Part shown: positions 1-64,000 of the stretch, piece by piece
How positions within the stretch are numbered: the first letter of the stretch is position 1
Layout of the letters: each line of letters starts with the position of its first letter
Assembly: GCF_033097365.1 (NCBI RefSeq)
Contig: NZ_AP028461.1
Coordinates: 12,055,501 to 12,119,500, forward strand
Origin: Actinoplanes sichuanensis
GTDB lineage: Bacteria > Actinomycetota > Actinomycetes > Mycobacteriales > Micromonosporaceae
Direction: 5' to 3'
DNA: 64,000 nucleotides
Position numbers and translations under genes: made by a program
Notes under the pieces: generated by a model
Database searches by the model: none
Told to the model about the DNA's origin: nothing
The model's input: the letters and a program-made list of their open reading frames with translations, nothing else

Positions 1-300
1 CCTTCCCCGTACCGGAAGCGTCCGGGCGTGCCGGGGTGGGGTAGGTGACGGCGGTCTGGCTCGGCATGGTGTTCCCCGTCTCATACCTGCCGGTGGAGTT
101 GGCTCAGCTCCACCGGCGGGCCTGCGATGAACAAGGTCTCGTTTGCGACGTTGTGGGCCACGCGCCCGCTCGGCGCGGCCGTGCATTTGATCCGGGCCCG
201 AGAAAGCAGGCTCCGCCAAGTGCCATCCGGTGACAGCGCACAGACCGAAGCTCGCGCTGAGGCCGGCAACGGTTGACGCCTATCGCCGGAAGGCCGGGTG
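1..300. other. Left-edge stretch without a convincing gene
   Basis: Short open frames exist on both strands but none has a ribosome binding site or recognisable protein features. The only clear structure is a 10-bp perfect inverted repeat at 89-117, listed separately. The stretch may be the downstream flank of the minus-strand gene that ends at 301. Confidence 0.5.
89..117 (-). terminator. Stem-loop, possible terminator
   Basis: GCCGGTGGAG (89-98) pairs perfectly with CTCCACCGGC (108-117) across a 9-nt loop. It lies about 200 bp beyond the 3' end of the minus-strand gene at 301-693. There is no U-tract, so it could be a high-GC actinomycete terminator or simply an inverted repeat. Confidence 0.35.
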
Positions 301-693
301 CTACCGGCCGCTGGCGGACGTCGCCAGCGCCTGAAGCAGTGTTTCCACTTCGTCGCCGTGAGTTCCGCGGCAGACAGCACACAGATAGTCGAGGGAATCG
401 TCCGGCTTCACCGTCGACGGCCGGTACAGGTGGTCCCCGAAGGCGATGGGCTCGACCACGATGTACGGCATGATCTCCGCGATCCCGACGACGTCCAGCA
501 ATCCCTCGGGAACCATCCCCCCGAAGCAGAAGTGCAGCTCACGCGTGGGAAAGGTCGTATATGCGCTGTCGATCGGGATCGCCGCGCGGTTGCCACCCTC
601 AAGGCAGTGCGGCGCATGGAACACCACGCCCGGCGGGTAGTGCCGACGCTCGCCTGACGTGCTGGCCGGTGTGCCGGCCGGCAGCTCGCTCAT
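301..693 (-). CDS. Hypothetical protein, about 130 aa
   Basis: Not recognised. The frame opens at 714, but the sequence AAGGAGGA lies just upstream of the ATG at 693 (MSELPAG), which makes that the better start. The protein is soluble and mixed in composition, with several Cys and His residues (a CAVCRG segment near the C-terminus, an HFCFGG segment in the middle) that could bind a metal. It stands alone, and the next gene on the same strand starts at 1578, so it may be the last gene of that transcription unit. No function is proposed. Confidence 0.55.
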   Translation of the reverse strand: MSELPAGTPASTSGERRHYPPGVVFHAPHCLEGGNRAAIPIDSAYTTFPTRELHFCFGGMVPEGLLDVVGIAEIMPYIVVEPIAFGDHLYRPSTVKPDDSLDYLCAVCRGTHGDEVETLLQALATSASGR

Positions 694-750
694 CGCGTCC
701 TCCTTCTTCATCATGCTCGCCGCCGAAGGGCGCGCTTCAGGATGTGTGAG

Positions 751-1578
751 TTATGGCTTACGGGCCACGCCGGCCCAGTAGTACGCGGCGTGGGGATCAT
801 CGACGGGATGATCGGGTTGCCACGCCGACACGGGCACCAGTCCCGGCTCTACGAGTTCCCAATCACCGAAGAGCCGGGCCACCTCCCGCTGCGTCCGGGC
901 GACCAGCGTCATCCCGGCGCTCGTGGCGGCCGCCACCGCCGCGTCGACCTCGGCTGCGTTGAAGTCCGCGGTCGGATGGGTGATCGCCAGGAAGCTTCCC
1001 GGGGCAACGGCGTCGCGCAGCTCGGCGACGCGAGCCCAGGGATCCTCGGCATCAGCGAGAAGCATCAGAACCGCGATCAGGGTCAACCCGATCGGCTCAG
1101 TGAGATCGAGGGTGTCCTTCACCGCCGGGCTGTCCAGAATCGACTGCGACCTGCGCAGGTCGGCGGCAACATACTCGCAACGCCCCTCGGCGGTGCTGAC
1201 CATCAGAGCTCGAGCGTGCACAAGCACGAGCGGGTCATTGTCGACGTAGACGACTCGGGCCTGCGGGTCGACCTGCTGGGCGACCTGGTGCAGGTTCGGC
1301 TCGGTCGGGATGCCGGTGCCGACGTCCAGGAACTGCCGGACTCCCCGGCCGGCCAGGTGGCGCACGACGCGATGGACGAACTTGCGGTTCTCCCCGGCCA
1401 TGTAACGCATGCCGGGAATCGCTGCGATCATCGCCTCGCCGACCGCACGGTCGACGGCGAAGTTGTCCTTGCCGCCCAGCCAGTAGTCGTAGATCCGGGC
1501 GGAGTGCGGCACGTCGGTCTTAAGGGTCAGGTGATCGTCTTGCTCCGACAGGGTGCCGGACCCATGATCGAGGTTCAT
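751..1578 (-). CDS. SAM-dependent methyltransferase, DUF574 family
   Basis: About 275 aa, the usual length for this actinobacterial family (Methyltransf_19). The N-terminal signature ARIYDYWLGGKDN is diagnostic, followed by AGENRKFVHR and the SAM-binding motif FLDVGTGIPT near residue 85. VYVDNDPLVL supplies the acidic residue that usually contacts the SAM ribose. Substrates of this family are largely unknown. It is downstream of the GNAT gene at 1691-2380 on the same strand, so it may be the last gene of the operon that begins behind the repeat element at 2747-2791. Confidence 0.85.
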   Translation of the reverse strand: MNLDHGSGTLSEQDDHLTLKTDVPHSARIYDYWLGGKDNFAVDRAVGEAMIAAIPGMRYMAGENRKFVHRVVRHLAGRGVRQFLDVGTGIPTEPNLHQVAQQVDPQARVVYVDNDPLVLVHARALMVSTAEGRCEYVAADLRRSQSILDSPAVKDTLDLTEPIGLTLIAVLMLLADAEDPWARVAELRDAVAPGSFLAITHPTADFNAAEVDAAVAAATSAGMTLVARTQREVARLFGDWELVEPGLVPVSAWQPDHPVDDPHAAYYWAGVARKP

Positions 1579-1690
1579 GCCGGCACCGCTTTCACGGTTG
1601 GCCGGCTGCAGGAAGGCCGGTCGGCTCGGGCCGATGTGCGCCTATTCCGGTGTGGGCGATGGGTGCCGGCGGTGGGGGTCGCTGCGGCGT

Positions 1691-2380
1691 TCACCGTGCC
1701 TCCCGCCCCGGCGTGCCCACTGTGCTCAAGGTGCGGGCGGTGTCACGACCTGCACAACCGGCGCGGCCCCTTCCGGCGAACGTTTCTGCATGAACATGCA
1801 CGGCACGGGCGTCGGCGGTACGGAGCATCGGCTGGACGGTCGCTGCCCCGGCGAGAGGAACCGGATCGCCATACGGGCGATAACCGCACTGCGCGGCCAC
1901 CGCGGTGACGGCGTCATCGGCCGCGAGCAGACAGCGTGTCCGCGCTGCAACAGGCGCCAGAACCTCGGTGAGCAGCGTGCTGGCGATACCGTGCCGCTGC
2001 CAACGCGGCAAAACCCCCAGGCCGGCCAGCCGCAGATGTGGCTGGTGTTCGTGTGCCTGCCCCGATGCGGCATTGAGCTCGCCGAGCCTTGCGGCGAAAG
2101 CGCCTCCGTCGGTAGAGGTCACCGCACGAGGGGGGCCGGGAGTGACACAGGGCAGCCACAGCGCTGCAGCGATCACCTGATCGCCGTCCTCGACTATGCG
2201 CGCGGCGCCATACTGCATCGCCTCCGCGGTCCGGCCCACATGATGATGAAACAGCTGCCTGCCGCGAGCGACCGGCTCAGCCTCCAGCCAACGGCCCAAC
2301 AGCGTGGGAAGCGCGGCGGCCGCAAGCACACCCGACAGAGGCCGGATGTCCCAATAGGTTGCCTCCCGAACGGTCCACAT
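1691..2380 (-). CDS. GNAT-family N-acetyltransferase
   Basis: About 229 aa from the ATG at 2380 (MWTVREATYWD), which has a GAGG 8 nt upstream. The acetyl-CoA-binding region is visible as LAGLGVLPRWQRHGIASTLL, matching the R/Q-x-x-G-x-G/A loop. An N-terminal REAT segment is typical of the fold. The start overlaps the stop of the small upstream frame (TGATG), suggesting translational coupling. The acceptor substrate cannot be read from sequence. Confidence 0.75.
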   Translation of the reverse strand: MWTVREATYWDIRPLSGVLAAAALPTLLGRWLEAEPVARGRQLFHHHVGRTAEAMQYGAARIVEDGDQVIAAALWLPCVTPGPPRAVTSTDGGAFAARLGELNAASGQAHEHQPHLRLAGLGVLPRWQRHGIASTLLTEVLAPVAARTRCLLAADDAVTAVAAQCGYRPYGDPVPLAGAATVQPMLRTADARAVHVHAETFAGRGRAGCAGRDTARTLSTVGTPGREAR

Positions 2381-2592
2381 CAGCTGAACCTCGTCCTTGG
2401 ACCAGCAGCAGGAGCGGCTGCTCGGGTGGAGCAACTCGCGGGATCGCTCGGCCGCAGGGCGTGGCGCCGGCGAGCACCCGGCTGTCCGCCGTAGACGGCG
2501 ACACCGACAGGCAGCCGCGGACCATCAAAGACGCGGGCGTCGCTGGTGCCTGACTGCCCGGTAGGACCGGTGCTCGCTGCGACCTCAGCCAT
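2380..2592 (-). CDS. Small protein upstream of the GNAT gene
   Basis: About 70 aa from the ATG at 2592 (MAEVAAST), preceded by GAGGAACC. It ends in a TGATG overlap with the acetyltransferase start, which supports translation. The protein is rich in Gly, Pro, Arg and Ala, with one Cys and no recognisable domain. It could be a leader or coupling frame rather than a functional protein, and I do not recognise it. Confidence 0.35.
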   Translation of the reverse strand: MAEVAASTGPTGQSGTSDARVFDGPRLPVGVAVYGGQPGARRRHALRPSDPASCSTRAAAPAAGPRTRFS

Positions 2593-2746
2593 GATCGGTT
2601 CCTCGCGTCGTCTTGTGGCCGGCGGTAGTGGGTCGTTCTGGCATCTGACCGGCAGGGGCGGTGCGAGGCGCGGCACCGCGGAATCTGCAAAATCGGGGTG
2701 ATGCCCAATCTGTGTAGCTCCACAATCGCCTAGCTGTGAGGGGAGA

Positions 2747-2791
2747 GGAATCCCTGTTTCATGGGAATCGAGGGGAATTTAAAAGGGAATC
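2747..2791 (-). promoter_or_regulatory. Heptamer repeat element, copy A
   Basis: Read on the minus strand, three copies of [G/A]ATTCCC start at 2791, 2779 and 2769, with spacings of 12 and 10 bp. They are followed by ACAGGGATTCC at 2757-2747. The arrangement matches copies B (10187-10231) and C (28015-28059), although with less regular spacing and a weaker trailing box. It points toward the minus-strand operon starting at 2592 and lies about 150 bp upstream of the divergent regulator at 2943, so it could act on both. The 2593-2942 gap contains no gene that I can support. Confidence 0.6.
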
Positions 2792-2942
2792 GGCGCAGGA
2801 ACTATGTCCTGTGACCTGCGGAAACTTCGCTGACGTGGATTCCGGGCGGCGCGGATGCGGGTCCGGGGTGGGTTACGATGCCGACATTGCCGCCTCTTGC
2901 TGAGCGGCGTAATCGAATGCGGCGCAGAGGGAAGGTCGCGTT

Positions 2943-3815
2943 GTGAACTTCAGCCCGTATGTGAATCGACTGTGGCTTGCCGCGGCGATCCTCGATGCGC
3001 GGAGGCAAGCGGGATACACCACTGACAGGCTGTCGCAGGAGACCGGCATACAGCGGCAGAAGATCAGTCACATCGAGACTGCTAATCGGCCGGTCGATCC
3101 TGCTGCCATCCGACTCATCCTGGATGTCCTCGGCGTGGGGGCTGCTAGCCACACCAAGATCATGCGGGCCGCAGAACGGGCCGCAGCACAAGGGTGGTGG
3201 AAGCGCTATGACGACGAGATGGGTCCTCGTCAGGCGCAGACCGCCGACCTGGAGGCGGGCGCCGCCTCGATCTTCGAGTACCAGCCGTTTCTCATTCCCG
3301 GGCTTCTGCAGACACCGGACTTCGCGCGGGCTCGCGCTGAGGCGGCTCGCACCGCCCGCAGTCGCCGCTTCTCCACAGCTCGCGCTCTCGAAGCGCGCAA
3401 GCAACGCCAGGCCATCCTGGCCGGGCCGGACGCGACACCGTACGAGGTGGTGATCGACGAGACGGCTCTTCGCCGGCGTACGGTACCCGCCGACGTCATG
3501 CACGGCCAATTGGAACACCTGATCGGTGCGACGCTGAATATGCGAGCGGTGACCGTGCGTGCGTTGCCGCTCGATGTCGCACTCGCGGAGCGGTTGCAGG
3601 CCCGTAGCGCGTTCTCGTACTACACCTATTCCGATCCTGCCGATCTTGAGATCGTCACGGTCGACACCAATATCGACGACATTATCCTCACCGACGAGAC
3701 CCAAGTAGGGATTTACTCCAACTTGCGATCGGAATTGCAGGACGACGCGTTAAACGCGGCCGATTCCCTCGATCTTCTCGCCACCCTGGCGCAGGAGTGC
3801 TTAACAAGGAGATGA
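2943..3815 (+). CDS. XRE-family regulator with DUF5753 domain
   Basis: About 290 aa. The N-terminal helix-turn-helix covers roughly residues 15-70 (RLSQETGIQRQKISHIETANR). The rest is the DUF5753 ligand or partner-binding domain, with the family hallmark YQPFLIPGLLQTPDFARA and a variable C-terminal half. It is followed 2 nt later by a DUF397 gene, the usual partner in actinomycetes, where such pairs often influence development or antibiotic synthesis. It has two rare TTA leucine codons (3750 and 3801), so bldA-dependent translation is possible. Confidence 0.85.
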   Translation: MNFSPYVNRLWLAAAILDARRQAGYTTDRLSQETGIQRQKISHIETANRPVDPAAIRLILDVLGVGAASHTKIMRAAERAAAQGWWKRYDDEMGPRQAQTADLEAGAASIFEYQPFLIPGLLQTPDFARARAEAARTARSRRFSTARALEARKQRQAILAGPDATPYEVVIDETALRRRTVPADVMHGQLEHLIGATLNMRAVTVRALPLDVALAERLQARSAFSYYTYSDPADLEIVTVDTNIDDIILTDETQVGIYSNLRSELQDDALNAADSLDLLATLAQECLTRR

Positions 3816-3817
3816 GT

Positions 3818-4039
3818 ATGCAAACCTCTGCTGCGTCAGCGGCTCCCCGCCCGGCAGGAGTGTGGTTCAAGTCCGGCCGTTCGGCCCCGGATGCTAACTG
3901 CGTCGAGGTCCGATACCTTGCCGGCGGTGGCGTGGAGGTGCGCAACTCCAAGCGTCCGGAGGGCGGGTCCCTGATTTTCACCGACGAGGAGTTCGATGCC
4001 TGGGTCGGCGGCGCCAAGGACGGCGACTTCGACCGCTGA
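3818..4039 (+). CDS. DUF397 protein
   Basis: About 73 aa. The DUF397 signature is clear: WFKSGRS, then NCVEV, VEVRNSKRPEG, LIFTDEEFDAWV and a final KDGDFD. The ATG at 3818 is chosen over 3812 because AAGGAG at 3806-3811 gives 6-nt spacing. These small acidic proteins usually accompany DUF5753 regulators as here, possibly as a binding partner. No enzymatic role is known to me. Confidence 0.85.
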   Translation: MQTSAASAAPRPAGVWFKSGRSAPDANCVEVRYLAGGGVEVRNSKRPEGGSLIFTDEEFDAWVGGAKDGDFDR

Positions 4040-4168
4040 TCGCAGCCCGAGCATTGACATCGATGGGTGGCCGGCCTGGCCGAACCTTGCGGACCGGGGA
4101 GGCCGCCCATCACCATACGTATGCCTTAGGTGCTGCAGCCCACCCCCGCCGCGCAGGAGGAGATGGCG

Positions 4169-5632
4169 ATGCCCGAGTCGGACACGGTGCCAAATGAGCG
4201 GTTCCGTGATGCACGAATCCGGCTGTTCGGCGGCAGACAGGCCCTCGCCGACGCCGTCAACCAGCTCGTCCCGGATGGCTACCGGGTATCGGACAACGAC
4301 ATCGGCAAGATCGAGCGTGGTCAGGTCACCTGGCCCCGGCAACCACGCCGCGACGCGTTCCGGCAAACGCTGCGGGCTGCCACCGATGAAGATCTCGGCT
4401 TCTTTGACAAGAGGAACCACCAGGCAATCGCCGTTGCTCGCCCGCAGCTCAATGTTGTCGTCGGAGAGGTTGGGTCCAACCGTGCAGACACTGCACGCAC
4501 CTCAGCCCCAGCGGCTCGTTCCGCCAAGGCTGGAACGTTGCCATCCACCGAGCACTTTCCCGGTGATGTGGAATCGGTGCCCGAGCGGGACGACACTGGC
4601 GAGATGATCCGTCGAACAGTCCTCCTCGCCTTGGCCGCTGCCGCTGGCAGCCCAATGATTGGTGCGGTACGGCCCACGTCGCTCGCGTTCGGCGGCGAAC
4701 GAGACGTTCTCACCGCCGATGTCGATCACTGGCGGGAGGCTGTCTGGGAGTACGGATACGACTACCACCTTGCTCCCAGAGAGAAGCTCCTTGCCGACAT
4801 TGGCCGTGACCAAGAGGCACTGAGGCGTCAACTAGCCGGTCACCTCGCCGAGGGGAATACGGTGGCCGAACCGACGGCCGCCGTAGCAGCGCAGCTCACC
4901 TCACTGATGGCGCTGATCTGTACGGACCTCGGGTATGCCCGAGAAGCCCGTCATCTATGGCGTTTCGCGCGACGGTACGCTGACCTCTCTAAGGACAGCG
5001 CTGTACGCCTATGGGTCAGCGGACACGAGGTCACGTCCGGCATCTACCAGAGGCGCCCTCTTCCCGTTCTTGCAGAGCTTGCGCGGCGGGCTATGTCCAG
5101 TAACCCCGATAGCCCGCCAAGCGCGGGTAAGGCGGAACTCCTTGGCGGCCAAGCCCAGGTGCTTTCTCTGCTCGGCCGACCGCGCGAGGCGCAAGCTGCG
5201 CTAGAAGATCTTCGGGAAACGTACGCGCGACTTCCCTCTACCTGCACAACGCTGCGGGACTCCTTCTTCGGGTGGCCCGAACACCGTCTGCACCATGCAG
5301 CATCGTTCACCTACTCGATGATCGGCATGACTGCCGAGTCGATCGATGCGCAGCAGGCCGCGTTGCAGCTCTATCCAGAAAGCCGCCGGATAGCTAGAGG
5401 TCAGATAGGTCTGCACCGAGCCCGATGTCTCATCGCCAACGGTGAAGTCGCAGAGGGACTGGGTCAGGCGAATACCGTGGTGTCAAGCACTGATCTGACC
5501 AATCGTAAAGAATTCGTGTTAGCTATAGCTGATCGCGTCTATGAGGCAGTCCCCGGCAACGAGCGACGACGTGTCGAGGCAAAAGAATTCACCGACCTGC
5601 TCCGGAACTCGCGATCAACGCCGAAGGGATGA
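4169..5632 (+). CDS. XRE-type regulator with helical TPR-like repeats (paralogue 1)
   Basis: About 487 aa. AGGAGG at 4155-4160 favours the ATG at 4169. The N-terminus (NERFRDARIRL, then DNDIGKIERGQVTWP) is an HTH variant shared with the proteins at 8565-9944 and 25873-27150. A hydrophobic Ala-rich segment preceded by RRT lies near residue 150. The C-terminal two thirds is an array of Ala/Leu-rich helices resembling TPRs. It contains a TTA codon at 5519. It is translationally coupled to the GNAT gene that follows (ATGA overlap). As a paralogue lies near each repeat element, this family is a candidate binder of those elements; that is inference. Confidence 0.75.
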   Translation: MPESDTVPNERFRDARIRLFGGRQALADAVNQLVPDGYRVSDNDIGKIERGQVTWPRQPRRDAFRQTLRAATDEDLGFFDKRNHQAIAVARPQLNVVVGEVGSNRADTARTSAPAARSAKAGTLPSTEHFPGDVESVPERDDTGEMIRRTVLLALAAAAGSPMIGAVRPTSLAFGGERDVLTADVDHWREAVWEYGYDYHLAPREKLLADIGRDQEALRRQLAGHLAEGNTVAEPTAAVAAQLTSLMALICTDLGYAREARHLWRFARRYADLSKDSAVRLWVSGHEVTSGIYQRRPLPVLAELARRAMSSNPDSPPSAGKAELLGGQAQVLSLLGRPREAQAALEDLRETYARLPSTCTTLRDSFFGWPEHRLHHAASFTYSMIGMTAESIDAQQAALQLYPESRRIARGQIGLHRARCLIANGEVAEGLGQANTVVSSTDLTNRKEFVLAIADRVYEAVPGNERRRVEAKEFTDLLRNSRSTPKG

Positions 5633-6201
5633 CGGGCGCTATGCCTTCATATGAGATCGAACCGTGGCCGGGTTCGACAGTTGAAGCAAGAATCGACCAG
5701 CTCGCTGAAGTCTACGCCGAAGTCTATTCCGAGCCCCCATACAGCAGTGGTCAACTTTGGTCACGGTCCGCGTTCGTTGAACGTACCCGCAGGCAGATAA
5801 GGCGAGAGGGATTCTCATTCTATGCAGCTCGGGACGAACAACAGATAATCGGATTCTCCTTCGGATTGTCGTTCGCAGAAGGATCCTGGTGGGCAGGGGG
5901 CGCCACCGAGCCCTCAACAGAATTACGTAGAGCGTCAAAATTTGCAGTCATCGAGTTGATAGTTCGGAAAAACTGGCGCCGACTGGGGATCGGTAGACAA
6001 CTGCTGTCTACGCTCTTGTCCACACGAGCCGAACAATACGCGATTCTCACGGCCATGCCTAACGCCGAAGCTCGCGCCTTGTATGAACGTTGGGGATGGA
6101 TCCAGACCGGAACCGCGCAGCACAGTCCAGATTCACCTGTACTAGACGCTCTTGCACTGCCGCTGACTACTGCGGCAGAGCCGGATAGCGGCCTTGTCTA
6201 A
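5629..6201 (+). CDS. GNAT-family N-acetyltransferase
   Basis: About 190 aa. The central motif ELIVRKNWRRLGIGRQLL is the acetyl-CoA pyrophosphate loop, and ALYERWGWIQTG is the typical C-terminal strand-helix. It starts in a 4-nt overlap with the regulator upstream. It resembles the divergent protein at 6409-6984 in length, the SEPP/SRPP N-terminal segment and the GWxQ segment, so the two are probably distant paralogues. A TTA codon occurs at 5923. Substrate unknown. Confidence 0.8.
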   Translation: MTGAMPSYEIEPWPGSTVEARIDQLAEVYAEVYSEPPYSSGQLWSRSAFVERTRRQIRREGFSFYAARDEQQIIGFSFGLSFAEGSWWAGGATEPSTELRRASKFAVIELIVRKNWRRLGIGRQLLSTLLSTRAEQYAILTAMPNAEARALYERWGWIQTGTAQHSPDSPVLDALALPLTTAAEPDSGLV

Positions 6202-6408
6202 CCAATCTGCGACGTGGATGATCCGGTTCACGGCGGCTGGCGCCGCGACGTCGCTGCGGGGCGCTCGCCGTGGCAGACACCGGCCAACTGTTCCTACATG
6301 CCAACCGCTCGGCAGGATTCGTGCAAACCCACTGCAGGGCGGGCTGTGCCAGTTGGAGCCGTGGCTCGACGAGCCGGCAGCAGAGACGCTGGCGCTTACA
6401 CGTTCGTA

Positions 6409-6984
6409 TCACCTTGTGTGACGCAGGTCGTCCAGGGAGTCACGGAGGTAAACGTCGAAGACGGGTGCCGCTGCGGTGGGGCCGCCTTCCATTTGGCTCA
6501 CCTGGCGCCAGCCCCAATGCTGGTAGATGGACTTGGTATCAGCTGCTGTCGGCTGGACGGTGAGCGTTGCACGTTCCTCGACTCGACTGGCCAGCAGCTT
6601 GTCATGCAGCGTTCTGCCCACACCATGGCCCCGCGCCTCCGGCAGGACGGCGAAGTCGAACAGCATGAAGGTTCGCCCGGGCCATTCTCTGGTGGTCTCC
6701 TCCGGCAGCGGCTCGGTCAGGCTACTCCAGCGTTGGGTAGTGGCCCGAAGCGTGAACCCATAGGCAAAGCCGACCAAGACTTGGCCCGCGAAGGCCGCCG
6801 TAATACCGAAGGTGGCATCGGTAAGCAACTGATCAAGGCGTTCACGATGCAGCACGGACTCTACGTCGCGCCAGAAGAAGGGCGGACGGGAAAACACGTC
6901 GTCGTAAATCGTGCAGATGCCGTCGAGATACGCAGCCGCCAGATCGGCCTTTCCGACGTGAACGGCGAACCTCTGATCGAGCAT
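6409..6984 (-). CDS. GNAT-family N-acetyltransferase
   Basis: About 191 aa. FDFAVLPEARGHGVGRTLHDKLL is the acetyl-CoA binding motif and SIYQHWGWRQVSQ the usual C-terminal segment. The N-terminal IYDDVFSRPPFFW matches EVYSEPPYS in the GNAT at 5629. No strong ribosome binding site precedes the ATG at 6984. The 200 bp between the two convergent GNAT genes hold nothing I can assign. Confidence 0.8.
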   Translation of the reverse strand: MLDQRFAVHVGKADLAAAYLDGICTIYDDVFSRPPFFWRDVESVLHRERLDQLLTDATFGITAAFAGQVLVGFAYGFTLRATTQRWSSLTEPLPEETTREWPGRTFMLFDFAVLPEARGHGVGRTLHDKLLASRVEERATLTVQPTAADTKSIYQHWGWRQVSQMEGGPTAAAPVFDVYLRDSLDDLRHTR

Positions 6985-7184
6985 GTCCGTCAGCGTACGT
7001 CGAGAGTGAGGCGCTCCCGACGGCTAGCCTCCGCCCATCGTGATGACCGGTGCGGCGGAGTCGACGCATCTAAGATCGCTGGTGCTGGCGGCTACCTCTG
7101 AACCACAGGCCGCGCGGACCACGCCCTGTTCGGTGGCCAACGATAGTAGGTACAGTCGCTCCTTACCTCGAGGCGGTACTGCAG

Positions 7185-7643
7185 GTGACACGCAGCTGGC
7201 AGGCCACTGTCGGACGGACCATCGTCGCGGTCTTCGACCATGGCGACGACTTCTACACTGCCCTCAACGAGGTGTGCATCGAGCACAAGATCCGTCAGGG
7301 CTATATCCCCATGTTCGTCGCCGGCTTCGCCACTGCCGATCTCGTCGGCACCTGCGAACGGCTCGAGGACCCTCAAGCCCCAGTCTGGTTGAAGGTCCAG
7401 TTGTCCAACCTCGAAGCTGTCGGCGGCGGAACCCTCGCCTGGGACGAAGCCACGGACCGAGTAGCGCCCCACATCCACGTTGCCGTCGGACTCAAGGAAC
7501 ACAGCGCCACTGGCCACACCAGCCACCTGCTCGGCGCAACGGTCCAGTTCCTGACGGAGATGATCATTGTCGAGGTTACCGAGCCCCGGATGTTTCGGCG
7601 CAAGCAGTCCGACCTCTACGACGTGCCACTCCTTCGTATCTGA
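7185..7643 (+). CDS. PPC/DUF296 domain protein
   Basis: About 152 aa from a GTG. The fold is suggested by GYIPMFVAGFATADL, then PHIHVAVG followed by GHTSHLLGATVQFLTEMIIVEV. This is the His-containing core of the PPC (plants and prokaryotes conserved) domain, formerly DUF296. Bacterial stand-alone members are small, probably trimeric, and of unclear role. An antisense frame of similar length has no protein features. It precedes the hydrolase at 7720 by 76 nt on the same strand. Confidence 0.7.
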   Translation: MTRSWQATVGRTIVAVFDHGDDFYTALNEVCIEHKIRQGYIPMFVAGFATADLVGTCERLEDPQAPVWLKVQLSNLEAVGGGTLAWDEATDRVAPHIHVAVGLKEHSATGHTSHLLGATVQFLTEMIIVEVTEPRMFRRKQSDLYDVPLLRI

Positions 7644-7719
7644 TGGTGGGAGGACCATCGGTCGTCACCCGGCGCGGGTACCCTACCGACGACATCCCCT
7701 GTGGCTGGAGGACTGCCGA

Positions 7720-8553
7720 GTGAGCGACGAGAACGACACCAAAGGGGTCACACTGACCAGCTTTCGCAGCTGCGACGGGTTGCTTCTGAAGGGCTCCTTC
7801 CAATCTCCCCTTGAGGCCCCGGCAACCAGCATTGTTCTGGTCCACGGTGGTGGTGTAACACGCGAAGAAGGTGGCTTCTTCACGAGGCTTGCGGCCGGCC
7901 TCGCTGATCGCGGCGTGGCATCGTTGCGGTTCGACCTACGCGGTCACGGCGAGAGCAGCGGTCGCCAGGAGGACCTGACGTTGTCCGGAGTGCTGAACGA
8001 CATTCATGCCGCGGTTACCCATCTCCGTCAACTAACAGGAAACGCCCCGGCCAGCCTTCTGGGCGCCAGTTTCGGTGGCGGCATCAGCGCCTACTACGCT
8101 GCTTCACATGCGCGCGAACTTTCGAAGCTAGTGTTGATTAATCCGCTGATCAACTACAAGAAGCGCTTCGTTGACGACAAGCCTTACTGGTCGAACGGTC
8201 AGATTGATGAGTCGGCTGGCCGAGAACTCGACGAGAACGGCTTCTTGCCTCACTCGCCGACTTTCAAGCTGGGGCGACCTTTGCTCAACGAAGTTTTCTA
8301 CCTGCGGCCCGACCAGGTGTTCGAGAAGATAAATACGACCACGCTCGTGGTGCACGGTACTCTGGACACTTTCATTCCAGTGCAGAGCTCACGCGATTAT
8401 GCCGCACGAATCCCTGCGACTAGCCGGCTTATTGAGATTGAGGGAGCGCAACACGGCATCGCAGTACACGACGATCCACAGTATCTGCACCCTCAGACGC
8501 AGCAGTGGCAGTCGGCCGCAATTAGGGACATCGGCGACTGGCTGCTTACCTAA
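7720..8553 (+). CDS. Alpha/beta hydrolase
   Basis: About 277 aa. The GTG at 7720 has GGAGGA 7 nt upstream. VLVHGGG is the oxyanion-hole strand and LRFDLRGHGES a typical early motif. The nucleophile elbow is GASFGGG (Ser), the acid is likely Asp in HGTLDTFIP, and the catalytic His is in GAQHGIA. This resembles cytosolic serine esterases or peptidases of the YqiA/FrsA-like type. It ends 12 bp from the convergent regulator at 8565. Substrate cannot be assigned. Confidence 0.85.
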   Translation: MSDENDTKGVTLTSFRSCDGLLLKGSFQSPLEAPATSIVLVHGGGVTREEGGFFTRLAAGLADRGVASLRFDLRGHGESSGRQEDLTLSGVLNDIHAAVTHLRQLTGNAPASLLGASFGGGISAYYAASHARELSKLVLINPLINYKKRFVDDKPYWSNGQIDESAGRELDENGFLPHSPTFKLGRPLLNEVFYLRPDQVFEKINTTTLVVHGTLDTFIPVQSSRDYAARIPATSRLIEIEGAQHGIAVHDDPQYLHPQTQQWQSAAIRDIGDWLLT

Positions 8554-8564
8554 TGAACGCTTGA

Positions 8565-9944
8565 CTAAAGCGTACGCATCAGTCGCATGAAGGACGCGAC
8601 TGCTGGCCGGTTTCGCCACGGGTGTAAGCCAGCGCTCAACCGTGCGAGTTCTCGAACAGTGCGAGCGGAACCAGCGGTGACCGCGACAGGAACGATCGAG
8701 GATCCAAGCGACGCGGCAGCGTCTGGCAGTGAAGCAGCCGTCAACGTCTGCGCCCGCAACGTTGAGAAGTAGGCGTAATCCCTCGCCGAAAAAACGTCCG
8801 GCCTGACGACCGCCTCGAAAATTTCGGCTGCTTCCTCGGGGCGGCCAGACTCGCCATAACAAATTGCTACTTGCGCCTCGAATAGTGCCTTGTCGTAATG
8901 AGCCGCGAGGGGGGTCGATCCCGCAGAGACCTCGGCAAGGAGGCCGCGTGCCTTCATCAACGTGTCATCAACATGCTGGCGTTTCGACTTGAGCATGGCC
9001 AAGCCCCTGGCCTGCTGCTGCACGGCCTCGGCCATGACCCGTGGGGGTAGACGCCATGGTCCTGCCTGAACCGCCTCGGCAAGGCCGAGCATCCGGGACG
9101 CATCTCGGGCATCCCATGCCGCCTGGCTCTTCTTGATCAGTATGTAGCCGGGCATGGCGAAGTCAGTGGCTTCCATAGCCCACTCTGAAGCACGATCACG
9201 CCAGTATTCGGCTGCTGGGGGATGCCCGGCGTCGCGGTATAGCCATCCAGTGAATTCCGCAGCGCGGGCACCAACTTGCAACAAGGGTTGATGCACGGAC
9301 CATTTCACCACTCGGACATTCTGCTGAACAAGGGATAGGACGCCGAGAGCGCGGGGCAGAGCACCCCGAGGCCCAGACTTGCCGTCATCGGCTATACATC
9401 GGTTGAGTTCTTTGTCCAGGAAGGCAACGAGCGTCTCATCGAGATAGCGGCGAGCGTCACGTTTGACGGCATCGATGCGGTCGAGGTCGTCTAGTGTCAG
9501 ACCTGGCGCACTAGATCCATAATCCTGAAATGCGGCCATTGGCCAGGCTGACGGCCCAGGCTGAAGTGCCTTGCCAGGCGTCGGTGGGGAGGAGAAGCCA
9601 AGGGCTTCGATGGATTCTTCTGTAACCGCATCCGGGTGGCTGACAATCATAGTGTCGGCCGGCCGGATTCTGCGATTCACCAGGCCGATTTCGGCGTCCG
9701 TCTTGGCACCCAAGACGGCCCGGTATGCCTGCCGTCGGTGTTCACGCGGGTAGGACACAAGTCCCCGCTCGATTTTGCCGATGTCGTTTGCGGTTATGGG
9801 CCCCTCTTTGCTTCGAGGATCTATGAGGCTGTTGACTCGATCCGCGAACTCTTCCCGCGAAGGAGGACCTTCACCGAATGCAGATTTGAGGCGTAGGCGT
9901 GCCGCGCGGAAGAGCTCGTTAGGGGGCTGCCGCAACGGGATCAT
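8565..9944 (-). CDS. XRE-type regulator with helical TPR-like repeats (paralogue 2)
   Basis: About 459 aa. The start at 9944 (MIPLRQPP) is chosen because it leaves 8 residues before the conserved NE[R/L]FR block, as in the two paralogues; an ATG at 9959 is possible. The HTH region carries ANDIGKIERGLVSYP. The remainder is helical repeats (WAMEATDFAMPGYILIKKSQAAWDA region, then EAAEIFEAV). It is divergent from the phosphonate cluster, with repeat element B lying between, so it is the most obvious candidate regulator for that cluster. Confidence 0.75.
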   Translation of the reverse strand: MIPLRQPPNELFRAARLRLKSAFGEGPPSREEFADRVNSLIDPRSKEGPITANDIGKIERGLVSYPREHRRQAYRAVLGAKTDAEIGLVNRRIRPADTMIVSHPDAVTEESIEALGFSSPPTPGKALQPGPSAWPMAAFQDYGSSAPGLTLDDLDRIDAVKRDARRYLDETLVAFLDKELNRCIADDGKSGPRGALPRALGVLSLVQQNVRVVKWSVHQPLLQVGARAAEFTGWLYRDAGHPPAAEYWRDRASEWAMEATDFAMPGYILIKKSQAAWDARDASRMLGLAEAVQAGPWRLPPRVMAEAVQQQARGLAMLKSKRQHVDDTLMKARGLLAEVSAGSTPLAAHYDKALFEAQVAICYGESGRPEEAAEIFEAVVRPDVFSARDYAYFSTLRAQTLTAASLPDAAASLGSSIVPVAVTAGSARTVRELARLSAGLHPWRNRPAVASFMRLMRTL

Positions 9945-10186
9945 GACTCCTTCTCGCATCCGGACGAAGTCTCGTGAAGCCTGAGTGTAAACGTCCTCTC
10001 ACCATATGAGAACCAGCGTTGCTCCGGCTTCGCGGAGCAGGCCCCAGCTGACGTAGTGCAGAGCAGCGCTGGAGGCTCGCCGAAGTGGCCGGTGCGGTCG
10101 CGGCATTGATGATCACGGCCACCATCCGCTGTTGGCCAAGACCCGTGCCTAGACCCAGTCCTCTGCCGTCCCATGCTCGAAGCCTC

Positions 10187-10231
10187 AATCCCCCCTCGAT
10201 TCCCTTTAGATTCCCTCGCCGATGGCGTTCC
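10187..10231 (+). promoter_or_regulatory. Heptamer repeat element, copy B (phosphonate cluster)
   Basis: AATCCCC (10187), GATTCCC (10198) and GATTCCC (10209) are spaced exactly 11 bp. They are followed 12 bp from the last start by GATGGCGTTCC (10221-10231). Copy C has the same spacing and the same 11-nt trailing box. It lies about 245 bp upstream of the first gene of the phosphonate operon and points toward it. Tandem heptamers on one DNA face (11 bp) resemble activator-binding iterons such as those of SARP-type regulators, but no SARP is encoded in the window. Confidence 0.7.
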
Positions 10232-10368
10232 GCAGCGTAGCGGTGGGTGTGAATGTGGAGCGGCGATATCCGACGTGGAGGCCCGGTCGACCTGCGACTT
10301 CGGCATCCACGCCCAGCCCGGCGGGACGGCAGTGACGACATGTGCTGTCCAGCCAAAAGGAGGCCCGG

Positions 10369-10407
10369 ATGGACGCCAATAGGTCGGATAGACCCGCCTG
10401 GCATTGA
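10369..10407 (+). CDS. Possible 12-aa leader peptide
   Basis: AAAAGGAGG stands 5 nt before an ATG that opens a 12-codon frame, MDANRSDRPAWH, ending at a TGA 67 nt upstream of the alcohol dehydrogenase. The ribosome binding site is stronger than most in the window, yet no longer frame follows it. A leader peptide controlling the operon is plausible, but the frame could be fortuitous. The rest of 9945-10474 holds only repeat element B. Confidence 0.35.
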   Translation: MDANRSDRPAWH

Positions 10408-10474
10408 TCACCTATTCGATGGCCGGCGCGAAAACCACCGTAGAAGCGGCCGCAACCAGGACGAGGAGCAGCAT

Positions 10475-11566
10475 GTGAATTCCGCCGACGTCGAGCAGGC
10501 CGCCCTCCCGGTCCGATGCCTAGACCAAGTCGCGTTCCCAGAGCTGTCCGCCAGTGCGCAGTACAGCTGTTGGAACGGCGTGGGGCGATCGTTCAGCGTC
10601 GGCTCCTGTCGCCTGCCGGACACGCTGTTGCCCGGCGAAGTGCTCGTGTCCGTCGATGTGGCCACGATCTGCGGCAGCGACGTGAAAACCGTTTCCGGGC
10701 AGCGGCGCGTTGCCGAGCCCAGTGTCCTCGGACACGAACAGGTTGGCACGGTTGTCGCCACCGGCGTCGGCGCCTCCGTCGCAGTGGGGCAGCGTGTGGT
10801 GTGGTCGGTGACCAGCTCCTGTGGCCGGTGCTCGCGGTGCTCGACGATGCCGCAAAAGTGCCTGAGCCTGCGCAAGTACGGGCATGAGCCGCTCGATGAG
10901 TTCCGGCCGCTGACCGGAGGTTTCGCCAGCCACTGCCTGTTGTGGCCCGGCACGACGATCGTGCCGGTTCCCGACAGCGTTCCGAATGAGGTAGCCAGTC
11001 CGGCTGGGTGCGCTTGGGCTACGGCGGTGGCGGCGGTGGCCGCCGCAAGCCCGATCCGGGTGGGAGGCCGTGCCCTGGTTGTCGGCACGGGGATGCTCGC
11101 GATCGCGGTGACCGCCTTGCTGGCGCAACGCGGGATCCATGTCATCGTGCTCAGCCACGATCACGAGCGTGGGCGACGGCTGCTGCGCTTCGGTGCCGCC
11201 AAGGTGACCGATGCCGCGGCCGACATCGACGTGGCGTTCGAGATGTCCGGCCGCGCCACCTCGGTAGCGGTCGCGGCCGGTTCTCTGGCGGTCGGGGGCA
11301 CGCTCGTCCTAGCCGGATCGGTGTCGCCCGGGCCGGCAGTGGCGATCGACCCGGAGCACATCGTGCGTAGCCTGCTCACGATCACCGGGGTGCACAACTA
11401 CCGGCCTGCTGATCTGCGTACCGCGGTCAGCTTTCTCACCGAGCACCAGGATCAGTATCCGTTCGCCGAGCTGGTTGCCGGCCGATGGCGCCTCACCGAG
11501 ATGGACGAAGCCTTCGCCGCTGCCCGGACCGGGGGTGTCCGGCAGTGTGTTGTGCCCAGCGTTTGA
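10475..11566 (+). CDS. Zinc-dependent alcohol dehydrogenase, phosphonate-type
   Basis: About 363 aa; GTG at 10475 with GAGGAG 6 nt upstream. It is a medium-chain dehydrogenase: CGSDVKT (catalytic Zn Cys), GHEQVG (His-Glu), the structural-Zn cysteines CGRCSRC...KC, and the Rossmann motif GTGMLA. The KCLSLRKYGHE...GGFASH stretch resembles the subgroup often found with phosphonate genes (HpnZ-like, from memory). In this cluster its likely job is reducing phosphonoacetaldehyde to 2-hydroxyethylphosphonate, the substrate of the dioxygenase at 13985. Bialaphos-type pathways use an iron-dependent reductase (PhpC) for this step, so the role here is inferred from context. It could instead act on hydroxymethylphosphonate. 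Confidence 0.85.
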   Translation: MNSADVEQAALPVRCLDQVAFPELSASAQYSCWNGVGRSFSVGSCRLPDTLLPGEVLVSVDVATICGSDVKTVSGQRRVAEPSVLGHEQVGTVVATGVGASVAVGQRVVWSVTSSCGRCSRCSTMPQKCLSLRKYGHEPLDEFRPLTGGFASHCLLWPGTTIVPVPDSVPNEVASPAGCAWATAVAAVAAASPIRVGGRALVVGTGMLAIAVTALLAQRGIHVIVLSHDHERGRRLLRFGAAKVTDAAADIDVAFEMSGRATSVAVAAGSLAVGGTLVLAGSVSPGPAVAIDPEHIVRSLLTITGVHNYRPADLRTAVSFLTEHQDQYPFAELVAGRWRLTEMDEAFAAARTGGVRQCVVPSV

Positions 11567-11859
11567 CCTCGCCTGACCGCCGGTGCCGTCGCGAATGGCA
11601 TTCAGCACGATCGCGCCCGGTGGCCCATGCAAATGCCGAATCGATCCGCCGGTCGAAAGCAATCCGGTTCGGAGATCCACCGATGTCAGCACGTCCCGCG
11701 ACAGTCCGTGGCGCGGCGTGGTGCTGGGGCGTGACAGCGGCGGGGCCCATCCGGTCGCTTCGGGCCGACGAAACCAGCGCCGTCCCCTCTCGGAGGAGTG
11801 TTCATGATTCGGGTTCAGGTATTCGCCCGTCGGCTCACCTGCACAGGAAGGCCGTCGCT

Positions 11860-12861
11860 GTGGTGACGGCCGCACTGAGTGCCCGTCTGCTGCGGGTCAT
11901 GGAGGCGACACGGCCAACACCACTGATCCAGCTCGATCATCCGACGGTGAATCTGTTCTGCAAGCTCGAGTCGAGCAACATCACCGGTAGCACCAAGGAC
12001 CGGTCCGCGTATGCGATCTTGACTGAAGCGGTCGAGGCGGGGCTGGTCACGGGCCGCACGACCTTGGTCGAGTCGTCCTCCGGCAACTTCGCGGTGTCTC
12101 TGGCCATGCTGTGCCGGCTGCTGGGGGTGCCGTTCATCCCGGTCATCGACCCGAGCATCAACGTCCAGACCGAACAGGTCTTGCGGGCCGGCTGCGAGCG
12201 GGTGGAGAAGGTCGTCAACCCGGACGGGCATGGTCACCTGCCCGCACGCATCGACCGCGTGCAGCAGCTGCGGGCGCAGATTCCCGGCGCTTACTGGCCC
12301 AATCAGTACGCCAACCCCGCCGCGGCGCGCGGGCATTTCACCTTCACCGGCGCCGAACTGTGCGCGGATCTTCCTGACGTCGACTACGTGTTCGTCGGGG
12401 TCGGCACCGGCGCGTGTCTCGCCGGGATCTCCCAGCGGGTCAAACAACACCGGCCCCGGGCGAAGGTGATCGCCGTCGACGTCGAGGGATCGGTCATCTT
12501 CGGCGGGCCCGCCGGCCGGCGCCGTATTCCCGGTATCGGATCGCTGATCCAGCCGAGCCTGGTCAAGGCGGCGATCGTCGACGAGGTCGTCGTCGTGGCC
12601 GAAGCCGATACGGTCCGCGCCTGCTGGCAGCTGCTACGCCACGGTGTGCACGCCGGCGGGTCCACCGGCAGCGTGCTGGCCGCGATCAACACCTACTTCG
12701 CCGACTATCGCGGTCCGCGGCCCACCGTCGCCTTCCTGTGTGCCGACCGAGGCAGCGCCTACACGCAGACGATCTACAACCCCCGCTGGGTGCACGACGA
12801 GTTCGACATCCGCGTCACCGGTCCGGACGCCTTCGTACCGGTCCGCGCAGCCACCACCTGA
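11860..12861 (+). CDS. sbnA: SbnA-like N-(2-amino-2-carboxyethyl)-L-glutamate synthase
   Basis: About 333 aa from the GTG at 11860, with AGGAAG 9 nt upstream. A fold-type II PLP enzyme of the cysteine synthase family: Lys near residue 47 in GSTKDRS, and SSSGNFAVSLAM as the substrate loop. Several blocks track staphyloferrin B SbnA closely: AYWPNQYAN, VDVEGSVIFGG and a C-terminal CADRG. SbnA joins O-phospho-L-serine and L-glutamate to give the precursor of L-2,3-diaminopropionate. The next gene encodes the matching SbnB. An ordinary cysteine synthase is less likely given the GSVIFG motif. The 290-bp gap upstream shows no gene. Confidence 0.85.
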   Translation: MVTAALSARLLRVMEATRPTPLIQLDHPTVNLFCKLESSNITGSTKDRSAYAILTEAVEAGLVTGRTTLVESSSGNFAVSLAMLCRLLGVPFIPVIDPSINVQTEQVLRAGCERVEKVVNPDGHGHLPARIDRVQQLRAQIPGAYWPNQYANPAAARGHFTFTGAELCADLPDVDYVFVGVGTGACLAGISQRVKQHRPRAKVIAVDVEGSVIFGGPAGRRRIPGIGSLIQPSLVKAAIVDEVVVVAEADTVRACWQLLRHGVHAGGSTGSVLAAINTYFADYRGPRPTVAFLCADRGSAYTQTIYNPRWVHDEFDIRVTGPDAFVPVRAATT

Positions 12862-12897
12862 GCAGGCACCAGCGACGTCGAGGAGCGCAGCAGCACG

Positions 12898-13917
12898 ATG
12901 AACGGACCCCCTGAACCGGCCTTCGCCGTCATCGCGGCCGACGCCGTCACCGACGCGGTGAACGGTCACCACGCCGCATGCCTGGACGTGATCCGCCGCG
13001 CCTACCTGGCACACGCCCACGGTGAAACGGTGCTGCCCCACAGCACGTTCGTCCGGCCCGATCCGCCACGCCCGGAACGGTTCATCGCCCTACCGGGATA
13101 CCTCGGCGGGGAATTCGGGGTGGCCGGGATGAAGTGGATCGGCAGCTATCCGGACAACGTCGCCGCCGGCCTCGACCGGGCCTCGGCCGTGCTCGTGCTC
13201 AACGACACCGGCACGGGGTATCCGTTCGCGGTTCTCGAGGGGTCGGTGATCTCTGCAACCCGGACGGCCGCGTCGGCGGTGCTCGCCGCGGAGCAGCTCG
13301 CCGGCCGGCGTAAAGCCTCCCGGGTGGGCGTTGTCGGCACCGGCCTGATCGCCTCGCACGTTTGCGCGTTCCTGCGCGAGCTCGGCTGGGAGATCGGTGG
13401 CTACACCCTCAAGGACGTCTCCCGAGACCGCGCCGGCGCCTTCAAACGCGAGCTGCTCGACAAGGGTGCAGCCGCGGTCCGGATCACCGGAGACGTCGTG
13501 GACCTGTTCGACGAATGCGACCTGGTCCTGCTGGCCACGACCGCGAGCACCCCATACCTGCTCGACCCGGCTCTGCTGGCCAATTCCCCGGTCGTGTTGC
13601 ACCTGTCGCTGCGTGACCTCGGCCCGAACCTCATCGCGGTGAGCCAGAACGTCACCGACGACGTCGAGCATGCCGTCCGGGAACGGACTTCGCTGCACCT
13701 GACCGAGCAGATGCTCGGCAACCGCGACTTCGTCAGCGGCACCATCGCCGACTTGCTCGAGGGACGGCTGCGCCGTGACGGCCGACCGGCCGTCTACTCA
13801 CCGTTCGGCCTGGGGGTGCTCGACCTCGCCCTCGGCCAGTGGATCTACCAGCGGTGCCGCGACCACAGTCCGGTCGCCACCATCCCGGGCTTCTTCCCCA
13901 CACCGGGCGCCCGATGA
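12898..13917 (+). CDS. sbnB: SbnB-like dehydrogenase (ornithine cyclodeaminase family)
   Basis: About 339 aa. GVVGTGLIASHVCAFL near residue 142 is the NAD-binding motif of the ornithine cyclodeaminase/mu-crystallin family. MKWIGSYPDN and the SATRTAASAVLAAEQLA stretch are family hallmarks. SbnB oxidatively cleaves the SbnA product to L-2,3-diaminopropionate and 2-oxoglutarate. The pair predicts a dedicated diaminopropionate supply for the peptide part of the product. It starts 36 bp after sbnA and precedes the dioxygenase on the same strand. Confidence 0.87.
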   Translation: MNGPPEPAFAVIAADAVTDAVNGHHAACLDVIRRAYLAHAHGETVLPHSTFVRPDPPRPERFIALPGYLGGEFGVAGMKWIGSYPDNVAAGLDRASAVLVLNDTGTGYPFAVLEGSVISATRTAASAVLAAEQLAGRRKASRVGVVGTGLIASHVCAFLRELGWEIGGYTLKDVSRDRAGAFKRELLDKGAAAVRITGDVVDLFDECDLVLLATTASTPYLLDPALLANSPVVLHLSLRDLGPNLIAVSQNVTDDVEHAVRERTSLHLTEQMLGNRDFVSGTIADLLEGRLRRDGRPAVYSPFGLGVLDLALGQWIYQRCRDHSPVATIPGFFPTPGAR

Positions 13918-13984
13918 CCGCCGCAGTACCGGCAGCACCCCGGTGGCCGAGTCCTCCCGTTACCTCATGCACCGAAAGGCGGTG

Positions 13985-15358
13985 ATGTCGATGCCCGACA
14001 CCGACATACTGCAGGATCCTGCGGTCCAGGCGCGGCTGTCAGCGCTGCTGCGCTCGACGGCGAACGACCTGAAACGCCCTGACGCGTACGCCGACACCGA
14101 CCTCGGACTGCCCACGGGCACGTTCGCGCGGCTGGTCGACGGCGCCGAGCCGGTCAGCTGGCAGGTCCTGGTCGCTGCGGCCGCGGCCTGGCCGGTCAAC
14201 CTGCGTGACCTGCTGCCGTTGCAGGACGACACCGACCGAGACGTACGGATCTTCCACGCCGCCGAGTCCGAGGCCAGCTCCCGCATCCTCGACCGGGCCG
14301 GCCGCCCGTACTACGAGTACCGCGACACCGTCATGTCACGGCTCGGCTCGTTTCGGCCCGAGTGGATCCGGATGCTGTGCACGGTCGCGGACAACGAACC
14401 GGACAACCGGGCCGTGCAGTGGAACCGCGGCCACCTGCTCTACCAGCTCACCTACGTCGTCGGACCGGTCAACTACTACTGCAGCTGGAACGGCACCCGC
14501 CGGTGCATCCCGATGCGCACCGGTGACTCGGTCTTCGGGCTGCCGTACGCGCCACACTCGTTCACCAGCCGCGACCCCGACGAGCCCGCCTACATCCTCG
14601 CGCTGACCTACGGCGGGGACCTGACCGGCGACCCGCAACGCGAACTGGCCGTGCTGGGCGAGCAAGCCGCTCACGACCTCGCCTACCACCCGGACGGCCA
14701 CCTGTTCGCCCAGCTGCTCACCTCGTTCCTGCACGCGAAGATGCTCAGCCCGGCCGAACTCGCCGGGCGCGCCGGGCTGGATCCGCGTCGCGTCGAGGCG
14801 CTGCTGACCGGCAAGGTGTCCCCGCCGCCGACGGAACTGGCGCAGCTGGCCGCGGGGCTGCGCGTCAACGTGCGCGACCTGATGCCGGTCACCAGCGCCA
14901 CCACCGACGGCATCAGCGTGCAGTTCGCCGCCGACGCCCGTCGGTGGCGCACCGGCGCCGACGGCGCGGCCGCGTACGAGATCACCGAGCTGGCCGGCGA
15001 CCCGCTGCACCCGCACACCACCGCCGTCGAAGTCCGGCCGCTGCTCCCGCAGCCGACCGATGCGGCCTGGACGCGCACGTACCAGCACCAATACGTGTAC
15101 GTGCTCGAGGCCGACGGCACCCAGATGAGCTGGGACAGCGGCGGCCGGCAGCACGATGCCGAACTGCACGCCGGCGACTCGGTCTACCTCAAACCGCAGG
15201 TGCCGGTCGCGTTCACCGGCACCGGGCGGCTGCTCGTGCTGCGTATCGGCGGCGCCGTGCGCGCCGACGTCCGGTTCGCGCTCGGCCACATGGCCGGCGG
15301 CGGACAGGACCGCTACGTCCGCGACACGCAGCTCTGGTACAGCAACGAAGGGAAATGA
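13985..15358 (+). CDS. HEPD/MPnS-family non-haem iron phosphonate dioxygenase
   Basis: About 457 aa, near the length of known 2-hydroxyethylphosphonate dioxygenases. It is built as two HTH-plus-cupin halves. In the first cupin (GHLLYQLTYVVG, then GDSVFGLPYAPHSF), His150, Gln154 and His191 form a 2-His-1-Gln triad, the arrangement reported for methylphosphonate synthase and the Streptomyces albus HEPD. The second cupin (HQYVYVLEADG, KPQVPVAF) lacks the second His and is probably structural. Expected reaction: 2-hydroxyethylphosphonate plus O2 to hydroxymethylphosphonate plus formate. The PhpE-like dehydrogenase and aminotransferase downstream favour HEPD over methylphosphonate synthase activity. 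The start at 13985 is chosen for AAAGG 5 nt upstream; 13991 is possible. Confidence 0.88.
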   Translation: MSMPDTDILQDPAVQARLSALLRSTANDLKRPDAYADTDLGLPTGTFARLVDGAEPVSWQVLVAAAAAWPVNLRDLLPLQDDTDRDVRIFHAAESEASSRILDRAGRPYYEYRDTVMSRLGSFRPEWIRMLCTVADNEPDNRAVQWNRGHLLYQLTYVVGPVNYYCSWNGTRRCIPMRTGDSVFGLPYAPHSFTSRDPDEPAYILALTYGGDLTGDPQRELAVLGEQAAHDLAYHPDGHLFAQLLTSFLHAKMLSPAELAGRAGLDPRRVEALLTGKVSPPPTELAQLAAGLRVNVRDLMPVTSATTDGISVQFAADARRWRTGADGAAAYEITELAGDPLHPHTTAVEVRPLLPQPTDAAWTRTYQHQYVYVLEADGTQMSWDSGGRQHDAELHAGDSVYLKPQVPVAFTGTGRLLVLRIGGAVRADVRFALGHMAGGGQDRYVRDTQLWYSNEGK

Positions 15359-15359
15359 C

Positions 15360-16226
15360 GTGAACCGACTCGCGCACCGATCCACCCAGCTGCGGCAGCT
15401 GCTGGCAGGGCCGGCGATCGTGCGGGCGGTCGGCGGGCACGACGCGCTGACCGCCAAACTCGCCCACGCCGCCGGGTTCGAGACCATGTGGGCGTCCAGC
15501 CTCGCCGCGTCCGCCAGCCACGGCGTGCCGGATGCGAGCCTGCTGACGATGACGCAGTTCCTCGACATCGCCGAGTCGATGACCCAGGCGTCACCGCTGC
15601 CGGTCATCGCCGACTGCGACACTGGCTTCGGGGACGCCCGCAACGTCGCCTACGCGGTCGCCCGGTATGAGGCCCGCGGGATCGCCGCGATGTGCATCGA
15701 GGACAAGCGGTTCCCCAAGCTGAACAGCTTCGCCGACGGCGGGCAGGATCTGCTGCCCGCTGCAGAGTTCGCCGCCAAGATCCGCGCCGGCAAGCAGGCC
15801 CAAACCGATCCGGCGTTTCTGCTCATCGCCCGCACCGAAGCGTTCATCGCCGGCCGGGACCTCGCCGAGGCGCTGGACCGCGCGCACCAGTACGCCGATG
15901 CGGGCGCCGACGCGATCCTCGTGCACAGCAAGAGCGTGCACCCGGACCAGGTGCTCAAGTTCGCCGCCGCGTGGGACCGAGACCTGCCCCTGATCGCGAT
16001 CCCGACGACCTACCCGCAGGTCACCGAAGCGGAGCTGCTCGCCGCCGGGTACCGGGTCGTCATCTACGCCAACCAGGGGCTGCGGGCGACCGTCAGCAGC
16101 GTGCAGGACATGCTGCGCGTGCTGAGCCAGGCCGGGAATGCCGCCGCGCTGGAGGAGCGGCTCGCGCCGATGCAGGCGGTGTTCGACCTGCAAGGCATGC
16201 CCGACGCCTACCGGACCGCGCCATGA
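15360..16226 (+). CDS. pepM: Phosphoenolpyruvate mutase
   Basis: About 288 aa, GTG start directly after the dioxygenase stop. The diagnostic PEP mutase motif EDKRFPKLNS is intact near residues 114-123, and DCDTGFGDARN supplies the Mg-binding acidic residues. This combination separates it from isocitrate lyase relatives, which carry a Cys-containing motif instead. It rearranges phosphoenolpyruvate to phosphonopyruvate, the first step of most phosphonate biosynthesis. It overlaps the decarboxylase gene by 4 nt (ATGA). Confidence 0.96.
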   Translation: MNRLAHRSTQLRQLLAGPAIVRAVGGHDALTAKLAHAAGFETMWASSLAASASHGVPDASLLTMTQFLDIAESMTQASPLPVIADCDTGFGDARNVAYAVARYEARGIAAMCIEDKRFPKLNSFADGGQDLLPAAEFAAKIRAGKQAQTDPAFLLIARTEAFIAGRDLAEALDRAHQYADAGADAILVHSKSVHPDQVLKFAAAWDRDLPLIAIPTTYPQVTEAELLAAGYRVVIYANQGLRATVSSVQDMLRVLSQAGNAAALEERLAPMQAVFDLQGMPDAYRTAP

Positions 16227-17356
16227 CCAGCGCCGCGGCGTTCCTGGACGCGCTGGCCGGCATCGGTGTGCGGTTCGTGTCCGGCGTCCCGTGCTCCTAC
16301 TTCAGCGCACCGCTGCAGCTCATCGACACCCACCCCGACCTGACCTATGTTCCCGCCGCGAACGAAGGCGGTGCGCTGGCCGCCGCGGCCGGGGCTCAGC
16401 TGGCCGGCACCGGCAGCGCCGTGCTCATCCAGAACTCCGGGTTCGGCAACCTGATCAACCCGTTGACGTCGCTGCTGCTGCCGTACCGGATCCCGGTGCT
16501 GATCGTCATGAGCATGCGCGGCTGGCCGTCGGCGACGGCCGGGGAACCCCAGCACCGGATCATGGGGCAAGTCGTCCCGAGCTGGTTGCGCACCATCGAC
16601 GTGCCGTTCGCCGAACTCACCGCCGGCGGTCCGCAGGTGACCGACGTGTTCGACCGCGCCGTACAACACCTGCAGCAGGGCGACCCGGTCGTGCTGCTCG
16701 TCGGCAAAGGCGCCATCGAAGCGGCACCAGGCCCCGCAACGGCGCCGCCGCAGGGGACCACCGGCACCACGCTTGTCACCACCGTGCTGGAGCAGCTGCG
16801 CAGCGACGAACCGGTCCTGTCGACCACCGGATACCTGTCCCGGGCACTGTTTCAGGCCGGCGACCGGCCCGGCAACTTCTACATGCAGGGCTCGATGGGA
16901 CACGTGGCCGCCGTCGCGCTCGGCGTCGCCCTGCAACACCCGACACAGCGGGTCGTCGCCCTCGACGGCGACGGCGCCGCCCTGATGCACCTCGGCACCT
17001 TCGCCGCCGTCGGCGGTGCCGCACCGTCGAACCTGGTGCACATCGTGTTCGACAACGGCGGCTACGAATCCACCGGCGGTCAGCCGGTCCCCGCCACCGT
17101 CGACTTCGCCGCCGTGGCGGCGGCGTGCGGCTACCGCACCACCCTGACCGCCGACGACGAACCCGGTCTGCGCGACACGGTCACGCACGCGCTGTCCGCG
17201 CCCGGCCCCGTCCTGCTCACCGTCCGCGGGGTGCCTGGCGGCGCCGCAGGCGGGACACGCGCCTCCGAAGGCATCACCGTGGACGCGATCGCCACCCGGT
17301 TCCAGACTCAGCTGACCGGACCAGCCCCGCACCACTCTCAACGGAGCGACCGATGA
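16223..17356 (+). CDS. ppd: Phosphonopyruvate decarboxylase
   Basis: About 377 aa, the usual size for single-chain Ppd. The N-terminal PYR domain contains FVSGVPCSYF and AANEGGA (the activating Glu). The C-terminal PP domain carries the thiamine diphosphate motif GDGAALMHLG ending in FDNGG, near residues 250-280. It decarboxylates phosphonopyruvate to phosphonoacetaldehyde, pulling the unfavourable mutase equilibrium forward. It is coupled by ATGA overlaps to pepM and to the dehydrogenase downstream. Confidence 0.95.
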   Translation: MTSAAAFLDALAGIGVRFVSGVPCSYFSAPLQLIDTHPDLTYVPAANEGGALAAAAGAQLAGTGSAVLIQNSGFGNLINPLTSLLLPYRIPVLIVMSMRGWPSATAGEPQHRIMGQVVPSWLRTIDVPFAELTAGGPQVTDVFDRAVQHLQQGDPVVLLVGKGAIEAAPGPATAPPQGTTGTTLVTTVLEQLRSDEPVLSTTGYLSRALFQAGDRPGNFYMQGSMGHVAAVALGVALQHPTQRVVALDGDGAALMHLGTFAAVGGAAPSNLVHIVFDNGGYESTGGQPVPATVDFAAVAAACGYRTTLTADDEPGLRDTVTHALSAPGPVLLTVRGVPGGAAGGTRASEGITVDAIATRFQTQLTGPAPHHSQRSDR

Positions 17357-18381
17357 CATCACCTGCGGTGCTGTACACCGATCCCGCCTGGCTGATCACG
17401 GCGGCCGGCCACCCGGATCCGGTACTGGCCGGCATCGAGCAGCAGATCCTGACCGGCGTCGACCTGCGATTCGGGCCACACGACGGCCACCGCTACCTGC
17501 ACGACGACTCCGCACTGCACGCCGCGGCCGACGGTGTCCAGGTCCTGGTCGTCTACCGCTGCCAGGTCACCCGGGAGCTGCTCGACGCGGCCGGCCCCGG
17601 TCTGAAAGCGGTGATCCGGCAAGGCGTCGGGGTCGACAACCTGAACCCCGCACTACTGGCCGAGCGCCGGATCCCGGCCTACAACATCCCGGACTACTGC
17701 GTCGGGGAGGTGTCCGCGCACACCGCCACGCTCGCCCTGGCCCTGGAACGGCGCCTGATCCCGCAGCACCAGGGCCTGACCGGGGGCACCTTCGACATCT
17801 ACGCCGGCGGTGTCCCACGTCGATTGTCCGAGCACACCCTCGGCATCGTCGGATTCGGCCGCATCGGCCGGGCCGTCGCCCGTCACCTCGGCGCCTTCTA
17901 CGGCCAGACGCTGGTCTTCGACCCATACCTCGGTGCGGACCTGCCGGCAGGCTACGGCGCCCGCGCCGTAGCGACCCTGCACGATCTGCTGGCCGCATCG
18001 GACCTGGTGACCCTGCACTGCCCCCTCGACCCCAGCACCGACGGCATGCTCGACGTCGAGGCGTTCCGGCACATGCGGGCCGGCGCCTACCTGGTCAACG
18101 CCGCACGCGGCCGCCTGATCGACCCGGACGCCCTCGCGGGCGCGCTCGCCGACGGCCGGATCGGCGGCGCTGCACTCGACGTGTTCTCCCCGGAGAACCC
18201 GCACACCGATCCTCGCTGGAAACCGGTCCTCGAGCACCCCGCCGTACTCGTCACCAGCCACCGGGCGTTCCTGTCCACCGAGGCCGAGCTCAGCAGCCGC
18301 CGCCGGGTGGCGCAGATCGCCCGCGACGTCCTCGACGGCCGGCCCGTCACCGTCGGCCGCGTCCTGCCGGGGCTGCGATGA
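17353..18381 (+). CDS. D-2-hydroxyacid dehydrogenase family protein, PhpE-like
   Basis: About 342 aa. NAD-binding GFGRIGRAVA starts near residue 167. The catalytic Arg is in NAARGRLID, the Glu in VFSPENP and the His in TSHRAF, so the triad is complete. PhpE in phosphinothricin biosynthesis belongs to this family and oxidises hydroxymethylphosphonate. Here, next to an aminotransferase, oxidation to phosphonoformaldehyde is the likely step. A phosphonoformate-forming variant cannot be excluded. ATGA overlaps on both sides. Confidence 0.85.
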   Translation: MTSPAVLYTDPAWLITAAGHPDPVLAGIEQQILTGVDLRFGPHDGHRYLHDDSALHAAADGVQVLVVYRCQVTRELLDAAGPGLKAVIRQGVGVDNLNPALLAERRIPAYNIPDYCVGEVSAHTATLALALERRLIPQHQGLTGGTFDIYAGGVPRRLSEHTLGIVGFGRIGRAVARHLGAFYGQTLVFDPYLGADLPAGYGARAVATLHDLLAASDLVTLHCPLDPSTDGMLDVEAFRHMRAGAYLVNAARGRLIDPDALAGALADGRIGGAALDVFSPENPHTDPRWKPVLEHPAVLVTSHRAFLSTEAELSSRRRVAQIARDVLDGRPVTVGRVLPGLR

Positions 18382-19451
18382 CCAGCGTGCCGCTGTCCCA
18401 GACCGCCCGGCAGCACCTGCCGGACGGGACTATCGACCTTGCCGGCGGGGATGTCCGGATCCCGTTCCCGCATCCCGACGTGTCCGCCCCGCTGCTCGGT
18501 CCCGACGACCAGCCGTACCCGCCGACGGCCGGCAGCCGCGAACTGCGCGAACTGATCGCCGCCGCGGCGGGACCGGCCACGGTCACCGCGGAGCAGGTGG
18601 TGGTCACGCCGGGCGCCCGCGCCGCAGTGTTGCTCACCCTGCTACGAGCAGCCGGCGGCGAGGTGCTGCTGCCGACCCCGCGGTGGGGCAGCTACCCGGT
18701 CCTGGCCACGATGGCCGGCGCCCGGCCGGTCAGCTACGGCCCCTATCCGCACGTCGACGCGCTGGACGCTGCCCGCACCGCGGCGACGGCCGTCGTCGTG
18801 GTCAACAGCCCGCGCAACCCGGACGGCACGGTCGTCGACGCGGCAACCATCACCGACGTGCTCGCCTGGGCTCAACAGCACGACATCACCGTGCTGTTCG
18901 ATCAGGTGTACCGCGGCGTCGCCGCCCACCGGACCCCGTCGCCGCTGGATGTCGCCGGCCCGCTGCCGCAGCACTGCGTCATCGTCGACGGGCTCACCAA
19001 GAGCCACGCCGCCGCCGGCATCCGCATCGGGTGGGCTATCACGGCAGGCCTGCATCAGCCGCTGACCGCCGCCGCGTCGCACCTGATCGGCGGCGTCGGC
19101 ATCCGCGCTCAGCAGGCCGCCGTCGCCGCACTGCGTCAGCCACCCGGGCCACGCCAGCAGGCACTGGCCGACCTCGCCGCACGCACCCGGGCCGCCGCCG
19201 CCCAGCTCGACCAGATTCCCGGCGTCACCTGCCCCACCCCGGACGCCGGGTTCTTCCTCTTCCCCGATCTGCACGGCTGGCTCGCCGACACCGACGTCGC
19301 CGGCTGGCTGCGCCACCACCACCGTGTGGCCGTCGTCGACGGCGACGCTTTCGCCGCGCCCGGCCACATCCGCGTGTCCACGGCCGTGCCCGATCACGAC
19401 CTCACCACCGGGCTGCGCCGGCTGACCGCCGCCCTCACCACCCACCCCTAA
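18378..19451 (+). CDS. PLP aminotransferase class I/II
   Basis: About 357 aa. NSPRNPDGT is the fold-type I Asn/Pro motif, LFDQVYRG carries the Asp/Tyr pair, and the PLP lysine is in GLTKSHAAAGIRIGW near residue 208. The position after the PhpE-like gene suggests that it aminates phosphonoformaldehyde to aminomethylphosphonate. Argolaphos-type compounds are the known precedent for that building block. Making 2-aminoethylphosphonate directly from phosphonoacetaldehyde is the alternative, but it would leave the dioxygenase and dehydrogenase without a role. Confidence 0.85.
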   Translation: MTSVPLSQTARQHLPDGTIDLAGGDVRIPFPHPDVSAPLLGPDDQPYPPTAGSRELRELIAAAAGPATVTAEQVVVTPGARAAVLLTLLRAAGGEVLLPTPRWGSYPVLATMAGARPVSYGPYPHVDALDAARTAATAVVVVNSPRNPDGTVVDAATITDVLAWAQQHDITVLFDQVYRGVAAHRTPSPLDVAGPLPQHCVIVDGLTKSHAAAGIRIGWAITAGLHQPLTAAASHLIGGVGIRAQQAAVAALRQPPGPRQQALADLAARTRAAAAQLDQIPGVTCPTPDAGFFLFPDLHGWLADTDVAGWLRHHHRVAVVDGDAFAAPGHIRVSTAVPDHDLTTGLRRLTAALTTHP

Positions 19452-19471
19452 AACCGCTGCCGACCCATGAC

Positions 19472-19536
19472 GGAAGGAGGCCCAGCGCGCCACCTCCACC
19501 GCGACGTGCGGTGGCGACGCGCGCTGACCCGCCATG
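19472..19536 (+). promoter_or_regulatory. Distant ribosome binding site bridged by a hairpin
   Basis: A strong GGAAGGAGG lies at 19472-19480, but the only usable start is the ATG at 19534, 53 nt away. Between them CAGCGCGC (19483-19490) pairs perfectly with GCGCGCTG (19519-19526), with an inner stem CCACCGC/GCGGTGG (19496-19502 and 19508-19514). Folding this hairpin leaves 9 nt between the ribosome binding site and the ATG, the ideal distance. Structure-assisted initiation is known for phage T4 gene 38. No other ribosome binding site precedes the ATG. Confidence 0.55.
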
Positions 19537-20985
19537 ACCGCATCCACTGCCGTTGAGATCATCGCCCGCCCGCCGGACCGCAACCGTGACCTGATCGCCG
19601 AGTTCGGCCGCAACCACCTGCGCTACGACGGGGCCCCGTTTGCCGGACTGCTGTCCCCGACCTCCACCCTGATTCCCGCCGCCGCCCGTAACCGGCTGTA
19701 CGGCGACGCCCGCGCCGTCGACGGCTGGTACGAAAACCTGCTCGACCTCTACCTGGACCTGCTGAACACCCACGGCGGCGACCACGACATGGTCCGCGCC
19801 CTGGAGTGGGGCCTCGACGACGACATGCGGCGGCTGCAACGCGAGTCCGCGGCCCGCCGTGACCGGCCGCGGATCGCCCGCCTCGACTGCGTCGACCTCG
19901 GCAGCGACCACTTCGTCACCGAAGTGCAGTGGAAAGGCGCCGGCGAAGGATGGCTCGCCGCGATAGACCGGTCCTACCGCAGCATGTTCCCGCTCCAGGA
20001 CGGCCACCGCCCGTTCGGCGATCTCGTGGCCGGCTGGGCGGGCGTGTTCACCGGGGACGGATGCAGCGTCAACACCGGCCGGCGTGGCTGGGGCGACGCC
20101 GAGCAGTTCCTCAACGCCGAGGTCGCCGCCCTCGGCACCACCCTCACCTGGTCCGACTTCGACGACATCACCAAGATCCTGCGCGTCGACGGCGGCCGCA
20201 TCCTCGTCGACGCCGGCGACCGAAGCGTTCCGCTTAACCACCTGTTCCTGGACCGGCTCACCGAGGTCATGCCGATCAGCCTCATCGACGCGCTCGTCAA
20301 CGCGGCCACCGCGGGCACCATCATCCTCGACACGCCGCCGAGCTACCTGTTCAACCAGAAGGTGCCGCTGGCCCTGCCGTTCACCCCCGGCTACGAACAC
20401 TACTTTTCCGACGACATCCGCCGGACGCTGATCCCCACCATCCTGCTCGACCCCGGCCACCCGGACCTGGAACGGCTCGCGCCGTTCCTGCGCCACGACG
20501 ACCGCGACACCGCCGCACACGCCGACTCGTGGGACGACGTGGTGAACCTGCCCGAGCCGGTCCGTGGCCTCATCGTGCTCAAATGCGGATCGATCGACCA
20601 GTACCACAACCACGGCGGGCAGGGCGTCTTCCGGCTCGACGGCAGCCCCGAGCAGGCCGCCGCCACCCTCAAGACCGTCCTCGACCGGGCCGTGGCCCAC
20701 GGCGAGCCGTGGGTCGTCCAGCCGTACCTCGGCCACCGATGGCAGGTCCCGGCGACAGTGATGTCCCGGCCGGACGAGTTGACCACCCTCGACCTGCACG
20801 CCAAGTTCGGCGTCTACCTGCACCTGTTCCGGGCTCCCGGCGTGACCCCGCGGATCCTCGGCGGGGTCGCCAGCCTCGGCACCACCTGGAAGGTGTCCGG
20901 CGCCTCCAAGACACCAGCATTCGTCAGCGAGGACGGCACCTGGCACGGCGCCTTCCGTCACGACATCCGCGTCGCCGACGCGTGA
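19534..20985 (+). CDS. Divergent ATP-grasp-like protein, putative peptide ligase
   Basis: About 483 aa. I do not recognise a named family, but the C-terminal half has ATP-grasp features: LKCGSIDQYHNHGGQGVF (a Lys followed by a Gly-rich loop), then WVVQPYLGHRWQ. The mid-protein SYLFNQKVPLALPF and a closing GGVASLGTTWKVSG recall ligases of the glutathionylspermidine synthase or circularly permuted type. Context (phosphonate plus diaminopropionate genes) suggests amide-bond formation. It starts the second half of the operon after the hairpin at 19483-19526, which may set its level. Confidence 0.65.
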   Translation: MTASTAVEIIARPPDRNRDLIAEFGRNHLRYDGAPFAGLLSPTSTLIPAAARNRLYGDARAVDGWYENLLDLYLDLLNTHGGDHDMVRALEWGLDDDMRRLQRESAARRDRPRIARLDCVDLGSDHFVTEVQWKGAGEGWLAAIDRSYRSMFPLQDGHRPFGDLVAGWAGVFTGDGCSVNTGRRGWGDAEQFLNAEVAALGTTLTWSDFDDITKILRVDGGRILVDAGDRSVPLNHLFLDRLTEVMPISLIDALVNAATAGTIILDTPPSYLFNQKVPLALPFTPGYEHYFSDDIRRTLIPTILLDPGHPDLERLAPFLRHDDRDTAAHADSWDDVVNLPEPVRGLIVLKCGSIDQYHNHGGQGVFRLDGSPEQAAATLKTVLDRAVAHGEPWVVQPYLGHRWQVPATVMSRPDELTTLDLHAKFGVYLHLFRAPGVTPRILGGVASLGTTWKVSGASKTPAFVSEDGTWHGAFRHDIRVADA

Positions 20986-21009
20986 CCCGGCCCCAGGAAG
21001 GCAGATCCT

Positions 21010-22362
21010 GTGCGTGAAACCCTGTTCCGGGCCGCGCAGCCGACCGGAACCACACCCTCGGAAGAACTCGTCGGACAACTGCAGGACCCCGACCTGACCC
21101 GGCGATGCTGGGACCAGTCGCTCGCACCCATCACCACCACCGCGGCGGCCACCGTCTCGGCGCATGCGGCGACGATCCTGTGGCCGTATCCGGCCGGCAC
21201 CGCCGACTGCGTCGACCGCGCCAACTGCGCCGACCACTTCCTGCGCGCCAACCCCGGCTACCACGTCGTGACCCCGCTCGGCCTCGCCCACCCCGACGTC
21301 GACCGGCTCCTCGACTGCACCGACGTGGTGCTGTTCCTGCCGTTCGAGAACGCCGCCGACGAACTGACCGTCGCCGGCAGCCACCTGCAGATGCGCGGCC
21401 GGCAGATCGACGCCGTCATCAGCGAACTCGCCCCCGGCTACCTGTGGCGGCACGGCATCCTCGACCTGGACCCGCAACAGCCTCGCTGGCCGCTGGAGAC
21501 CCACCTGGTCAACGGACACCTGATCGCCGCGCACAAAGGGCAGCAAGCCCGCCACTTCGCCGCCTACTGCCGGCAACAAGCGGACATCGTCGCGCTCGAC
21601 ACGATCGTGGTGGCAACTCTCGAGGAACTCACCGGCGCGCTCGAACACCTCCTCGATGGCAGTCGCGCCGCCGTCCTGCGACCGTTCAGCGCGTCGCAGG
21701 GAACCGGTGTCACGTTCGTCGACCGCGACCACCTCATTCGCAGCGGTGGACCCGAGGCCGCGGCTGCCCGCGCCATCGCGCAGATCTCCGCCGCGCTGGC
21801 CCGAAAGTACGGCAGCCCCGAACCGTTCCCCCTGATCGTCACCCCATTCACCGAGGCGGCCCGCCTCGAGGGCTGCGTCACCGACATTCGGATCTTCGTC
21901 TGCCACGACCCGTCCTCCGACGGGTTGCGTGGCCTGCCCGGCATGGTCCGCCGCGCTCAGGTGCCCCTCGACAGCGCCGGACCGGTCACCGCCGCGGCGG
22001 CGCTGACGAACCTCAACGCCGCCCCGGCACCGGCGGCGATCTCTGGCCCGAGGTTCTTCCCGGCGACCGACCCGCAGATCCTCGCCGCGCTCGGGCTCAC
22101 CCCCGACGACCTGATCCGCCTGTGCGCGCACGCCACCGCGATCTGGGCCACCGCGATCCAACCCCACGGTCATCCCGGCGCCCGGGGGCGATTCGCGTAC
22201 GGCAGCGTTGACTTTGTCATCCGCCACTCCGACGGAATCGCGGTTCCGGTCGAGATGAACGGCACGAACGTCGGCTCGCACCCGACGGTGCATCCGCGCT
22301 GGTGCCACGCTTTCGGCGCAGCAACCACACACGCGCTCACTCAGCTGGGATTCGCGCGGTGA
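21010..22362 (+). CDS. ATP-grasp-like protein, putative peptide ligase
   Basis: About 450 aa from the GTG at 21010, with AGGAAGG 8 nt upstream. ATP-grasp features: VLRPFSASQGTGVTFV as the Lys/Arg plus Gly-rich loop, IVTPFTEAARLEGCVTDIRIF as the central strands, and a C-terminal VEMNGTNVGSHPTVHP that would supply the Mg-binding Glu and Asn. The N-terminal 180 residues match nothing I know. It probably forms one of the amide bonds of the product. The stop overlaps the next start (GTGA). Confidence 0.65.
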   Translation: MRETLFRAAQPTGTTPSEELVGQLQDPDLTRRCWDQSLAPITTTAAATVSAHAATILWPYPAGTADCVDRANCADHFLRANPGYHVVTPLGLAHPDVDRLLDCTDVVLFLPFENAADELTVAGSHLQMRGRQIDAVISELAPGYLWRHGILDLDPQQPRWPLETHLVNGHLIAAHKGQQARHFAAYCRQQADIVALDTIVVATLEELTGALEHLLDGSRAAVLRPFSASQGTGVTFVDRDHLIRSGGPEAAAARAIAQISAALARKYGSPEPFPLIVTPFTEAARLEGCVTDIRIFVCHDPSSDGLRGLPGMVRRAQVPLDSAGPVTAAAALTNLNAAPAPAAISGPRFFPATDPQILAALGLTPDDLIRLCAHATAIWATAIQPHGHPGARGRFAYGSVDFVIRHSDGIAVPVEMNGTNVGSHPTVHPRWCHAFGAATTHALTQLGFAR

Positions 22363-23306
22363 CGGCGCCACACCGCACCCGCCGCGCCATCGGCGCGACC
22401 GTCAGCGTCAACACCACCGTCGGAGCTCCCGGTCCCACCGCCGTGTTCACCGTCCCTAACCTACCGGCGGCAGCAGACTGCGAACTGCTGCTGCGCCGCT
22501 GGTATCCGAGCCTGCGACAGCAGATCACGTTCAGCAAGGCGTTGGTCGTCGCCCCCACCGGCGCCGGCCGGTTCATCTGCCGGTTCTTGCAGATCATCGG
22601 ACCCGCCGAGGCGATGTTCGGAGCCGCGCGAACCGGCCGCGACTGCGTCAATTCAATGATCGCGGCCTACCCCGCCGTCGCCCGGCCGGCCACCACCATG
22701 ACGCTGGAGAACGTCGACACCGGCCTCACCCTGACCGCGACACCCGCCGACGAACGCACCGTCGACGTCGCGGTGCAGCCGGCGCGGCCGGTCCAGCCCG
22801 CCGCGGCACAGCTGCCAACACCGGGCGGCCGCGGCATCCTGGCCTTGCACGTCAACAACCCGTACGTGCTGCTCGACGCCGGTGAGGCGGGCTTGACCGC
22901 TGGTGAGCTGCTGCGCCTCGACGGACCCGCCGACCCGGGCCTGCTGCGCCCGTTCGCGGACGCCGTCGCCCAGGTGCAACAGCACCTTGAGCTGCCCCTC
23001 GCCGGAGACCTACCGAAGCTGGCTGTCGTCGCCGCCGACGGCCCGGACGTCCTGGCCGCCCGCACCGTCTACCTCGGCCGCTGGCACCCCGGCCTGCCCC
23101 TGACCGCCGCCACCACATTCCTCACCGCCACCCAGATCCCGCAGTCACCCTGGCCCGGCCCCGCCGTACCGCAGCACGGACTACGGCTGCGGAGCCCGGC
23201 CGCAGACATCCGAGTCACGACCCGCGTCAACCACGACGGCGCGCTGGTGTCATTCGGCATCCCAGCCAGGGAGGTAACCCGTGACATCCCAGCCCGAAGC
23301 ATCTGA
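22359..23306 (+). CDS. PrpF/DapF-fold protein, putative epimerase or isomerase
   Basis: About 315 aa from the GTG at 22359. The pattern fits the PrpF (DUF453) branch of the diaminopimelate-epimerase fold: ITFSKALVVAPTGAGRFICRFLQI, a Cys-containing DCVNS where PrpF has a CGNS-like motif, LHVNNPYVLLDAGEAGLT, and PKLAVVAADGP. The fold uses two opposed acid/base residues to move protons; a second Cys is not obvious. DapF relatives racemise amino acids in antibiotic pathways (for example DcsC in cycloserine). With a D-Ala-D-Ala-ligase-like gene overlapping by 26 nt, conversion of a building block to its D form is plausible. Confidence 0.65.
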   Translation: MTAPHRTRRAIGATVSVNTTVGAPGPTAVFTVPNLPAAADCELLLRRWYPSLRQQITFSKALVVAPTGAGRFICRFLQIIGPAEAMFGAARTGRDCVNSMIAAYPAVARPATTMTLENVDTGLTLTATPADERTVDVAVQPARPVQPAAAQLPTPGGRGILALHVNNPYVLLDAGEAGLTAGELLRLDGPADPGLLRPFADAVAQVQQHLELPLAGDLPKLAVVAADGPDVLAARTVYLGRWHPGLPLTAATTFLTATQIPQSPWPGPAVPQHGLRLRSPAADIRVTTRVNHDGALVSFGIPAREVTRDIPARSI

Positions 23307-24288
23307 CCCGGCACCGATCACCGCGCAAGCCATCGCGACCGCCCGGCAACTGCTGGCCGGCAGCACCGTATGCCTGCTCGCCCGAGAACAGCCGTCACCG
23401 ATCGAGGCGGCCGAGCTGGCCGGATTCGCCCAGACGCTGCCGGGCTGCGGCGTGACCGTGACCGCAATCAGGTTCGCTGACGTGCACGAGCTGTACCGTC
23501 CGGCCGCGATCCAGGCGCTCGGCGCCGCGGCGGTGGTCGTCAAGTTCACCCACGGCCCCCTCAACCGCAGCGGTCTGGTCCCGGCTGTCCTGGACACGCT
23601 CAGTGCCCGCCGGGCCGGCCACCCACCGTCCGTGGACATCCTGTCGCAACGAAAAAGCCTGGTCAAAGAGCTGATGCGGCGCGAGCAGGTGCCCACCCTG
23701 GACTACCTGCTCCTCGACGGCGGGGTGCCTGTCGGTGCGCAGGTAGCGCAGCTGGCTGCCCGGACCGGTGCCACCGCTTTCGTCGTCAAGCCCGACGACG
23801 GCAACGCCAGCGAAGGCCTGCACTGGGTCGGCTCCGTCGAGGACGCCGCCCGCATCGTGCACGACAGCGGCGGCCGGCTGGTGGTGGAGCCGTACCGGCG
23901 GGGCCGGATCATCACCGTCGGCGCGGTAACCCTGCTCGGGCAGGTCCGCACCGTCGCCCCGCTGGAATACCTCCTCGACGGCGACCTGGTCATGGACGCC
24001 GACTGGAAGCGAAACCCGAAACGGGCTCCGGCCAGGCTAGAACCGTCCGTCGACGCCGAGGTCCGCACCTATGCGGCACGGGTGCACCGGGCCGTCGGCG
24101 CCCGCGGGCTGTCGCGCACCGATTTCATCGTCGGCCCGGACGGCGTCACCGCCTTGGAGATCAACACGAACATCGGCCTCGGGCCCGGCCACGACATCGC
24201 CGCAGCGTTCGACGCCACCGGGCTCGACTACGACGATCTCGTGATCTGCCAGACGGCCAGCGGCCTACCGCTGCCCGGTCAACGGTGA
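23281..24288 (+). CDS. D-Ala-D-Ala-ligase-like ATP-grasp ligase
   Basis: About 335 aa; the GTG at 23281 has GGAGG at ideal distance, inside the end of the previous gene. ATP-grasp features in order: LSQRKSLVKELMRREQVPT, FVVKPDDGNASEGL (Lys and Gly-rich loop), VVEPYRRGR, GLSRTDFIVG and ALEINTNIGLGPGHDIAAA (Mg ligands). The end, ATGLDYDDLV, is typical of Ddl. It probably couples amino acid units with ATP, forming an acyl-phosphate intermediate. Substrates are inferred to be diaminopropionate and/or aminomethylphosphonate. The last 24 nt overlap the convergent purD. Confidence 0.8.
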   Translation: MTSQPEASDPAPITAQAIATARQLLAGSTVCLLAREQPSPIEAAELAGFAQTLPGCGVTVTAIRFADVHELYRPAAIQALGAAAVVVKFTHGPLNRSGLVPAVLDTLSARRAGHPPSVDILSQRKSLVKELMRREQVPTLDYLLLDGGVPVGAQVAQLAARTGATAFVVKPDDGNASEGLHWVGSVEDAARIVHDSGGRLVVEPYRRGRIITVGAVTLLGQVRTVAPLEYLLDGDLVMDADWKRNPKRAPARLEPSVDAEVRTYAARVHRAVGARGLSRTDFIVGPDGVTALEINTNIGLGPGHDIAAAFDATGLDYDDLVICQTASGLPLPGQR

Positions 24289-25503
24289 CGGCAGGCCGAT
24301 GTCCGTACGCATGACCGCGCCATCGAGGGTTACCCGGCCGGCCAGCTCGTACGCGGCAGCTCGGGCCTCGTCAAGGGTGTCGCCGAGCGCGGTACAGCAG
24401 ATTGCCCGGCCGCCGGTGGTTACCAGCTGCTCGCCCTCGGTGAGGCGGGTACCGGCATGCAGGTAGCCAGGCCCCTCTGCGCCGGTGATGGCGTCACCGG
24501 AACTCGGCTGTTCCGGATAGCCCTTCGACGCGATCACCACCGTGACTGCCGCCTGGTCGTGCCAGCGCAGCGGCTCCAGCTGGTCCAGGGTGCCGTTGGC
24601 AGCGCGGTAGAACAGCTCGGCCGGGCTGGTCCGCAGCAGTGGCAGCAGGACCTGTGCCTCCGGGTCGCCGAACCGGACGTTGAACTCGATGACCCGCGGC
24701 CCCTGCTTGGTCAGGCACAGCCCGACGTACAGCAGCCCGGCGAATGGGGCTCCACGCCCGGCCATCTCTTTCAGCACCGGATGCACGACGGACTGCAGGA
24801 CGTCGGACACCAGATCGTCGCCGACCCAGGTGATCGGTGCGTACGCGCCCATCCCGCCGGTGTTCGGGCCGGTGTCGCCGGTGCCGACACGCTTGTAGTC
24901 CTGCGCGAGCCGCATAGGGACCGCAGTGGTGCCGTCGGTGACCACGAACAACGAGATCTCCGGACCGTCCAGGAACTCTTCGACGACCACCCGGCCACAG
25001 CCGGCGGCGTGCTCGAGCGCCACCGACTGGTCATCGGTGACCACCACACCCTTACCGGCGGCCAGCGAATCGTTTTTCACCACGTACGGGGGGCCGAACT
25101 CGTCGAGCGCCGCAGCTACCTGCTCCGGGGTGGTGCAGGAGTGGGACCGAGCAGTGGGGACATCGGCGGCCACCATCACGTCCTTGGAGAACGTCTTGGA
25201 GCCTTCCAACTCTGCGGCGGCGCGCGTCGGGCCGAAACAGGCGATGCCCGCGGCCTGGACGGCGTCAGTCACACCGGCGACCAGCGCAGCCTCAGGGCCG
25301 ACGACGACCAGATCGGCGCGGAACACAGTCGCTGCGTCGGCCACCGCGTCGGCGTCGGTAGGGCTCACCGTGAACAGCTCACCGAGTCGGCCCATCCCAG
25401 GGTTGCCCGGGGCCGAGGCCACTGCGGTGACCGACGGGTCGGCGGCGAGGGCTGTGGCGAGGGCGTGCTCACGCCCACCGGAACCGACAACGAGAACACG
25501 CAT
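24265..25503 (-). CDS. purD: Phosphoribosylamine-glycine ligase (GAR synthetase)
   Basis: About 412 aa, normal PurD length. The start at 25503 gives the standard N-terminus MRVLVVGSGGREHAL. Other hallmarks are EGSKTFSK, the ATP-grasp loop SLAAGKGVVV, GDTGPNTGGMGAYAP and EFNVRFGDPEAQ. It ligates glycine to phosphoribosylamine in purine synthesis. The usual K-A-D-G before LAAGKG reads KNDS here, a mild deviation. It stands alone, convergent with and overlapping the phosphonate operon, away from other pur genes. As aminomethylphosphonate is a glycine analogue, a second, tolerant copy could give self-resistance. It may equally be the only purD. Confidence 0.93.
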   Translation of the reverse strand: MRVLVVGSGGREHALATALAADPSVTAVASAPGNPGMGRLGELFTVSPTDADAVADAATVFRADLVVVGPEAALVAGVTDAVQAAGIACFGPTRAAAELEGSKTFSKDVMVAADVPTARSHSCTTPEQVAAALDEFGPPYVVKNDSLAAGKGVVVTDDQSVALEHAAGCGRVVVEEFLDGPEISLFVVTDGTTAVPMRLAQDYKRVGTGDTGPNTGGMGAYAPITWVGDDLVSDVLQSVVHPVLKEMAGRGAPFAGLLYVGLCLTKQGPRVIEFNVRFGDPEAQVLLPLLRTSPAELFYRAANGTLDQLEPLRWHDQAAVTVVIASKGYPEQPSSGDAITGAEGPGYLHAGTRLTEGEQLVTTGGRAICCTALGDTLDEARAAAYELAGRVTLDGAVMRTDIGLPSPLTGQR

Positions 25504-25872
25504 GGCGACATGGTAGGGCAAGCCATCACATACCGGAATGGCGTCACTCGCTCGTGTCGGGACCTGCTGAGGTTCTCAGGTCGGGATCGCGTCAGTGCAT
25601 CAGGAAAAAGCGCTGCGGATCGGGCGAGGGTGAACGGCAGCAGAAACGAGCGCCATCAGCCACCACGATCCCCTCCAGACAAGGAGGTCGACCGCAACGA
25701 CCGGCCGACCGTCCTCTGACGCCCTGCCGTCGCCTCACCCACCCGGCGAGGCGACGGCAGGTGCATTGTTCTTCGCCTTCGGCCGTCTTGCTCAGCGGGT
25801 TGTGCGGTTCGCGTGGTCTTTGGGACCATTTCCCGACTGTGACCGACGCCATCCGGATCGGGAAGGAGCGGC
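25504..25872. other. Intergenic region between purD and an XRE-TPR regulator
   Basis: Divergent promoter space. No tRNA or convincing small gene is visible. A 29-codon plus-strand frame ends at 25719 directly before a strong hairpin (25723-25761), but its GTG lacks a properly spaced ribosome binding site. A smaller inverted repeat GACCTG/CAGGTC surrounds 25560-25582. Confidence 0.5.
25723..25761 (+). terminator. 14-bp perfect stem-loop, terminator-like
   Basis: CCTGCCGTCGCCTC (25723-25736) pairs perfectly with GAGGCGACGGCAGG (25748-25761) across an 11-nt loop, followed by the T-rich TGCATTGTTCTTC. This is the strongest terminator-like element seen in the window. There is no annotated plus-strand gene just upstream, so it may end a small RNA or insulate the regulator at 25873. 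Confidence 0.55.
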
Positions 25873-27150
25873 GTGGCGCGAACCGACCCTCAACGGAATG
25901 AACGGTTCCGCGTGGCACGCGCACGGCTCCGGCTCACCCGGCAGGAAGTCGCAGACGCGGCAAACCAGTATCTGACGCCTCGCCACTCCTTGAACGACAA
26001 CGATATCGGCAAGATCGAAAGAGGCGTGGTTACCTGGCCAGGGTCCGAACGGCGCGCAGCGCTCAAGAAGGTTCTCGGCGCTGCAACCGACGCGGATCTA
26101 GGTTTTGTCAATTCACGTGCGACCTTCACCGGATCGGCGGTTGCCGCGCAGCGCATTGAGCATCTTGCTCGGTCGGCAGATTCCCTCTTGGCTGCACGAT
26201 TCGATGAAATTGGCGTACCGGAAGGGACTGATCCGCTTGCAGCCTTCGCTGCTGGCGGGCCTGTGAGCGGGCCATGGCTGGTCTTGCTGGACAACCTCGC
26301 ATCCATCGCTGAAAACCTGGGGTGGAACGCGGTCCGGCCGTTGGCAGCCAAGCAGATGCAGAGCCTGGAAGCACTTCGCCGTCAGGATTCCGCGTTGGCA
26401 GAACCCCTCGCCGTCGCGGATGCCCGATGGTCGGAGTTCATGAGCTGGATCTGCGCAAACAACGGCGTTCCCGGCGATGACTGGCTGCGCCGAGCCCGCC
26501 ACCGCGCGGAAGCCGCCGGCAACGCCGTGGTGACGGCGTACGTGCTCATGAGGCAGAGCCAGCAAGCGCTCGACGCCGCCGACCCCACCTCCGCGGTGGC
26601 CTTATCTCGCAAAGCGCTGCGATACGGCCCCCTACCGACTCGCACTCAAGCGCTGTGCCTGACGAGGTTGGCCGAAGGACTGGCACTGGCTGGCAACGAG
26701 TCAGGTCTGGAGGCTCTGGAGATCGCCCACCACAACGTGAAAGCCGCTTCAACCTCGCCTGAGGACCACATCTCCCGACACTGCGACACGCGGTACATCG
26801 ACGGGATCCGGGCCCGGTGTCACTACCTGCTGGGAAACCATCACGAAGCAACGGCACTCCTGACGGATGTCCTGGCGGACGAGCAGCCGGCAGGATCCAT
26901 TGACCGCGGGATCTGGTACGCCTACTTCGCGGAAACGCAGGCACCACGCCACCCCGAGAAGAGCGCTGAGGCAGGGCTGAAGGCGCTGGCACTGTCACGA
27001 GCGGCGGATTCCGCCCGGGTCACGCAAGCTCTGCTCACCGTCGCTGTGACGTTGAGAGCACATCGTGGACTTGACCTCGTCGACAGGTTCCTCCAACAGC
27101 ACAGCGCGGCCGTTGCCGCCCAACTGTCAGTATCGGAATCATGGACTTGA
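25873..27150 (+). CDS. XRE-type regulator with helical TPR-like repeats (paralogue 3)
   Basis: About 425 aa from a GTG preceded by GGAAGGAG. The N-terminal block (NERFRVARARLRL, EVADAANQYL, NDNDIGKIERGVVTWP) aligns with the regulators at 4169 and 8565. The rest is helical repeats (ALDAADPTSAVALSRKAL, HYLLGNHHEATALLTDVL). A TTA codon at 26602 suggests bldA dependence. It overlaps the creatininase-like gene by 10 nt and sits 0.9 kb upstream of repeat element C, so it may control the deazaguanine operon. Confidence 0.75.
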   Translation: MARTDPQRNERFRVARARLRLTRQEVADAANQYLTPRHSLNDNDIGKIERGVVTWPGSERRAALKKVLGAATDADLGFVNSRATFTGSAVAAQRIEHLARSADSLLAARFDEIGVPEGTDPLAAFAAGGPVSGPWLVLLDNLASIAENLGWNAVRPLAAKQMQSLEALRRQDSALAEPLAVADARWSEFMSWICANNGVPGDDWLRRARHRAEAAGNAVVTAYVLMRQSQQALDAADPTSAVALSRKALRYGPLPTRTQALCLTRLAEGLALAGNESGLEALEIAHHNVKAASTSPEDHISRHCDTRYIDGIRARCHYLLGNHHEATALLTDVLADEQPAGSIDRGIWYAYFAETQAPRHPEKSAEAGLKALALSRAADSARVTQALLTVAVTLRAHRGLDLVDRFLQQHSAAVAAQLSVSESWT

Positions 27151-27854
27151 TCACCCTCGCCACCACGGCGGACATCCGGGACCGCCGGCCAGAGATCGCC
27201 CTTCTGCCCGTCGGCAGTTTCGAGCAGCACGGCCGGCACCTTCCCCTTGCCACCGACACGATCGTCGCCTCAGCCATAGCCGATGGCCTGGCAGCGGTGT
27301 ACAACGTGTTCGTGCTACCCCCTATCACCATGTCGTGCTCGCACGAGCACGCTGCATGGCCAGGGACCATCAGCTTGAGCCACCGCACCGTCAGCGCGGT
27401 CATCGAGGACGTGGTGGTCAGCCTCACCGCTCAGGGCATCGGCAAACTGGCGATCATCAGCGGCCACGGCGGCAACTATTTCCTCAGCAACGTGGTCCAG
27501 GCCGCGAACGCGGTGACACCCAAGTCCATGACTCTGTTTCCGAGCCGAGACGACTGGCGGAAGGCACGTCAGGATGCCGAACTCGAGACGGACGACCATG
27601 AAGACATGCACGCCGGCGAACTCGAGGTGTCCATCTTGCAAGCAGTCGCGCCCGGAGCCCTGCGTGACGGCTTCGAATCTGCCGATCATCGGTCAAACGC
27701 GCGGCCTCACTTGTTGATCGAAGGCATGGCTGCCTACACGAGCAGCGGTGTGATCGGCCGCCCCTCAGCCGGGACAGCGGAAAAAGGCAAGGCGATTCTG
27801 GGCAGCCTCGTGACCTCTTTCGGTGAGCACCTGCGCCAGCTGACCGTATCGTGA
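27141..27854 (+). CDS. Creatininase-family amidohydrolase
   Basis: About 237 aa. PVGSFEQHGRHLPLATDT contains the Glu, His and Asp metal ligands, SGHGGN supplies the next His region, and DMHAGELEVS provides the late Glu, so the binuclear metal site looks complete. Family members include creatininase, MftE and the archaeal ArfB, which deformylates the FAPy nucleotide made from GTP. Next to folE, a hydrolytic step on a GTP-derived pyrimidine is an attractive guess, but sequence alone cannot decide. It overlaps the regulator upstream. Confidence 0.8.
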   Translation: MDLITLATTADIRDRRPEIALLPVGSFEQHGRHLPLATDTIVASAIADGLAAVYNVFVLPPITMSCSHEHAAWPGTISLSHRTVSAVIEDVVVSLTAQGIGKLAIISGHGGNYFLSNVVQAANAVTPKSMTLFPSRDDWRKARQDAELETDDHEDMHAGELEVSILQAVAPGALRDGFESADHRSNARPHLLIEGMAAYTSSGVIGRPSAGTAEKGKAILGSLVTSFGEHLRQLTVS

Positions 27855-28014
27855 CGGCCGGCTCGGTCGAGGTCCCCTGCGTCGACACGCCGAACTGCCG
27901 TTAGGGCCGCCGCCGGCCGGGCGCCGGAGGATGCCGAACAGATCGATGCCGATGATCACTATGCGGTCCGACCGCTGTCGTGTTTCTGCAGTTCACGATG
28001 AACTTCGCCGCGTA

Positions 28015-28059
28015 GATTCCCCATAGATTCCCACCAAATTCCCCCTTGGATGGCGTTCC
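28015..28059 (+). promoter_or_regulatory. Heptamer repeat element, copy C (deazaguanine cluster)
   Basis: GATTCCC (28015), GATTCCC (28026) and AATTCCC (28037) are spaced exactly 11 bp, followed by GATGGCGTTCC at 28049-28059. The architecture and trailing box equal copy B in front of the phosphonate cluster. It lies 155 bp upstream of folE. The 27855-28213 gap holds no other feature except a GGAGGA-preceded ATG at 28096, whose frame runs out of phase into folE and is not accepted as a gene. Confidence 0.7.
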
Positions 28060-28213
28060 CGCCCTCGTCCGGTTGCCGGATGGTGGAGGAACACAATGGC
28101 GATCGATGCCGCCGGAAGAGCCGGCGTAGGTGCGCTGAGGTGCACGACGCGGCCAGAAGCGATCCGTCGTCAGGGTGTAACAGGCACGCCCATCCATAGG
28201 AGGTCGTACAGCC

Positions 28214-28822
28214 GTGACGTCACCAGCGCTATCCCTCGACGCGGTTACGGACAACGGCCGCGTCGCTTCTCGCCCGGTGGATCTGGAGGGCGCGACGGCC
28301 GCTGCGGCTCAACTGCTCTCCGCTCTCGGCCTGGACATGGACAGCGACCATCGCCGAGACACTCCCGCCCGGATGGCTCGCGCGCTGACCGAGATGCTGA
28401 AGGCCCCGTCGTTCGAGCCGACCACCTTCGATAACGCGGGCGGCTACGACGAGCTCGTGGTCGTGGATCGGATCCCGTTCTTCAGCCTCTGCGAACACCA
28501 TGTGCTGCCGTTCATCGGCGAGGCCACGATCGCCTACGCCCCGAAGGACCGCATCGTCGGGTTGTCGAAGCTGGCGTGGGTCGTTCAGCTGTATGCCCGA
28601 CGGCTGCAGACCCAGGAAGCCATGACACAGCAGATCGCGGACTGGCTCGTGGAACAGCTGGACCCGAAGGGGGTCGGTGTCCGCCTTCGCGCCGAGCACC
28701 TGTGCATGAGCCTGCGCGGCGCCCGGGCCATCGGTGCAGTCACCGACACCACGACCAACAGAGGAGTTCTGGCTGACGACCCGGCCCGCCGGGAGGAATG
28801 GCAGCGCCGGCTGTCGTCGTAG
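28214..28822 (+). CDS. folE: GTP cyclohydrolase I
   Basis: About 202 aa, GTG start with AGGAGGT 8 nt upstream. The zinc ligands are present: Cys93 and His96 in SLCEHHVLPF and Cys164 in EHLCMSLRG. It converts GTP to 7,8-dihydroneopterin triphosphate. It begins the operon folE-queD-queE, so its product probably feeds 7-deazaguanine synthesis rather than folate. A separate housekeeping folE would be expected elsewhere. Confidence 0.95.
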   Translation: MTSPALSLDAVTDNGRVASRPVDLEGATAAAAQLLSALGLDMDSDHRRDTPARMARALTEMLKAPSFEPTTFDNAGGYDELVVVDRIPFFSLCEHHVLPFIGEATIAYAPKDRIVGLSKLAWVVQLYARRLQTQEAMTQQIADWLVEQLDPKGVGVRLRAEHLCMSLRGARAIGAVTDTTTNRGVLADDPARREEWQRRLSS

Positions 28823-28855
28823 CCCATCACCTCTTTCAGGACGAGGAGCACCTCC

Positions 28856-29239
28856 GTGGGACACAGGATCGGCAAGAGCTTCACCTTCGAGGCTAGCCAC
28901 CAGCTGCCAGGGCTTCCCGAGGGCCACAAGTGCGGTCGCCTGCACGGGCACAGCTACACCGTCGAGGTCACGCTCGTCGCCGACGACCTTGTCGAGCCGG
29001 GTTTCGTGACCGACTTCGGTGACCTGGCGCCGTTCAAGGCGCATCTGGCCGAAGCGTTTGATCACCGCCATCTCAACGAGGTCATGACGGTGGCACCGAC
29101 CAGCGAGAACCTCGCCGAGGTCTTGGCGCAGTGGTTCATCACCGAACTCGAGCCCGCCATTCCCGGCAACCTGTTCGCCCTCCGTGTCAGCGAGACTGCG
29201 TCCTCGTGGGCCGAATTCCGGCCGGAGAGAGCAGCATGA
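28856..29239 (+). CDS. queD: 6-carboxy-5,6,7,8-tetrahydropterin synthase
   Basis: About 127 aa, GTG start with GAGGAG upstream. His15 in EASHQL and His30/His32 in RLHGHSY bind zinc, and Cys26 in KCGRLHGH is the catalytic thiol. FDHRHLNEV and APTSENLAE are further family marks. It converts dihydroneopterin triphosphate to 6-carboxytetrahydropterin. A 4-nt overlap couples it to queE. Confidence 0.95.
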   Translation: MGHRIGKSFTFEASHQLPGLPEGHKCGRLHGHSYTVEVTLVADDLVEPGFVTDFGDLAPFKAHLAEAFDHRHLNEVMTVAPTSENLAEVLAQWFITELEPAIPGNLFALRVSETASSWAEFRPERAA

Positions 29240-29949
29240 CGGACCTCCTGCCTACTTCGAGGTCGACGCTGCGGGTCGCCGAGCTGTTCGGGCCCACCGT
29301 GCAAGGTGAGGGGCCTTCGGCCGGGCAGCGGGCACTTTTCGTGCGGCTGTCCGGGTGCAATCTCGACTGCGGGTGGTGCGACACCCCGTACACCTGGGAC
29401 TGGGATCGCTTCAACCGCGAGGAGCAGACCACCGAGATGGCCGTCGCTGAGGTGGCGAGCTGGGTGGTCAGCCAGGACACCGACTTGGTGGTTATCACCG
29501 GGGGAGAGCCGCTGGTGCAACAGCAGCGCCTCGGCGCCTTGGCGGCTCAGCTGGCCGGCGCGGGACGCCGAGTGGAGGTGGAAACCAACGGCACCATCGC
29601 GCCCGACGAACGTTTGATCGCTGCCGTCGACACATTCAACGTGTCACCGAAGCTGAGCGGGTCGGGAGTGCCGGTGCACCGGCGCCTGCGGCCGAAGGCG
29701 CTGCGGGCGCTTCGTGACTGCGGCAAAGCCGTGTTCAAGTTCGTCATCACCGGGCCGGCCGACATCCAGGAGCTGGTGGAGCTACAAGCCGAGCTGCCCC
29801 TCGGCCGGATCTGGGTCATGCCCGAGGGCACCACTGAAAGCGCGGTTCTCACCGGGATGCGCAACCTCGCCGCGCCGGCGCTGGCCAACGGCTGGAACCT
29901 CAGTCCTCGGCTGCACGTGCTGCTGTGGGGTGACGAGCGTGGCCGCTAA
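29236..29949 (+). CDS. queE: 7-carboxy-7-deazaguanine synthase
   Basis: About 237 aa. The radical SAM cluster motif is CNLDCGWC (Cys41, 45, 48) with the QueE-specific preceding GPTVQGEGPSAG, then ITGGEPL. It contracts 6-carboxytetrahydropterin to 7-carboxy-7-deazaguanine (CDG). No queC follows, so CDG itself appears to be the branch point, unlike in toyocamycin or queuosine pathways. It overlaps the phosphoribosyltransferase by 11 nt. Confidence 0.95.
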   Translation: MTDLLPTSRSTLRVAELFGPTVQGEGPSAGQRALFVRLSGCNLDCGWCDTPYTWDWDRFNREEQTTEMAVAEVASWVVSQDTDLVVITGGEPLVQQQRLGALAAQLAGAGRRVEVETNGTIAPDERLIAAVDTFNVSPKLSGSGVPVHRRLRPKALRALRDCGKAVFKFVITGPADIQELVELQAELPLGRIWVMPEGTTESAVLTGMRNLAAPALANGWNLSPRLHVLLWGDERGR

Positions 29950-30430
29950 GGGCCCACCGATCCTGCTGCCCTGGCAGGAACTCGTCGCCAGAATCCACGA
30001 CACCGCGGTCAACGTCAGCAGTGACGGTGTTCCCGACGTGGTGATCGGCATCCTGCGCGGCGGCATGATTCCCGCGACGGTGTTCGCCCATGCTCTGGCG
30101 GTGCGGACCGTCCGTGCCGTGGAGGTCGTCCACACCGTCAGCGACGACATGAACGCGGCCAAGACGCCTGCCCCGCAGGTGTCGAACGTGGCAAGCCTCG
30201 GCGACCTATCCGGCCTGGACGTACTCATCGTCGATGACATCGCCGGCACCGGCGACACGATGGCCTACACCGCGCAGCTGGTTGCCGCAGCAGGCGCCAC
30301 CCGCGTCCGCACTGCGGTCTGCATCGTCAACGCCGCCAACTGGCGGCGTCCGCAACCCCCCGAACAAGCGCTGACCTACATCGGCGCCACCGTCGAAGGA
30401 TGGGTGATCTTCCCGTGGGAGAACCGATGA
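29939..30430 (+). CDS. Purine-type phosphoribosyltransferase
   Basis: About 163 aa from a GTG inside the end of queE. The PRPP-binding motif VLIVDDIAGTGDTM and the early GILRGGMIPA define a type I PRTase of the xanthine/hypoxanthine kind. EGWVIFPWE is typical of this subgroup. It probably attaches ribose 5-phosphate to the 7-deazaguanine base, as the PRTase of the toyocamycin cluster is thought to do. It overlaps the methyltransferase by 4 nt. Confidence 0.88.
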   Translation: MAAKGPPILLPWQELVARIHDTAVNVSSDGVPDVVIGILRGGMIPATVFAHALAVRTVRAVEVVHTVSDDMNAAKTPAPQVSNVASLGDLSGLDVLIVDDIAGTGDTMAYTAQLVAAAGATRVRTAVCIVNAANWRRPQPPEQALTYIGATVEGWVIFPWENR

Positions 30431-31278
30431 CCATCGCCACCAGCAGGGAAACCGACAACCTGCATGCGCGCACCCTGACGCGTCCGGGTACCCCGATGAT
30501 CGGCCCGTACTCGGTGAACCAGATGGACGACCTCTACACGGCGATCCCCGCCGGCGAGGTCAAGGCCTCCGGGATCATGAATCTCGCTCAACGGCTGTAT
30601 GTCGCCGAACGCGTTCAGCAGGGCGCGAGGCTGGTGGACATCTGCTGCGGGCGAGGGCTGCAGCTGCCGACGCTGTACCGGTACGCCCCGGGCTTGCAGC
30701 AGTACGTCGGCCTGGACGTGGCTGCGGCGAACCTGGCGGAGGCCACGGACCGGATCGCCCGTCTGGATGATCACTACGGTGCCCGGCTGTTCCCGATCGA
30801 GCTGGTCGAGTGTGACGTGGCCGCGCCGTGGCCGGCCGAGGCGGTCGGTGACGGGTTCGACGTCGCCGTCTACACCTCCGCGCTGGAGCATCTGCCGCGC
30901 GAGCTGGCCGTCGCCAGCCTGCGGCACGCCGCGGCCGCCCTGCGGCCCGGCGGGGTGTTGTACCTGTCGACGCCCGAGACGCCGGGCCTGCCGCCGCGGC
31001 CGCTGCAGTACCGGGTGCACGTCTACGAGTGGAACAGTGCCGAGCTGGAGCCCGTCCTGGCCGAGTGCGGCCTGGTGGTCGAGGAGAAGGTCGGGCAGCT
31101 GTCGCCGCCCGCGGACCAGGTCGCCGCGGCACTGGCCGAGAGATTTGGCGACGGTGCCCGGCAGTGGTATCAGCGGCTGCGCGAGACCGTGTCGCCGGCG
31201 CTGCTGGACACGGTGGCCGCCGCCGCCATTCCGGACGCGGCGATGGAAGTGATGTACGTGTGCCGGCGTCCGGCATAA
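30427..31278 (+). CDS. Class I SAM-dependent methyltransferase
   Basis: About 283 aa. LVDICCGRGLQLPTLY is motif I, YVGLDVAAANL motif II, and DVAVYTSALEHLPRELA with ALRPGGVLYLSTPE motifs IV and V. It resembles small-molecule methyltransferases. The N-terminal 50 residues (PYSVNQMDDLYTAIPAGEVKASG) may form a substrate lid. ATGA coupling to the PRTase suggests action on the nucleotide or a building block. The acceptor atom cannot be told. Confidence 0.8.
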   Translation: MTIATSRETDNLHARTLTRPGTPMIGPYSVNQMDDLYTAIPAGEVKASGIMNLAQRLYVAERVQQGARLVDICCGRGLQLPTLYRYAPGLQQYVGLDVAAANLAEATDRIARLDDHYGARLFPIELVECDVAAPWPAEAVGDGFDVAVYTSALEHLPRELAVASLRHAAAALRPGGVLYLSTPETPGLPPRPLQYRVHVYEWNSAELEPVLAECGLVVEEKVGQLSPPADQVAAALAERFGDGARQWYQRLRETVSPALLDTVAAAAIPDAAMEVMYVCRRPA

Positions 31279-31402
31279 GGCCCGCTTCGGCGCCGGCGAG
31301 CATCGACAGGCTCCCGGCGCCGGTAGTCGACTTTCCGCGCGACGACGACCTCGATGGCCGGTACCGCTGTACGGCGTCCGGCCTGAAGGAGAACCGAGTG
31401 TC

Positions 31403-32434
31403 ATGACCGGAGTCACCCTGCTGTGGGCGCTGCGCTCCCCGTGCAATCTGGGCTGTCTTTACTGCTACTTCGGCACCATCGAGGAACATCGTGAGACACC
31501 CCCGGACCAGGTCGGCGTGCTGTCACACCTGGCCCGCACGGACCTCACTCTGGCCGACATCGCCGCGTTCGTGGACACGCTGGCCGGCTCCCGTGTCGAG
31601 CGGGTGTTCCTCGCCGGCGGCGAGCCGCTGATCTGGCCTCCGATCATGGACGTGGTGGCGGCGATCAAAGGCGCCGGTGTCGAGGTGGTGCTCTGCACCA
31701 ACGGCATTCCGCTCAACCGGCCGAACCTGGTCGACCGGATCTTGACTCTGGGCGTGGACGCGGTCTCGGTGTCGCTGGACTCCACCGATGCCGGCTACAA
31801 CGACACCTGGCGGCCGGCTCGCAACCGCGTCGACGGCCACGCCAGCGTGCTGTCGGGAGTTCGGGCGCTGCTGACCGCTCGCGGCGCCGCTGCCACCCCT
31901 CGAGTCGGCCTGTACGCGGTGATCACACGCCAGAACACCGACGACATCCTCTCCGTCGGAGCCCTCGCGGCCGAGCTCGGCTGTGACTACTACGTTCCCC
32001 AGCCGATCTCCCTGGAGCTCGACCACCCGCTACACACCGAACTCGCACTGACCGACCAGGACGCCCCCGCCATCGCACGACGCCTCGCCGAACTCTACGA
32101 GCAAGTCCCGATCGGGCTGCCCGCCCCTACCTATCCCCGGCAGTTCCTCGACACGATCAGCACGGAGACTCCCGGCACGGTCACCGGCTGCTTCGGCGGC
32201 ACCGACCTGTTCTTCGTCGAACCGGACGGCAGCGTCTGGGACTGCCCCTCCGGCCTCAAAATCCGTGCCACACCGCCTGACCGGCACCGCAACATCCGCG
32301 GCACGACTGCGGAGGCGCTGTTCGGGCGCGGCGGTGCGTGCGCCGACTGCTCCTTGTACTCGCGCGACTGCGTCAACATGTGGCCGCTGACCGACTTCCA
32401 GCGCTTCCTGCCCTCGGCCGGAGTCCGGTCATGA
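31403..32434 (+). CDS. Radical SAM protein with SPASM-like C-terminus
   Basis: About 343 aa. The cluster-binding cysteines are Cys14, Cys18 and Cys21 (CNLGCLYC), with FLAGGEPL as the GGE motif. A Cys-rich C-terminus (TGCFGG, WDCPSG, GGACADCSLYSRDC) fits an auxiliary Fe-S cluster domain of the twitch/SPASM type. Such enzymes oxidise alcohols or form C-C or C-S bonds on sugars and peptides. With a DegT aminotransferase immediately downstream (ATGA overlap), oxidation of a hydroxyl before transamination is a reasonable guess. No peptide substrate gene is nearby. Confidence 0.85.
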   Translation: MTGVTLLWALRSPCNLGCLYCYFGTIEEHRETPPDQVGVLSHLARTDLTLADIAAFVDTLAGSRVERVFLAGGEPLIWPPIMDVVAAIKGAGVEVVLCTNGIPLNRPNLVDRILTLGVDAVSVSLDSTDAGYNDTWRPARNRVDGHASVLSGVRALLTARGAAATPRVGLYAVITRQNTDDILSVGALAAELGCDYYVPQPISLELDHPLHTELALTDQDAPAIARRLAELYEQVPIGLPAPTYPRQFLDTISTETPGTVTGCFGGTDLFFVEPDGSVWDCPSGLKIRATPPDRHRNIRGTTAEALFGRGGACADCSLYSRDCVNMWPLTDFQRFLPSAGVRS

Positions 32435-33525
32435 CCGACGCCCCGAAACTCACCGAGGACCTGCAACGCCTGCTGGCCACGATGCCGGACCCGACGGCCA
32501 ACGCGCAGGTGACCGCCCTGGAGTCCGAACTCGCCGACCGGCTCGGCGTCCGCCACGCCATCGCGGTGTCCTCCGGCACCGCGGCCCTGCACACCGCGCT
32601 GGTAGCCCTGGGTATCGGGCCCGGCGACGAGGTTCTCGTACCGGCCTTGACCGTGATCATGTCGGTTGCGCCGGTCATCCACGTCGGCGCCCGCCCGGTC
32701 TTCGTCGACTGCACACCGGACGGCACCGACGTCGACTACACCGACCTGACCGCCAAGCTCACCCCTGCCGTCAAGGCGGTGCTTCCCGTCCACCTGTGGG
32801 GCCGCACCGGCGAACTGCCCCGGCTCCGGCGCTGGGCCGACGAGCACGGTTTGCCGGTGGTTGAGGACGCCTGCCAGGCCCAAGGCAGCCACACCGGTGA
32901 TCGTCCCGCCGGGACCGGCAGCACGATCGGCTGCTTCAGCATGAAGGACGGCAAGGTGCTGTGGTGCGGGGAAGGCGGCTACCTGCTCACCGATCATGAT
33001 CGGTACGCGGCCGCCGCCCGCACCTACCGTTCCCACGGCCTCCCACCGCCGCCGCCCGGCTACCGGCCCCGGGTCGCGCACAACTATCGGCTCGCCGAAC
33101 CGCTGGCGCTGATCGCCCGCGCCAACCTGGCCCGGTTCGACGAACTCCTGGCCCGGCGTCAACAGCAGGCAGCGCTGCTTCGCGACCTGCTGACCGGCGC
33201 CTCGGGCGTGCAACCCGTCGACGCGCCCGGCCACCGGTGGAACGGCTACAGCTTCCTCGCCGAGATCAGCGTGCCGCAGCCCCGCGCGTTCTGTGAACAC
33301 CTGGCCGGCCTCGGCGTACCCAACAGCGTGGGCACGTTCCGCCTGGTGCCGGCGGACCGGCGCCCCGAACTTGCTTCTTTCGCCGCATCACCGTGCGGCA
33401 ACGCCGCCGCGGTGATCGACCGGACCCTGGCGGTGATCCTCACCGACCACGACGACGACCACCGCATCGCCGGATACGCCCACACCATCACCAGGGAGGT
33501 TCGCGCATGGTGTCCGCGCGACTGA
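32431..33525 (+). CDS. DegT/DnrJ/EryC1-type PLP aminotransferase
   Basis: About 364 aa. AVSSGTAALHTAL and VEDACQAQG are family motifs. The PLP lysine is the second Lys in FSMKDGKVLWCGEGG. Members transaminate keto-sugars or keto-cyclitols. The N-terminus MPDPTANAQVTALE follows the usual opening. It is coupled to the radical SAM gene and overlaps the HAD gene, so radical SAM, aminotransferase and phosphatase may prepare an aminated sugar or cyclitol unit. Confidence 0.88.
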   Translation: MTDAPKLTEDLQRLLATMPDPTANAQVTALESELADRLGVRHAIAVSSGTAALHTALVALGIGPGDEVLVPALTVIMSVAPVIHVGARPVFVDCTPDGTDVDYTDLTAKLTPAVKAVLPVHLWGRTGELPRLRRWADEHGLPVVEDACQAQGSHTGDRPAGTGSTIGCFSMKDGKVLWCGEGGYLLTDHDRYAAAARTYRSHGLPPPPPGYRPRVAHNYRLAEPLALIARANLARFDELLARRQQQAALLRDLLTGASGVQPVDAPGHRWNGYSFLAEISVPQPRAFCEHLAGLGVPNSVGTFRLVPADRRPELASFAASPCGNAAAVIDRTLAVILTDHDDDHRIAGYAHTITREVRAWCPRD

Positions 33526-34148
33526 CAACCGACGACCTTCTCCAAGGCACGGCCGCGGTGATCGTCGACTGGGACGGCACCGTCGTCGACAGCCAGGACG
33601 CCAACTTCGCTGCCCTGTCCGCGGCGCTACTGCCGTACAGCGTGAGCCTCGACCGGCCCTGGTACGAGCAGCACGTCGGTCTGTCGATCGCCGAGCTGCT
33701 GACCGAGATCGCCGCGATCCATGGCGACCTTCCCACCAGCACGATCATCGAGGCCAGCCGGAGCCGGCTCCTGGCCAGCCTCGACCAGCTCCAGCCCATC
33801 GCCGCCACCATCGAGCTGCTCGATGCGGCCACCGACCGGGGCTTGCCCTGCGCCGTCGCGTCCGGAGCGGCCCGGGTCCTGGTCGAGGGCGGTATCCGGG
33901 CCCTGAATCTCGCCCACCTGTTCACGGCCACGATCACCCGCGAGAACGTCGTGCGCGGCAAGCCGGCACCCGACCTGTTTCTGCACGCTGCCGGCGTACT
34001 GGCCGTCGACGCGCGTCGTTGTCTCGCCGTCGATGACGCGGCCGACGGTGTCGCCGCCGCCCGCGCGGCCGGCATGCGTGTGCTCACCGTGCGGCAGGGC
34101 CGGCTCGTCCCCACGCACGTTCCAGCCGTCGTGGCGGACCCGTCGTGA
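33507..34148 (+). CDS. HAD-superfamily phosphatase
   Basis: About 213 aa; the ATG at 33507 has AGGGAGGT 7 nt upstream. DWDGTVVDS is HAD motif I, VASGAARV motif II, the Lys is in RGKPAPDLF and AVDDAADGVAAA is motif IV. This is the beta-phosphoglucomutase/phosphatase branch with a helical cap. It may remove phosphate from a nucleotide or sugar phosphate intermediate. Confidence 0.85.
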   Translation: MVSARLTTDDLLQGTAAVIVDWDGTVVDSQDANFAALSAALLPYSVSLDRPWYEQHVGLSIAELLTEIAAIHGDLPTSTIIEASRSRLLASLDQLQPIAATIELLDAATDRGLPCAVASGAARVLVEGGIRALNLAHLFTATITRENVVRGKPAPDLFLHAAGVLAVDARRCLAVDDAADGVAAARAAGMRVLTVRQGRLVPTHVPAVVADPS

Positions 34149-34260
34149 GCCGAAAAGCCGGCACCCGTGCTGCAGCCGAGGGCGCCGGCCAGCGGCGGGC
34201 TTGCCCGAGTTGGTTCGTCGCTGAGGCCATCAACCTGTCCGCCGTCTGCAGGGGGCCTGC

Positions 34261-34968
34261 ATGATCGCCTCAGTACAGGCTGGTCCGTTCCGGGTGAGCG
34301 TCGAGGGTATTAACGGCGTGGGGAAGACGAGCGCCGTCCAGAAGGCGGCGGCTCTGCTCGGCGCTCGCGGGGTCCTGCTTGACGAGCTCACCGACCAGGT
34401 GAACGACGTGCTGTTGTCGAGGGTGATCGCCGCGTTGAGCGGCACGGGTGACCCGTTCCTGCGGACCGGTCACCCGGTGGTGGAGACCCTCGCCTTGCTG
34501 GCGCTGCAGGTACGCAAGACCGAGCGCCTGGCGGGGCAGTACCTGGCGGGTGTCGACGTGATCATCGAGGACCGCGGTGTGGACTCCGTCGCCGTCTACC
34601 AGGCCGCCATCTTGTGCTCTGGATACCCGGCGGCCCGGCCGGAACAGGTGGCGCGCCGCATCCTTGCCGATGCCCGGCGCTGGTGTGGCCTTCCCGATAA
34701 GACGCTCCTGCTCACCGGTGACCCGGAGGTGTGTACCCAGCGCTTCGGCCATCGCATCGAGCGGCCTCTTTCTGCTGAGGATGCCCGCCTGATCACCGAG
34801 ATCGACCGGCTGTACCGGGTGATGGCCGACGACGACCCCGAGCGCTACATCGTCCTCGACGTCGCCGACCTGTCACCCCAGGAGACCGCCGGTGTGGTGC
34901 ACCAGACCGTGACCGGGCTCCTGGAACGGCGACGGCACATCCCTGCCATGAGGAGACCCTCCGCATGA
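34261..34968 (+). CDS. Thymidylate-kinase-like P-loop kinase, copy 1
   Basis: About 235 aa. The Walker A is GINGVGKT (residues 16-23) and the DR-type motif is IIEDRGVDS near residue 102, as in dTMP kinases. The first half carries an unusual DPFLRTGHPV segment that recurs in the next gene. It probably phosphorylates a nucleotide or nucleoside. A housekeeping dTMP kinase is unlikely given the tandem arrangement. The end overlaps copy 2 by 4 nt. The 112 bp upstream show no gene. Confidence 0.75.
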   Translation: MIASVQAGPFRVSVEGINGVGKTSAVQKAAALLGARGVLLDELTDQVNDVLLSRVIAALSGTGDPFLRTGHPVVETLALLALQVRKTERLAGQYLAGVDVIIEDRGVDSVAVYQAAILCSGYPAARPEQVARRILADARRWCGLPDKTLLLTGDPEVCTQRFGHRIERPLSAEDARLITEIDRLYRVMADDDPERYIVLDVADLSPQETAGVVHQTVTGLLERRRHIPAMRRPSA

Positions 34969-35741
34969 CCGCTGTTACGGAACTGTCCCGGTGCACCCGC
35001 GGCACGCTGGTCTCCGTCGAAGGGGTCACCGGAGTCGGAAAGACCTACCTGACCCGCCATGCCATCGACCTGTTGGACACCACGCCGTCGCTGCTGGAGG
35101 AATTTTCCGCGCGCACGGACACCCCACCGGACTTGAGCTCAGCGCTGCTGCGGGCTCTGCGCGAAGCCAGCGCCGGCGATCCCTTCCTGCGCGGTGGCAC
35201 ACCCATGGCCGAGGCACTGGTGCTGCTGGCCATCAAACGACACGATCTCGACTCCGTCATCGCTGAACTCGCCGGCGGCCGTCCCGTCATCGAGGGCCGC
35301 GGCGTCGACAGCACCGCCGTTTGCCAAGCCGTCCTGCTGCACCCCGACGACCCGGCCGCCGCCCTCGCGATGGCGACCGCGCTGCTGAGGTTGGCGGCGT
35401 CCTACCGCCCTCTGCCGGACCGCACCATCCTCGTCACCGACGACCCTCACCGGGCGATCACCCGCGCTCAGCGCCGCGATCAGTGTGTCTTCACCGACGA
35501 GCAGGCGACCTTCATGCGCTCCGTGTGTGCCCTCTTCGAGCAAGTAGCAACCACCGATCCCGCACGCTACCGCGTCGTGGATCGGCGCACCCTCGGAGAA
35601 CACGACGCCACACGCCTCATCGGCTCGTTGATCCAGAACACGGACGTCGAGCTCACCTGCGTCAGCGAACCGTGGCAGGGCCCGCAGGCCCCATGCATGT
35701 ACTGCGGCCGGCCTCAGCAGCATCCCCTCACCGGCGACTGA
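34965..35741 (+). CDS. Thymidylate-kinase-like P-loop protein, copy 2, with Cys-rich tail
   Basis: About 258 aa, a tandem paralogue of the preceding kinase: GVTGVGKT P-loop and DPFLRGGTPM are shared. The DR motif is altered to EGRGVDS, losing the Asp that helps orient substrate phosphate, so substrate or activity may have changed. The C-terminus adds a CVSEPWQGPQAPCMYCGR tail, a possible zinc knuckle absent from copy 1. The two may act as a heterodimer or on successive phosphorylations. Confidence 0.7.
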   Translation: MTAVTELSRCTRGTLVSVEGVTGVGKTYLTRHAIDLLDTTPSLLEEFSARTDTPPDLSSALLRALREASAGDPFLRGGTPMAEALVLLAIKRHDLDSVIAELAGGRPVIEGRGVDSTAVCQAVLLHPDDPAAALAMATALLRLAASYRPLPDRTILVTDDPHRAITRAQRRDQCVFTDEQATFMRSVCALFEQVATTDPARYRVVDRRTLGEHDATRLIGSLIQNTDVELTCVSEPWQGPQAPCMYCGRPQQHPLTGD

Positions 35742-35764
35742 GTCCCTCGAAACCGAGGAGCGTT

Positions 35765-36721
35765 ATGCCCGTCCTGCACTCCACGAAGAACCTCGAGATC
35801 GTCGAACCTGCGACGGCGGACCGAACCGGCGTGGGGATCTTCGAGTACACCGACCACTACACCGTCTTCCACTACGGCCGGATGCCGGATCCGATACCCG
35901 GTAAGGGCGAAGCGACCTGCCGCATGGCCGTCTTCAACTTTCGGATGCTGCAAGCCGCCGGTGTGCCCACCCACTTCCGGCGTTTCCTTCCCCCGAACCA
36001 GATCGAATTCGACCTGGCGCGGCTACCCGAACCGGGGACCGGCCGACTCGCCGACAACACTCTGATCCCCGTGCAGGTCCTGGTCCGTAACGAACTTCCG
36101 CAGGGCAGCTCTGTGCATCGCCGGCTCGCCAGCGGAACGCTCACCCTCGACGAGGTCGGGCTTACGGATATGCCGAAGGTCGGTGAGCGCTTGCTGCAAC
36201 CGCTGGTCGAGTTCGCCACCATGTTCGAGCCCGTCAACCGGTTCGTCGGCCGCTCCGAAGCCGTCCAGCTGGCCGGTCTGAGCGCGGGGCAGCTTCGCGT
36301 CATGAGCGACATCACGGTCAAAGCCAACGAGGTGCTGGCCGGGCACGCCGAACGGGTCGGCCTGACCTTCTCTGACGGCAAGGCCGAGTTTCTTTCGACG
36401 AACGACGAGCGCATCGTGCTGGCTGACAGTCCCGGCACCCCGGACGAGGCTCGCCTGTTGTTCAGCGGCGTCCATTGCGGCAAGCAGGTTCTGCGGAACT
36501 GGTACGTGAACAACGGACTCGAGGTACCCACGGGCCGGCTGATCGCCGAGGGTGTTCCCCGGGACTTGTGGCCCGAGCCGGCACCCCTGCCCGCAGCCTT
36601 CCTGCCGGTGATGTCGGACCTGTATCGGTCCCTGAGCGAGGCGTGGACAGGTGAACGGCTGTGGAACGCGCCCAGCCTCGACGACGCCACCCGCGCGGTC
36701 ACCGAGGTCATCGGCCGGTGA
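35765..36721 (+). CDS. SAICAR-synthetase (PurC)-like amide ligase
   Basis: About 318 aa, close to PurC length. It follows the PurC plan: FEYTDHYTVFHYGRMPDPIPGKG near the N-terminus, an ILVRN-like LVRNELPQGSSVHRRL, then a long helical half (SDITVKANEVLAGHAERVGLTFSDGKAEF) with VLADSPGTPDEAR where PurC has its DE motif. PurC joins the carboxylate of CAIR to aspartate with ATP. In a cluster that makes 7-carboxy-7-deazaguanine, the obvious idea is amidation of that carboxylate with an amine. It is the best marker that this cluster differs from known deazapurine pathways. Confidence 0.8.
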   Translation: MPVLHSTKNLEIVEPATADRTGVGIFEYTDHYTVFHYGRMPDPIPGKGEATCRMAVFNFRMLQAAGVPTHFRRFLPPNQIEFDLARLPEPGTGRLADNTLIPVQVLVRNELPQGSSVHRRLASGTLTLDEVGLTDMPKVGERLLQPLVEFATMFEPVNRFVGRSEAVQLAGLSAGQLRVMSDITVKANEVLAGHAERVGLTFSDGKAEFLSTNDERIVLADSPGTPDEARLLFSGVHCGKQVLRNWYVNNGLEVPTGRLIAEGVPRDLWPEPAPLPAAFLPVMSDLYRSLSEAWTGERLWNAPSLDDATRAVTEVIGR

Positions 36722-36812
36722 GAAGCAAGGGGACCAGCCGCCGATTGCAGAGAACCTGCATCGCTGGCCTCAACGCCGCCAGCGTCGAGGCAGGACGGAC
36801 GGCGGTGAGCGG

Positions 36813-37490
36813 ATGGGTGGCCTGACCGACGACGAGGCCTTCCGCAAGACGACGTTCGTGGTCATCGATTTCGAGGCCACGACACCCACCGGGTCGCCGG
36901 CTCAACCGGTCGAGGTCGCCGTTCTCGCGCTGCGTTACGACGGTGAATGGCGGGAGACCGGGCGCGGGACCTCACTGATCCGGCCGCCCGCGTTCGCCCC
37001 GGTGACACCGGCGTTCACCGCTCAGACGGGGCTGACTGCCGCGGAGCTGGAGGCCGCGCCGACCCCGGCAGAAGCGCTGGGTGCGCTGGACCGCCGCTTC
37101 ACGGCCGGCACGTCGTATCTGCTGGTGGCTCAGCACGCCGCCACCGAGGCCAACCTGATCTACCACCAGCGGCAGCACTGCCCGGCACTGGCCCGCATCA
37201 ACCTGCTGGACACGATCCCGCTGGCCAAACGCTGCGTTCCCGGGCTGATCAACTACCGGCTGGACACGCTCCTTGCGTACTTCGGCATCGCCCAGCCGGT
37301 AGACCGCCATCGGGCACCAGCAGACGTCGCCGTCACCGCGCAGCTGTTCCGCCGGCTCATCGCTGTGGCGCACGACAACGGTGAAGTCGACAGCCTCGCC
37401 GGACTCGTGAAGATCGCGGGGCGGGCGGCCCAAGGCAACGCGCCCGTGCAGGAGGAACTGTTCGAGATTGCACCTCAGGAAGCTGAGTAG
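36813..37490 (+). CDS. DEDD-type 3'-5' exonuclease
   Basis: About 225 aa from the ATG at 36813. Exo I is VIDFEATTP (Asp-Glu), Exo III is HRAPADVAV (His...Asp), and Exo II reads QHAATEANLIYHQ, where Glu stands in for the usual Asp. This is the DnaQ/RNase T fold. Related stand-alone exonucleases are scattered in actinomycete islands. It could remove analogue nucleotides from nucleic acids as self-protection, but that is speculation. The 90 bp before it show nothing. Confidence 0.75.
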   Translation: MGGLTDDEAFRKTTFVVIDFEATTPTGSPAQPVEVAVLALRYDGEWRETGRGTSLIRPPAFAPVTPAFTAQTGLTAAELEAAPTPAEALGALDRRFTAGTSYLLVAQHAATEANLIYHQRQHCPALARINLLDTIPLAKRCVPGLINYRLDTLLAYFGIAQPVDRHRAPADVAVTAQLFRRLIAVAHDNGEVDSLAGLVKIAGRAAQGNAPVQEELFEIAPQEAE

Positions 37491-37493
37491 CGC

Positions 37494-38153
37494 GTGAGCC
37501 GAGAGGACGGTGCGACCGTGACGGACGACACCCCGCTGGAGCATGAAGAGGTTCCGTTCTGGTTCGACCCGCTGTGTCCCTGGGCCTGGATCACCTCGCG
37601 GTGGCTGCTGGAGGTCGAGCAGGTCCGGCCCGTACGCGCGGACTGGCGCATCATGTCGCTGGCTTACCTTAACCTCGAGCAGCGCGAGGGCAAGGGTCTC
37701 AGCGAGGACTACCGGGCGCTGATGGAGCGGGCCTGGGGGCCGGTGCGGGTGTGCGCGGCCGCCGTCGAACAGGCCGGTCCTCAGGTGCTCGGTGGCTTGT
37801 ACACCGCCATCGGTGTTCGGCTGCACAACCAACGACGCCGCGACGATCCCGCGGTCCTGCCCGAGGCCCTCGCCGACGTCGGTCTTTCCGAGTCGCTGGC
37901 CGCCGCAGCGGCCAGCACCCAGTTCGATCAGCAGATCAAGCGATCGCATCATCAGGCGTTCGACGAGGTCGGGCTCGACGTCGGCACACCCGTGCTGCGC
38001 ATCAGGGGCACGGCTCTCTTCGGGCCCGTCATCACCCCGGCACCGCGAGGGGAGGCCGCCGGGCGGCTGTGGGACGGCCTGACTCTGGTCGCGGGGACCG
38101 ACGGATTCTTCGAGCTCAAACGCACCCGGACCCGTAAAGCGTCTTTCGAGTGA
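37494..38153 (+). CDS. DsbA-family oxidoreductase, mycothiol-dependent nitroreductase type
   Basis: About 219 aa from a GTG; a second GTG at 37518 is possible. The protein matches the mycobacterial Rv2466c type: FWFDPLCPWAWITSRW, MSLAYLN, RAWGPVRVCAAA, HHQAFDEVGLDVGTP and the closing FFELKRTRT. Rv2466c has CPWC, whereas here the second Cys is Ala (CPWA), leaving a monothiol site. Role in this cluster unknown; thiol-dependent detoxification is possible. Confidence 0.85.
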   Translation: MSREDGATVTDDTPLEHEEVPFWFDPLCPWAWITSRWLLEVEQVRPVRADWRIMSLAYLNLEQREGKGLSEDYRALMERAWGPVRVCAAAVEQAGPQVLGGLYTAIGVRLHNQRRRDDPAVLPEALADVGLSESLAAAAASTQFDQQIKRSHHQAFDEVGLDVGTPVLRIRGTALFGPVITPAPRGEAAGRLWDGLTLVAGTDGFFELKRTRTRKASFE

Positions 38154-38278
38154 GCCCACTGGTCGCAGGTGAGGACGCGGCCGACGTGTGTGCGCTGAGC
38201 CGCGCGCGAGTCGACCTGACTGCTCAGCGACACTGTGCCGGGCTGTTTCGGCCGGCACAGTCCGGGAGCCGGTCCGGC

Positions 38279-38833
38279 TCAGCCCATCCGGCCGGAGGGC
38301 GCGCACGCGCGGCGGATCCGGGGTCCCACCAGACGCTCGGCCTCGTCGAGCCGGTACCACGCCGCACTCGTCACCTCCGATTCCTGAAGGCTGCCCACAT
38401 CGCCTGTCGTCGTGAAGGCGTAGCCCAGGTCCAGATGGAAGTGCTCGGGCTCATCTTTCTGGGGTCGAGCAGGTACCCGCCCGAACTCGACATAGACGGG
38501 CTCCTGGGATACCGCTACGACCGAGTCGGGGTCGATGCCGGTCTCCTCCGCAAGCTCGCGCACCGCGGCGTCGATCAGCGTCGTGTCGCTCGGCTCAAGA
38601 TGCCCACCGGGTTGCAGCGGAATCCCGTACGCGAGGTGCCCGACGAGCAGGATCTCCTCCCCGCGCGTCAGCAGCGCGCCGACCGTCACGTGCATGTCGA
38701 AATTGCGGCGGGAGGCGAAGTCCTTGCCTCGCGCCAGAAGCTCGACCGGCTCGGCCAGCAGTGTCTTCTCCTCGGGATACCGGTCGAGATAGGCGGTGAG
38801 GGCTTCCGCAATCTCCGAGTCAGCGATCGACAC
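38279..38833 (-). CDS. Nudix hydrolase
   Basis: About 184 aa, GTG start at 38833. The Nudix box is GGHLEPSDTTLIDAAVRELAEETGI, with an Asp at the first acidic position and an intact REL-EETGI core. These enzymes hydrolyse nucleoside diphosphates linked to other groups. It is the only minus-strand gene between 25.5 and 50 kb, so it is probably not part of the main operon. Confidence 0.87.
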   Translation of the reverse strand: MSIADSEIAEALTAYLDRYPEEKTLLAEPVELLARGKDFASRRNFDMHVTVGALLTRGEEILLVGHLAYGIPLQPGGHLEPSDTTLIDAAVRELAEETGIDPDSVVAVSQEPVYVEFGRVPARPQKDEPEHFHLDLGYAFTTTGDVGSLQESEVTSAAWYRLDEAERLVGPRIRRACAPSGRMG

Positions 38834-39160
38834 GAGACGCCTCCAAGGCAGTCGGATTCAATGCGTTTGCCGGCGCAGCACATGCCTCACACTTTGAGGC
38901 TCCGCTGGCCGGCGACGACCGAACCCGGCGAACCTACCGCGTCCGTCAAGCCCGTACACGCACAACGACTTACGTGTTCTGGCGTAGACACCCGGGCGCG
39001 CGATCCCGCTATGCGAGTGGGTCACTGCCCGGCACCGTCGGCGTCGGCGCCCCGCACCCGTCGATCGCTGCCCGCCGAGCGCAAGCTCATCAACGTCGAT
39101 TTGGCCTCGTGGACGCCACTGGCGACCGCTGTAGCCGCCACAGTGGTGAGGCCGGTAGAC
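38834..39160. other. Promoter-bearing gap before the ABC transporter
   Basis: Divergent space between the Nudix gene and the transporter. Open frames run through it but none has a clear start. No repeat element like those at 2.7, 10.2 and 28.0 kb is present. Nothing else is recognisable. Confidence 0.45.
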
Positions 39161-39352
39161 GTGAGCGGTCTACGACACGCGCTATTCGACCATTTGTGCG
39201 AATGCGTTGCCCGGTTAGACGGACTGCGTCGTGTCCGCGACAGCCCGCCACCCCGGGAGGCGAGTACCGATATGGGGGTGACTCCACAACATGCCGCCTC
39301 CCTCCCAGTTCTGACGATGCGGACCGCCCGGAAGGAGGAAATGAGCAGGTGA
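39161..39352 (+). CDS. Possible small protein coupled to the ABC transporter
   Basis: A 63-codon frame from a GTG at 39161 ends with a TGA overlapping the transporter GTG. It has a CEC pair, a Pro-rich middle and a basic end (MRTARKEEMSR). No good ribosome binding site precedes 39161; an internal ATG at 39272 has GGGAGG 11 nt upstream. The AAGGAGG near its end is the ribosome binding site of the transporter. It may be an upstream frame rather than a real protein. Confidence 0.25.
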   Translation: MSGLRHALFDHLCECVARLDGLRRVRDSPPPREASTDMGVTPQHAASLPVLTMRTARKEEMSR

Positions 39353-41331
39353 GCGCCGTTGTGGACAAGTCCAATGCCGATCCGAGTATCCCGGCGCAGA
39401 GCGGGGGAAAGCCTGCCGAGGCGGTTCTTCCGGAGTTCCGGCGCAGCTGGTGGGAGACCGGCATGCGTGCCCGTGCGGATGCCGGTGTGCTGGGTGTCTT
39501 CGCCGAGCTGCCTGGCCTGATCAGCAAAGCGGTGCGGGTGGCGTGGCGCGCCGACCGGCTGCGCACGCTGCTGGTAGCTGTTGCGACGGTGGGTGCGGGC
39601 TCGATGGCGGCTTTCGGGCTGCTGGCGACCCAGCGGATCCTGATCGAGTTGTTCGCGGCCGGCCCGACCCCGGACCGGGTGCGGGCGGCGGTGCCGGCGC
39701 TGGCGTGGCTGGCCGTGGTCACCGCGATCCGCGGCGCGCTGGGCATGGTCGTCGGGTACGCCCTCAACGGGCTGACACCGCGGGTGCTGCTCGACGTGGA
39801 GAAGGAGTTGTTCGCCGACACGACCGCGGTCGAGCTGCGGGCCTTCGACGACGACCAGTTCGCTGAAGGCATGGAGCGAGCGACCCGTGGCACGGAGGCC
39901 GCGATCGAGCTAGTGCAGACGGTGATGAACCTGTTCGCGGGCCTGGTGAGCTTGCTGGCGGTCGTCGTCGCTGTGGTGGCCATCCACCCGCTGCTGCTGG
40001 TAGCGCTGCTCGTAGCGACCGTCCCTACCGGGTATGCCGCCCTGCGCGCCGGGCACGTCAAGTTCGGCAGTTACCTGGCCTCCTCCACCCGGCGGCGTCG
40101 GCAGTGGGTGCTGCAGCGGCTGATGGCCGAACGCGACTCGGCCGCGGAGCTGCGGTCGTACGGCCTGCGGCCGTTCCTGCTCGGCCTGTACGACAAGGTG
40201 ATGGGCGCACAGGTCGCCGAGGAACTGCGGGTGGCCCGGCGGGTCACCACCACCATGAGTATCGGAGCGACGATCGGCGGCGTCGCGTTGACGGGCGTCT
40301 ACGTACTGCTCGGTGTGCTGCTGCTCAACGGGCACATCCCGCTGGCCGCCGCGACCACGTGCGTGATCGCGGTGCAGGCGGCACGCAGTTCCCTGTCCAC
40401 CGTGACCTTCCAGGTCGACAGGGTCTACACCAGCGGCCAGTTCTTCAACGAGTACGTGCGATTCCGGTCGACCGCAGCCCACCATCTCCCGGCCCATGAC
40501 GCTGACAGCGCCGCCGGCTCTCGGCGGGTGGCGCAGCCCTTGACCGAGCTGACCGTTCAGGGTGTGAGCCTGCAGTACCCGGATCGGGAACGGCCGGCAG
40601 TCGACCAGGTGACGGTGACGATCCGGCCGGGCCAGACGATCGCTCTCGTCGGCGAGAACGGCTCCGGCAAATCCACCCTCGCGGCGATGATCGCCGGGCT
40701 CCGCGCCCCGACCGCGGGCACACTGCTGTGGAACGGTCACCCCTACGCCGCCTACGACGTCGACGATCTTCGCGGCCGGATCGCGGTCGCCATGCAAGAT
40801 CATCACCACTGGCCGTTCAGCGCGTCGACGAACATCGCCATGGGTGACATCGGCGCCGACGCCGAACCGGCCCGGATCGAGGCGGCCGCCCGTAAAGCGG
40901 CCGCGCACGACATGATCCTGGAGCTGCCGAACGGCTACGACACCCTGCTGGACAAGACCTTCAAGGACGGCTCGGACCTGTCCGGAGGGCAGTGGCAACG
41001 CGTGGCTGCCGCGCGAGCATTCCTGCGGGACGCCGACGTCCTGATCATGGATGAGCCGTCGTCAGCGCTCGATCCACGCGCCGAACACGCCCTGTTCCAG
41101 GCACTCCGTGACCGGCAGGGCACCAAGACCACCATCCTCATCACCCACCGGCTCGCCAACATCACCCACGCCGACCAGATCCTGGTTCTCCAGCACGGAG
41201 CGCTCATCGAAGCCGGCACCCATCGCCAGCTGATGGCAGCCGCAGGCACCTACGAATCGCTGTTCACCCTGCAGGCGGCCGGATACCAGAGCGAACCGTC
41301 CGCTGTTGCATCTGATGCCGGTGCCGCATGA
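39349..41331 (+). CDS. ABC exporter, fused membrane and ATPase domains
   Basis: About 660 aa, GTG start with GGAAGGAGG upstream. Roughly residues 60-370 form a type IV ABC membrane domain with about six hydrophobic segments. The ATPase follows: GENGSGKST Walker A near 434, LSGGQWQR signature near 543, LIMDEPSSALD Walker B and ITHRLA switch. It would act as a homodimer or with a partner, exporting a small molecule or peptide. It opens a run of ATGA-coupled genes to about 44.6 kb and is a candidate exporter for the cluster products. Confidence 0.9.
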   Translation: MSAVVDKSNADPSIPAQSGGKPAEAVLPEFRRSWWETGMRARADAGVLGVFAELPGLISKAVRVAWRADRLRTLLVAVATVGAGSMAAFGLLATQRILIELFAAGPTPDRVRAAVPALAWLAVVTAIRGALGMVVGYALNGLTPRVLLDVEKELFADTTAVELRAFDDDQFAEGMERATRGTEAAIELVQTVMNLFAGLVSLLAVVVAVVAIHPLLLVALLVATVPTGYAALRAGHVKFGSYLASSTRRRRQWVLQRLMAERDSAAELRSYGLRPFLLGLYDKVMGAQVAEELRVARRVTTTMSIGATIGGVALTGVYVLLGVLLLNGHIPLAAATTCVIAVQAARSSLSTVTFQVDRVYTSGQFFNEYVRFRSTAAHHLPAHDADSAAGSRRVAQPLTELTVQGVSLQYPDRERPAVDQVTVTIRPGQTIALVGENGSGKSTLAAMIAGLRAPTAGTLLWNGHPYAAYDVDDLRGRIAVAMQDHHHWPFSASTNIAMGDIGADAEPARIEAAARKAAAHDMILELPNGYDTLLDKTFKDGSDLSGGQWQRVAAARAFLRDADVLIMDEPSSALDPRAEHALFQALRDRQGTKTTILITHRLANITHADQILVLQHGALIEAGTHRQLMAAAGTYESLFTLQAAGYQSEPSAVASDAGAA

Positions 41332-42137
41332 ACACGCCCGCCGCCGCCAGCGCGCTCGCCCGGCTGAGGCAGGCCCGTACAGCTTGGCTGCATCAGGCAC
41401 TCGAGGTCTTTTCCGCACACCGGTTCGTGGAAGCGGTGTGGGTCGAAGGTTCACTGGGGCGCGGCGACGCCGACGCGTTCAGCGATGTCGACCTGGTGCT
41501 GGCCATCGGCGGATCGGCGCCGCCCTCGGTGTTCGGGGATCCGATCGCAGGGCTGGGACTGCCCGGCCGCGTGTTCTACACCCGCGACAAGCCGAAGAAC
41601 GCCCCGGCCGGCGGCGCCTACCGGGCGGCGTGCGTCGAGCTGGTGGCGTTGCCGGTCCTGGTCGACCTTTACCTGTGGCCGGCGGCGACGGCCACGATGT
41701 CGGCCGCCGCCCGGCGGCTGTTCCAGCGCGGTGACCGGCCACCGCGCAGCGATCTGGCCTTCCTGCCGTTGATCAGTCAGTACCCCAGCGGGGACACCGG
41801 AGACAGTGACCCGTACCAGCCACAGACCGTCCTGATGCTGGTGCAACTGGCCGCGAAATACCTCGCCCGCGGCGATCACGAGCGGGAAGCCGCCATCCGC
41901 CGGCAGCTGCGCGATCCGGCAGACGCCGGCGATGCCGCCGCGCTACGACACCTACTCGCGGCCCGTGTCGACTCGAAGACGGACTCCTCGCTGCAGACAG
42001 CGATCACCGCCGTGCACCGGCTGATCGAGATCGCCGAACACCAGGCCGCGATCGCACCGGAAACCGCGACCTCCCGGTCGGGACTCGCCACGACGACGGC
42101 CGGGACACCACCGACCCGACCCGGGACCACCTCATGA
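41328..42137 (+). CDS. Nucleotidyltransferase-fold protein
   Basis: About 269 aa. The catalytic motif GSLGRGDADAFSDVDLVLA (residues about 41-58) has the Gly-Ser and the Asp-x-Asp of the polymerase-beta nucleotidyltransferase superfamily, resembling aminoglycoside and lincosamide adenylyltransferases. The C-terminal half is helical. It could adenylylate a small molecule as self-protection or tailoring. It overlaps both neighbours by 4 nt. Confidence 0.8.
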   Translation: MNTPAAASALARLRQARTAWLHQALEVFSAHRFVEAVWVEGSLGRGDADAFSDVDLVLAIGGSAPPSVFGDPIAGLGLPGRVFYTRDKPKNAPAGGAYRAACVELVALPVLVDLYLWPAATATMSAAARRLFQRGDRPPRSDLAFLPLISQYPSGDTGDSDPYQPQTVLMLVQLAAKYLARGDHEREAAIRRQLRDPADAGDAAALRHLLAARVDSKTDSSLQTAITAVHRLIEIAEHQAAIAPETATSRSGLATTTAGTPPTRPGTTS

Positions 42138-42535
42138 TCGCCGGTCAGGAGACCCCGCTGCACGCCAATGACGCGCCGGTGCCGGACACGTTCACCGCGC
42201 TCGTGGCGACGGTGCACGCGCTGAACATCCGGTTCCCGGACCACAACGGTCCGTTCGAACGGGTGACCCGGCTTGCTGAGGAATCCGGCGAGCTCGCCGC
42301 AGCGGTCAACCACGCCGAAGGCACCGGCATCAAGGTTGCCAAGCATGGCCCGTTCGATCCGGCGCACCTGGTCAAGGAAGTGATGGATGTGATGCGCGCC
42401 GCGGTGGGGATCGCCGCGCACTACGGCGTAGTCGACGACCTGCGCACGGCGATCACCGACCACTACCAGCGGCACGTTGCCCTGGGTTTGATCGAGGCGC
42501 CACAGCCGGGCGGAGATCAGCATGGTGACCGCTGA
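42134..42535 (+). CDS. MazG-like nucleotide pyrophosphohydrolase
   Basis: About 133 aa. The acidic helices characteristic of the all-alpha NTP pyrophosphatase fold are visible: RLAEESGELAAAV (ExxE) and VKEVMDVMRAAVG (ExxD). These enzymes cleave nucleoside triphosphates to monophosphates. In a cluster that may make nucleotide analogues, clearing analogue triphosphates would protect the producer; that is inference. It overlaps the MFS gene by 14 nt. Confidence 0.82.
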   Translation: MIAGQETPLHANDAPVPDTFTALVATVHALNIRFPDHNGPFERVTRLAEESGELAAAVNHAEGTGIKVAKHGPFDPAHLVKEVMDVMRAAVGIAAHYGVVDDLRTAITDHYQRHVALGLIEAPQPGGDQHGDR

Positions 42536-43826
42536 CCGCCGCCCGCCTGCTGGCGCCGAACTGGTGCCGACGTGGCGTGGCAGTGGCCGTCAGGTGCGGC
42601 GGCTATGGGCGGCGTACGCGATCTCGCAGGCCGGAAGCGGTATCGGCACCGGCGCGCTGCCGCTGGTGGCGATCCTGCTGCTGGATGCCTCGGACTGGCA
42701 GATCTCGCTGCTGGCCGCGGTAGCGGGGATCGCCGGCGCCGCCGCCGTAGTTCCGCTCGGGCCGTGGGTCGAGTTCCACCGCAAACGCCCCGTCATGATC
42801 GGCGCCGACCTGCTGCGCGGTGTCACCCTGCTCAGCGTCCCGGTCGCCGCCTGGGCCGGCGGGCTGACCTTCGGCCAGCTGTGTCTGGTGGCCGGCGCGC
42901 AGACGATCGGCACGATCCTGTCCTCGGCGGCCAGCACCGCCTACCTGAAGTCGTTGGTGCCCGCCGACCGGCAGGTGCTGGTCAACGCGCGGTGGGAGAG
43001 CACCATGTGGACGGCCAGCACCCTCGGCCCACCGGCAGGCGGGATGCTGGTCTCCTGGCTCGGCGCCCTCGCCGCGCTCCTGGTCAACGCGGCCAGCTTC
43101 CTGCTGTCGGCGCTCACGCTGGGACGCATCCGGCACCGTGAACCAGCACCCGCCGCCCCGGCGAACGGCCGGCACTCGCTGGCGGAGATGACCGCGGGCT
43201 GGCGGCACATCGCCGCGCACCCGCTCCTCGTCCGATTGTTCGGGCATGCCCTCATTTTCGGCGGTTGTATCGTCGCATCCACGCCGCTGATCGCCGTGCT
43301 CATGCTGCGCGACCTCGGGTTCAGCCCGGCACAGTACGGCCTCGCCCTCGGAGTGCCGTGCGCGGCCGGGATCCTCGGTTCGGTGCTCGCACCGCGGATC
43401 ATCGGCCGGGCCGGGTTGATGCCGACGCTGCTGGTCGCCGGGGCCGCCCGCTGCCTGTGGATGGCCGTGATCCCGTTCGCGCCGGCCACGACCGCCGGCC
43501 TGGGTTTGATCATCGCTGCGGACACGCTGCTGCTGTGGTGTGCCGGGGTCTTCAACCCGGCGTTCTCGACCTATCGGATGCGGGCGGTCGCCGACGGCTA
43601 CCTGGCCCGGGTGACCGCGGCGTGGGCGGTCAGCAGCAAGGTCGCCCAGCCCATCGTGATCGCGGCCGCCGGCGTGGCCGCCGCAGCGGTCGGCGCCCGA
43701 ACGGCGCTGCTCGGTCTGGCCGGTGCGCTGCTGGCCAGCACGATCGTGCTGCCCTGGCGCAGCTGGACCACCCCAGGCCCGGCCGCAGGTAGCGGGCCAG
43801 GATCAGCCACGGGGGCACGTCCGTGA
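42522..43826 (+). CDS. MFS transporter
   Basis: About 434 aa with about 12 hydrophobic segments. The ARG-like loop between helices 2 and 3 reads GPWVEFHRKRPVMIGADLLRG, typical of MFS_3 (enterobactin-exporter-like) proteins. It probably effluxes a small molecule with proton exchange. It lies between MazG and an APH-fold gene in one coupled run, fitting an export and resistance block. Confidence 0.88.
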   Translation: MVTADRRPPAGAELVPTWRGSGRQVRRLWAAYAISQAGSGIGTGALPLVAILLLDASDWQISLLAAVAGIAGAAAVVPLGPWVEFHRKRPVMIGADLLRGVTLLSVPVAAWAGGLTFGQLCLVAGAQTIGTILSSAASTAYLKSLVPADRQVLVNARWESTMWTASTLGPPAGGMLVSWLGALAALLVNAASFLLSALTLGRIRHREPAPAAPANGRHSLAEMTAGWRHIAAHPLLVRLFGHALIFGGCIVASTPLIAVLMLRDLGFSPAQYGLALGVPCAAGILGSVLAPRIIGRAGLMPTLLVAGAARCLWMAVIPFAPATTAGLGLIIAADTLLLWCAGVFNPAFSTYRMRAVADGYLARVTAAWAVSSKVAQPIVIAAAGVAAAAVGARTALLGLAGALLASTIVLPWRSWTTPGPAAGSGPGSATGARP

Positions 43827-44620
43827 GTGACCCGATGCAGCGCGGCCGGTTCGCACGCCCTCACCGGAACGGCGACACCATCGAACGCGCGATCAGTCCC
43901 GCTGCAGCCAACGTGCACGCCCTGCTCGCCCATCTCGAGCGGCAGGGTTTCACGTTGTCGCCGCGGCTGCACGCGACGACTGCCGACGGCACCCGCGAAA
44001 TCCTCGGCTACCTGCCCGGGGACAGCGGATACCCGCCGCTGGCCCTCGCGTGGCGCTCCGAGGAAACCCTGATCTCCGTCGCCGATGCGGTCCGGGATCT
44101 GCACGACGCCACCCAGGGATTCGTCGCCCCGGAACCCGAGCGCTGCCACCGGATGGAACTCGCGGTCCCCGCCGTCATCGACTGCATCGGTCACGGCGAC
44201 CTGGCGCCGTGGAACATCCTGCTCGACGGCACCCGCGTGACCGGCATCATCGACTGGGACACCGCCGGGCCCAGCAACCGCGTCTGGGACCTGGCCTACC
44301 TGGCCCACCACCTGGTGCCGTTTCATCCCACCGAGGATCTGGCCGGGTTCGGCTGGGACACCGAACCCGACCGGGCCGGCCGACTGCGGCTACTCACGGG
44401 CGCCTACGGACACGACGTCCGGGCCGAGCAGATCGTCGACTTCGCCGCCCTGCGGCTGCTGGCGATGGCCGCGCACCTCGACGACCGCATCCATGCCGCC
44501 GATCCGGCCTACACCGTGCACGCCGACGAGGACCATCCCGCCGGATACCGGCGTGCCGTCGCGTACATCCTGGCCCACCGTGCCGAGTTGCTCGGCCAGC
44601 CGCCCGCCCGCACCCGATAA
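43823..44620 (+). CDS. APH-family phosphotransferase
   Basis: About 265 aa. The catalytic loop is GHGDLAPWNILL (about 123-132) and the metal-binding Asp lies in GIIDWDTAG (about 143), as in aminoglycoside phosphotransferases. The N-lobe is short, and the nucleotide-binding Lys is not obvious. It could phosphorylate an antibiotic or an intermediate. A second APH-fold gene lies at 46087. GTGA overlap with the MFS gene. Confidence 0.82.
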   Translation: MSDPMQRGRFARPHRNGDTIERAISPAAANVHALLAHLERQGFTLSPRLHATTADGTREILGYLPGDSGYPPLALAWRSEETLISVADAVRDLHDATQGFVAPEPERCHRMELAVPAVIDCIGHGDLAPWNILLDGTRVTGIIDWDTAGPSNRVWDLAYLAHHLVPFHPTEDLAGFGWDTEPDRAGRLRLLTGAYGHDVRAEQIVDFAALRLLAMAAHLDDRIHAADPAYTVHADEDHPAGYRRAVAYILAHRAELLGQPPARTR

Positions 44621-44634
44621 AGGAGACCGCACCG

Positions 44635-45156
44635 GTGAAGCGCATCGCCATCGTCGGCAACGGCGGAGCCGGCAAAACCGTCCTGGCCAACCGGCTCGGC
44701 CCCCTGCTGGGCATCCCAGTGACCTATCTGGACGCGCTTCGCTACACCCACACCTGGACGGTGATCCCCGAAGAGGTCTACGCCGCCCGGCAGCGCGAGG
44801 TCGTCGACCGCGATCGGTGGATCATCGACGGCAACTCGTTGCTGTCGATGCCGGTGAGGATGGCAGCGGCCGACACGGTGATCATCGTCGATCCGCCGCC
44901 GCTGGTGTGCCTGTGGGGGATCCTGCGGCGGCGATGGCGCTACCGGGGCGGACGGCACCCCGACGGCGTGCATGACCGCATCACCCTTGACTTCCTCTGG
45001 TACGTGGCCCATCGGTTCCGGCGCACTCACCTGCCGCGCGTGCGGGCCTGCATCGCCGAGCACTTCCGGGGCGATCAAGTCGTGCACCTGACCAGCCATG
45101 CGCAGGCCGATCGCTACCTCGACCAGCTCACCCGCCGTACCGGCAGCCCACCATGA
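44635..45156 (+). CDS. P-loop kinase, topology-modulation/adenylate-kinase-like
   Basis: About 173 aa, GTG start with AAGGAG upstream. GNGGAGKTVLANRLG is Walker A, WIIDGNSLL the central strand with Asp, and RRRWRYRGGRHPDG an Arg-rich lid. Members annotated as topology modulation proteins or shikimate/adenylate-kinase relatives phosphorylate small substrates that are mostly unidentified. Confidence 0.78.
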   Translation: MKRIAIVGNGGAGKTVLANRLGPLLGIPVTYLDALRYTHTWTVIPEEVYAARQREVVDRDRWIIDGNSLLSMPVRMAAADTVIIVDPPPLVCLWGILRRRWRYRGGRHPDGVHDRITLDFLWYVAHRFRRTHLPRVRACIAEHFRGDQVVHLTSHAQADRYLDQLTRRTGSPP

Positions 45157-45344
45157 GCGAGTCGTCCCCTCCCTGTCGCCGGCCCTACCGCCACGGCCAT
45201 CCGCATACGCCGATCCGGGAATTGCCGGACACGTCGATATAGGCGCCCGTCGCGTACCTGCCGAGGTCCCCGGGAGCCGCGCACTGCAGGGCCTGCGCCG
45301 CTCCGACACCTTGCCGGTGCCCTGTTGATGAAGGAGAGAACACG

Positions 45345-45956
45345 TTGACTGTCCCGCACCGTCCCGAGCTAACCAGCTTGCCTCCGCAGCATCCGGTGGA
45401 TGTCTTCCTGATGTTCACCGACGGCGACCGGATTCTGCTGGCGCTACGGGAGGGCACCGGATACCGCGACGGCTGGTGGAACGTCCCGTCCGGCAAGCTG
45501 GAACACGACGAGGACGCGCTCACCGGGGTCCGGCGGGAGGCCTTCGAGGAAATCGGGGTGCGGTTCACCGGTGACGAACCCCGCTTCGCCGGCGTCGTGC
45601 ACCACCGCAACCCTGAGGGACAGGGCCGGGTCGCGCTGATCTTCGCGGCCGAGTTCGATGCGAGCCGCCACGGCGAACCGGTCAACCGCGAGCCGCACAA
45701 GTGCGCGGACATCCGCTGGTGGCCGCTCACCGACGAGCTGCCACCGAACACGGTGCCGTACACCGCCGCCGGCATCGAGGTCTGGCGCAACGGCGGGGGA
45801 CTGCAGATCAGCGGATGGCAAGAGCAAGCAGATCGTGTTCTGCCGCGTCCGGACCGTCACACCACCGCGACCGCCCTTGACCGCGATGAGCCGAAGACCG
45901 GAGACACGGCGATGACGAACGACCGCACGCGAGCGACCCCGGGCCGGGCCCAATGA
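45345..45956 (+). CDS. Nudix hydrolase
   Basis: About 203 aa, TTG start with AAGGAGAG 7 nt upstream. The Nudix box GKLEHDEDALTGVRREAFEEIGV is complete. The last 45 residues are low in structure and probably a disordered tail. The substrate is likely a nucleotide derivative. The 188-bp gap upstream shows nothing else. Confidence 0.88.
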   Translation: MTVPHRPELTSLPPQHPVDVFLMFTDGDRILLALREGTGYRDGWWNVPSGKLEHDEDALTGVRREAFEEIGVRFTGDEPRFAGVVHHRNPEGQGRVALIFAAEFDASRHGEPVNREPHKCADIRWWPLTDELPPNTVPYTAAGIEVWRNGGGLQISGWQEQADRVLPRPDRHTTATALDRDEPKTGDTAMTNDRTRATPGRAQ

Positions 45957-46086
45957 TCAGCAACGCGGGACCTGCCCGGCCCGGCCACGATGATCCCGTC
46001 CCGCTGGACGACGTTATGCCGCCGCATCAGCTTCATGCCGGTGGGATCGCGCGGGGCGGACACGGCTGGTACCGGAAGCCCCGCCG

Positions 46087-47025
46087 ATGACAGCCGTGTT
46101 TACGACCCGCCCCTCGTGGGAGACGGTGCCCGCCGGGTTGGCCCGAGCGGTCGAAGAGTGCGTCGGCAGCCCGATCGTCGCCGTCCGCGATGTGCACGGC
46201 GGCATGACCCCCGGTCCGGCTGCCGTGGTGACGTTCTGCAACGACGATGCGGTCTTCGTGAAAGCGATCAGCCAGCGGATCAACGCCCGCTCACACGAGC
46301 TCTACCAGCAGGAAGCCGCCGTCCTGTCGGTCCTGCCCACCGACGTTCCCGCCACCCGTCTCCGCAGGGTCATCAACATCGGCGACTGGATAGTGCTCGT
46401 CATGGATCCGGTTTCAGGGTCGGTCGCCGGGCCGCCCTGGACGACGACGTCGGTGGCTGCGGTGGCGAGGGCCTGCGCCGCCGTGGCGCGGGTGCCTGCC
46501 CCGGCCGGTGTGCCGCCGGTACTCGACCGGCTACCCGATCTTGAGGGCTGGACCGTGCTGGCCGCGGAGCCCGACGCGCTGACCAGCTGGGAGGCCCGTC
46601 ACGTCGAGCGGCTTGCCGCTGCGACGACAGGGTGGCGGGAGTGGACCGCCGGGCAGTGGCTGACGCACCAGGACATCCGCGCCGACAACGCGATCATCGA
46701 CCCCACCCACGGCACCGCCGTGCTCGTCGACTGGGGTTCCGGCGCCGCGGGTGCGCCGTGGCTCGATCACGCGTTGCTGGCCGCCGACGTAGTGGCGGCA
46801 GGCCATGCCGAGGGACCCGACACCGCCCGGCGGCAGGCACGGGATCTGCTGGCCGGCCAGCTCGCCGAGGCCGCCCGATTCGTGGTCGCGCAGGCCGGCA
46901 TGTGGCGCCGGAACTCGACGCTGGCCGCTCATCCCGGCATGCCCACCCACCGGCGGTGGCAACGGGCCCGCGCGGACGCCTTGCAGCCGCTCATCGAGGA
47001 CCTCCTGACCATGGTCGAACAATGA
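46087..47025 (+). CDS. APH-family phosphotransferase
   Basis: About 312 aa. The N-lobe strand AVFVKAISQ supplies the Lys, THQDIRADNAII (about 193-204) is the catalytic loop and LVDWGSGA (about 213) the metal site. It resembles aminoglycoside or choline kinase relatives of actinomycetes. Together with the APH at 43823 and the nucleotidyltransferase at 41328 it makes three antibiotic-modification-type folds within 6 kb. Confidence 0.82.
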   Translation: MTAVFTTRPSWETVPAGLARAVEECVGSPIVAVRDVHGGMTPGPAAVVTFCNDDAVFVKAISQRINARSHELYQQEAAVLSVLPTDVPATRLRRVINIGDWIVLVMDPVSGSVAGPPWTTTSVAAVARACAAVARVPAPAGVPPVLDRLPDLEGWTVLAAEPDALTSWEARHVERLAAATTGWREWTAGQWLTHQDIRADNAIIDPTHGTAVLVDWGSGAAGAPWLDHALLAADVVAAGHAEGPDTARRQARDLLAGQLAEAARFVVAQAGMWRRNSTLAAHPGMPTHRRWQRARADALQPLIEDLLTMVEQ

Positions 47026-47266
47026 CGCGCCCGGCGACCGAGCCGACACGCTCCCTGCCCTACCAGGCAAACGGAGCGAGGCATCCTCTTCTTCCCCCGT
47101 CTGATCGCGGTCGCACCGGTCCGTTCCGGGAGACCGCGCTACCGGTCCGTGCGGACCGGCAACTGGTCGCCTATAGGCCGCATCACCGATATCGGTGGCA
47201 GCGACGGCCTCTGCCGCTGACCAGGCACATCAACCCACTATCGCGACGCCTGCGAATGGAGGAGCC

Positions 47267-48391
47267 ATGACAGACCTCGATGACGCCTTCGACGCCGAAC
47301 CGGCCGAGGCATTCCACCGCCACGAGCGCTGGGGCGAGACCGTGCACCGGTCGACGCCGGAGTCGATCCGTCGTGAACTGGCCGCTCTGCAGGTGCAGCC
47401 AGGCGATCGGGTGTTGGAAGTGGGGACCGGCTCCGGCTACAGCGCTGCCCTGCTGGCCCGGTTGTGCGCGCCGGGTGGCCGGGTGACCAGTGTCGACATC
47501 AGCGATGAACTCATCCGGCGCGCCAAGGCGATCCACGCCGAGCGGGGCATCACCGGTGTCGACTTCCGCGTCGGCGACGGGCTGGCCGATGTTCCCGCCG
47601 ATGGGCCTGTCGATCGCGTGGTGGCGTGGTGTGCCCCGCCGCGGCTCTGCCGGTCGTGGACCGAGCAGGTCGTGGACGGTGGGCGGCTCGTCGCGTGCCT
47701 GCCGATCGCGACGTTGCCGTCGATCACGCTGATCGCCACCATCACCGTCACCGCCGGGCGACCTCGTATCGAGGCCGTCACCGGCGGCGGCTACGCCCAG
47801 AGCACTCCCACGGCGGTCGACGACGCCCAGACCGTCCCCGGCCGCTTCGTCGACTACTGCGACGATCAACCCGATCCGTCCTGGATCGGTATTTGCTGGC
47901 GTGCTGCTGACAACCCGCAGCACACCGGCGCCAGCAATGCCCTCCACCAACTGCTGAACCCCGGGTACACCGCCATGTACCGGCAGATGGAGCAGGACTG
48001 GCGTTCCTGGTACACCTGGACCGCCGCGCTCAGCGACCCGCAGCTGAGCGCCGTGTCGCTGCGCAACGAGATCCGCGGGCTCGGGCACACGACGCCACGC
48101 TCCGCCGCAATGATCTTGACCGATGGGGCCATCATCGCCGATCGGGAGGACTCGCCGTCGCTGTTCGCCTTACGGGCCTGGCTGGCGCGGTGGGAGCGGG
48201 ACGGCCGCCCGGTGCCCGAGTCGTTTCCCTGCACTCTCGTGCCCTACGACGGCCCCGACCTGCTGGGCTGGAACTTGCAGGTCAGCCAGGGCGGTGTGAC
48301 GTCCCGACCGGGAAACGTCGCGGGGCAAGGATTCCCCGCCGGCCCCGGTCCCGGGCAGCCAAACCATCGAGGCGGAAGGACACTGCCGTGA
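47267..48391 (+). CDS. PCMT-like SAM methyltransferase
   Basis: About 374 aa with GGAGGAG immediately upstream. VLEVGTGSGYSAALLA is motif I and TSVDISDELIRRA motif II, the protein L-isoaspartyl methyltransferase fold. The extra 170-residue C-terminal region is typical of actinomycete variants found with lanthipeptide or other natural-product genes. No precursor peptide is evident nearby. It is GTGA-coupled to a 59-aa frame. Confidence 0.82.
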   Translation: MTDLDDAFDAEPAEAFHRHERWGETVHRSTPESIRRELAALQVQPGDRVLEVGTGSGYSAALLARLCAPGGRVTSVDISDELIRRAKAIHAERGITGVDFRVGDGLADVPADGPVDRVVAWCAPPRLCRSWTEQVVDGGRLVACLPIATLPSITLIATITVTAGRPRIEAVTGGGYAQSTPTAVDDAQTVPGRFVDYCDDQPDPSWIGICWRAADNPQHTGASNALHQLLNPGYTAMYRQMEQDWRSWYTWTAALSDPQLSAVSLRNEIRGLGHTTPRSAAMILTDGAIIADREDSPSLFALRAWLARWERDGRPVPESFPCTLVPYDGPDLLGWNLQVSQGGVTSRPGNVAGQGFPAGPGPGQPNHRGGRTLP

Positions 48392-48567
48392 CCAGTCGGT
48401 ACCGCGCCATCGGCGTCGTTCACGTCGTCCGGCTGGACGCAACCAGGGCCCCCGCGGCGACCTCGATGATCCGTGCCGACCAGCCCCTGCACCTGGTCGC
48501 CACGGTGGCGCGACCGCTTCTGTTCCTACTGGGTGTTCATTTTCGTGAACGGAGGCCTTCCCCATGA
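48388..48567 (+). CDS. Small protein between PCMT-like and DUF402 genes
   Basis: A 59-codon frame from a GTG that overlaps the methyltransferase stop. Its own TGA overlaps the ATG of the DUF402 gene, so it is coupled on both sides. The C-terminal half is hydrophobic (PLLFLLGVHF). Not recognised, and it has no Cys or obvious leader-core design. It may simply maintain translational coupling. Confidence 0.4.
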   Translation: MTSRYRAIGVVHVVRLDATRAPAATSMIRADQPLHLVATVARPLLFLLGVHFRERRPSP

Positions 48568-49268
48568 CACCTGCAGTCTTCGAACCCGGTTCGACCGTCG
48601 TCCGACGCGACGTCCGCGACGGCAAAGTCTGGACCGCCGCCCCGCACCGCGTCCTCGCGGACGACGGCCACCAGCTGGTCCTCGTGACCTGGCCCGGCAC
48701 TGCCGGATACACCCTGGCCAACTGGATCAAGTCCTTGACCGGCGCCGGTCAACAGGCCCGCCAGCAGGCGGTCACCGACTTGGTCGACGGTGACTGGGAG
48801 CTCGGCCGCTGGGTCTGGCGCGACACCATCGTCGTCACCTGGATCGGCCTCGACCCCGATTTCAGCCTCCAGCACTACCAGCCCGTCGACGGCAGCCCCG
48901 GCCACTGGAAGATCAATTTCGAGCGGCCAGTGATCCGACGGCCGACCTTCCTCGATACGTGCGATCTCCTGCTCGACCTCATCACCGACCCTGGCGGCAA
49001 CACCTGGCGGTGGAAAGACGAAGCCGAGTACGAGCAGATCCGGCGGGCCGGCCTCGTCCCCGACAGCGAACATGAGCGGGTGCAGGCGGCCCGACAGCGG
49101 GCCATCGCCTTCGCCGAAGCCGGGCGTGGACCCCTCACCGAGGACTGGACGACCTGGCGGGTGCCTGCCGACCTTGCCCGACGGCGTCCTGACCACCCAC
49201 CCCTAACGCCGCGCCGGGTACGGCACCCACCCTCGCCCAGCAATCCAGCACCAGACGCTGCCCCATGA
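48564..49268 (+). CDS. DUF402 protein, FomD-like
   Basis: About 234 aa. The DUF402 pattern is present: an early FEPGSTVVRRDV, then HWKINFERPVIRRPTFLDTCDLLLDLITDP and WRWKDEAEYEQ with the acidic residues that bind metals. FomD of the fosfomycin pathway, from this family, hydrolyses a cytidylylated phosphonate; other members are nucleoside phosphatases. The tail beyond about residue 195 is Pro/Arg-rich and probably disordered. Its presence near a phosphonate cluster is suggestive only. Confidence 0.8.
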   Translation: MTPAVFEPGSTVVRRDVRDGKVWTAAPHRVLADDGHQLVLVTWPGTAGYTLANWIKSLTGAGQQARQQAVTDLVDGDWELGRWVWRDTIVVTWIGLDPDFSLQHYQPVDGSPGHWKINFERPVIRRPTFLDTCDLLLDLITDPGGNTWRWKDEAEYEQIRRAGLVPDSEHERVQAARQRAIAFAEAGRGPLTEDWTTWRVPADLARRRPDHPPLTPRRVRHPPSPSNPAPDAAP

Positions 49269-49900
49269 CAACCACCGAACATCCCCGGAAGGGACGACCA
49301 GTAGTGGACACCACGGTCGAGAGCACCTCACCAGACCGGCTGCGCGCCGACCTGGCAGCACACCTGACAGCGAAGGGCTGGACCCGCACCCCGGCAGTCG
49401 AGCGCGCCTTCCGCACCGTGCCGCGGCACCTGTTCGTACCGGACACGGTCGGCCTGGAACAGGCGTACGCGGACAAGATCGTCGCGACCAAACGCGGACC
49501 CGACGGTAAGACAACGAGTTCGGTGTCCGCCCCATGGGTGCAAGCCTTCATGCTCGCCGAGGCCGGGCTCAAGCCCGGCGCCCGGGTCCTCGAGGTCGGC
49601 TCCGGCGGCTACCAGGCAGCCCTGATCGCCGAGCTGGTCGGCCCGGACGGACTGGTCGTTACCGTCGATATCGACGCCGATATCACCGGACTCGCCCGCA
49701 CCTACCTCGACCGGGCCGGCTACCCGCACGTACAGGTGGTGCACGGTGACGGCGACCTCGGGCACCTACCCGGCGCCCCCTACGACGCGATCATCATCAC
49801 CATGGAAGCCGGCGACGTCTCGCCGTTCTGGGTTACACAACTCGCCCCCGACGGACGGATCGTCCTGCCGCTGCGGTTCCCTGTCAAGTCTTCGTGTTGA
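49265..49900 (+). pseudogene. PCMT-like methyltransferase, truncated at the 3' end
   Basis: The 211 codons begin normally (VERAFRTVPRHLFVP, SVSAPWVQAFML, VLEVGSGGYQAAL), and the frame runs through QLAPDGRIVLPLRF, then stops after six unrelated codons (PVKSSC). Relatives continue for another 150-200 residues with a substrate domain. The break near 49883 coincides with the start of sequence unlike the neighbours and with mobile-element debris, so insertion or deletion has probably removed the end. Confidence 0.7.
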
Positions 49901-50255
49901 TGCCGCCCTTTCCTGAAAGGCACGGACTGCGATGGTGGTAGGCAGCCAGGTAGCCGAGTTCCTCCGTGTTGATGACGGTGTCGGAATACGCCTGACCGAA
50001 AGGCGTAGGCCGCAAGATGGCCCCGCCGTAGTTGCAGCAAACAACGACAAGCCGTTGATCTCATCTTGGCCTTGCTCTAGGGGTCTCATCGTCGACAACG
50101 AGGTCCTGGCACACATCTGGCCGTCCCACCACAAGAACGTGCACTTCCACAGCACCCATTCTGTCGACATCGACGGCGAATTCGACGAGCTCGACACCGA
50201 CGGCTACCGGCCTCTCAGGATGGCCGAGACTCGCCCGGCGACCGATTGACCGCGC
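49901..50255. other. Unassigned stretch at the mobile-DNA junction
   Basis: Lower GC than its surroundings. Plus-strand and minus-strand frames of about 100 codons overlap here, but none has a domain I recognise. It probably belongs to degraded mobile DNA that interrupted the methyltransferase upstream. Confidence 0.4.
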
Positions 50256-50700
50256 TCAGCTGGGATCGGGCGGCCGGGTGGGCCCGAGTAGCGTGGTCAC
50301 CAGTGCCTCGATGCGGCGTTGCCGCGTCGGCTGGTGGGCGGCGTCCTCGATCGGCTGCAGGAGCTGGCGGCGCGCGGCGGGGCGGCGGCGGGTGAAGGTG
50401 TCGTATTGGGCTGTGGCGTCGAGGGCGGCCTTGACGTCGGCGGGGATCGGCACATGGTCGGGGTCGGCCGGTCGCAGCCGGCATGCCACGACGTCGCCGG
50501 CCCGGGCGCCGAGCCGGCGCTGCAGCGAGGCGCCGACGTACGTGAAAGCGCGGCGCGACGTCGGCCTTGTTGACTCCGAGGATTGCTTCCACCGTGTCGA
50601 GGTGGCCTTCGACGCGCCGGGGTGGCCGCCGCGATGACCGCTTCTTGGAGCAGGTCGTCGAGGTACAGAACGGTGTAGGTTGGGCATCGACGTGCAGGTC
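50256..50700 (-). pseudogene. YdeI/OmpD-associated-like protein remnant
   Basis: One frame carries YVGASLQRRLGARAGDVVACRL, PADVKAALDA, and LLQPIEDAAHQPTRQRRIEALV, which fits the C-terminal YdeI-type domain. The expected N-terminal continuation (VEAILGVNKADVAPRF) sits in another frame upstream of about 50560. A frameshift and loss of the N-terminus are therefore likely. Family function (bacteriocin tolerance) is poorly defined. Confidence 0.45.
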
Positions 50701-50913
50701 GTCAAACGCACCGACACCCAGCCCGGGTTCGTGCCGGTCAAGAATCGATGGATCGTCGAGCAGGTCTACGGCACCCTGATGCTGCACCGCCGCCTGGCCC
50801 GCGAATACGAGAGCCGCCCTGAATCATCGGTATCGCGAACTCTGTGGGCGTCGATGGCCGGCATGGTCCGCCGCCTGACCGGCACCAGCACCCCGACCTG
50901 GCGACACGGATAG
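50680..50913 (+). mobile_element. IS5-type transposase C-terminal fragment
   Basis: The 77 codons include VKNRWIVEQVYGTLMLHRRLAREYE and a final MAGMVRRL segment, the end of an IS5-family DDE transposase with the catalytic Glu region. Everything upstream is missing, so this is a remnant and not an active element. Confidence 0.7.
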
Positions 50914-50925
50914 GCAGGCCCGCCA

Positions 50926-51334
50926 GTGCACCTCGACACGATCCTCACCCTCATCGGCGAACGCGAGACCACCGCGACCGCCACCGCCGGGCGGGCTGCG
51001 CGAGCAGATCACCCTGCTCTCGGCCGAACTCGGCCGCATCGACCGTGAACTGGCCGACCTCGCGACTACCCGCAGCATGCTGCAACATCTCGCCGCGACC
51101 GGGTTCACCGCCGACGACCCGACCATCGTCAGTTCCGCCTACCAGCAGATCCTCGCCGTCCTCACCACCGCGACCGCCGGCATACGGGCCAAGGACGTCT
51201 GCCTCGCCCTCGACATCGAGCCCCTACCGAAACACGTCGAAGGTACCCGAGCAAGGCTGAAATGCCTGGTCAACCGCGAGGTCGTCACCGAAGAACAGCC
51301 CGGCATCTTCGCCCTGATCCAGAAACGGACCTAA
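50926..51334 (+). pseudogene. IS-associated small protein, frameshifted
   Basis: A GTG at 50926 opens VHLDTILTLIGERETTAT, which continues in a different frame from about 50990 as LREQITLLSAELGRIDREL and then YQQILAVLTT...LPKHVEGTRARLKCLVNREVV to the stop at 51334. I recall intact relatives of about 135 aa located beside actinomycete transposases. Repeated ACC-GCC codons mark the shift point. The C-terminus looks like a winged helix. Confidence 0.5.
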
Positions 51335-51397
51335 CCTCCCGGAACGTCCTCTCACCTCCCCAGCCATTACACCTCGTCAAACAACGCTCAGGGGGCA

Positions 51398-52603
51398 CTA
51401 CACCGAGGCGGCGGCTGTTGTTCGCGCTGACGCGAGGTCTGGTACGCCGGTCTTGGCCGCGAAGTCGGCGCGGGCGAGTTGGACTTCGAGGGCGGCCTGG
51501 CCGGTACGGCCGCCCGGGCCGTGCTGGCCGTACTGCAGCACGAGGTGTAGTTGCCGGCGTTGCAGGGTGCGGTAGCGGCGGGCGGCTTTGCGCCCGTAGG
51601 TCTTCTTGGCTTCTTTGTGCAGGTGCCGGCGGTAGCGCAGCGACGCGAGGGCCTTCCGCTCGTCGGCGGTGATCAGTTCCTGGTCGACGTAGGTGTCGGC
51701 CAGGCCGGTGAGGTAGCCGGCTTCCTCGCGGCCGGCGAGGCGCCAGATCAGGTATCCGACCAGCAGCATGGGCAGGCCGTGGGTGAGCGCGTCGAGGTAG
51801 GGGTTGCCGGTGCGCAGCAGCGGGCTGTTCCAGAAGAAGTGCCCGAGCCAGGCCAGGGCGTAGGCGCCGGCGGCGACCGCCAGTCGTTGGGCGAGCGGCT
51901 TGTGTTTGTGGACGAGGAACCAGCCGAGGCCGAACGCGGAGATCGATGTGAGCAGGGCGTGGCTCCACAGCCCGGAGACGATGCCGCGGAACGCCAGCGT
52001 CAGTAACACCGGTACGACCTCGTTGGGGCTGCCGATGCTGATCGCGGTGTTGACCGTGTAGTCGAGGTCCTCGATGACCTGGAAACCGAGGCCGACTACG
52101 GCGCCGATGGCGACCACCGACAGGATGGTGCGGAACTGGGTGCGGGCGATGAGCACCAGCAGGATGACGCCGAGGTACTTGAGGAGTTCCTCGGTGGTCG
52201 GCCCGGCGATGGCAGGGGCCCAGTCCTGCGATCCGGTGGTCTTGGCGACGATCGAGTTGATCGCGCCGTTGGCCGGGATCGCCAGGTAGAGCGCGCCGAG
52301 GCCGCCCCAGGCGAAGGCCAGCACGTAGCCCAGCGGCGGGTGCTGCTGGAACAGGTCCAGGCTGTGGAAGAACAGCAACGGGATGGCGGTGTAGGCGGCC
52401 CACACCACGATGCCGAGGATGGTGGCGGTCGGGACGACGCGGGAGCCCTGGTAGAACATCGAGATGACGGAGAACGCGCCGTTGGCGAGCAGGAAGATCA
52501 GCATCCAGAACGCGAACCGGCGCGGCTGCCAGAAACCGTCGACACCGATCGGGCCCCGGACGACCGGGGCTACCCCGACGGCGGTGGGCTGGGGTGCGGT
52601 CAC
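51398..52603 (-). CDS. prsW: PrsW-family intramembrane metalloprotease
   Basis: About 401 aa, GTG at 52603 with GGAGG 7 nt upstream. About eight membrane segments. The catalytic motifs are TTEELLKYLG (Glu138-Glu139), FQVIEDLDY, SHALLTSISAFGLGWF and AWLGHFFWNS, the conserved Glu and His sets of PrsW. In Bacillus, PrsW cleaves an anti-sigma factor. The last 100 residues are cytoplasmic and Arg-rich. It is GTGA-coupled to the membrane protein upstream. Confidence 0.88.
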   Translation of the reverse strand: MTAPQPTAVGVAPVVRGPIGVDGFWQPRRFAFWMLIFLLANGAFSVISMFYQGSRVVPTATILGIVVWAAYTAIPLLFFHSLDLFQQHPPLGYVLAFAWGGLGALYLAIPANGAINSIVAKTTGSQDWAPAIAGPTTEELLKYLGVILLVLIARTQFRTILSVVAIGAVVGLGFQVIEDLDYTVNTAISIGSPNEVVPVLLTLAFRGIVSGLWSHALLTSISAFGLGWFLVHKHKPLAQRLAVAAGAYALAWLGHFFWNSPLLRTGNPYLDALTHGLPMLLVGYLIWRLAGREEAGYLTGLADTYVDQELITADERKALASLRYRRHLHKEAKKTYGRKAARRYRTLQRRQLHLVLQYGQHGPGGRTGQAALEVQLARADFAAKTGVPDLASARTTAAASV

Positions 52604-53208
52604 GGCTGGGCCTCCACTCGTACGCTGTCGACCATCGCCTGCATGCGCGGCAGCGACTGCCGGAACACCTCGCTCGGCGCGGCCCCGAGGATCACGACCG
52701 ACCGGTCGGAGCTCTCGTCCACCGACACCCAGGTGCGGATCTGGTTGCCGTTGTCGAGCAGCTGGGTGAAGACGGTCCCGGACAGTCCCGGGGCGGTGAA
52801 GGTGGCGTCGTCACCGATCGTCCGGGCGTCGGCTAATGCTTCGTACTCTTTCTTCTGCCGCTCGACCAGCTGGGCGAGGGTGCCGTTCCAATCGTTCGCG
52901 GTGATCCGGAACGTGCCGGACGAGCCGACCAGCTGCACCGACGGCAGTGCCGGGTCGGTGCTGGAATTGGTCGGGTCCAGCACGTAGCCGTCGCGCGGGA
53001 CGAAGGTCAGCGCCGTGCCGACGGCCAGGGGTTTGCCGGCCGGGACCGGTTCGTACTCGGTCGGCGTGCGGTCGTCGATGACGATCACGATGCCGAGATA
53101 GACCAGGATGACCGCCAGGACGGCGAGCGCGCCGGGCCAGGTCCGGTACGGCTCCCGTCGTGGCAGCTCCGGTGGTGCGATGGATTGTTCGTGAGGTCTG
53201 GTAGACAC
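52600..53208 (-). CDS. Single-pass membrane protein, function unknown
   Basis: About 202 aa from the GTG at 53208 (AGGAGA 8 nt upstream). One transmembrane helix (WPGALAVLAVILVYLGIVIVI) is followed by an extracellular domain of about 150 residues with no Cys. Coupled to prsW, it may be a partner or substrate of the protease. Not recognised beyond that. Confidence 0.7.
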   Translation of the reverse strand: MSTRPHEQSIAPPELPRREPYRTWPGALAVLAVILVYLGIVIVIDDRTPTEYEPVPAGKPLAVGTALTFVPRDGYVLDPTNSSTDPALPSVQLVGSSGTFRITANDWNGTLAQLVERQKKEYEALADARTIGDDATFTAPGLSGTVFTQLLDNGNQIRTWVSVDESSDRSVVILGAAPSEVFRQSLPRMQAMVDSVRVEAQP

Positions 53209-53592
53209 CCGCTGCTCTCCTAATCTCCCGCCGACACCCATCGTGGTGATCGAAGGTTTCCACCGTCAATACTTCCCGTGACATCGGGATCACCCGCGCG
53301 TGATCAACCAGACAGATCAACGCAATGACTACGGTGGGCGTCTGCCGCGCTGCTACCCTGCCGAGCCTCATGATCAGCCGGACTGGCCGCGGCTCAGGCC
53401 TCGGGGGGATCGGAACCGGATTGAACGGTAAGGCGGCTCGATGGACTGCCTGGCGGGCGTATTCGTAAGGGGTTCCCTCAACGGACACCTCGCCGTCCGC
53501 TCGGCGATCGGCGCCGACCAGCGTGCGACACGTCTCACATAGGGTGTCCGATGATCTGTCCGTTGAATGGGGCTATCCGTTACGCTTCGGCC
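53209..53592. other. Divergent gap before the resolvase remnant
   Basis: Promoter space for the minus-strand PrsW operon. Short frames with Arg-rich translations are not convincing. No repeats or RNA structures stood out. Confidence 0.4.
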
Positions 53593-53820
53593 GTGCTGCG
53601 GATGCGCACCCGCGAGGGCATGGCGATCGCCAAGGTCAAAGGCCGGCTCAAGGGCCGGGCGCCGAAGCTGTCGAAAACCCGGCAGGCGCACCTGTTGAAG
53701 CTGCACGCCGCCGGCGAACACACCGTGGTCGAGCTGGCCGAACTGTTCGAGGTGTCCCGGCCGACGGTGTACCGGGTACTCGAACGTGCTCAGGCGGCGA
53801 GCGCGAGCAACGCCGCGTGA
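53593..53820 (+). pseudogene. Serine recombinase C-terminal fragment
   Basis: VLRMRTREGMAIAKVKGRLKGRAPKL followed by the HTH ELAELFEVSRPTVYRVLE is the DNA-binding end of a resolvase/invertase. The catalytic Ser domain is absent, leaving about 75 codons. It may persist because its stop overlaps the STAS gene start (GTGA). Confidence 0.75.
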
Positions 53821-54143
53821 ACGGCCTGCAGATCACCACCCGGCCCGAGGGGGCCGGCATCGTGCGGGTCAGCATCGCCGGTGAGATCGACATGGCCACC
53901 GCCCCACAGGTCACCGACGCGGCCCGCGACGCGGTCACGTCCGGGGCCCGCGAGGTGCGCCTAGATCTGGCCGAGGTGACGTTCCTGGACTCCACCGGCA
54001 TCCGGACACTGCTGTTCGCTCAACGCGACGCCGCCGAGCAGGGCGTCTTGCTGCGCGTCGTCGATGCCCACCACAGGGTCCTCCGCGTCCTGGAAATTAC
54101 CGGCGCACTCGAGACACTGCGCGATGGGGCCACGCTTCAGTAA
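53817..54143 (+). CDS. STAS-domain anti-sigma factor antagonist
   Basis: About 108 aa. VSIAGEIDMATAPQVTDA and VRLDLAEVTFLDSTGIRTLL, with the phosphorylatable Ser in DSTG, define a SpoIIAA/RsbV-like antagonist. Its natural partner, an anti-sigma kinase, is encoded just downstream on the opposite strand (54177-54614). The pair fits a sigma-B-like partner-switching module. Confidence 0.9.
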   Translation: MNGLQITTRPEGAGIVRVSIAGEIDMATAPQVTDAARDAVTSGAREVRLDLAEVTFLDSTGIRTLLFAQRDAAEQGVLLRVVDAHHRVLRVLEITGALETLRDGATLQ

Positions 54144-54176
54144 CGCCCTGATGCTCTGCCACCGTTCGGGCCGGGA

Positions 54177-54614
54177 CTACAAGCGGCCTGCCAGGGCAAT
54201 CGTGGCCCACACGTGTTTGCTCGCGCCGATCACACACCAGCCCATGTCCGAGGCCAGCTCCAGCACCAGCCGCAGCCCAAAACCGCCGCGATCCATCGGA
54301 CGGTCCCGCACATACTCCGGCCCCGCCGTCAGCTCATGATCGACGACGTCGACGACGAGGCAGCCATCGCCGCGGCCCACCCGCACCGACCGGGCCGGCA
54401 GACCGTGCTGCAGCGCATTCGACATCAGCTCCGTAGCCACGATCACGACCGCCTGCAGCACCTCATCATCAGCAGTAATTGACAGGGCAGGCTGGCCGGT
54501 AAGGACCTCCAGCAGCGAGGCACGCACCATCCGCATCTGCCCCGGGTCGTCGATCACCCACAGCCGGATCTGCTCATTCACCGGAGGCGGACGGATCGCA
54601 CTGGTCAAGGCCAT
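54177..54614 (-). CDS. RsbW-like anti-sigma factor, HATPase_c
   Basis: About 145 aa. VIVATELMSNALQHG is the N-box and DRGGFGLRLVLELASDMGW the G-box of the GHKL ATPase fold; the G1 Asp is probably in VVDHELT. It would bind a sigma factor and phosphorylate the STAS protein. Convergent with that gene. The exact start (54614, 54632 or a GTG at 54581) is uncertain. The 190 bp beyond it show nothing. Confidence 0.82.
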   Translation of the reverse strand: MALTSAIRPPPVNEQIRLWVIDDPGQMRMVRASLLEVLTGQPALSITADDEVLQAVVIVATELMSNALQHGLPARSVRVGRGDGCLVVDVVDHELTAGPEYVRDRPMDRGGFGLRLVLELASDMGWCVIGASKHVWATIALAGRL

Positions 54615-54805
54615 GCCCCCGCATGCCCCCACCCGAGATAACTATGCGAAGAGCGATCATATTCGCCCTATTTCTGGTGTATATCTACTGCTGCCACGCA
54701 AACGAGAGATTCGCTGACATCGATATGACAGATCAACGCTGCCAGCGAGGCGAGACCTCCCAGGCTGGGCTGAGGGTCGGCGTGCAGTGTGGGTGGCGGT
54801 GTCGG

Positions 54806-55883
54806 TCAGTGGCGGGTGGTGAGGGCGATGCCGTGGTGGTGGTTGAGGGCGCCGGGTGTGGTGAAGGCGATCCAGCCGCCGCGGGTGAGGACGAGTTCGA
54901 TGAGTTCGTCGACGGCGTCGTCGATGACGTTGGGGTGGGCGGTGTCGTGGGCGGGGGTGAGGGTGTCGCCGTCGTCGGACAGCCGTGCGGGGTAGTAGAG
55001 GGATTCGTCGACGGCGAGGACTTCGGGTCGTTGGGTACGGGCGGCGAGCCAGGCGGCGGGCATGCCGGAGGCGACGCGTCCGGCGCTGACGCGCTGGTCA
55101 ATAAGGGTTAGGGCTTCGGTTTGGCGGCGGTGCAGGTAGGCGTCGAGGACGGCGCGGATGCGGGTGGTCAGCACGCCGCGGCCGGCGTGGGTGAGGTTGC
55201 CGTTGACCGTGCCGGCGAGGCGGGCGCAGTTGGTGGAGATGCGCCGGAACGCGGCGGTGGCGTGGTCGCTGCCGACCAGGACCAGGGGTGCGGGGTGCAG
55301 GCGTAGGTAGGTGCCGAGGGCGGCGTCGACGTTGCGGGCGGGTTTGTCGGCGCGGCCGCGGCTGCGGCTGCGGTTGTCGTTACGGGTGGCGGTGAGTGGG
55401 AATGCGCTGGTGAGGGCGGGGACGAGGGTGTCGCCGGCGGCGTCGAACAGGCGGGCTTGGCCGGCGTTGGGGGTGAGGACGAGGTGTCGGGGTGTGCGGT
55501 GCAGGGCGCGGACGAGGTCGCGGGTGGCGAAGGTGGGGTCGACGACGGCGCGGTCGCGGACCGTGATGGGCAGCCGGATCAGGGCGTCGGTGCTCGCGCT
55601 GGCGTAGAGGGCGATCGCTTGGGTGGCGGGGCCTTGGCGGGCCTGTTCAAGCAGGGCGTGCAGGCGGCGCACGGCGGGGGGCTGCGGCGGCGGGTTGCAG
55701 TTCGGCGCGGACCCGGTCGATTGCCTGGGTGGCCAGGGCGTCCAGGCGCAGCGTGTCGGCGTGGCCGAGTTGTGCTGCCGGGGTGGTGCTGAGCAGCAGG
55801 CTGATGGCTGGGTACTCGTGGACCTGTTGCAGGGCGCTGACCTGGGCGGCGGCAGGGAACGTCGCGGTGACGGTCGTAGACAT
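54806..55883 (-). pseudogene. eRF1-like (baeRF) domain protein with a frameshift
   Basis: The N-terminus starts at 55883 (MSTTVTATF, GGAGGA upstream) with YPAISLLLSTTP, and after about 67 codons must shift frame to continue as VRRLHALLEQARQG through to the stop at 54806. The break lies at a run of six G on the plus strand (55676-55681); five would restore one frame of about 358 aa. The long second part has the bacterial eRF1-domain layout (LVGSDHATAAFRRIS). Sequencing error or real phase change cannot be told apart here. Confidence 0.7.
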
Positions 55884-55917
55884 CGGTCCTCCAGAGGTTG
55901 CGGCGGGACGGGCCGGG

Positions 55918-56412
55918 TTAGAAGGTGGCGTGCCGGTCGGTGGCCGTGTTCGCCGGTGCGCCCGGGTGGCGTTCGGCGGGGTGCAGCAGGCCGGTGGGGT
56001 CACTCAGGGGCAGGGCGGTGACGACGGCGACGGCGCCGTACCGGTTGACGAGCTGCTGCAGTGCGGTGATCGGCACGGCGCGCAACGCGTCGGTTCCGGC
56101 GGGCAGCAGCAGGGTGGAGCGCATCCAGGCGACGCCGGCGGTGTGCAGAATTGGAGTGACGCGGCCGACGATGGCGATGCTGTCGGCGTGCAGGCGCTGG
56201 TTGCGGGCGTGGCATAGCAGCGCGTTGAGACTGAACCCGGTGTTGTGGACGGCGGCTGCGGCGATCAGCAGGGTGCCGCTGCGGGCGGCGAGGTCGGCGG
56301 CGTGGGCGGCCACGGCCATGTCGGTGGGGCCGTCGGTGAGCACGGCCACGACCGGTCCGGAGCCGGGTGTGCGGCCGGTGACGCGGCTGATGTACGGGCG
56401 GGTGATGGTCAT
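55918..56412 (-). CDS. Universal stress protein-like
   Basis: About 164 aa from the ATG at 56412 with AAAGGACG upstream. PVVAVLTDGPTDMAVAAHAADLAARSG resembles the opening of a USP domain, but the ATP-binding G2xG9GS motif is not clear. It lies between an eRF1-like gene and a GSP17M-like gene in a minus-strand stress block. Confidence 0.6.
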   Translation of the reverse strand: MTITRPYISRVTGRTPGSGPVVAVLTDGPTDMAVAAHAADLAARSGTLLIAAAAVHNTGFSLNALLCHARNQRLHADSIAIVGRVTPILHTAGVAWMRSTLLLPAGTDALRAVPITALQQLVNRYGAVAVVTALPLSDPTGLLHPAERHPGAPANTATDRHATF

Positions 56413-56464
56413 GACGGGCACGTCCTTTCGCGGTCGTAGCGGTGCTCGGGCAGGCCGCCGGGTG

Positions 56465-56971
56465 TCAGCGGGGGTACCAGGTGTACTGCATAACCTCGAC
56501 GTGCTGGGTGAGCAGCCGGTTCGCGTCGTCGGCGTGGTCGGTGGCGACGGTGAGGTGGTAGCGGGCGGCGGCGAGCCGACGGTAGGAGGCGAAGTCTCGC
56601 CGGCCGCGGGTGGCGGCGTGAGCGACCGCGGCCATGACCGCGCCCCACACCGCGCCGCCCAAGACGGCCACCGCCACCACGTCCGGCCAGGCGGCCGTGA
56701 TGAACAGGGCCAGCACGGCGCCGGCGAGCAGACCGATCCACGCACCCCCGCCTGCGCCGACGAGCGCGGCGCGGGCGACGGTCAGCCGGCCGGTGACGGT
56801 CTCGACCAGGCGCAGGTCGACGCCGACGAGGGTGGCGTGCTGCACCGGGAAGCCATGGTCGGACAGGTAGTCCACGGCGTGCTGCGCGGCGGCGTAGGTC
56901 GGGTAGTCGCCGACGACGGTGGCCGTCGTGGTGGGCAGCTCGGCGGGTAGGGGCACCTGAGTCGTCGTCAT
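56465..56971 (-). CDS. General stress protein (GSP17M/YflT-like)
   Basis: About 168 aa from the ATG at 56971 (AAGGAG 7 nt upstream). The N-terminal VVGDYPTYAAAQHAVDYLSDHGFPVQHATLVG is the typical domain, followed by a Gly/Ala-rich double hydrophobic hairpin (about 75-120) and a C-terminal YHLTVATDHADDANRLL. These proteins are linked to general stress responses; mechanism unknown. Confidence 0.78.
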   Translation of the reverse strand: MTTTQVPLPAELPTTTATVVGDYPTYAAAQHAVDYLSDHGFPVQHATLVGVDLRLVETVTGRLTVARAALVGAGGGAWIGLLAGAVLALFITAAWPDVVAVAVLGGAVWGAVMAAVAHAATRGRRDFASYRRLAAARYHLTVATDHADDANRLLTQHVEVMQYTWYPR

Positions 56972-57039
56972 CACCGTGCTCCTTGTCGAAGGGCTCGTAT
57001 GCGGCGGGGCAGGCCGGGGGCCGGCGGTGGCGGGCTGGG

Positions 57040-58023
57040 TCAGCGGGCTGTGGTGGTGGAGGGATCGGCCGGCGTGCCGTCTTCGGGGACATCGTCGGCA
57101 CCGGTCGTGATGCCGCGGGTGCTGCGCAGGCTCCAGAGGATCGACACGGTAATGGTGACGACGATGACGCCCAGGGTGACCGGGATCGGGAGTTTGCCGA
57201 CCGGGGTCTCGGACAGGATCAGCTTGACGCCGGCGAAGGCGAGCAGCACGGCGAGGCCGTAGTGCAGGTGCACGAAGCGGCGCAGGAGTCCGGCGAGGCA
57301 GAAGTAGAGGCTGCGCAGGCCGAGGATGGCGAACGCGTTGGCGGTCCAGACGATGAAGGTGCTGGTGGTGATCGCGAGGATGGCGGCGACGCTGTCGATG
57401 GCGAAGATCAGGTCGGTGGCCTCGACCGCGATCAGCACGACGAACAGCAGCGTGGCGACGCGTTTGCCGTTGATGCGGGTGAAGAATTTGTCGCCGTGGT
57501 AGTTCGCGTCGGTCGGGATGATCTTGCGGACCAGGCGTACGACCGGATTGCGGTCCGGTGGGGTCTGGTCGCCGTGGCGGAAGGCCATCTTGTAGCCGGT
57601 GTAGATGAGGAAGGTGCCGAACACGTAGGCGGTCCAGAAGAAGGTTTCCAGCAGTTCGGCGCCGACGAAGATGAAGATGAAGCGGAAGGCCAGGGCGCCG
57701 ATGACGCCCCAGAACAGCACCTTGTGCTGGAGGGCGGCGGGGACGGCGAAGTAGGTGAAGATCAGCGCGAAGACGAAGACGTTGTCGATCGAGAGTGCTT
57801 TCTCGATGAGGTAGCCGGCGTAGTAGGTGCCGGCGACGTCGCCGCCCTGCCAGGCCCAGAGGATGACGCCGAAGAGCAGGCCGGCGGCGATCCAGATCCC
57901 GGACCAGACGGCGGCCTCACGGAAGCCGATGACGTGATTGTCGCGGTGCAGGAACAGGTCGACGGCGAGCATCGCCGCGATGGCCAGCATGAGCACGGCC
58001 CAGATCCACCAGGACACGGACAT
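57040..58023 (-). CDS. TerC-family integral membrane protein
   Basis: About 327 aa from the ATG at 58023 (MSVSWWIW). About nine membrane segments. The family motifs with acidic residues in the membrane are present: LIEKALSIDNVFVF and EATDLIFAIDSVAAI, plus FVWTANAFAILGLRSLYF. TerC/Alx proteins export manganese, which fits the probable manganese riboswitch immediately upstream. Confidence 0.92.
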   Translation of the reverse strand: MSVSWWIWAVLMLAIAAMLAVDLFLHRDNHVIGFREAAVWSGIWIAAGLLFGVILWAWQGGDVAGTYYAGYLIEKALSIDNVFVFALIFTYFAVPAALQHKVLFWGVIGALAFRFIFIFVGAELLETFFWTAYVFGTFLIYTGYKMAFRHGDQTPPDRNPVVRLVRKIIPTDANYHGDKFFTRINGKRVATLLFVVLIAVEATDLIFAIDSVAAILAITTSTFIVWTANAFAILGLRSLYFCLAGLLRRFVHLHYGLAVLLAFAGVKLILSETPVGKLPIPVTLGVIVVTITVSILWSLRSTRGITTGADDVPEDGTPADPSTTTAR

Positions 58024-58029
58024 GGTGAT

Positions 58030-58196
58030 GGGGAGACCTTTCGTCCCGGCCGAACCTCCTGGGGCGGAGAGGGAGGGTTCGGCGCTGTTGGACGAAGGTC
58101 TCCCCGGGACCACCATGGCGGCGGTGGCTGCGACGCCGGGATCCGGATTGCCGGATCCGTATTGACGACGTCGCGTGGATCGTCGGGTACTCCCCC
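58030..58196 (-). promoter_or_regulatory. Probable yybP-ykoY manganese riboswitch and expression platform
   Basis: On the minus strand, GGGGGAGTACCC (58196-58185) and GGGGAGACCTT (from 58105) match the two conserved strands of the yybP-ykoY aptamer. Internal hairpins lie between, including GGATCCGG/CCGGATCC. GGGGAGACCTTCGTCC (58105-58090) can instead pair with GGACGAAAGGTCTCCCC (58046-58030), just before the TerC ATG, giving a mutually exclusive fold that would hide the ribosome binding region. This is visible in sequence; Mn dependence is from family knowledge. Confidence 0.65.
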
Positions 58197-58330
58197 TCGA
58201 ACTACGTACCATTATTCACGAAGCACAGTTCGTGGGTCAACGCTTCGAGTGGGAAACACGATGTGTGTTTCCTGTGTCGGGGTGCGTACATTGAGAAAGT
58301 GCTGAAGGTTCGAGAACGGACGGAGACCAT

Positions 58331-58681
58331 GTGGAGGCGCCAGCCACGACTGGAGAGGCGTACCCGGCGAGGGATCGGACGTTTCTGACCAATCACGCTC
58401 ATGTGTTGCTGGCCATCGCCAGGGATCCGAACGTACGGCTGCGTGACGTGGCGCAGACCGTGGGGATCACCGAACGTGCCGCGCAGGCTATCGTGGCCGA
58501 CCTGGAGGCCGGCGGTTACCTGCGGCGTGACCGCGTCGGGCGCCGCAACCAGTACACGGTGAATCCGGCCGGCCGGTTCCGGCATCCCGCGGAGGCTGAT
58601 CACAGCATCGGCGATCTACTCGATCTCTTCACCGGCGCGCCGCGGGCACCTGTCGATGCCTCGGGGACAGGCGGGGCATGA
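58331..58681 (+). CDS. Winged-helix transcriptional regulator
   Basis: About 116 aa from the GTG at 58331 (an ATG at 58329 is out of frame). FLTNHAHVLLAIARDPNVRLRDVAQTVGITERAAQAIVADLEAGGYL is an ArsR/MarR-like winged helix, with the wing at RRDRVGRRNQYTV. The rest is a short tail. Divergent from TerC, it may act locally. Confidence 0.82.
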   Translation: MEAPATTGEAYPARDRTFLTNHAHVLLAIARDPNVRLRDVAQTVGITERAAQAIVADLEAGGYLRRDRVGRRNQYTVNPAGRFRHPAEADHSIGDLLDLFTGAPRAPVDASGTGGA

Positions 58682-58844
58682 CGAGAGTTGCATTCCAGGA
58701 GCGGAACGAGCGTGCCGATCGCACCACCGAAGCGCCGGCGCGACTTGACGGCTGACATATGGTCCCGGTCACGCGACTCGCCCGAGCGGTGCACCTCAGG
58801 TTGATGGACTGGGGTGCCGATGTAGGGCGCGATGGCCGCCCGTT

Positions 58845-61181
58845 GTGGTGGTGGCCCTGGCGAATGGTGCGGCATTGGCGGTACAGCGGCCGGGTGGGGC
58901 GGGGCGTTCAGCGGCGTCGCGGGTGGTTGCGTTCGCGGCTGCCGTGCTGGCGGTGAGCGTGCTGCTCACGGTGGCGGGTTTGTTCGTCTCCTTGCCTGCG
59001 TGGTCGGTATGGGTGCCCGCTGGGTTGAGCGCGTTGGCCGCGGTATCCGGGTGCGCGGTGGCGGGGCGCGCCGCCCGGCGGTCGCCGGCGCGCAGGTTCT
59101 GGCGCGGGTTGGGTGTGGCGGCGGCGTTCATGACGACCGGAGCGTTCAGTCAGGCCTATGACAGCGCGACGGTCACCGGCGAATCACTGCCGGTGCGCCT
59201 GCCGACCATGCTGCTGTATCTGGCGGCGGTGGGCACGGCGGTGTCGGCCCTGTTCCGGGTTCCGGGCCGGCGCCAGTCGTGGCGGGTGCGGTTCACGATG
59301 ACGGTGGACGTGGCGATCGTAGCGGTCGCGGCCGGGATCGCCGCCTCACAGTTCGTGCGTTCGAGCAGATTGCTGGTGCCCGACAGCCCCGTGCTTGCGG
59401 CGCTGAATCTGATCGTGCTGGCCACGGCGTGCGCGGCGGTGGTGGCGGTGATCCGGGTTGGGCTGACCGGCCACGGCCCCGTGGATCGGTCGGCGTTGTG
59501 GTGGCTGACGCCGATCGGGATAGTCAGTCCGTTGACGATGGCCTTGATTCCGTTGCTGCGCCCGTGGCCTCATTTGAACGCTTCCGCGCTGACGATGCCG
59601 GTGATCGGGCTGCTGTTCGTCCTGGCCGCGCGCGCACAACTGACCGGCGACACCCGTTCCGTGGCAACAGGCGTGGCTGAGCCGGCCGATGGCACGGCGG
59701 TGAGCTGGTGGCGGGTATTGTGGCGCAGTGTCAGCGTGGTGCCTTACGCCGCGATCCTGGTCACCGCGGCGCTGCTGACGGTGGTGGCGCTGCGGACCGG
59801 GCACCTGCAGGCGGGGGCGGTGGTCGGCTCGGTCGTGCTGACGCTGCTGGTGCTGGTGCGCCAGCTGGTGGCGTTGTTCGACAACACCATGCTGATGGAC
59901 CGGCTGGCGTATCAGGTCAATCATGATGAGCTTACCGGCCTGGCCAACCGGCGCCTGTTCGCCTCGCTGCTCGCCGACCATGACGGGCCGCTCACCGTCA
60001 CGGTCCTCGGTCTGGACCGGTTCGCCGCCATCAACGACAGTCTCGGCACCGCCACCGGGGACCAGGTCCTCACCGCCGCCGGAGAGCGCCTGCGTCACAT
60101 GGCGGGAGCAGCGGCGGTCGTCGCCCGGCTGGGCGGCGACGAGTTCGGGGTACTGCTGCCCGCCGACACCGACACGGATACCGACAGCGCGGCTGAGTTG
60201 GCGGCGGTCTTCGACGAGCCGCTGCAGGTCGACGGACACGATCTGCTGGTGTCGGCGACCGCCGGCTACGCCACCGGCGCTGACGGCGACGTCCCGGATC
60301 TGCTGCGCCGCGCCGAACTGGCTCTGCACCTGGGAAAACAGCGCCGCACGAGCCGGGCGGTCCGCTACGACGCGAGTCTGGAGACGGTCGCCGAGCGCGA
60401 CGCTACTCTGGCCGCGCAGATCCGCCATGGTCTGCGCGCGGGTGAGTTCCGTGTGCTGTATCAGCCGATCGTCACGCTTCCGGCCGGTCGGCTGGTTGCC
60501 GTGGAAGCGCTGGTGCGCTGGCAGCGAGCCGACGGCGCCACGGTGTCGCCGGCACAGTTCATCCCGATCGCGGAGCGGACCGGGCAGATCATCGACCTCG
60601 GCGCGTGGATCTTCGAGACCGCGTGCGCCCAGGCCGCCGTCTGGCGACGCCGTCACGGCGCTGCCGCGCCGCTGGTCAGCGTGAACGTCTCCGCCCGGCA
60701 ACTACTTGATCCCACCCTGCCCGCACAGGTCGCTGAAGTCCTGCACCGCCATGAGTTGCCAGCTGACGCGATCACCGTGGAGATCACCGAGACGGCGGTG
60801 TTCGGCGGTGGTGCGGCCCTCGATACCCTGCACGCGCTGCGGGAGATCGGCGTCGTGCTGGCGCTCGACGACTTCGGCACCGGCCACTCATCACTGAGTC
60901 TGCTGCGGACCTGCCCGGTCGATGTCCTCAAGGTCGACAAGTCGTTCGTCGATGGCGTCGCCGGCAGCGCCCAGCAGGAGGCCGTCGCCGCAGCGCTGAT
61001 CTCCATCGCGGACACCCTCGGTCTGCGCACCGTCGCCGAAGGGGTGGAGACCGCCCGGCAGGCCGAGCGCCTGCACGAACTCGGCTACCGCTACGCCCAA
61101 GGCTTCCACTTCGCCCGGCCCCAACCAGCCACCGACATCGACGCGCTGCTGCAGCAGCGGGCCGGCGCGATCGCATCGTGA
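58845..61181 (+). CDS. GGDEF-EAL membrane protein
   Basis: About 778 aa. Eight or nine hydrophobic segments occupy roughly residues 25-345. The diguanylate cyclase domain has an intact GGDEF motif near residue 430. The phosphodiesterase domain has VEALVRW near 551, NVSARQL, EITET, DDFGTGHSSL and KVDKSFVDG, so both activities could be present. It may tune cyclic di-GMP in response to a membrane signal. The start (a run of GTG codons at 58845) is uncertain. Confidence 0.92.
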   Translation: MVVALANGAALAVQRPGGAGRSAASRVVAFAAAVLAVSVLLTVAGLFVSLPAWSVWVPAGLSALAAVSGCAVAGRAARRSPARRFWRGLGVAAAFMTTGAFSQAYDSATVTGESLPVRLPTMLLYLAAVGTAVSALFRVPGRRQSWRVRFTMTVDVAIVAVAAGIAASQFVRSSRLLVPDSPVLAALNLIVLATACAAVVAVIRVGLTGHGPVDRSALWWLTPIGIVSPLTMALIPLLRPWPHLNASALTMPVIGLLFVLAARAQLTGDTRSVATGVAEPADGTAVSWWRVLWRSVSVVPYAAILVTAALLTVVALRTGHLQAGAVVGSVVLTLLVLVRQLVALFDNTMLMDRLAYQVNHDELTGLANRRLFASLLADHDGPLTVTVLGLDRFAAINDSLGTATGDQVLTAAGERLRHMAGAAAVVARLGGDEFGVLLPADTDTDTDSAAELAAVFDEPLQVDGHDLLVSATAGYATGADGDVPDLLRRAELALHLGKQRRTSRAVRYDASLETVAERDATLAAQIRHGLRAGEFRVLYQPIVTLPAGRLVAVEALVRWQRADGATVSPAQFIPIAERTGQIIDLGAWIFETACAQAAVWRRRHGAAAPLVSVNVSARQLLDPTLPAQVAEVLHRHELPADAITVEITETAVFGGGAALDTLHALREIGVVLALDDFGTGHSSLSLLRTCPVDVLKVDKSFVDGVAGSAQQEAVAAALISIADTLGLRTVAEGVETARQAERLHELGYRYAQGFHFARPQPATDIDALLQQRAGAIAS

Positions 61182-61382
61182 CGATTCCCGTCGCGCGGTG
61201 ACCGGCTCGGGTGCGGGTTTTGTCAGGTGTCCGGGGTGACGCGGACTGCCAATCGCGGGCCGCGGAAGGCAGCTCCCTGAGCTCGGACGCGAGTCCCAGA
61301 GAACCGGCGACCTTTCACCCCTCCGGTGCGACAGCTTGCGCTTGGCGATCGGATGGGGCGCGCGAACAATATGAACGCCGCG

Positions 61383-61823
61383 CTACCCATCGTGGGGGTT
61401 GATCGGCGGTTGCGGTGCGGCGCCCCGGGGACGCAGCGCGATGACGGTGGGTCGGGCCTGCTGCTGGGCCTCGCGTAGTTGCTGGTTCTCCAGTGTAAGG
61501 ACGTTGACGGTTCGGACCAGTTCCGCCCGGTCGTAGCGTAGTTCGGTCAGCTCGGTGTTTTTGCGGGCAAGGATCGTCTCCAACCGGCTGATCGTCTGTC
61601 GGAGCCGGGTCTCGTCTTCGCAGTTGCCGGTGCGCTCCCGCACCCGGGCATAGAAGTCGGCCTTTAAATCGAGGTGGCGTTGGATGAGCGCGTTACGGGG
61701 TACCCCGGCTTCCTGCGCGAGCGCGACGATGGTCAGTGCGCCATTGCTGTGTTGGGCGGTGCCGCCGAGCAGCCGGTGCATGGCGGCGCTGATGCGGGTG
61801 CGTTCGTCGGGGTCGGCGCTCAT
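61383..61823 (-). CDS. TnpC-like accessory protein of a Tn554-type element
   Basis: About 146 aa from the ATG at 61823, overlapping the recombinase stop by 4 nt. An N-terminal helical DNA-binding-like part (LTIVALAQEAGVPRNALIQRH) is followed by a coiled coil (LRQTISRLETILARKNTEL, VNVLTLENQQLREAQQQ). Small coiled-coil proteins of this type (DUF6262-like) follow paired tyrosine recombinases in actinobacterial transposons. Confidence 0.7.
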   Translation of the reverse strand: MSADPDERTRISAAMHRLLGGTAQHSNGALTIVALAQEAGVPRNALIQRHLDLKADFYARVRERTGNCEDETRLRQTISRLETILARKNTELTELRYDRAELVRTVNVLTLENQQLREAQQQARPTVIALRPRGAAPQPPINPHDG

Positions 61824-63940
61824 GCGCGGGGGTCCTTCAGGGTGAGTCGGGTGCGGTCGTGCCGGTCGGCGTACTCGCGTAGCCGGGTGGCGGTGGCGTG
61901 CAGGCGCTCGGCGACCGGCGTCGGGGTGTGCGTGGCTCGCCGGTCGAGCAGTTCGGCTCGGTCGCGCAGCGCAACGGTTTGCCCGTCGGTGCGCACGATG
62001 TTGCCGCAGCCGGGGACGCAGTGGTCGAGTTGGGGTGCGTGCGCGGCGTTGTCGCGGTGGCATAGTGCGGTGGCCCGTTTGTAGTGGCAGAGCAGCAGGG
62101 CGTGCGGGTTGTCGTAGAGCACGGCGTCCTGGTTGGCCAGTAGCCGGTGCGCGGTGCGGGCGGTGATGACCGTGCCGGTGAACTGGGGCGCGGTGGTGGC
62201 GGCCTTGATCACGCGTCGGGCGGCGGGTCCGGACAGGCCGCCGCCGGTGTCGAGGTCGTCGCGTAGTTCGGCGACGGTGTCGGCGACCGCGCGGGCGGTT
62301 TCCAGGTCGAGGAGTTCGTCGATGCCGCCGCGGCCGCGGTTTGCGTACCCGCCGGACACGGCGGTGCGTAGGTGGCCGTACTGGATGGCCAGAGCGACCA
62401 GGCCGTTGGGTCGGCGTGCGATGTGCCACGCGAGGCTTCTGCGGAACCGGGCCGTGCCGATTGGGCCGTGCGGGTCGGCTGGGATCATCTCGCCCGGGCG
62501 GCCCTGGGCGGAGGCTTCAGCGTTCGCCCAGCTGACGAAGTCGCTGATGCGGCGGGAGACGACCGCCGGTTTCAGCGAGCCGGTGCCCGGCCGGTGGCCT
62601 CGCAGGTCGTGGGCGTGATGGTCGAACAGCAGCGCACCGTCGGGCACCATGCGTTCCAGGACCCGGATGGCTTTCACCACTGGAGCGATGGCGACCCAGG
62701 GCACGTCTCGTTCCTGGCCCGCAGATTGGTGGTTGCCGTCAGCGTCCACGGCGTTCTTGTAGTGGTTGCTGCGGATCATGTACGGTCCGACGCTCCCGTC
62801 CGCGTCGGGTTGCGGGTCCGGGCAGCACCCGGCCCGCATGCCCAGGACCTCCCCGATCCGCATACCTGTCAGGTATGCACAGAGGATGAACGCGGCCGTG
62901 CCCAGGTGCCGCATCAAGACCGGGGCCTCGGCGAAGTCCAGGAACGGCCGCCACGGTACACCGCCGATCCGGCCGGTCACCGGCAGTCGCAACGGGCACG
63001 GGCCTGCCCGCTCGGGGGCAAAACGCGTCAGCCCGTCACGCTGGGCGAGCCGTTCGACCTGATTGATCGTCGCGCCGGTGATCGCGGCGAGGTAGGTGTT
63101 GGCCAACTTCCTGGCGACGGTAGGCAGCACCTCTCCGGTGGCCAGCCGGGGCGCCAGGAGCGCCCGTAGTGCGGCGGCCGACTCGACGGTCGCGGTGTTG
63201 GCGCGGGCCGTATCGGCCAGCTGCCGGGTTTCGACCCAGCCGGCGAGGATGTCCTCGGCGAGATCGTCGACCAGGCGGATCGCCCAGACCAGCAGCGGTC
63301 CGATGGTGGCTTCGACCAGTGGCTCGGTCACGTTCTCGCCGCCGCTGGCCCGCGCGGGCAGGTAGTCGTCGGCCCGATGCTGGTCCCACGGTGGCCGGCT
63401 TACCCCCGCCGGTCGGCTGCTGAGCTGGTCGAACGCCCACAACCGGGTCAGCGCCGCCAGAATCTTGGCCAGGTGGCTGCGGCCTGAGTGGGTTGCCGAC
63501 AGATGCTCGCCATAGGCGTGCCAGACGTCGCGGTCGCAGTCGGCGAGCCGGCCTATGCCGCGATCACGCAGCCACGTCGCCAGGTGCATCCATGCGGTGA
63601 TCGTGGCGTGGATCTGATGAATGCTCAGCCGCGATCGGAACCGGGTGCCCCGCTCGAGCAGGAAGGTGGGCCGTAACCGTCCGTTGATGAGAGTCCAGGC
63701 CACCAGCCGAAGTTCGTCAGCGAACCCATCCGGGCAGTTGTCCCAGTAGAGGACCCGTTTGCCGGTGCTCGGGTTCGCCGTCAACGGCGCCAGCGGCCAC
63801 GCTGCGTCGGCGTAGCGGGCGTTGCGGTCGGCGTGCATAGCGACGACGAACTGCGGCAGGACCACCGGCGTGTCCGGCCCCGGCAGCGGCAACACATAGC
63901 GGCCGGGGTCAGGGTGGATTTCAGCGGCGGCGACGCTCAC
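61820..63940 (-). CDS. Large tyrosine recombinase (Tn554 TnpB-like)
   Basis: About 706 aa, GTG at 63940. The catalytic region includes AYLTGMRIGEVLGMR (first Arg), FRRSLAWHIARRPNG (His-x-x-Arg), YGHLRTAVSGGY (Tyr nucleophile). A Cys-rich C-terminus (LLCHYKRATALCHRDNAAHAPQLDHCVPGC) suggests a zinc site seen in this transposon family. The end of a further gene overlaps its start, giving a three-gene recombinase cassette that continues beyond the window. Confidence 0.85.
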   Translation of the reverse strand: MSVAAAEIHPDPGRYVLPLPGPDTPVVLPQFVVAMHADRNARYADAAWPLAPLTANPSTGKRVLYWDNCPDGFADELRLVAWTLINGRLRPTFLLERGTRFRSRLSIHQIHATITAWMHLATWLRDRGIGRLADCDRDVWHAYGEHLSATHSGRSHLAKILAALTRLWAFDQLSSRPAGVSRPPWDQHRADDYLPARASGGENVTEPLVEATIGPLLVWAIRLVDDLAEDILAGWVETRQLADTARANTATVESAAALRALLAPRLATGEVLPTVARKLANTYLAAITGATINQVERLAQRDGLTRFAPERAGPCPLRLPVTGRIGGVPWRPFLDFAEAPVLMRHLGTAAFILCAYLTGMRIGEVLGMRAGCCPDPQPDADGSVGPYMIRSNHYKNAVDADGNHQSAGQERDVPWVAIAPVVKAIRVLERMVPDGALLFDHHAHDLRGHRPGTGSLKPAVVSRRISDFVSWANAEASAQGRPGEMIPADPHGPIGTARFRRSLAWHIARRPNGLVALAIQYGHLRTAVSGGYANRGRGGIDELLDLETARAVADTVAELRDDLDTGGGLSGPAARRVIKAATTAPQFTGTVITARTAHRLLANQDAVLYDNPHALLLCHYKRATALCHRDNAAHAPQLDHCVPGCGNIVRTDGQTVALRDRAELLDRRATHTPTPVAERLHATATRLREYADRHDRTRLTLKDPRA

Positions 63941-64000
63941 GTGTTCAGGTCCCCGTTCAGCAGGTCGGCGATCAGGTCCCGGTCCGCGTCGCTGACCCGG
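63937..64000 (-). CDS. 3' end of a gene upstream of the recombinase (partial)
   Basis: The last 20 codons (ending LIADLLNGDLNT) run off the right edge and overlap the recombinase GTG. By position it is probably the first tyrosine recombinase of the cassette, but no motif is visible in the fragment. Confidence 0.5.
   Translation of the reverse strand, partial: RVSDADRDLIADLLNGDLNT

Follow-up and report, generated by a model that had tools for sequence, protein, structure and literature searches.

Does the phosphonate cluster of Actinoplanes sichuanensis join aminomethylphosphonate (AMP) and L-2,3-diaminopropionate (Dap) in one small peptide? We analysed a window of 64,000 nucleotides, in which positions 10475-24288 hold twelve genes (A to L), all in one direction on the + strand, that form an AMP module and a Dap/ligase module. 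On balance we favour a hybrid cluster, in which an argolaphos-type AMP module and a Dap-peptide cassette probably cooperate to make a small phosphonopeptide containing Dap. The enzyme families named in an earlier note for this strand were confirmed, with small corrections, by family and structure matches. The families, the operon, the synteny, the separability of the two halves and the extra purD were established from sequence or predicted fold.

The first gene, A (10475..11566), encodes a zinc-dependent alcohol dehydrogenase (MDR) with an uncertain N-terminus. From SbnA to the last ligase (B to L), intergenic gaps were at most 82 nt and five adjoining pairs overlapped, with the AMP genes D-H interleaved between sbnAB (B and C) and the ligase genes (I, J and L). 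NsdA-family regulators were found on both flanks by NF053720 (cut-off 75), one at 25873..27150 on the + strand (100.7 bits), a possible cluster boundary, and one at 8565..9959 on the - strand (141.7 bits). Two GNAT genes lie upstream of the cluster, and a 7-deazapurine-like set (folE, queD, queE and a phosphoribosyltransferase) begins downstream near 28214.

Dap supply, ligases and isomerase

B (11863..12861) has a GTG start with AGGAAGG just before it. Its product matched the SbnA model TIGR03945 at 358.2 bits (equivalog cut-off 349.95), and that of C (12898..13917) matched the SbnB model TIGR03944 at 364.2 bits (cut-off 326.9). The suggestion that SbnA and SbnB supply L-Dap was upheld, since both exceeded their NCBIfam equivalog cut-offs. 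SbnA would convert O-phosphoserine and glutamate to ACEGA, and SbnB would convert ACEGA to L-Dap and 2-oxoglutarate. The Dap presumably goes to the ATP-grasp ligases.

All three ATP-grasp-like ligases seen earlier were recovered, L by a family model, and I and J by predicted models only. L (23281..24288), a D-Ala-D-Ala-ligase-like enzyme, matched PF07478 at 48.3 bits and was the sole one of the three caught by a family model by itself. The predicted models of I (19534..20985) and J (21010..22362) were ATP-grasp folds, with I resembling a circularly permuted ligase of the glutathione/glutathionylspermidine-synthetase type and J a carboxylate-amine ligase distantly related to YheC/D. Neither had a single-sequence match in Pfam, NCBIfam or the PDB, so that two ligase families here were uncaught by any Pfam or NCBIfam model. 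The profile comparison of I with J returned a probability of 0.6%, and kinship between them was rejected.

The product of K (22359..23306) had been described as a PrpF/DapF-fold protein. The evidence leans towards the PrpF side of this description: a 9-row profile of K was nearest to the PrpF/LigU isomerases, matching LigU-type (4E)-oxalomesaconate isomerases (6p3k) at E 4.5e-9 over the C-terminal half only. A Dap epimerase of the diaminopimelate-epimerase type was not favoured because K has one invariant Cys and the related structures were only PrpF/LigU-type. Lys60 and Cys96, which we take to be the catalytic pair, were invariant in all nine rows. PF04303 touched two of the nine family members at E 0.05 or worse, and SsgA touched three at E 0.0071 or worse, which was taken as chance.

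The cassette in a second phylum and the extra purD

A new finding is that a metagenome-assembled genome (MAG) of Peribacteraceae (Patescibacteria) likewise unites SbnA, SbnB, the isomerase and all three ligases. Its contig L007 carries SbnA, SbnB, J, K, L, I and PurD in one direction, with identities to the A. sichuanensis proteins of 47, 29, 45, 31, 34, 38 and 35%, respectively, and the motif HGxLNRSG is present in L of both clusters. The two arrangements share these six proteins and an extra PurD, but in L007 I is placed after L, and an alpha/beta hydrolase and a GNAT then follow. The contig begins inside sbnA, so the part upstream is missing from it. No phosphonate genes were present on its 12.5 kb, and PepM was not found in the 1.3 Mb of the MAG, whose completeness is not given, making this weak evidence. 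Coverage of the contig is low (3.9x) and misbinning is possible; the tetranucleotide composition of both the cassette and the whole contig was close to that of two further contigs in the bin (r 0.90-0.92, with no Patescibacterial control), and its PurD paired with a PurD on another contig of the same bin. If the binning is correct, a Patescibacterium would have a small-peptide pathway, which would be unusual.

With the same cassette in another phylum and no pepM found there, the A. sichuanensis cluster appears to combine an AMP module with a Dap-peptide cassette that is independent of it, as judged from these two full neighbourhoods, the only ones read. It follows from the MAG that the ligases may have arisen for something other than AMP and that each half could lead to a product of its own.

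Elsewhere, homologues of I and J seem to share contigs (the lengths listed for their longest contigs coincide: 4102, 17267 and 27706), as do those of J and K (4214) and of I and K (11596698). Homologues of I, J and K seemingly lie on one Plantactinospora contig (8426601) with near-consecutive locus tags, and continuity of J with SbnB was seen in P0042. Protein I was found only in its own genome among 67 genomes of the genus. The J alignment, with four first-look candidates scored per genome in the actinobacterial searches, found only its own genome among 354 of the family (own included), its own and one distant match (G1372, 33.5% identity) among 394 of the class, and its own and one weak partial match (G644) among 396 of the phylum. 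Among 288 genomes of the class of the Peribacteraceae MAG only that MAG matched, and J had no match in plasmids and viral contigs. J homologues were rejected as cassette markers, as no cassette gene lay near G1372 or G644 (BLASTP and reading of the ORF lists); the J family is therefore wider than the cassette.

The earlier reading missed both the separability of the two halves and gene M, a second purD (phosphoribosylamine-glycine ligase; 24265..25521, - strand, start at 25503 or 25521). M is convergent with L and their 3' ends overlap. It matched TIGR00877 at 435.4 bits (cut-off 288) and is one of two purD genes over the cut-off in this genome, the only one of 36 same-genus genomes with two full-length copies. 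The two extra PurDs were not found to group together: M was placed among actinobacterial PurDs, and the L007 protein (L019) paired with L020 from its own MAG. M, L019 and others were flagged as long branches that may attract, and these placements are to be taken cautiously. On this tree the two extra copies were apparently recruited independently.

It is possible, though we hold it to be the minority view, that M is an unrelated neighbour or part of the downstream purine-like gene set and not of this cluster. M is on the strand opposite to the cluster, its retention of 94 of 101 conserved PurD residues suggests an ordinary GAR synthetase, and the 7-deazapurine-like set is close by. However, in L007 PurD follows I in the same direction and no such purine set is present in the 12.5 kb, and in both genomes the PurD beside the cassette is additional to another genomic copy. 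M is more probably tied to the cassette, where it would act either as an additional ligase in biosynthesis or, for self-protection, as a spare copy of the target; the extra purD offers a concrete target hypothesis.

The AMP module and its proposed product

The order D-E-F-G-H is that of HEPD-PepM-Ppd-FeADH-DH-AT in L051, a locus called argolaphos-type by gene content only and used as proxy for the Alp proteins, with identities of 54, 58, 54, 67 (G, over 337 aa) and 49% (H, over 365 aa). L051 also carries an NDK-like gene and a GNAT/FemAB-like gene, both listed for the argolaphos cluster (PMC8976061).

E (15360..16226) matched PF13714 above its cut-off (191.5 bits) and was below the strict TIGR02320 cut-off (281.2 vs 319.55). 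Its EDKRFPKLNS, at residue 114, fits EDKxxxxxNS, the PEP mutase (PepM) motif. F (16223..17356) matched the phosphonopyruvate decarboxylase (Ppd) model TIGR03297 at 334.8 bits (cut-off 312.5). A, a PF08240/PF00107 protein, scored 325.0 bits with TIGR03366, marginally below the cut-off of 328.1; we propose that it is the phosphonoacetaldehyde reductase, replacing the iron-type alcohol dehydrogenase of argolaphos clusters. G (17353..18381), a D-2-hydroxyacid-dehydrogenase-like protein, had been called PhpE-like; a dehydrogenase is indeed present, and AlpK-like is the better name given its identity to the L051 dehydrogenase and the aminotransferase gene next to it. That gene, H (18378..19451), encodes an AlpL-like class I/II PLP aminotransferase (PF00155). 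Among the plasmid-encoded matches listed, the best were 44% for G and 31% for H, and no D homologue was matched in plasmids.

The closest solved structure to D (13985..15358) was the hydroxyethylphosphonate dioxygenase (HEPD) 6b9r at 458 bits, with the methylphosphonate synthase (MPnS) 6b9s as runner-up at 274 bits. His150, Gln154 and His191, which we take to be the metal ligands, are present. Tyr164 and Gly185 are spaced by 21, as in the class II HEPD pair Tyr158-Gly179 of AlpG, which makes hydroxymethylphosphonate (HMP) (PMC8976061). The score and the Tyr-Gly pair led us to reject an assignment of D as MPnS.

Activities of AlpG, AlpK and AlpL are published, with AlpK and AlpL converting HMP to AMP in vitro and the argolaphos enzymes also giving a small amount of AMP in a Streptomyces host (PMC8976061). 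Together with the synteny to L051, this bears out the claim that the genes from PEP to AMP are present. A and D-H would take PEP via phosphonopyruvate, phosphonoacetaldehyde, hydroxyethylphosphonate (HEP), HMP (by D) and phosphonoformaldehyde (by G) to AMP (by H).

In the hybrid cluster that we propose, D-H divide a separable cassette into two parts, and I, J and L with the isomerase K would assemble and modify a short Dap peptide. One shared ligase is predicted to take AMP where the Patescibacterial version uses another amine, perhaps glycine, because the same ligases are in L007 and no further recognised ligase except PurD is present here; none specific to the phosphonate version was recognised. 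Our guess is I, which has the fold of glutathione synthetase, a glycine-adding enzyme. The product would be small and NRPS-independent and would contain Dap, with AMP probably at its C-terminus. We infer every substrate, the joint product, its residue order, its target and the roles of K and M.

Two pathways may instead run side by side, one yielding either AMP itself or some unrelated phosphonate, the other a separate phosphorus-free Dap peptide, which we consider unlikely but worth serious attention. No pepM was detected in the Peribacteraceae MAG that has the cassette, and SbnA/B, I, J, K and L had no match in the 27 kb compared from L051, which has the AMP module, and L052. The two upstream GNATs and PurD could also form amides. 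However, I, J, L, M and the two GNATs were the only candidates for amide formation recognised among 20 proteins scanned; the argolaphos cluster, by contrast, brings putative ligases of its own, AlpC, AlpF and AlpO (PMC8976061). Furthermore, D-H sit between sbnAB and the ligases with the short gaps given above.

A phosphonate unit other than AMP, through methylphosphonate formation by D or through oxidation of HMP by G to phosphonoformate, the reaction proposed for PhpE, is very improbable: HEPD and MPnS share a fold and D has a Gln four residues past the first His, as MPnS does, but an HEPD with the same Gln aligns far better to D, the class II Tyr-Gly pair is that reported for AlpG, an HMP maker, and an aminotransferase comes after G as in the AMP cluster.

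A bolder version of the hybrid reading, which we think rather improbable, is that a Dap-peptide cassette common to Actinobacteria and Patescibacteria became a phosphonate pathway when the AMP module was inserted, swapping the glycine of the original peptide for its phosphonic analogue, that the product hits GAR synthetase or another glycine-using step, and that the extra purD next to the cassette in the two phyla is an immunity copy.

Antibiotics and herbicide leads are well established among the phosphonopeptides, of which, to our knowledge, few contain AMP. A literature search, limited to one collection of papers, found no described phosphonate containing Dap, in agreement with the earlier note, and the product may be a phosphonate natural product of undescribed type. 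If AMP feeds the Dap-using ATP-grasp ligases, this would be a new structural class and a clear example of one module exchanged for another, with phosphonate replacing carboxylate.

Comparison with known systems

The argolaphos (alp) cluster, in its AlpG-AlpL part and with L051 as proxy, has the same gene order, from the class II HEPD through PepM and Ppd to the AlpK-type dehydrogenase and its AlpL-type aminotransferase partner. It differs in its iron-type alcohol dehydrogenase (AlpJ, and Fe-ADH in L051), where only a zinc-type MDR enzyme (PF08240) is present here, and the cluster studied here has instead sbnAB, three ATP-grasp ligases and the PrpF-like protein. Other argolaphos features were looked for: no YqcI/YcgG arginine hydroxylase (AlpD) was found by PF08892 at E 1e-3 among 20 proteins scanned, and no NDK, nucleotidyltransferase or FemAB-type ligase was recognised among the cluster genes scanned. 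G and H were unmatched at E 1e-5 in a second HEPD-bearing phosphonate locus (L053), parts of which read N.

The bialaphos and phosalacine clusters follow a PepM, Ppd, HEPD and PhpE-like dehydrogenase logic up to HMP. This logic is shared, but here an aminotransferase comes after the dehydrogenase, and no later phosphinothricin genes or NRPS were recognised among the genes scanned.

With staphyloferrin B and other SbnA-SbnB clusters, SbnA and SbnB are shared at equivalog level, but no siderophore synthetase or NRPS was recognised among the cluster genes scanned. The dapdiamide cluster combines SbnA/B-type Dap supply with ATP-grasp ligation, and its products are not known to contain a phosphonate. 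Its DdaF model NF041595 left I, J and L unmatched at E 1e-3. The cluster of A. sichuanensis shares with it the type of Dap supply and, as predicted, ATP-grasp ligation.

Gene content and flanks of the cluster

The gene content given in the earlier note was confirmed. Positions 10475-24288 are taken up by twelve co-directional genes, encoding a zinc alcohol dehydrogenase (A), SbnA (B), SbnB (C), a HEPD-type dioxygenase (D), PepM (E), Ppd (F), an AlpK-like dehydrogenase (G), an AlpL-like aminotransferase (H), three predicted ATP-grasp ligases (I, J, L) and a PrpF/LigU-type isomerase (K). The largest gap between B and the last ligase, L, was 82 nt; D and E were spaced by 1 nt, and the pairs E/F, F/G, G/H, J/K and K/L overlapped. 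The window (12,055,501-12,119,500) lies in a 12.14 Mb one-contig genome. Close homologues of I (91%) and K (84%) were found in Actinoplanes sp. HUAS TT8, and of J (86%) in Actinoplanes campanulatus.

NsdA-family regulators flank the cluster on both sides (8565-9959, minus strand; 25873-27150, plus strand). Further upstream were two GNAT acetyltransferases (5629-6201, plus; 6409-6984, minus), which are possible alternative amide formers, a PCC-domain protein (7185-7643) and an alpha/beta hydrolase (7717-8553). The plus-strand genes downstream look like a separate 7-deazapurine-type set: a creatininase-family protein (27141-27854), GTP cyclohydrolase I (28214-28822), QueD-like (28856-29239) and QueE-like (about 29236-29949) proteins, a phosphoribosyltransferase (about 30011-30430), a methyltransferase (30400-31278) and a radical SAM protein (31403-32434).

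The probable aminomethylphosphonate module

PepM carried EDKRFPKLNS, which we take to agree with the PEP mutase motif, and scored 191.5 bits against PF13714; it fell under the strict TIGR02320 cut-off, and Ppd was over that of TIGR03297. The nearest solved structure to dioxygenase D was HEPD 6b9r (458 bits), with MPnS 6b9s further off (274 bits). D has His150, Gln154 and His191, presumably the ligand positions. Its Tyr164/Gly185 pair is spaced as the Tyr158-Gly179 pair of AlpG, which the available text of the argolaphos paper describes as diagnostic of class II HEPD (PMC8976061). According to the same text, AlpG converts hydroxyethylphosphonate to hydroxymethylphosphonate, and AlpK and AlpL, with NAD(P)+ and glutamate or aspartate, convert this to aminomethylphosphonate (AMP).

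A search with D at E 1e-20 was positive in three of 394 genomes of the class: its own, G1348 and G1334. The G1348 locus (L051) had the order HEPD-PepM-Ppd-iron ADH-dehydrogenase-aminotransferase, adjoined by NDK-like and GNAT/FemAB-like genes, and was 54, 58, 54, 67 and 49% identical to the window for D, E, F, G and H. Because of this synteny and the published AlpG, AlpK and AlpL activities, the D-H module is predicted, very probably, to make AMP, and the proposed AMP supply from PEP is well supported (PMC8976061, as far as its text was available). G1334 has another phosphonate locus (L053), whose HEPD/MPnS-type dioxygenase is less closely related (32% identity; PepM 37%). No relatives of G or H were found there at E 1e-5, but stretches of L053 read N, so the contrast is weak. 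Among the plasmid-encoded matches listed, the best were 44% for G and 31% for H.

The diaminopropionate cassette and the extra purD

The claim that SbnA and SbnB supply L-2,3-diaminopropionate (Dap) was also well supported. One scan of genome contigs with a J alignment gave a single locus, L007, in a Peribacteraceae (Patescibacteria) MAG, where it forms a contig of 12,475 bases. Its genes, in one direction, were SbnA, SbnB, J, K, L, I, PurD, alpha/beta hydrolase and GNAT, the first seven 47, 29, 45, 31, 34, 38 and 35% identical to those of the window. The hydrolase and GNAT of the two loci had no mutual match at E 1e-3. The contig begins inside sbnA, and the partial SbnA scored 257.3 over model positions 110-304 of 304; SbnB scored 317.2 against a cut-off of 326.9. 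PepM was not found in this MAG, whose completeness is not given and in which L007 coverage is low. L007 resembled two further contigs of the bin in composition, and the L007 PurD paired with a PurD encoded on another contig of that bin; both are in favour of correct binning.

Homologues of I and J were listed on equal-sized contigs of 4102, 17267 and 27706 bases, of J and K on 4214 bases, and of I and K on 11596698 bases. Plantactinospora WMMB334 had I, J and K homologues all on 8426601 bases (tags 29685, 29690, 29695). In one protein entry (P0042), apparently frame-shifted near its end, a J homologue continued into an SbnB-like domain. Stand-alone distant J relatives occurred in G1372 (L055/L056) and G644 (L010/L045), and no cassette genes were seen near them. 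Judged from sequence, the cassette (B, C, I-L) is separable from the AMP module, and it is rare in the genomes searched.

A second purD, M, occupies 24265-25521 on the minus strand, its 3' end overlapping that of L; the other copy of the genome is at 9370313. Two full-length copies were present in 3/60 genomes searched (this one, G1045 and G691) and, within the genus, in 1/36 (this one), G058 having two halves on two contigs. In a tree, M formed a long branch within the actinobacterial PurDs, and the L007 PurD paired with another copy from its own MAG, which has three homologues over the TIGR00877 cut-off, one adjoining a purF-like gene. M retained 94/101 residues invariant in 20 actinobacterial PurDs (18 of the genus) and the purF-linked Patescibacterial PurD, and so appears to be a functional GAR synthetase. 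This is less so for the L007 PurD, which missed 26/101 (its sister 25). In leave-one-out controls, two more distant actinobacterial rows missed 7/108 and 5/106, and the other 18 missed 0 to 2. An extra purD was apparently placed beside the same rare cassette twice, independently, which suggests a link, as immunity or catalytic part, though two cases are few.

Possible joining of the two halves and comparison with argolaphos

The union of AMP and Dap in one peptide, proposed in the earlier note, is the likeliest reading but unproven. Among the twelve genes compared, only the AMP genes, A and D-H, had no L007 counterpart, and I, J, L and PurD were common to both loci. This leaves two options: AMP is taken up by a ligase that would act on a different amine in the L007 version, or it is not joined at all. 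Glutathione synthetase adds glycine, of which AMP is the phosphonic analogue, and the predicted model of ligase I has the fold of that enzyme. By this analogy, our guess is that I would add AMP in the window version and glycine in that of L007.

No phosphonate with diaminopropionate was found in the open-access papers searched, which does not prove its absence from print. The word 'diamino' was absent from the main text, as available, of a 2026 review curating 71 reports (PMC13302981). Argolaphos and the production of AMP from its genes come up in the available text of a 2025 survey covering 940 actinomycetes (PMC12723261). L051 holds part of the argolaphos gene content, a likeness by gene content alone. 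The iron ADH AlpJ of the argolaphos AMP route is the sole piece missing from the window, where zinc MDR enzyme A is in its place, with a score of 325.0 against a cut-off of 328.1 for TIGR03366, the 'phosphonate catabolism associated' ADH model.
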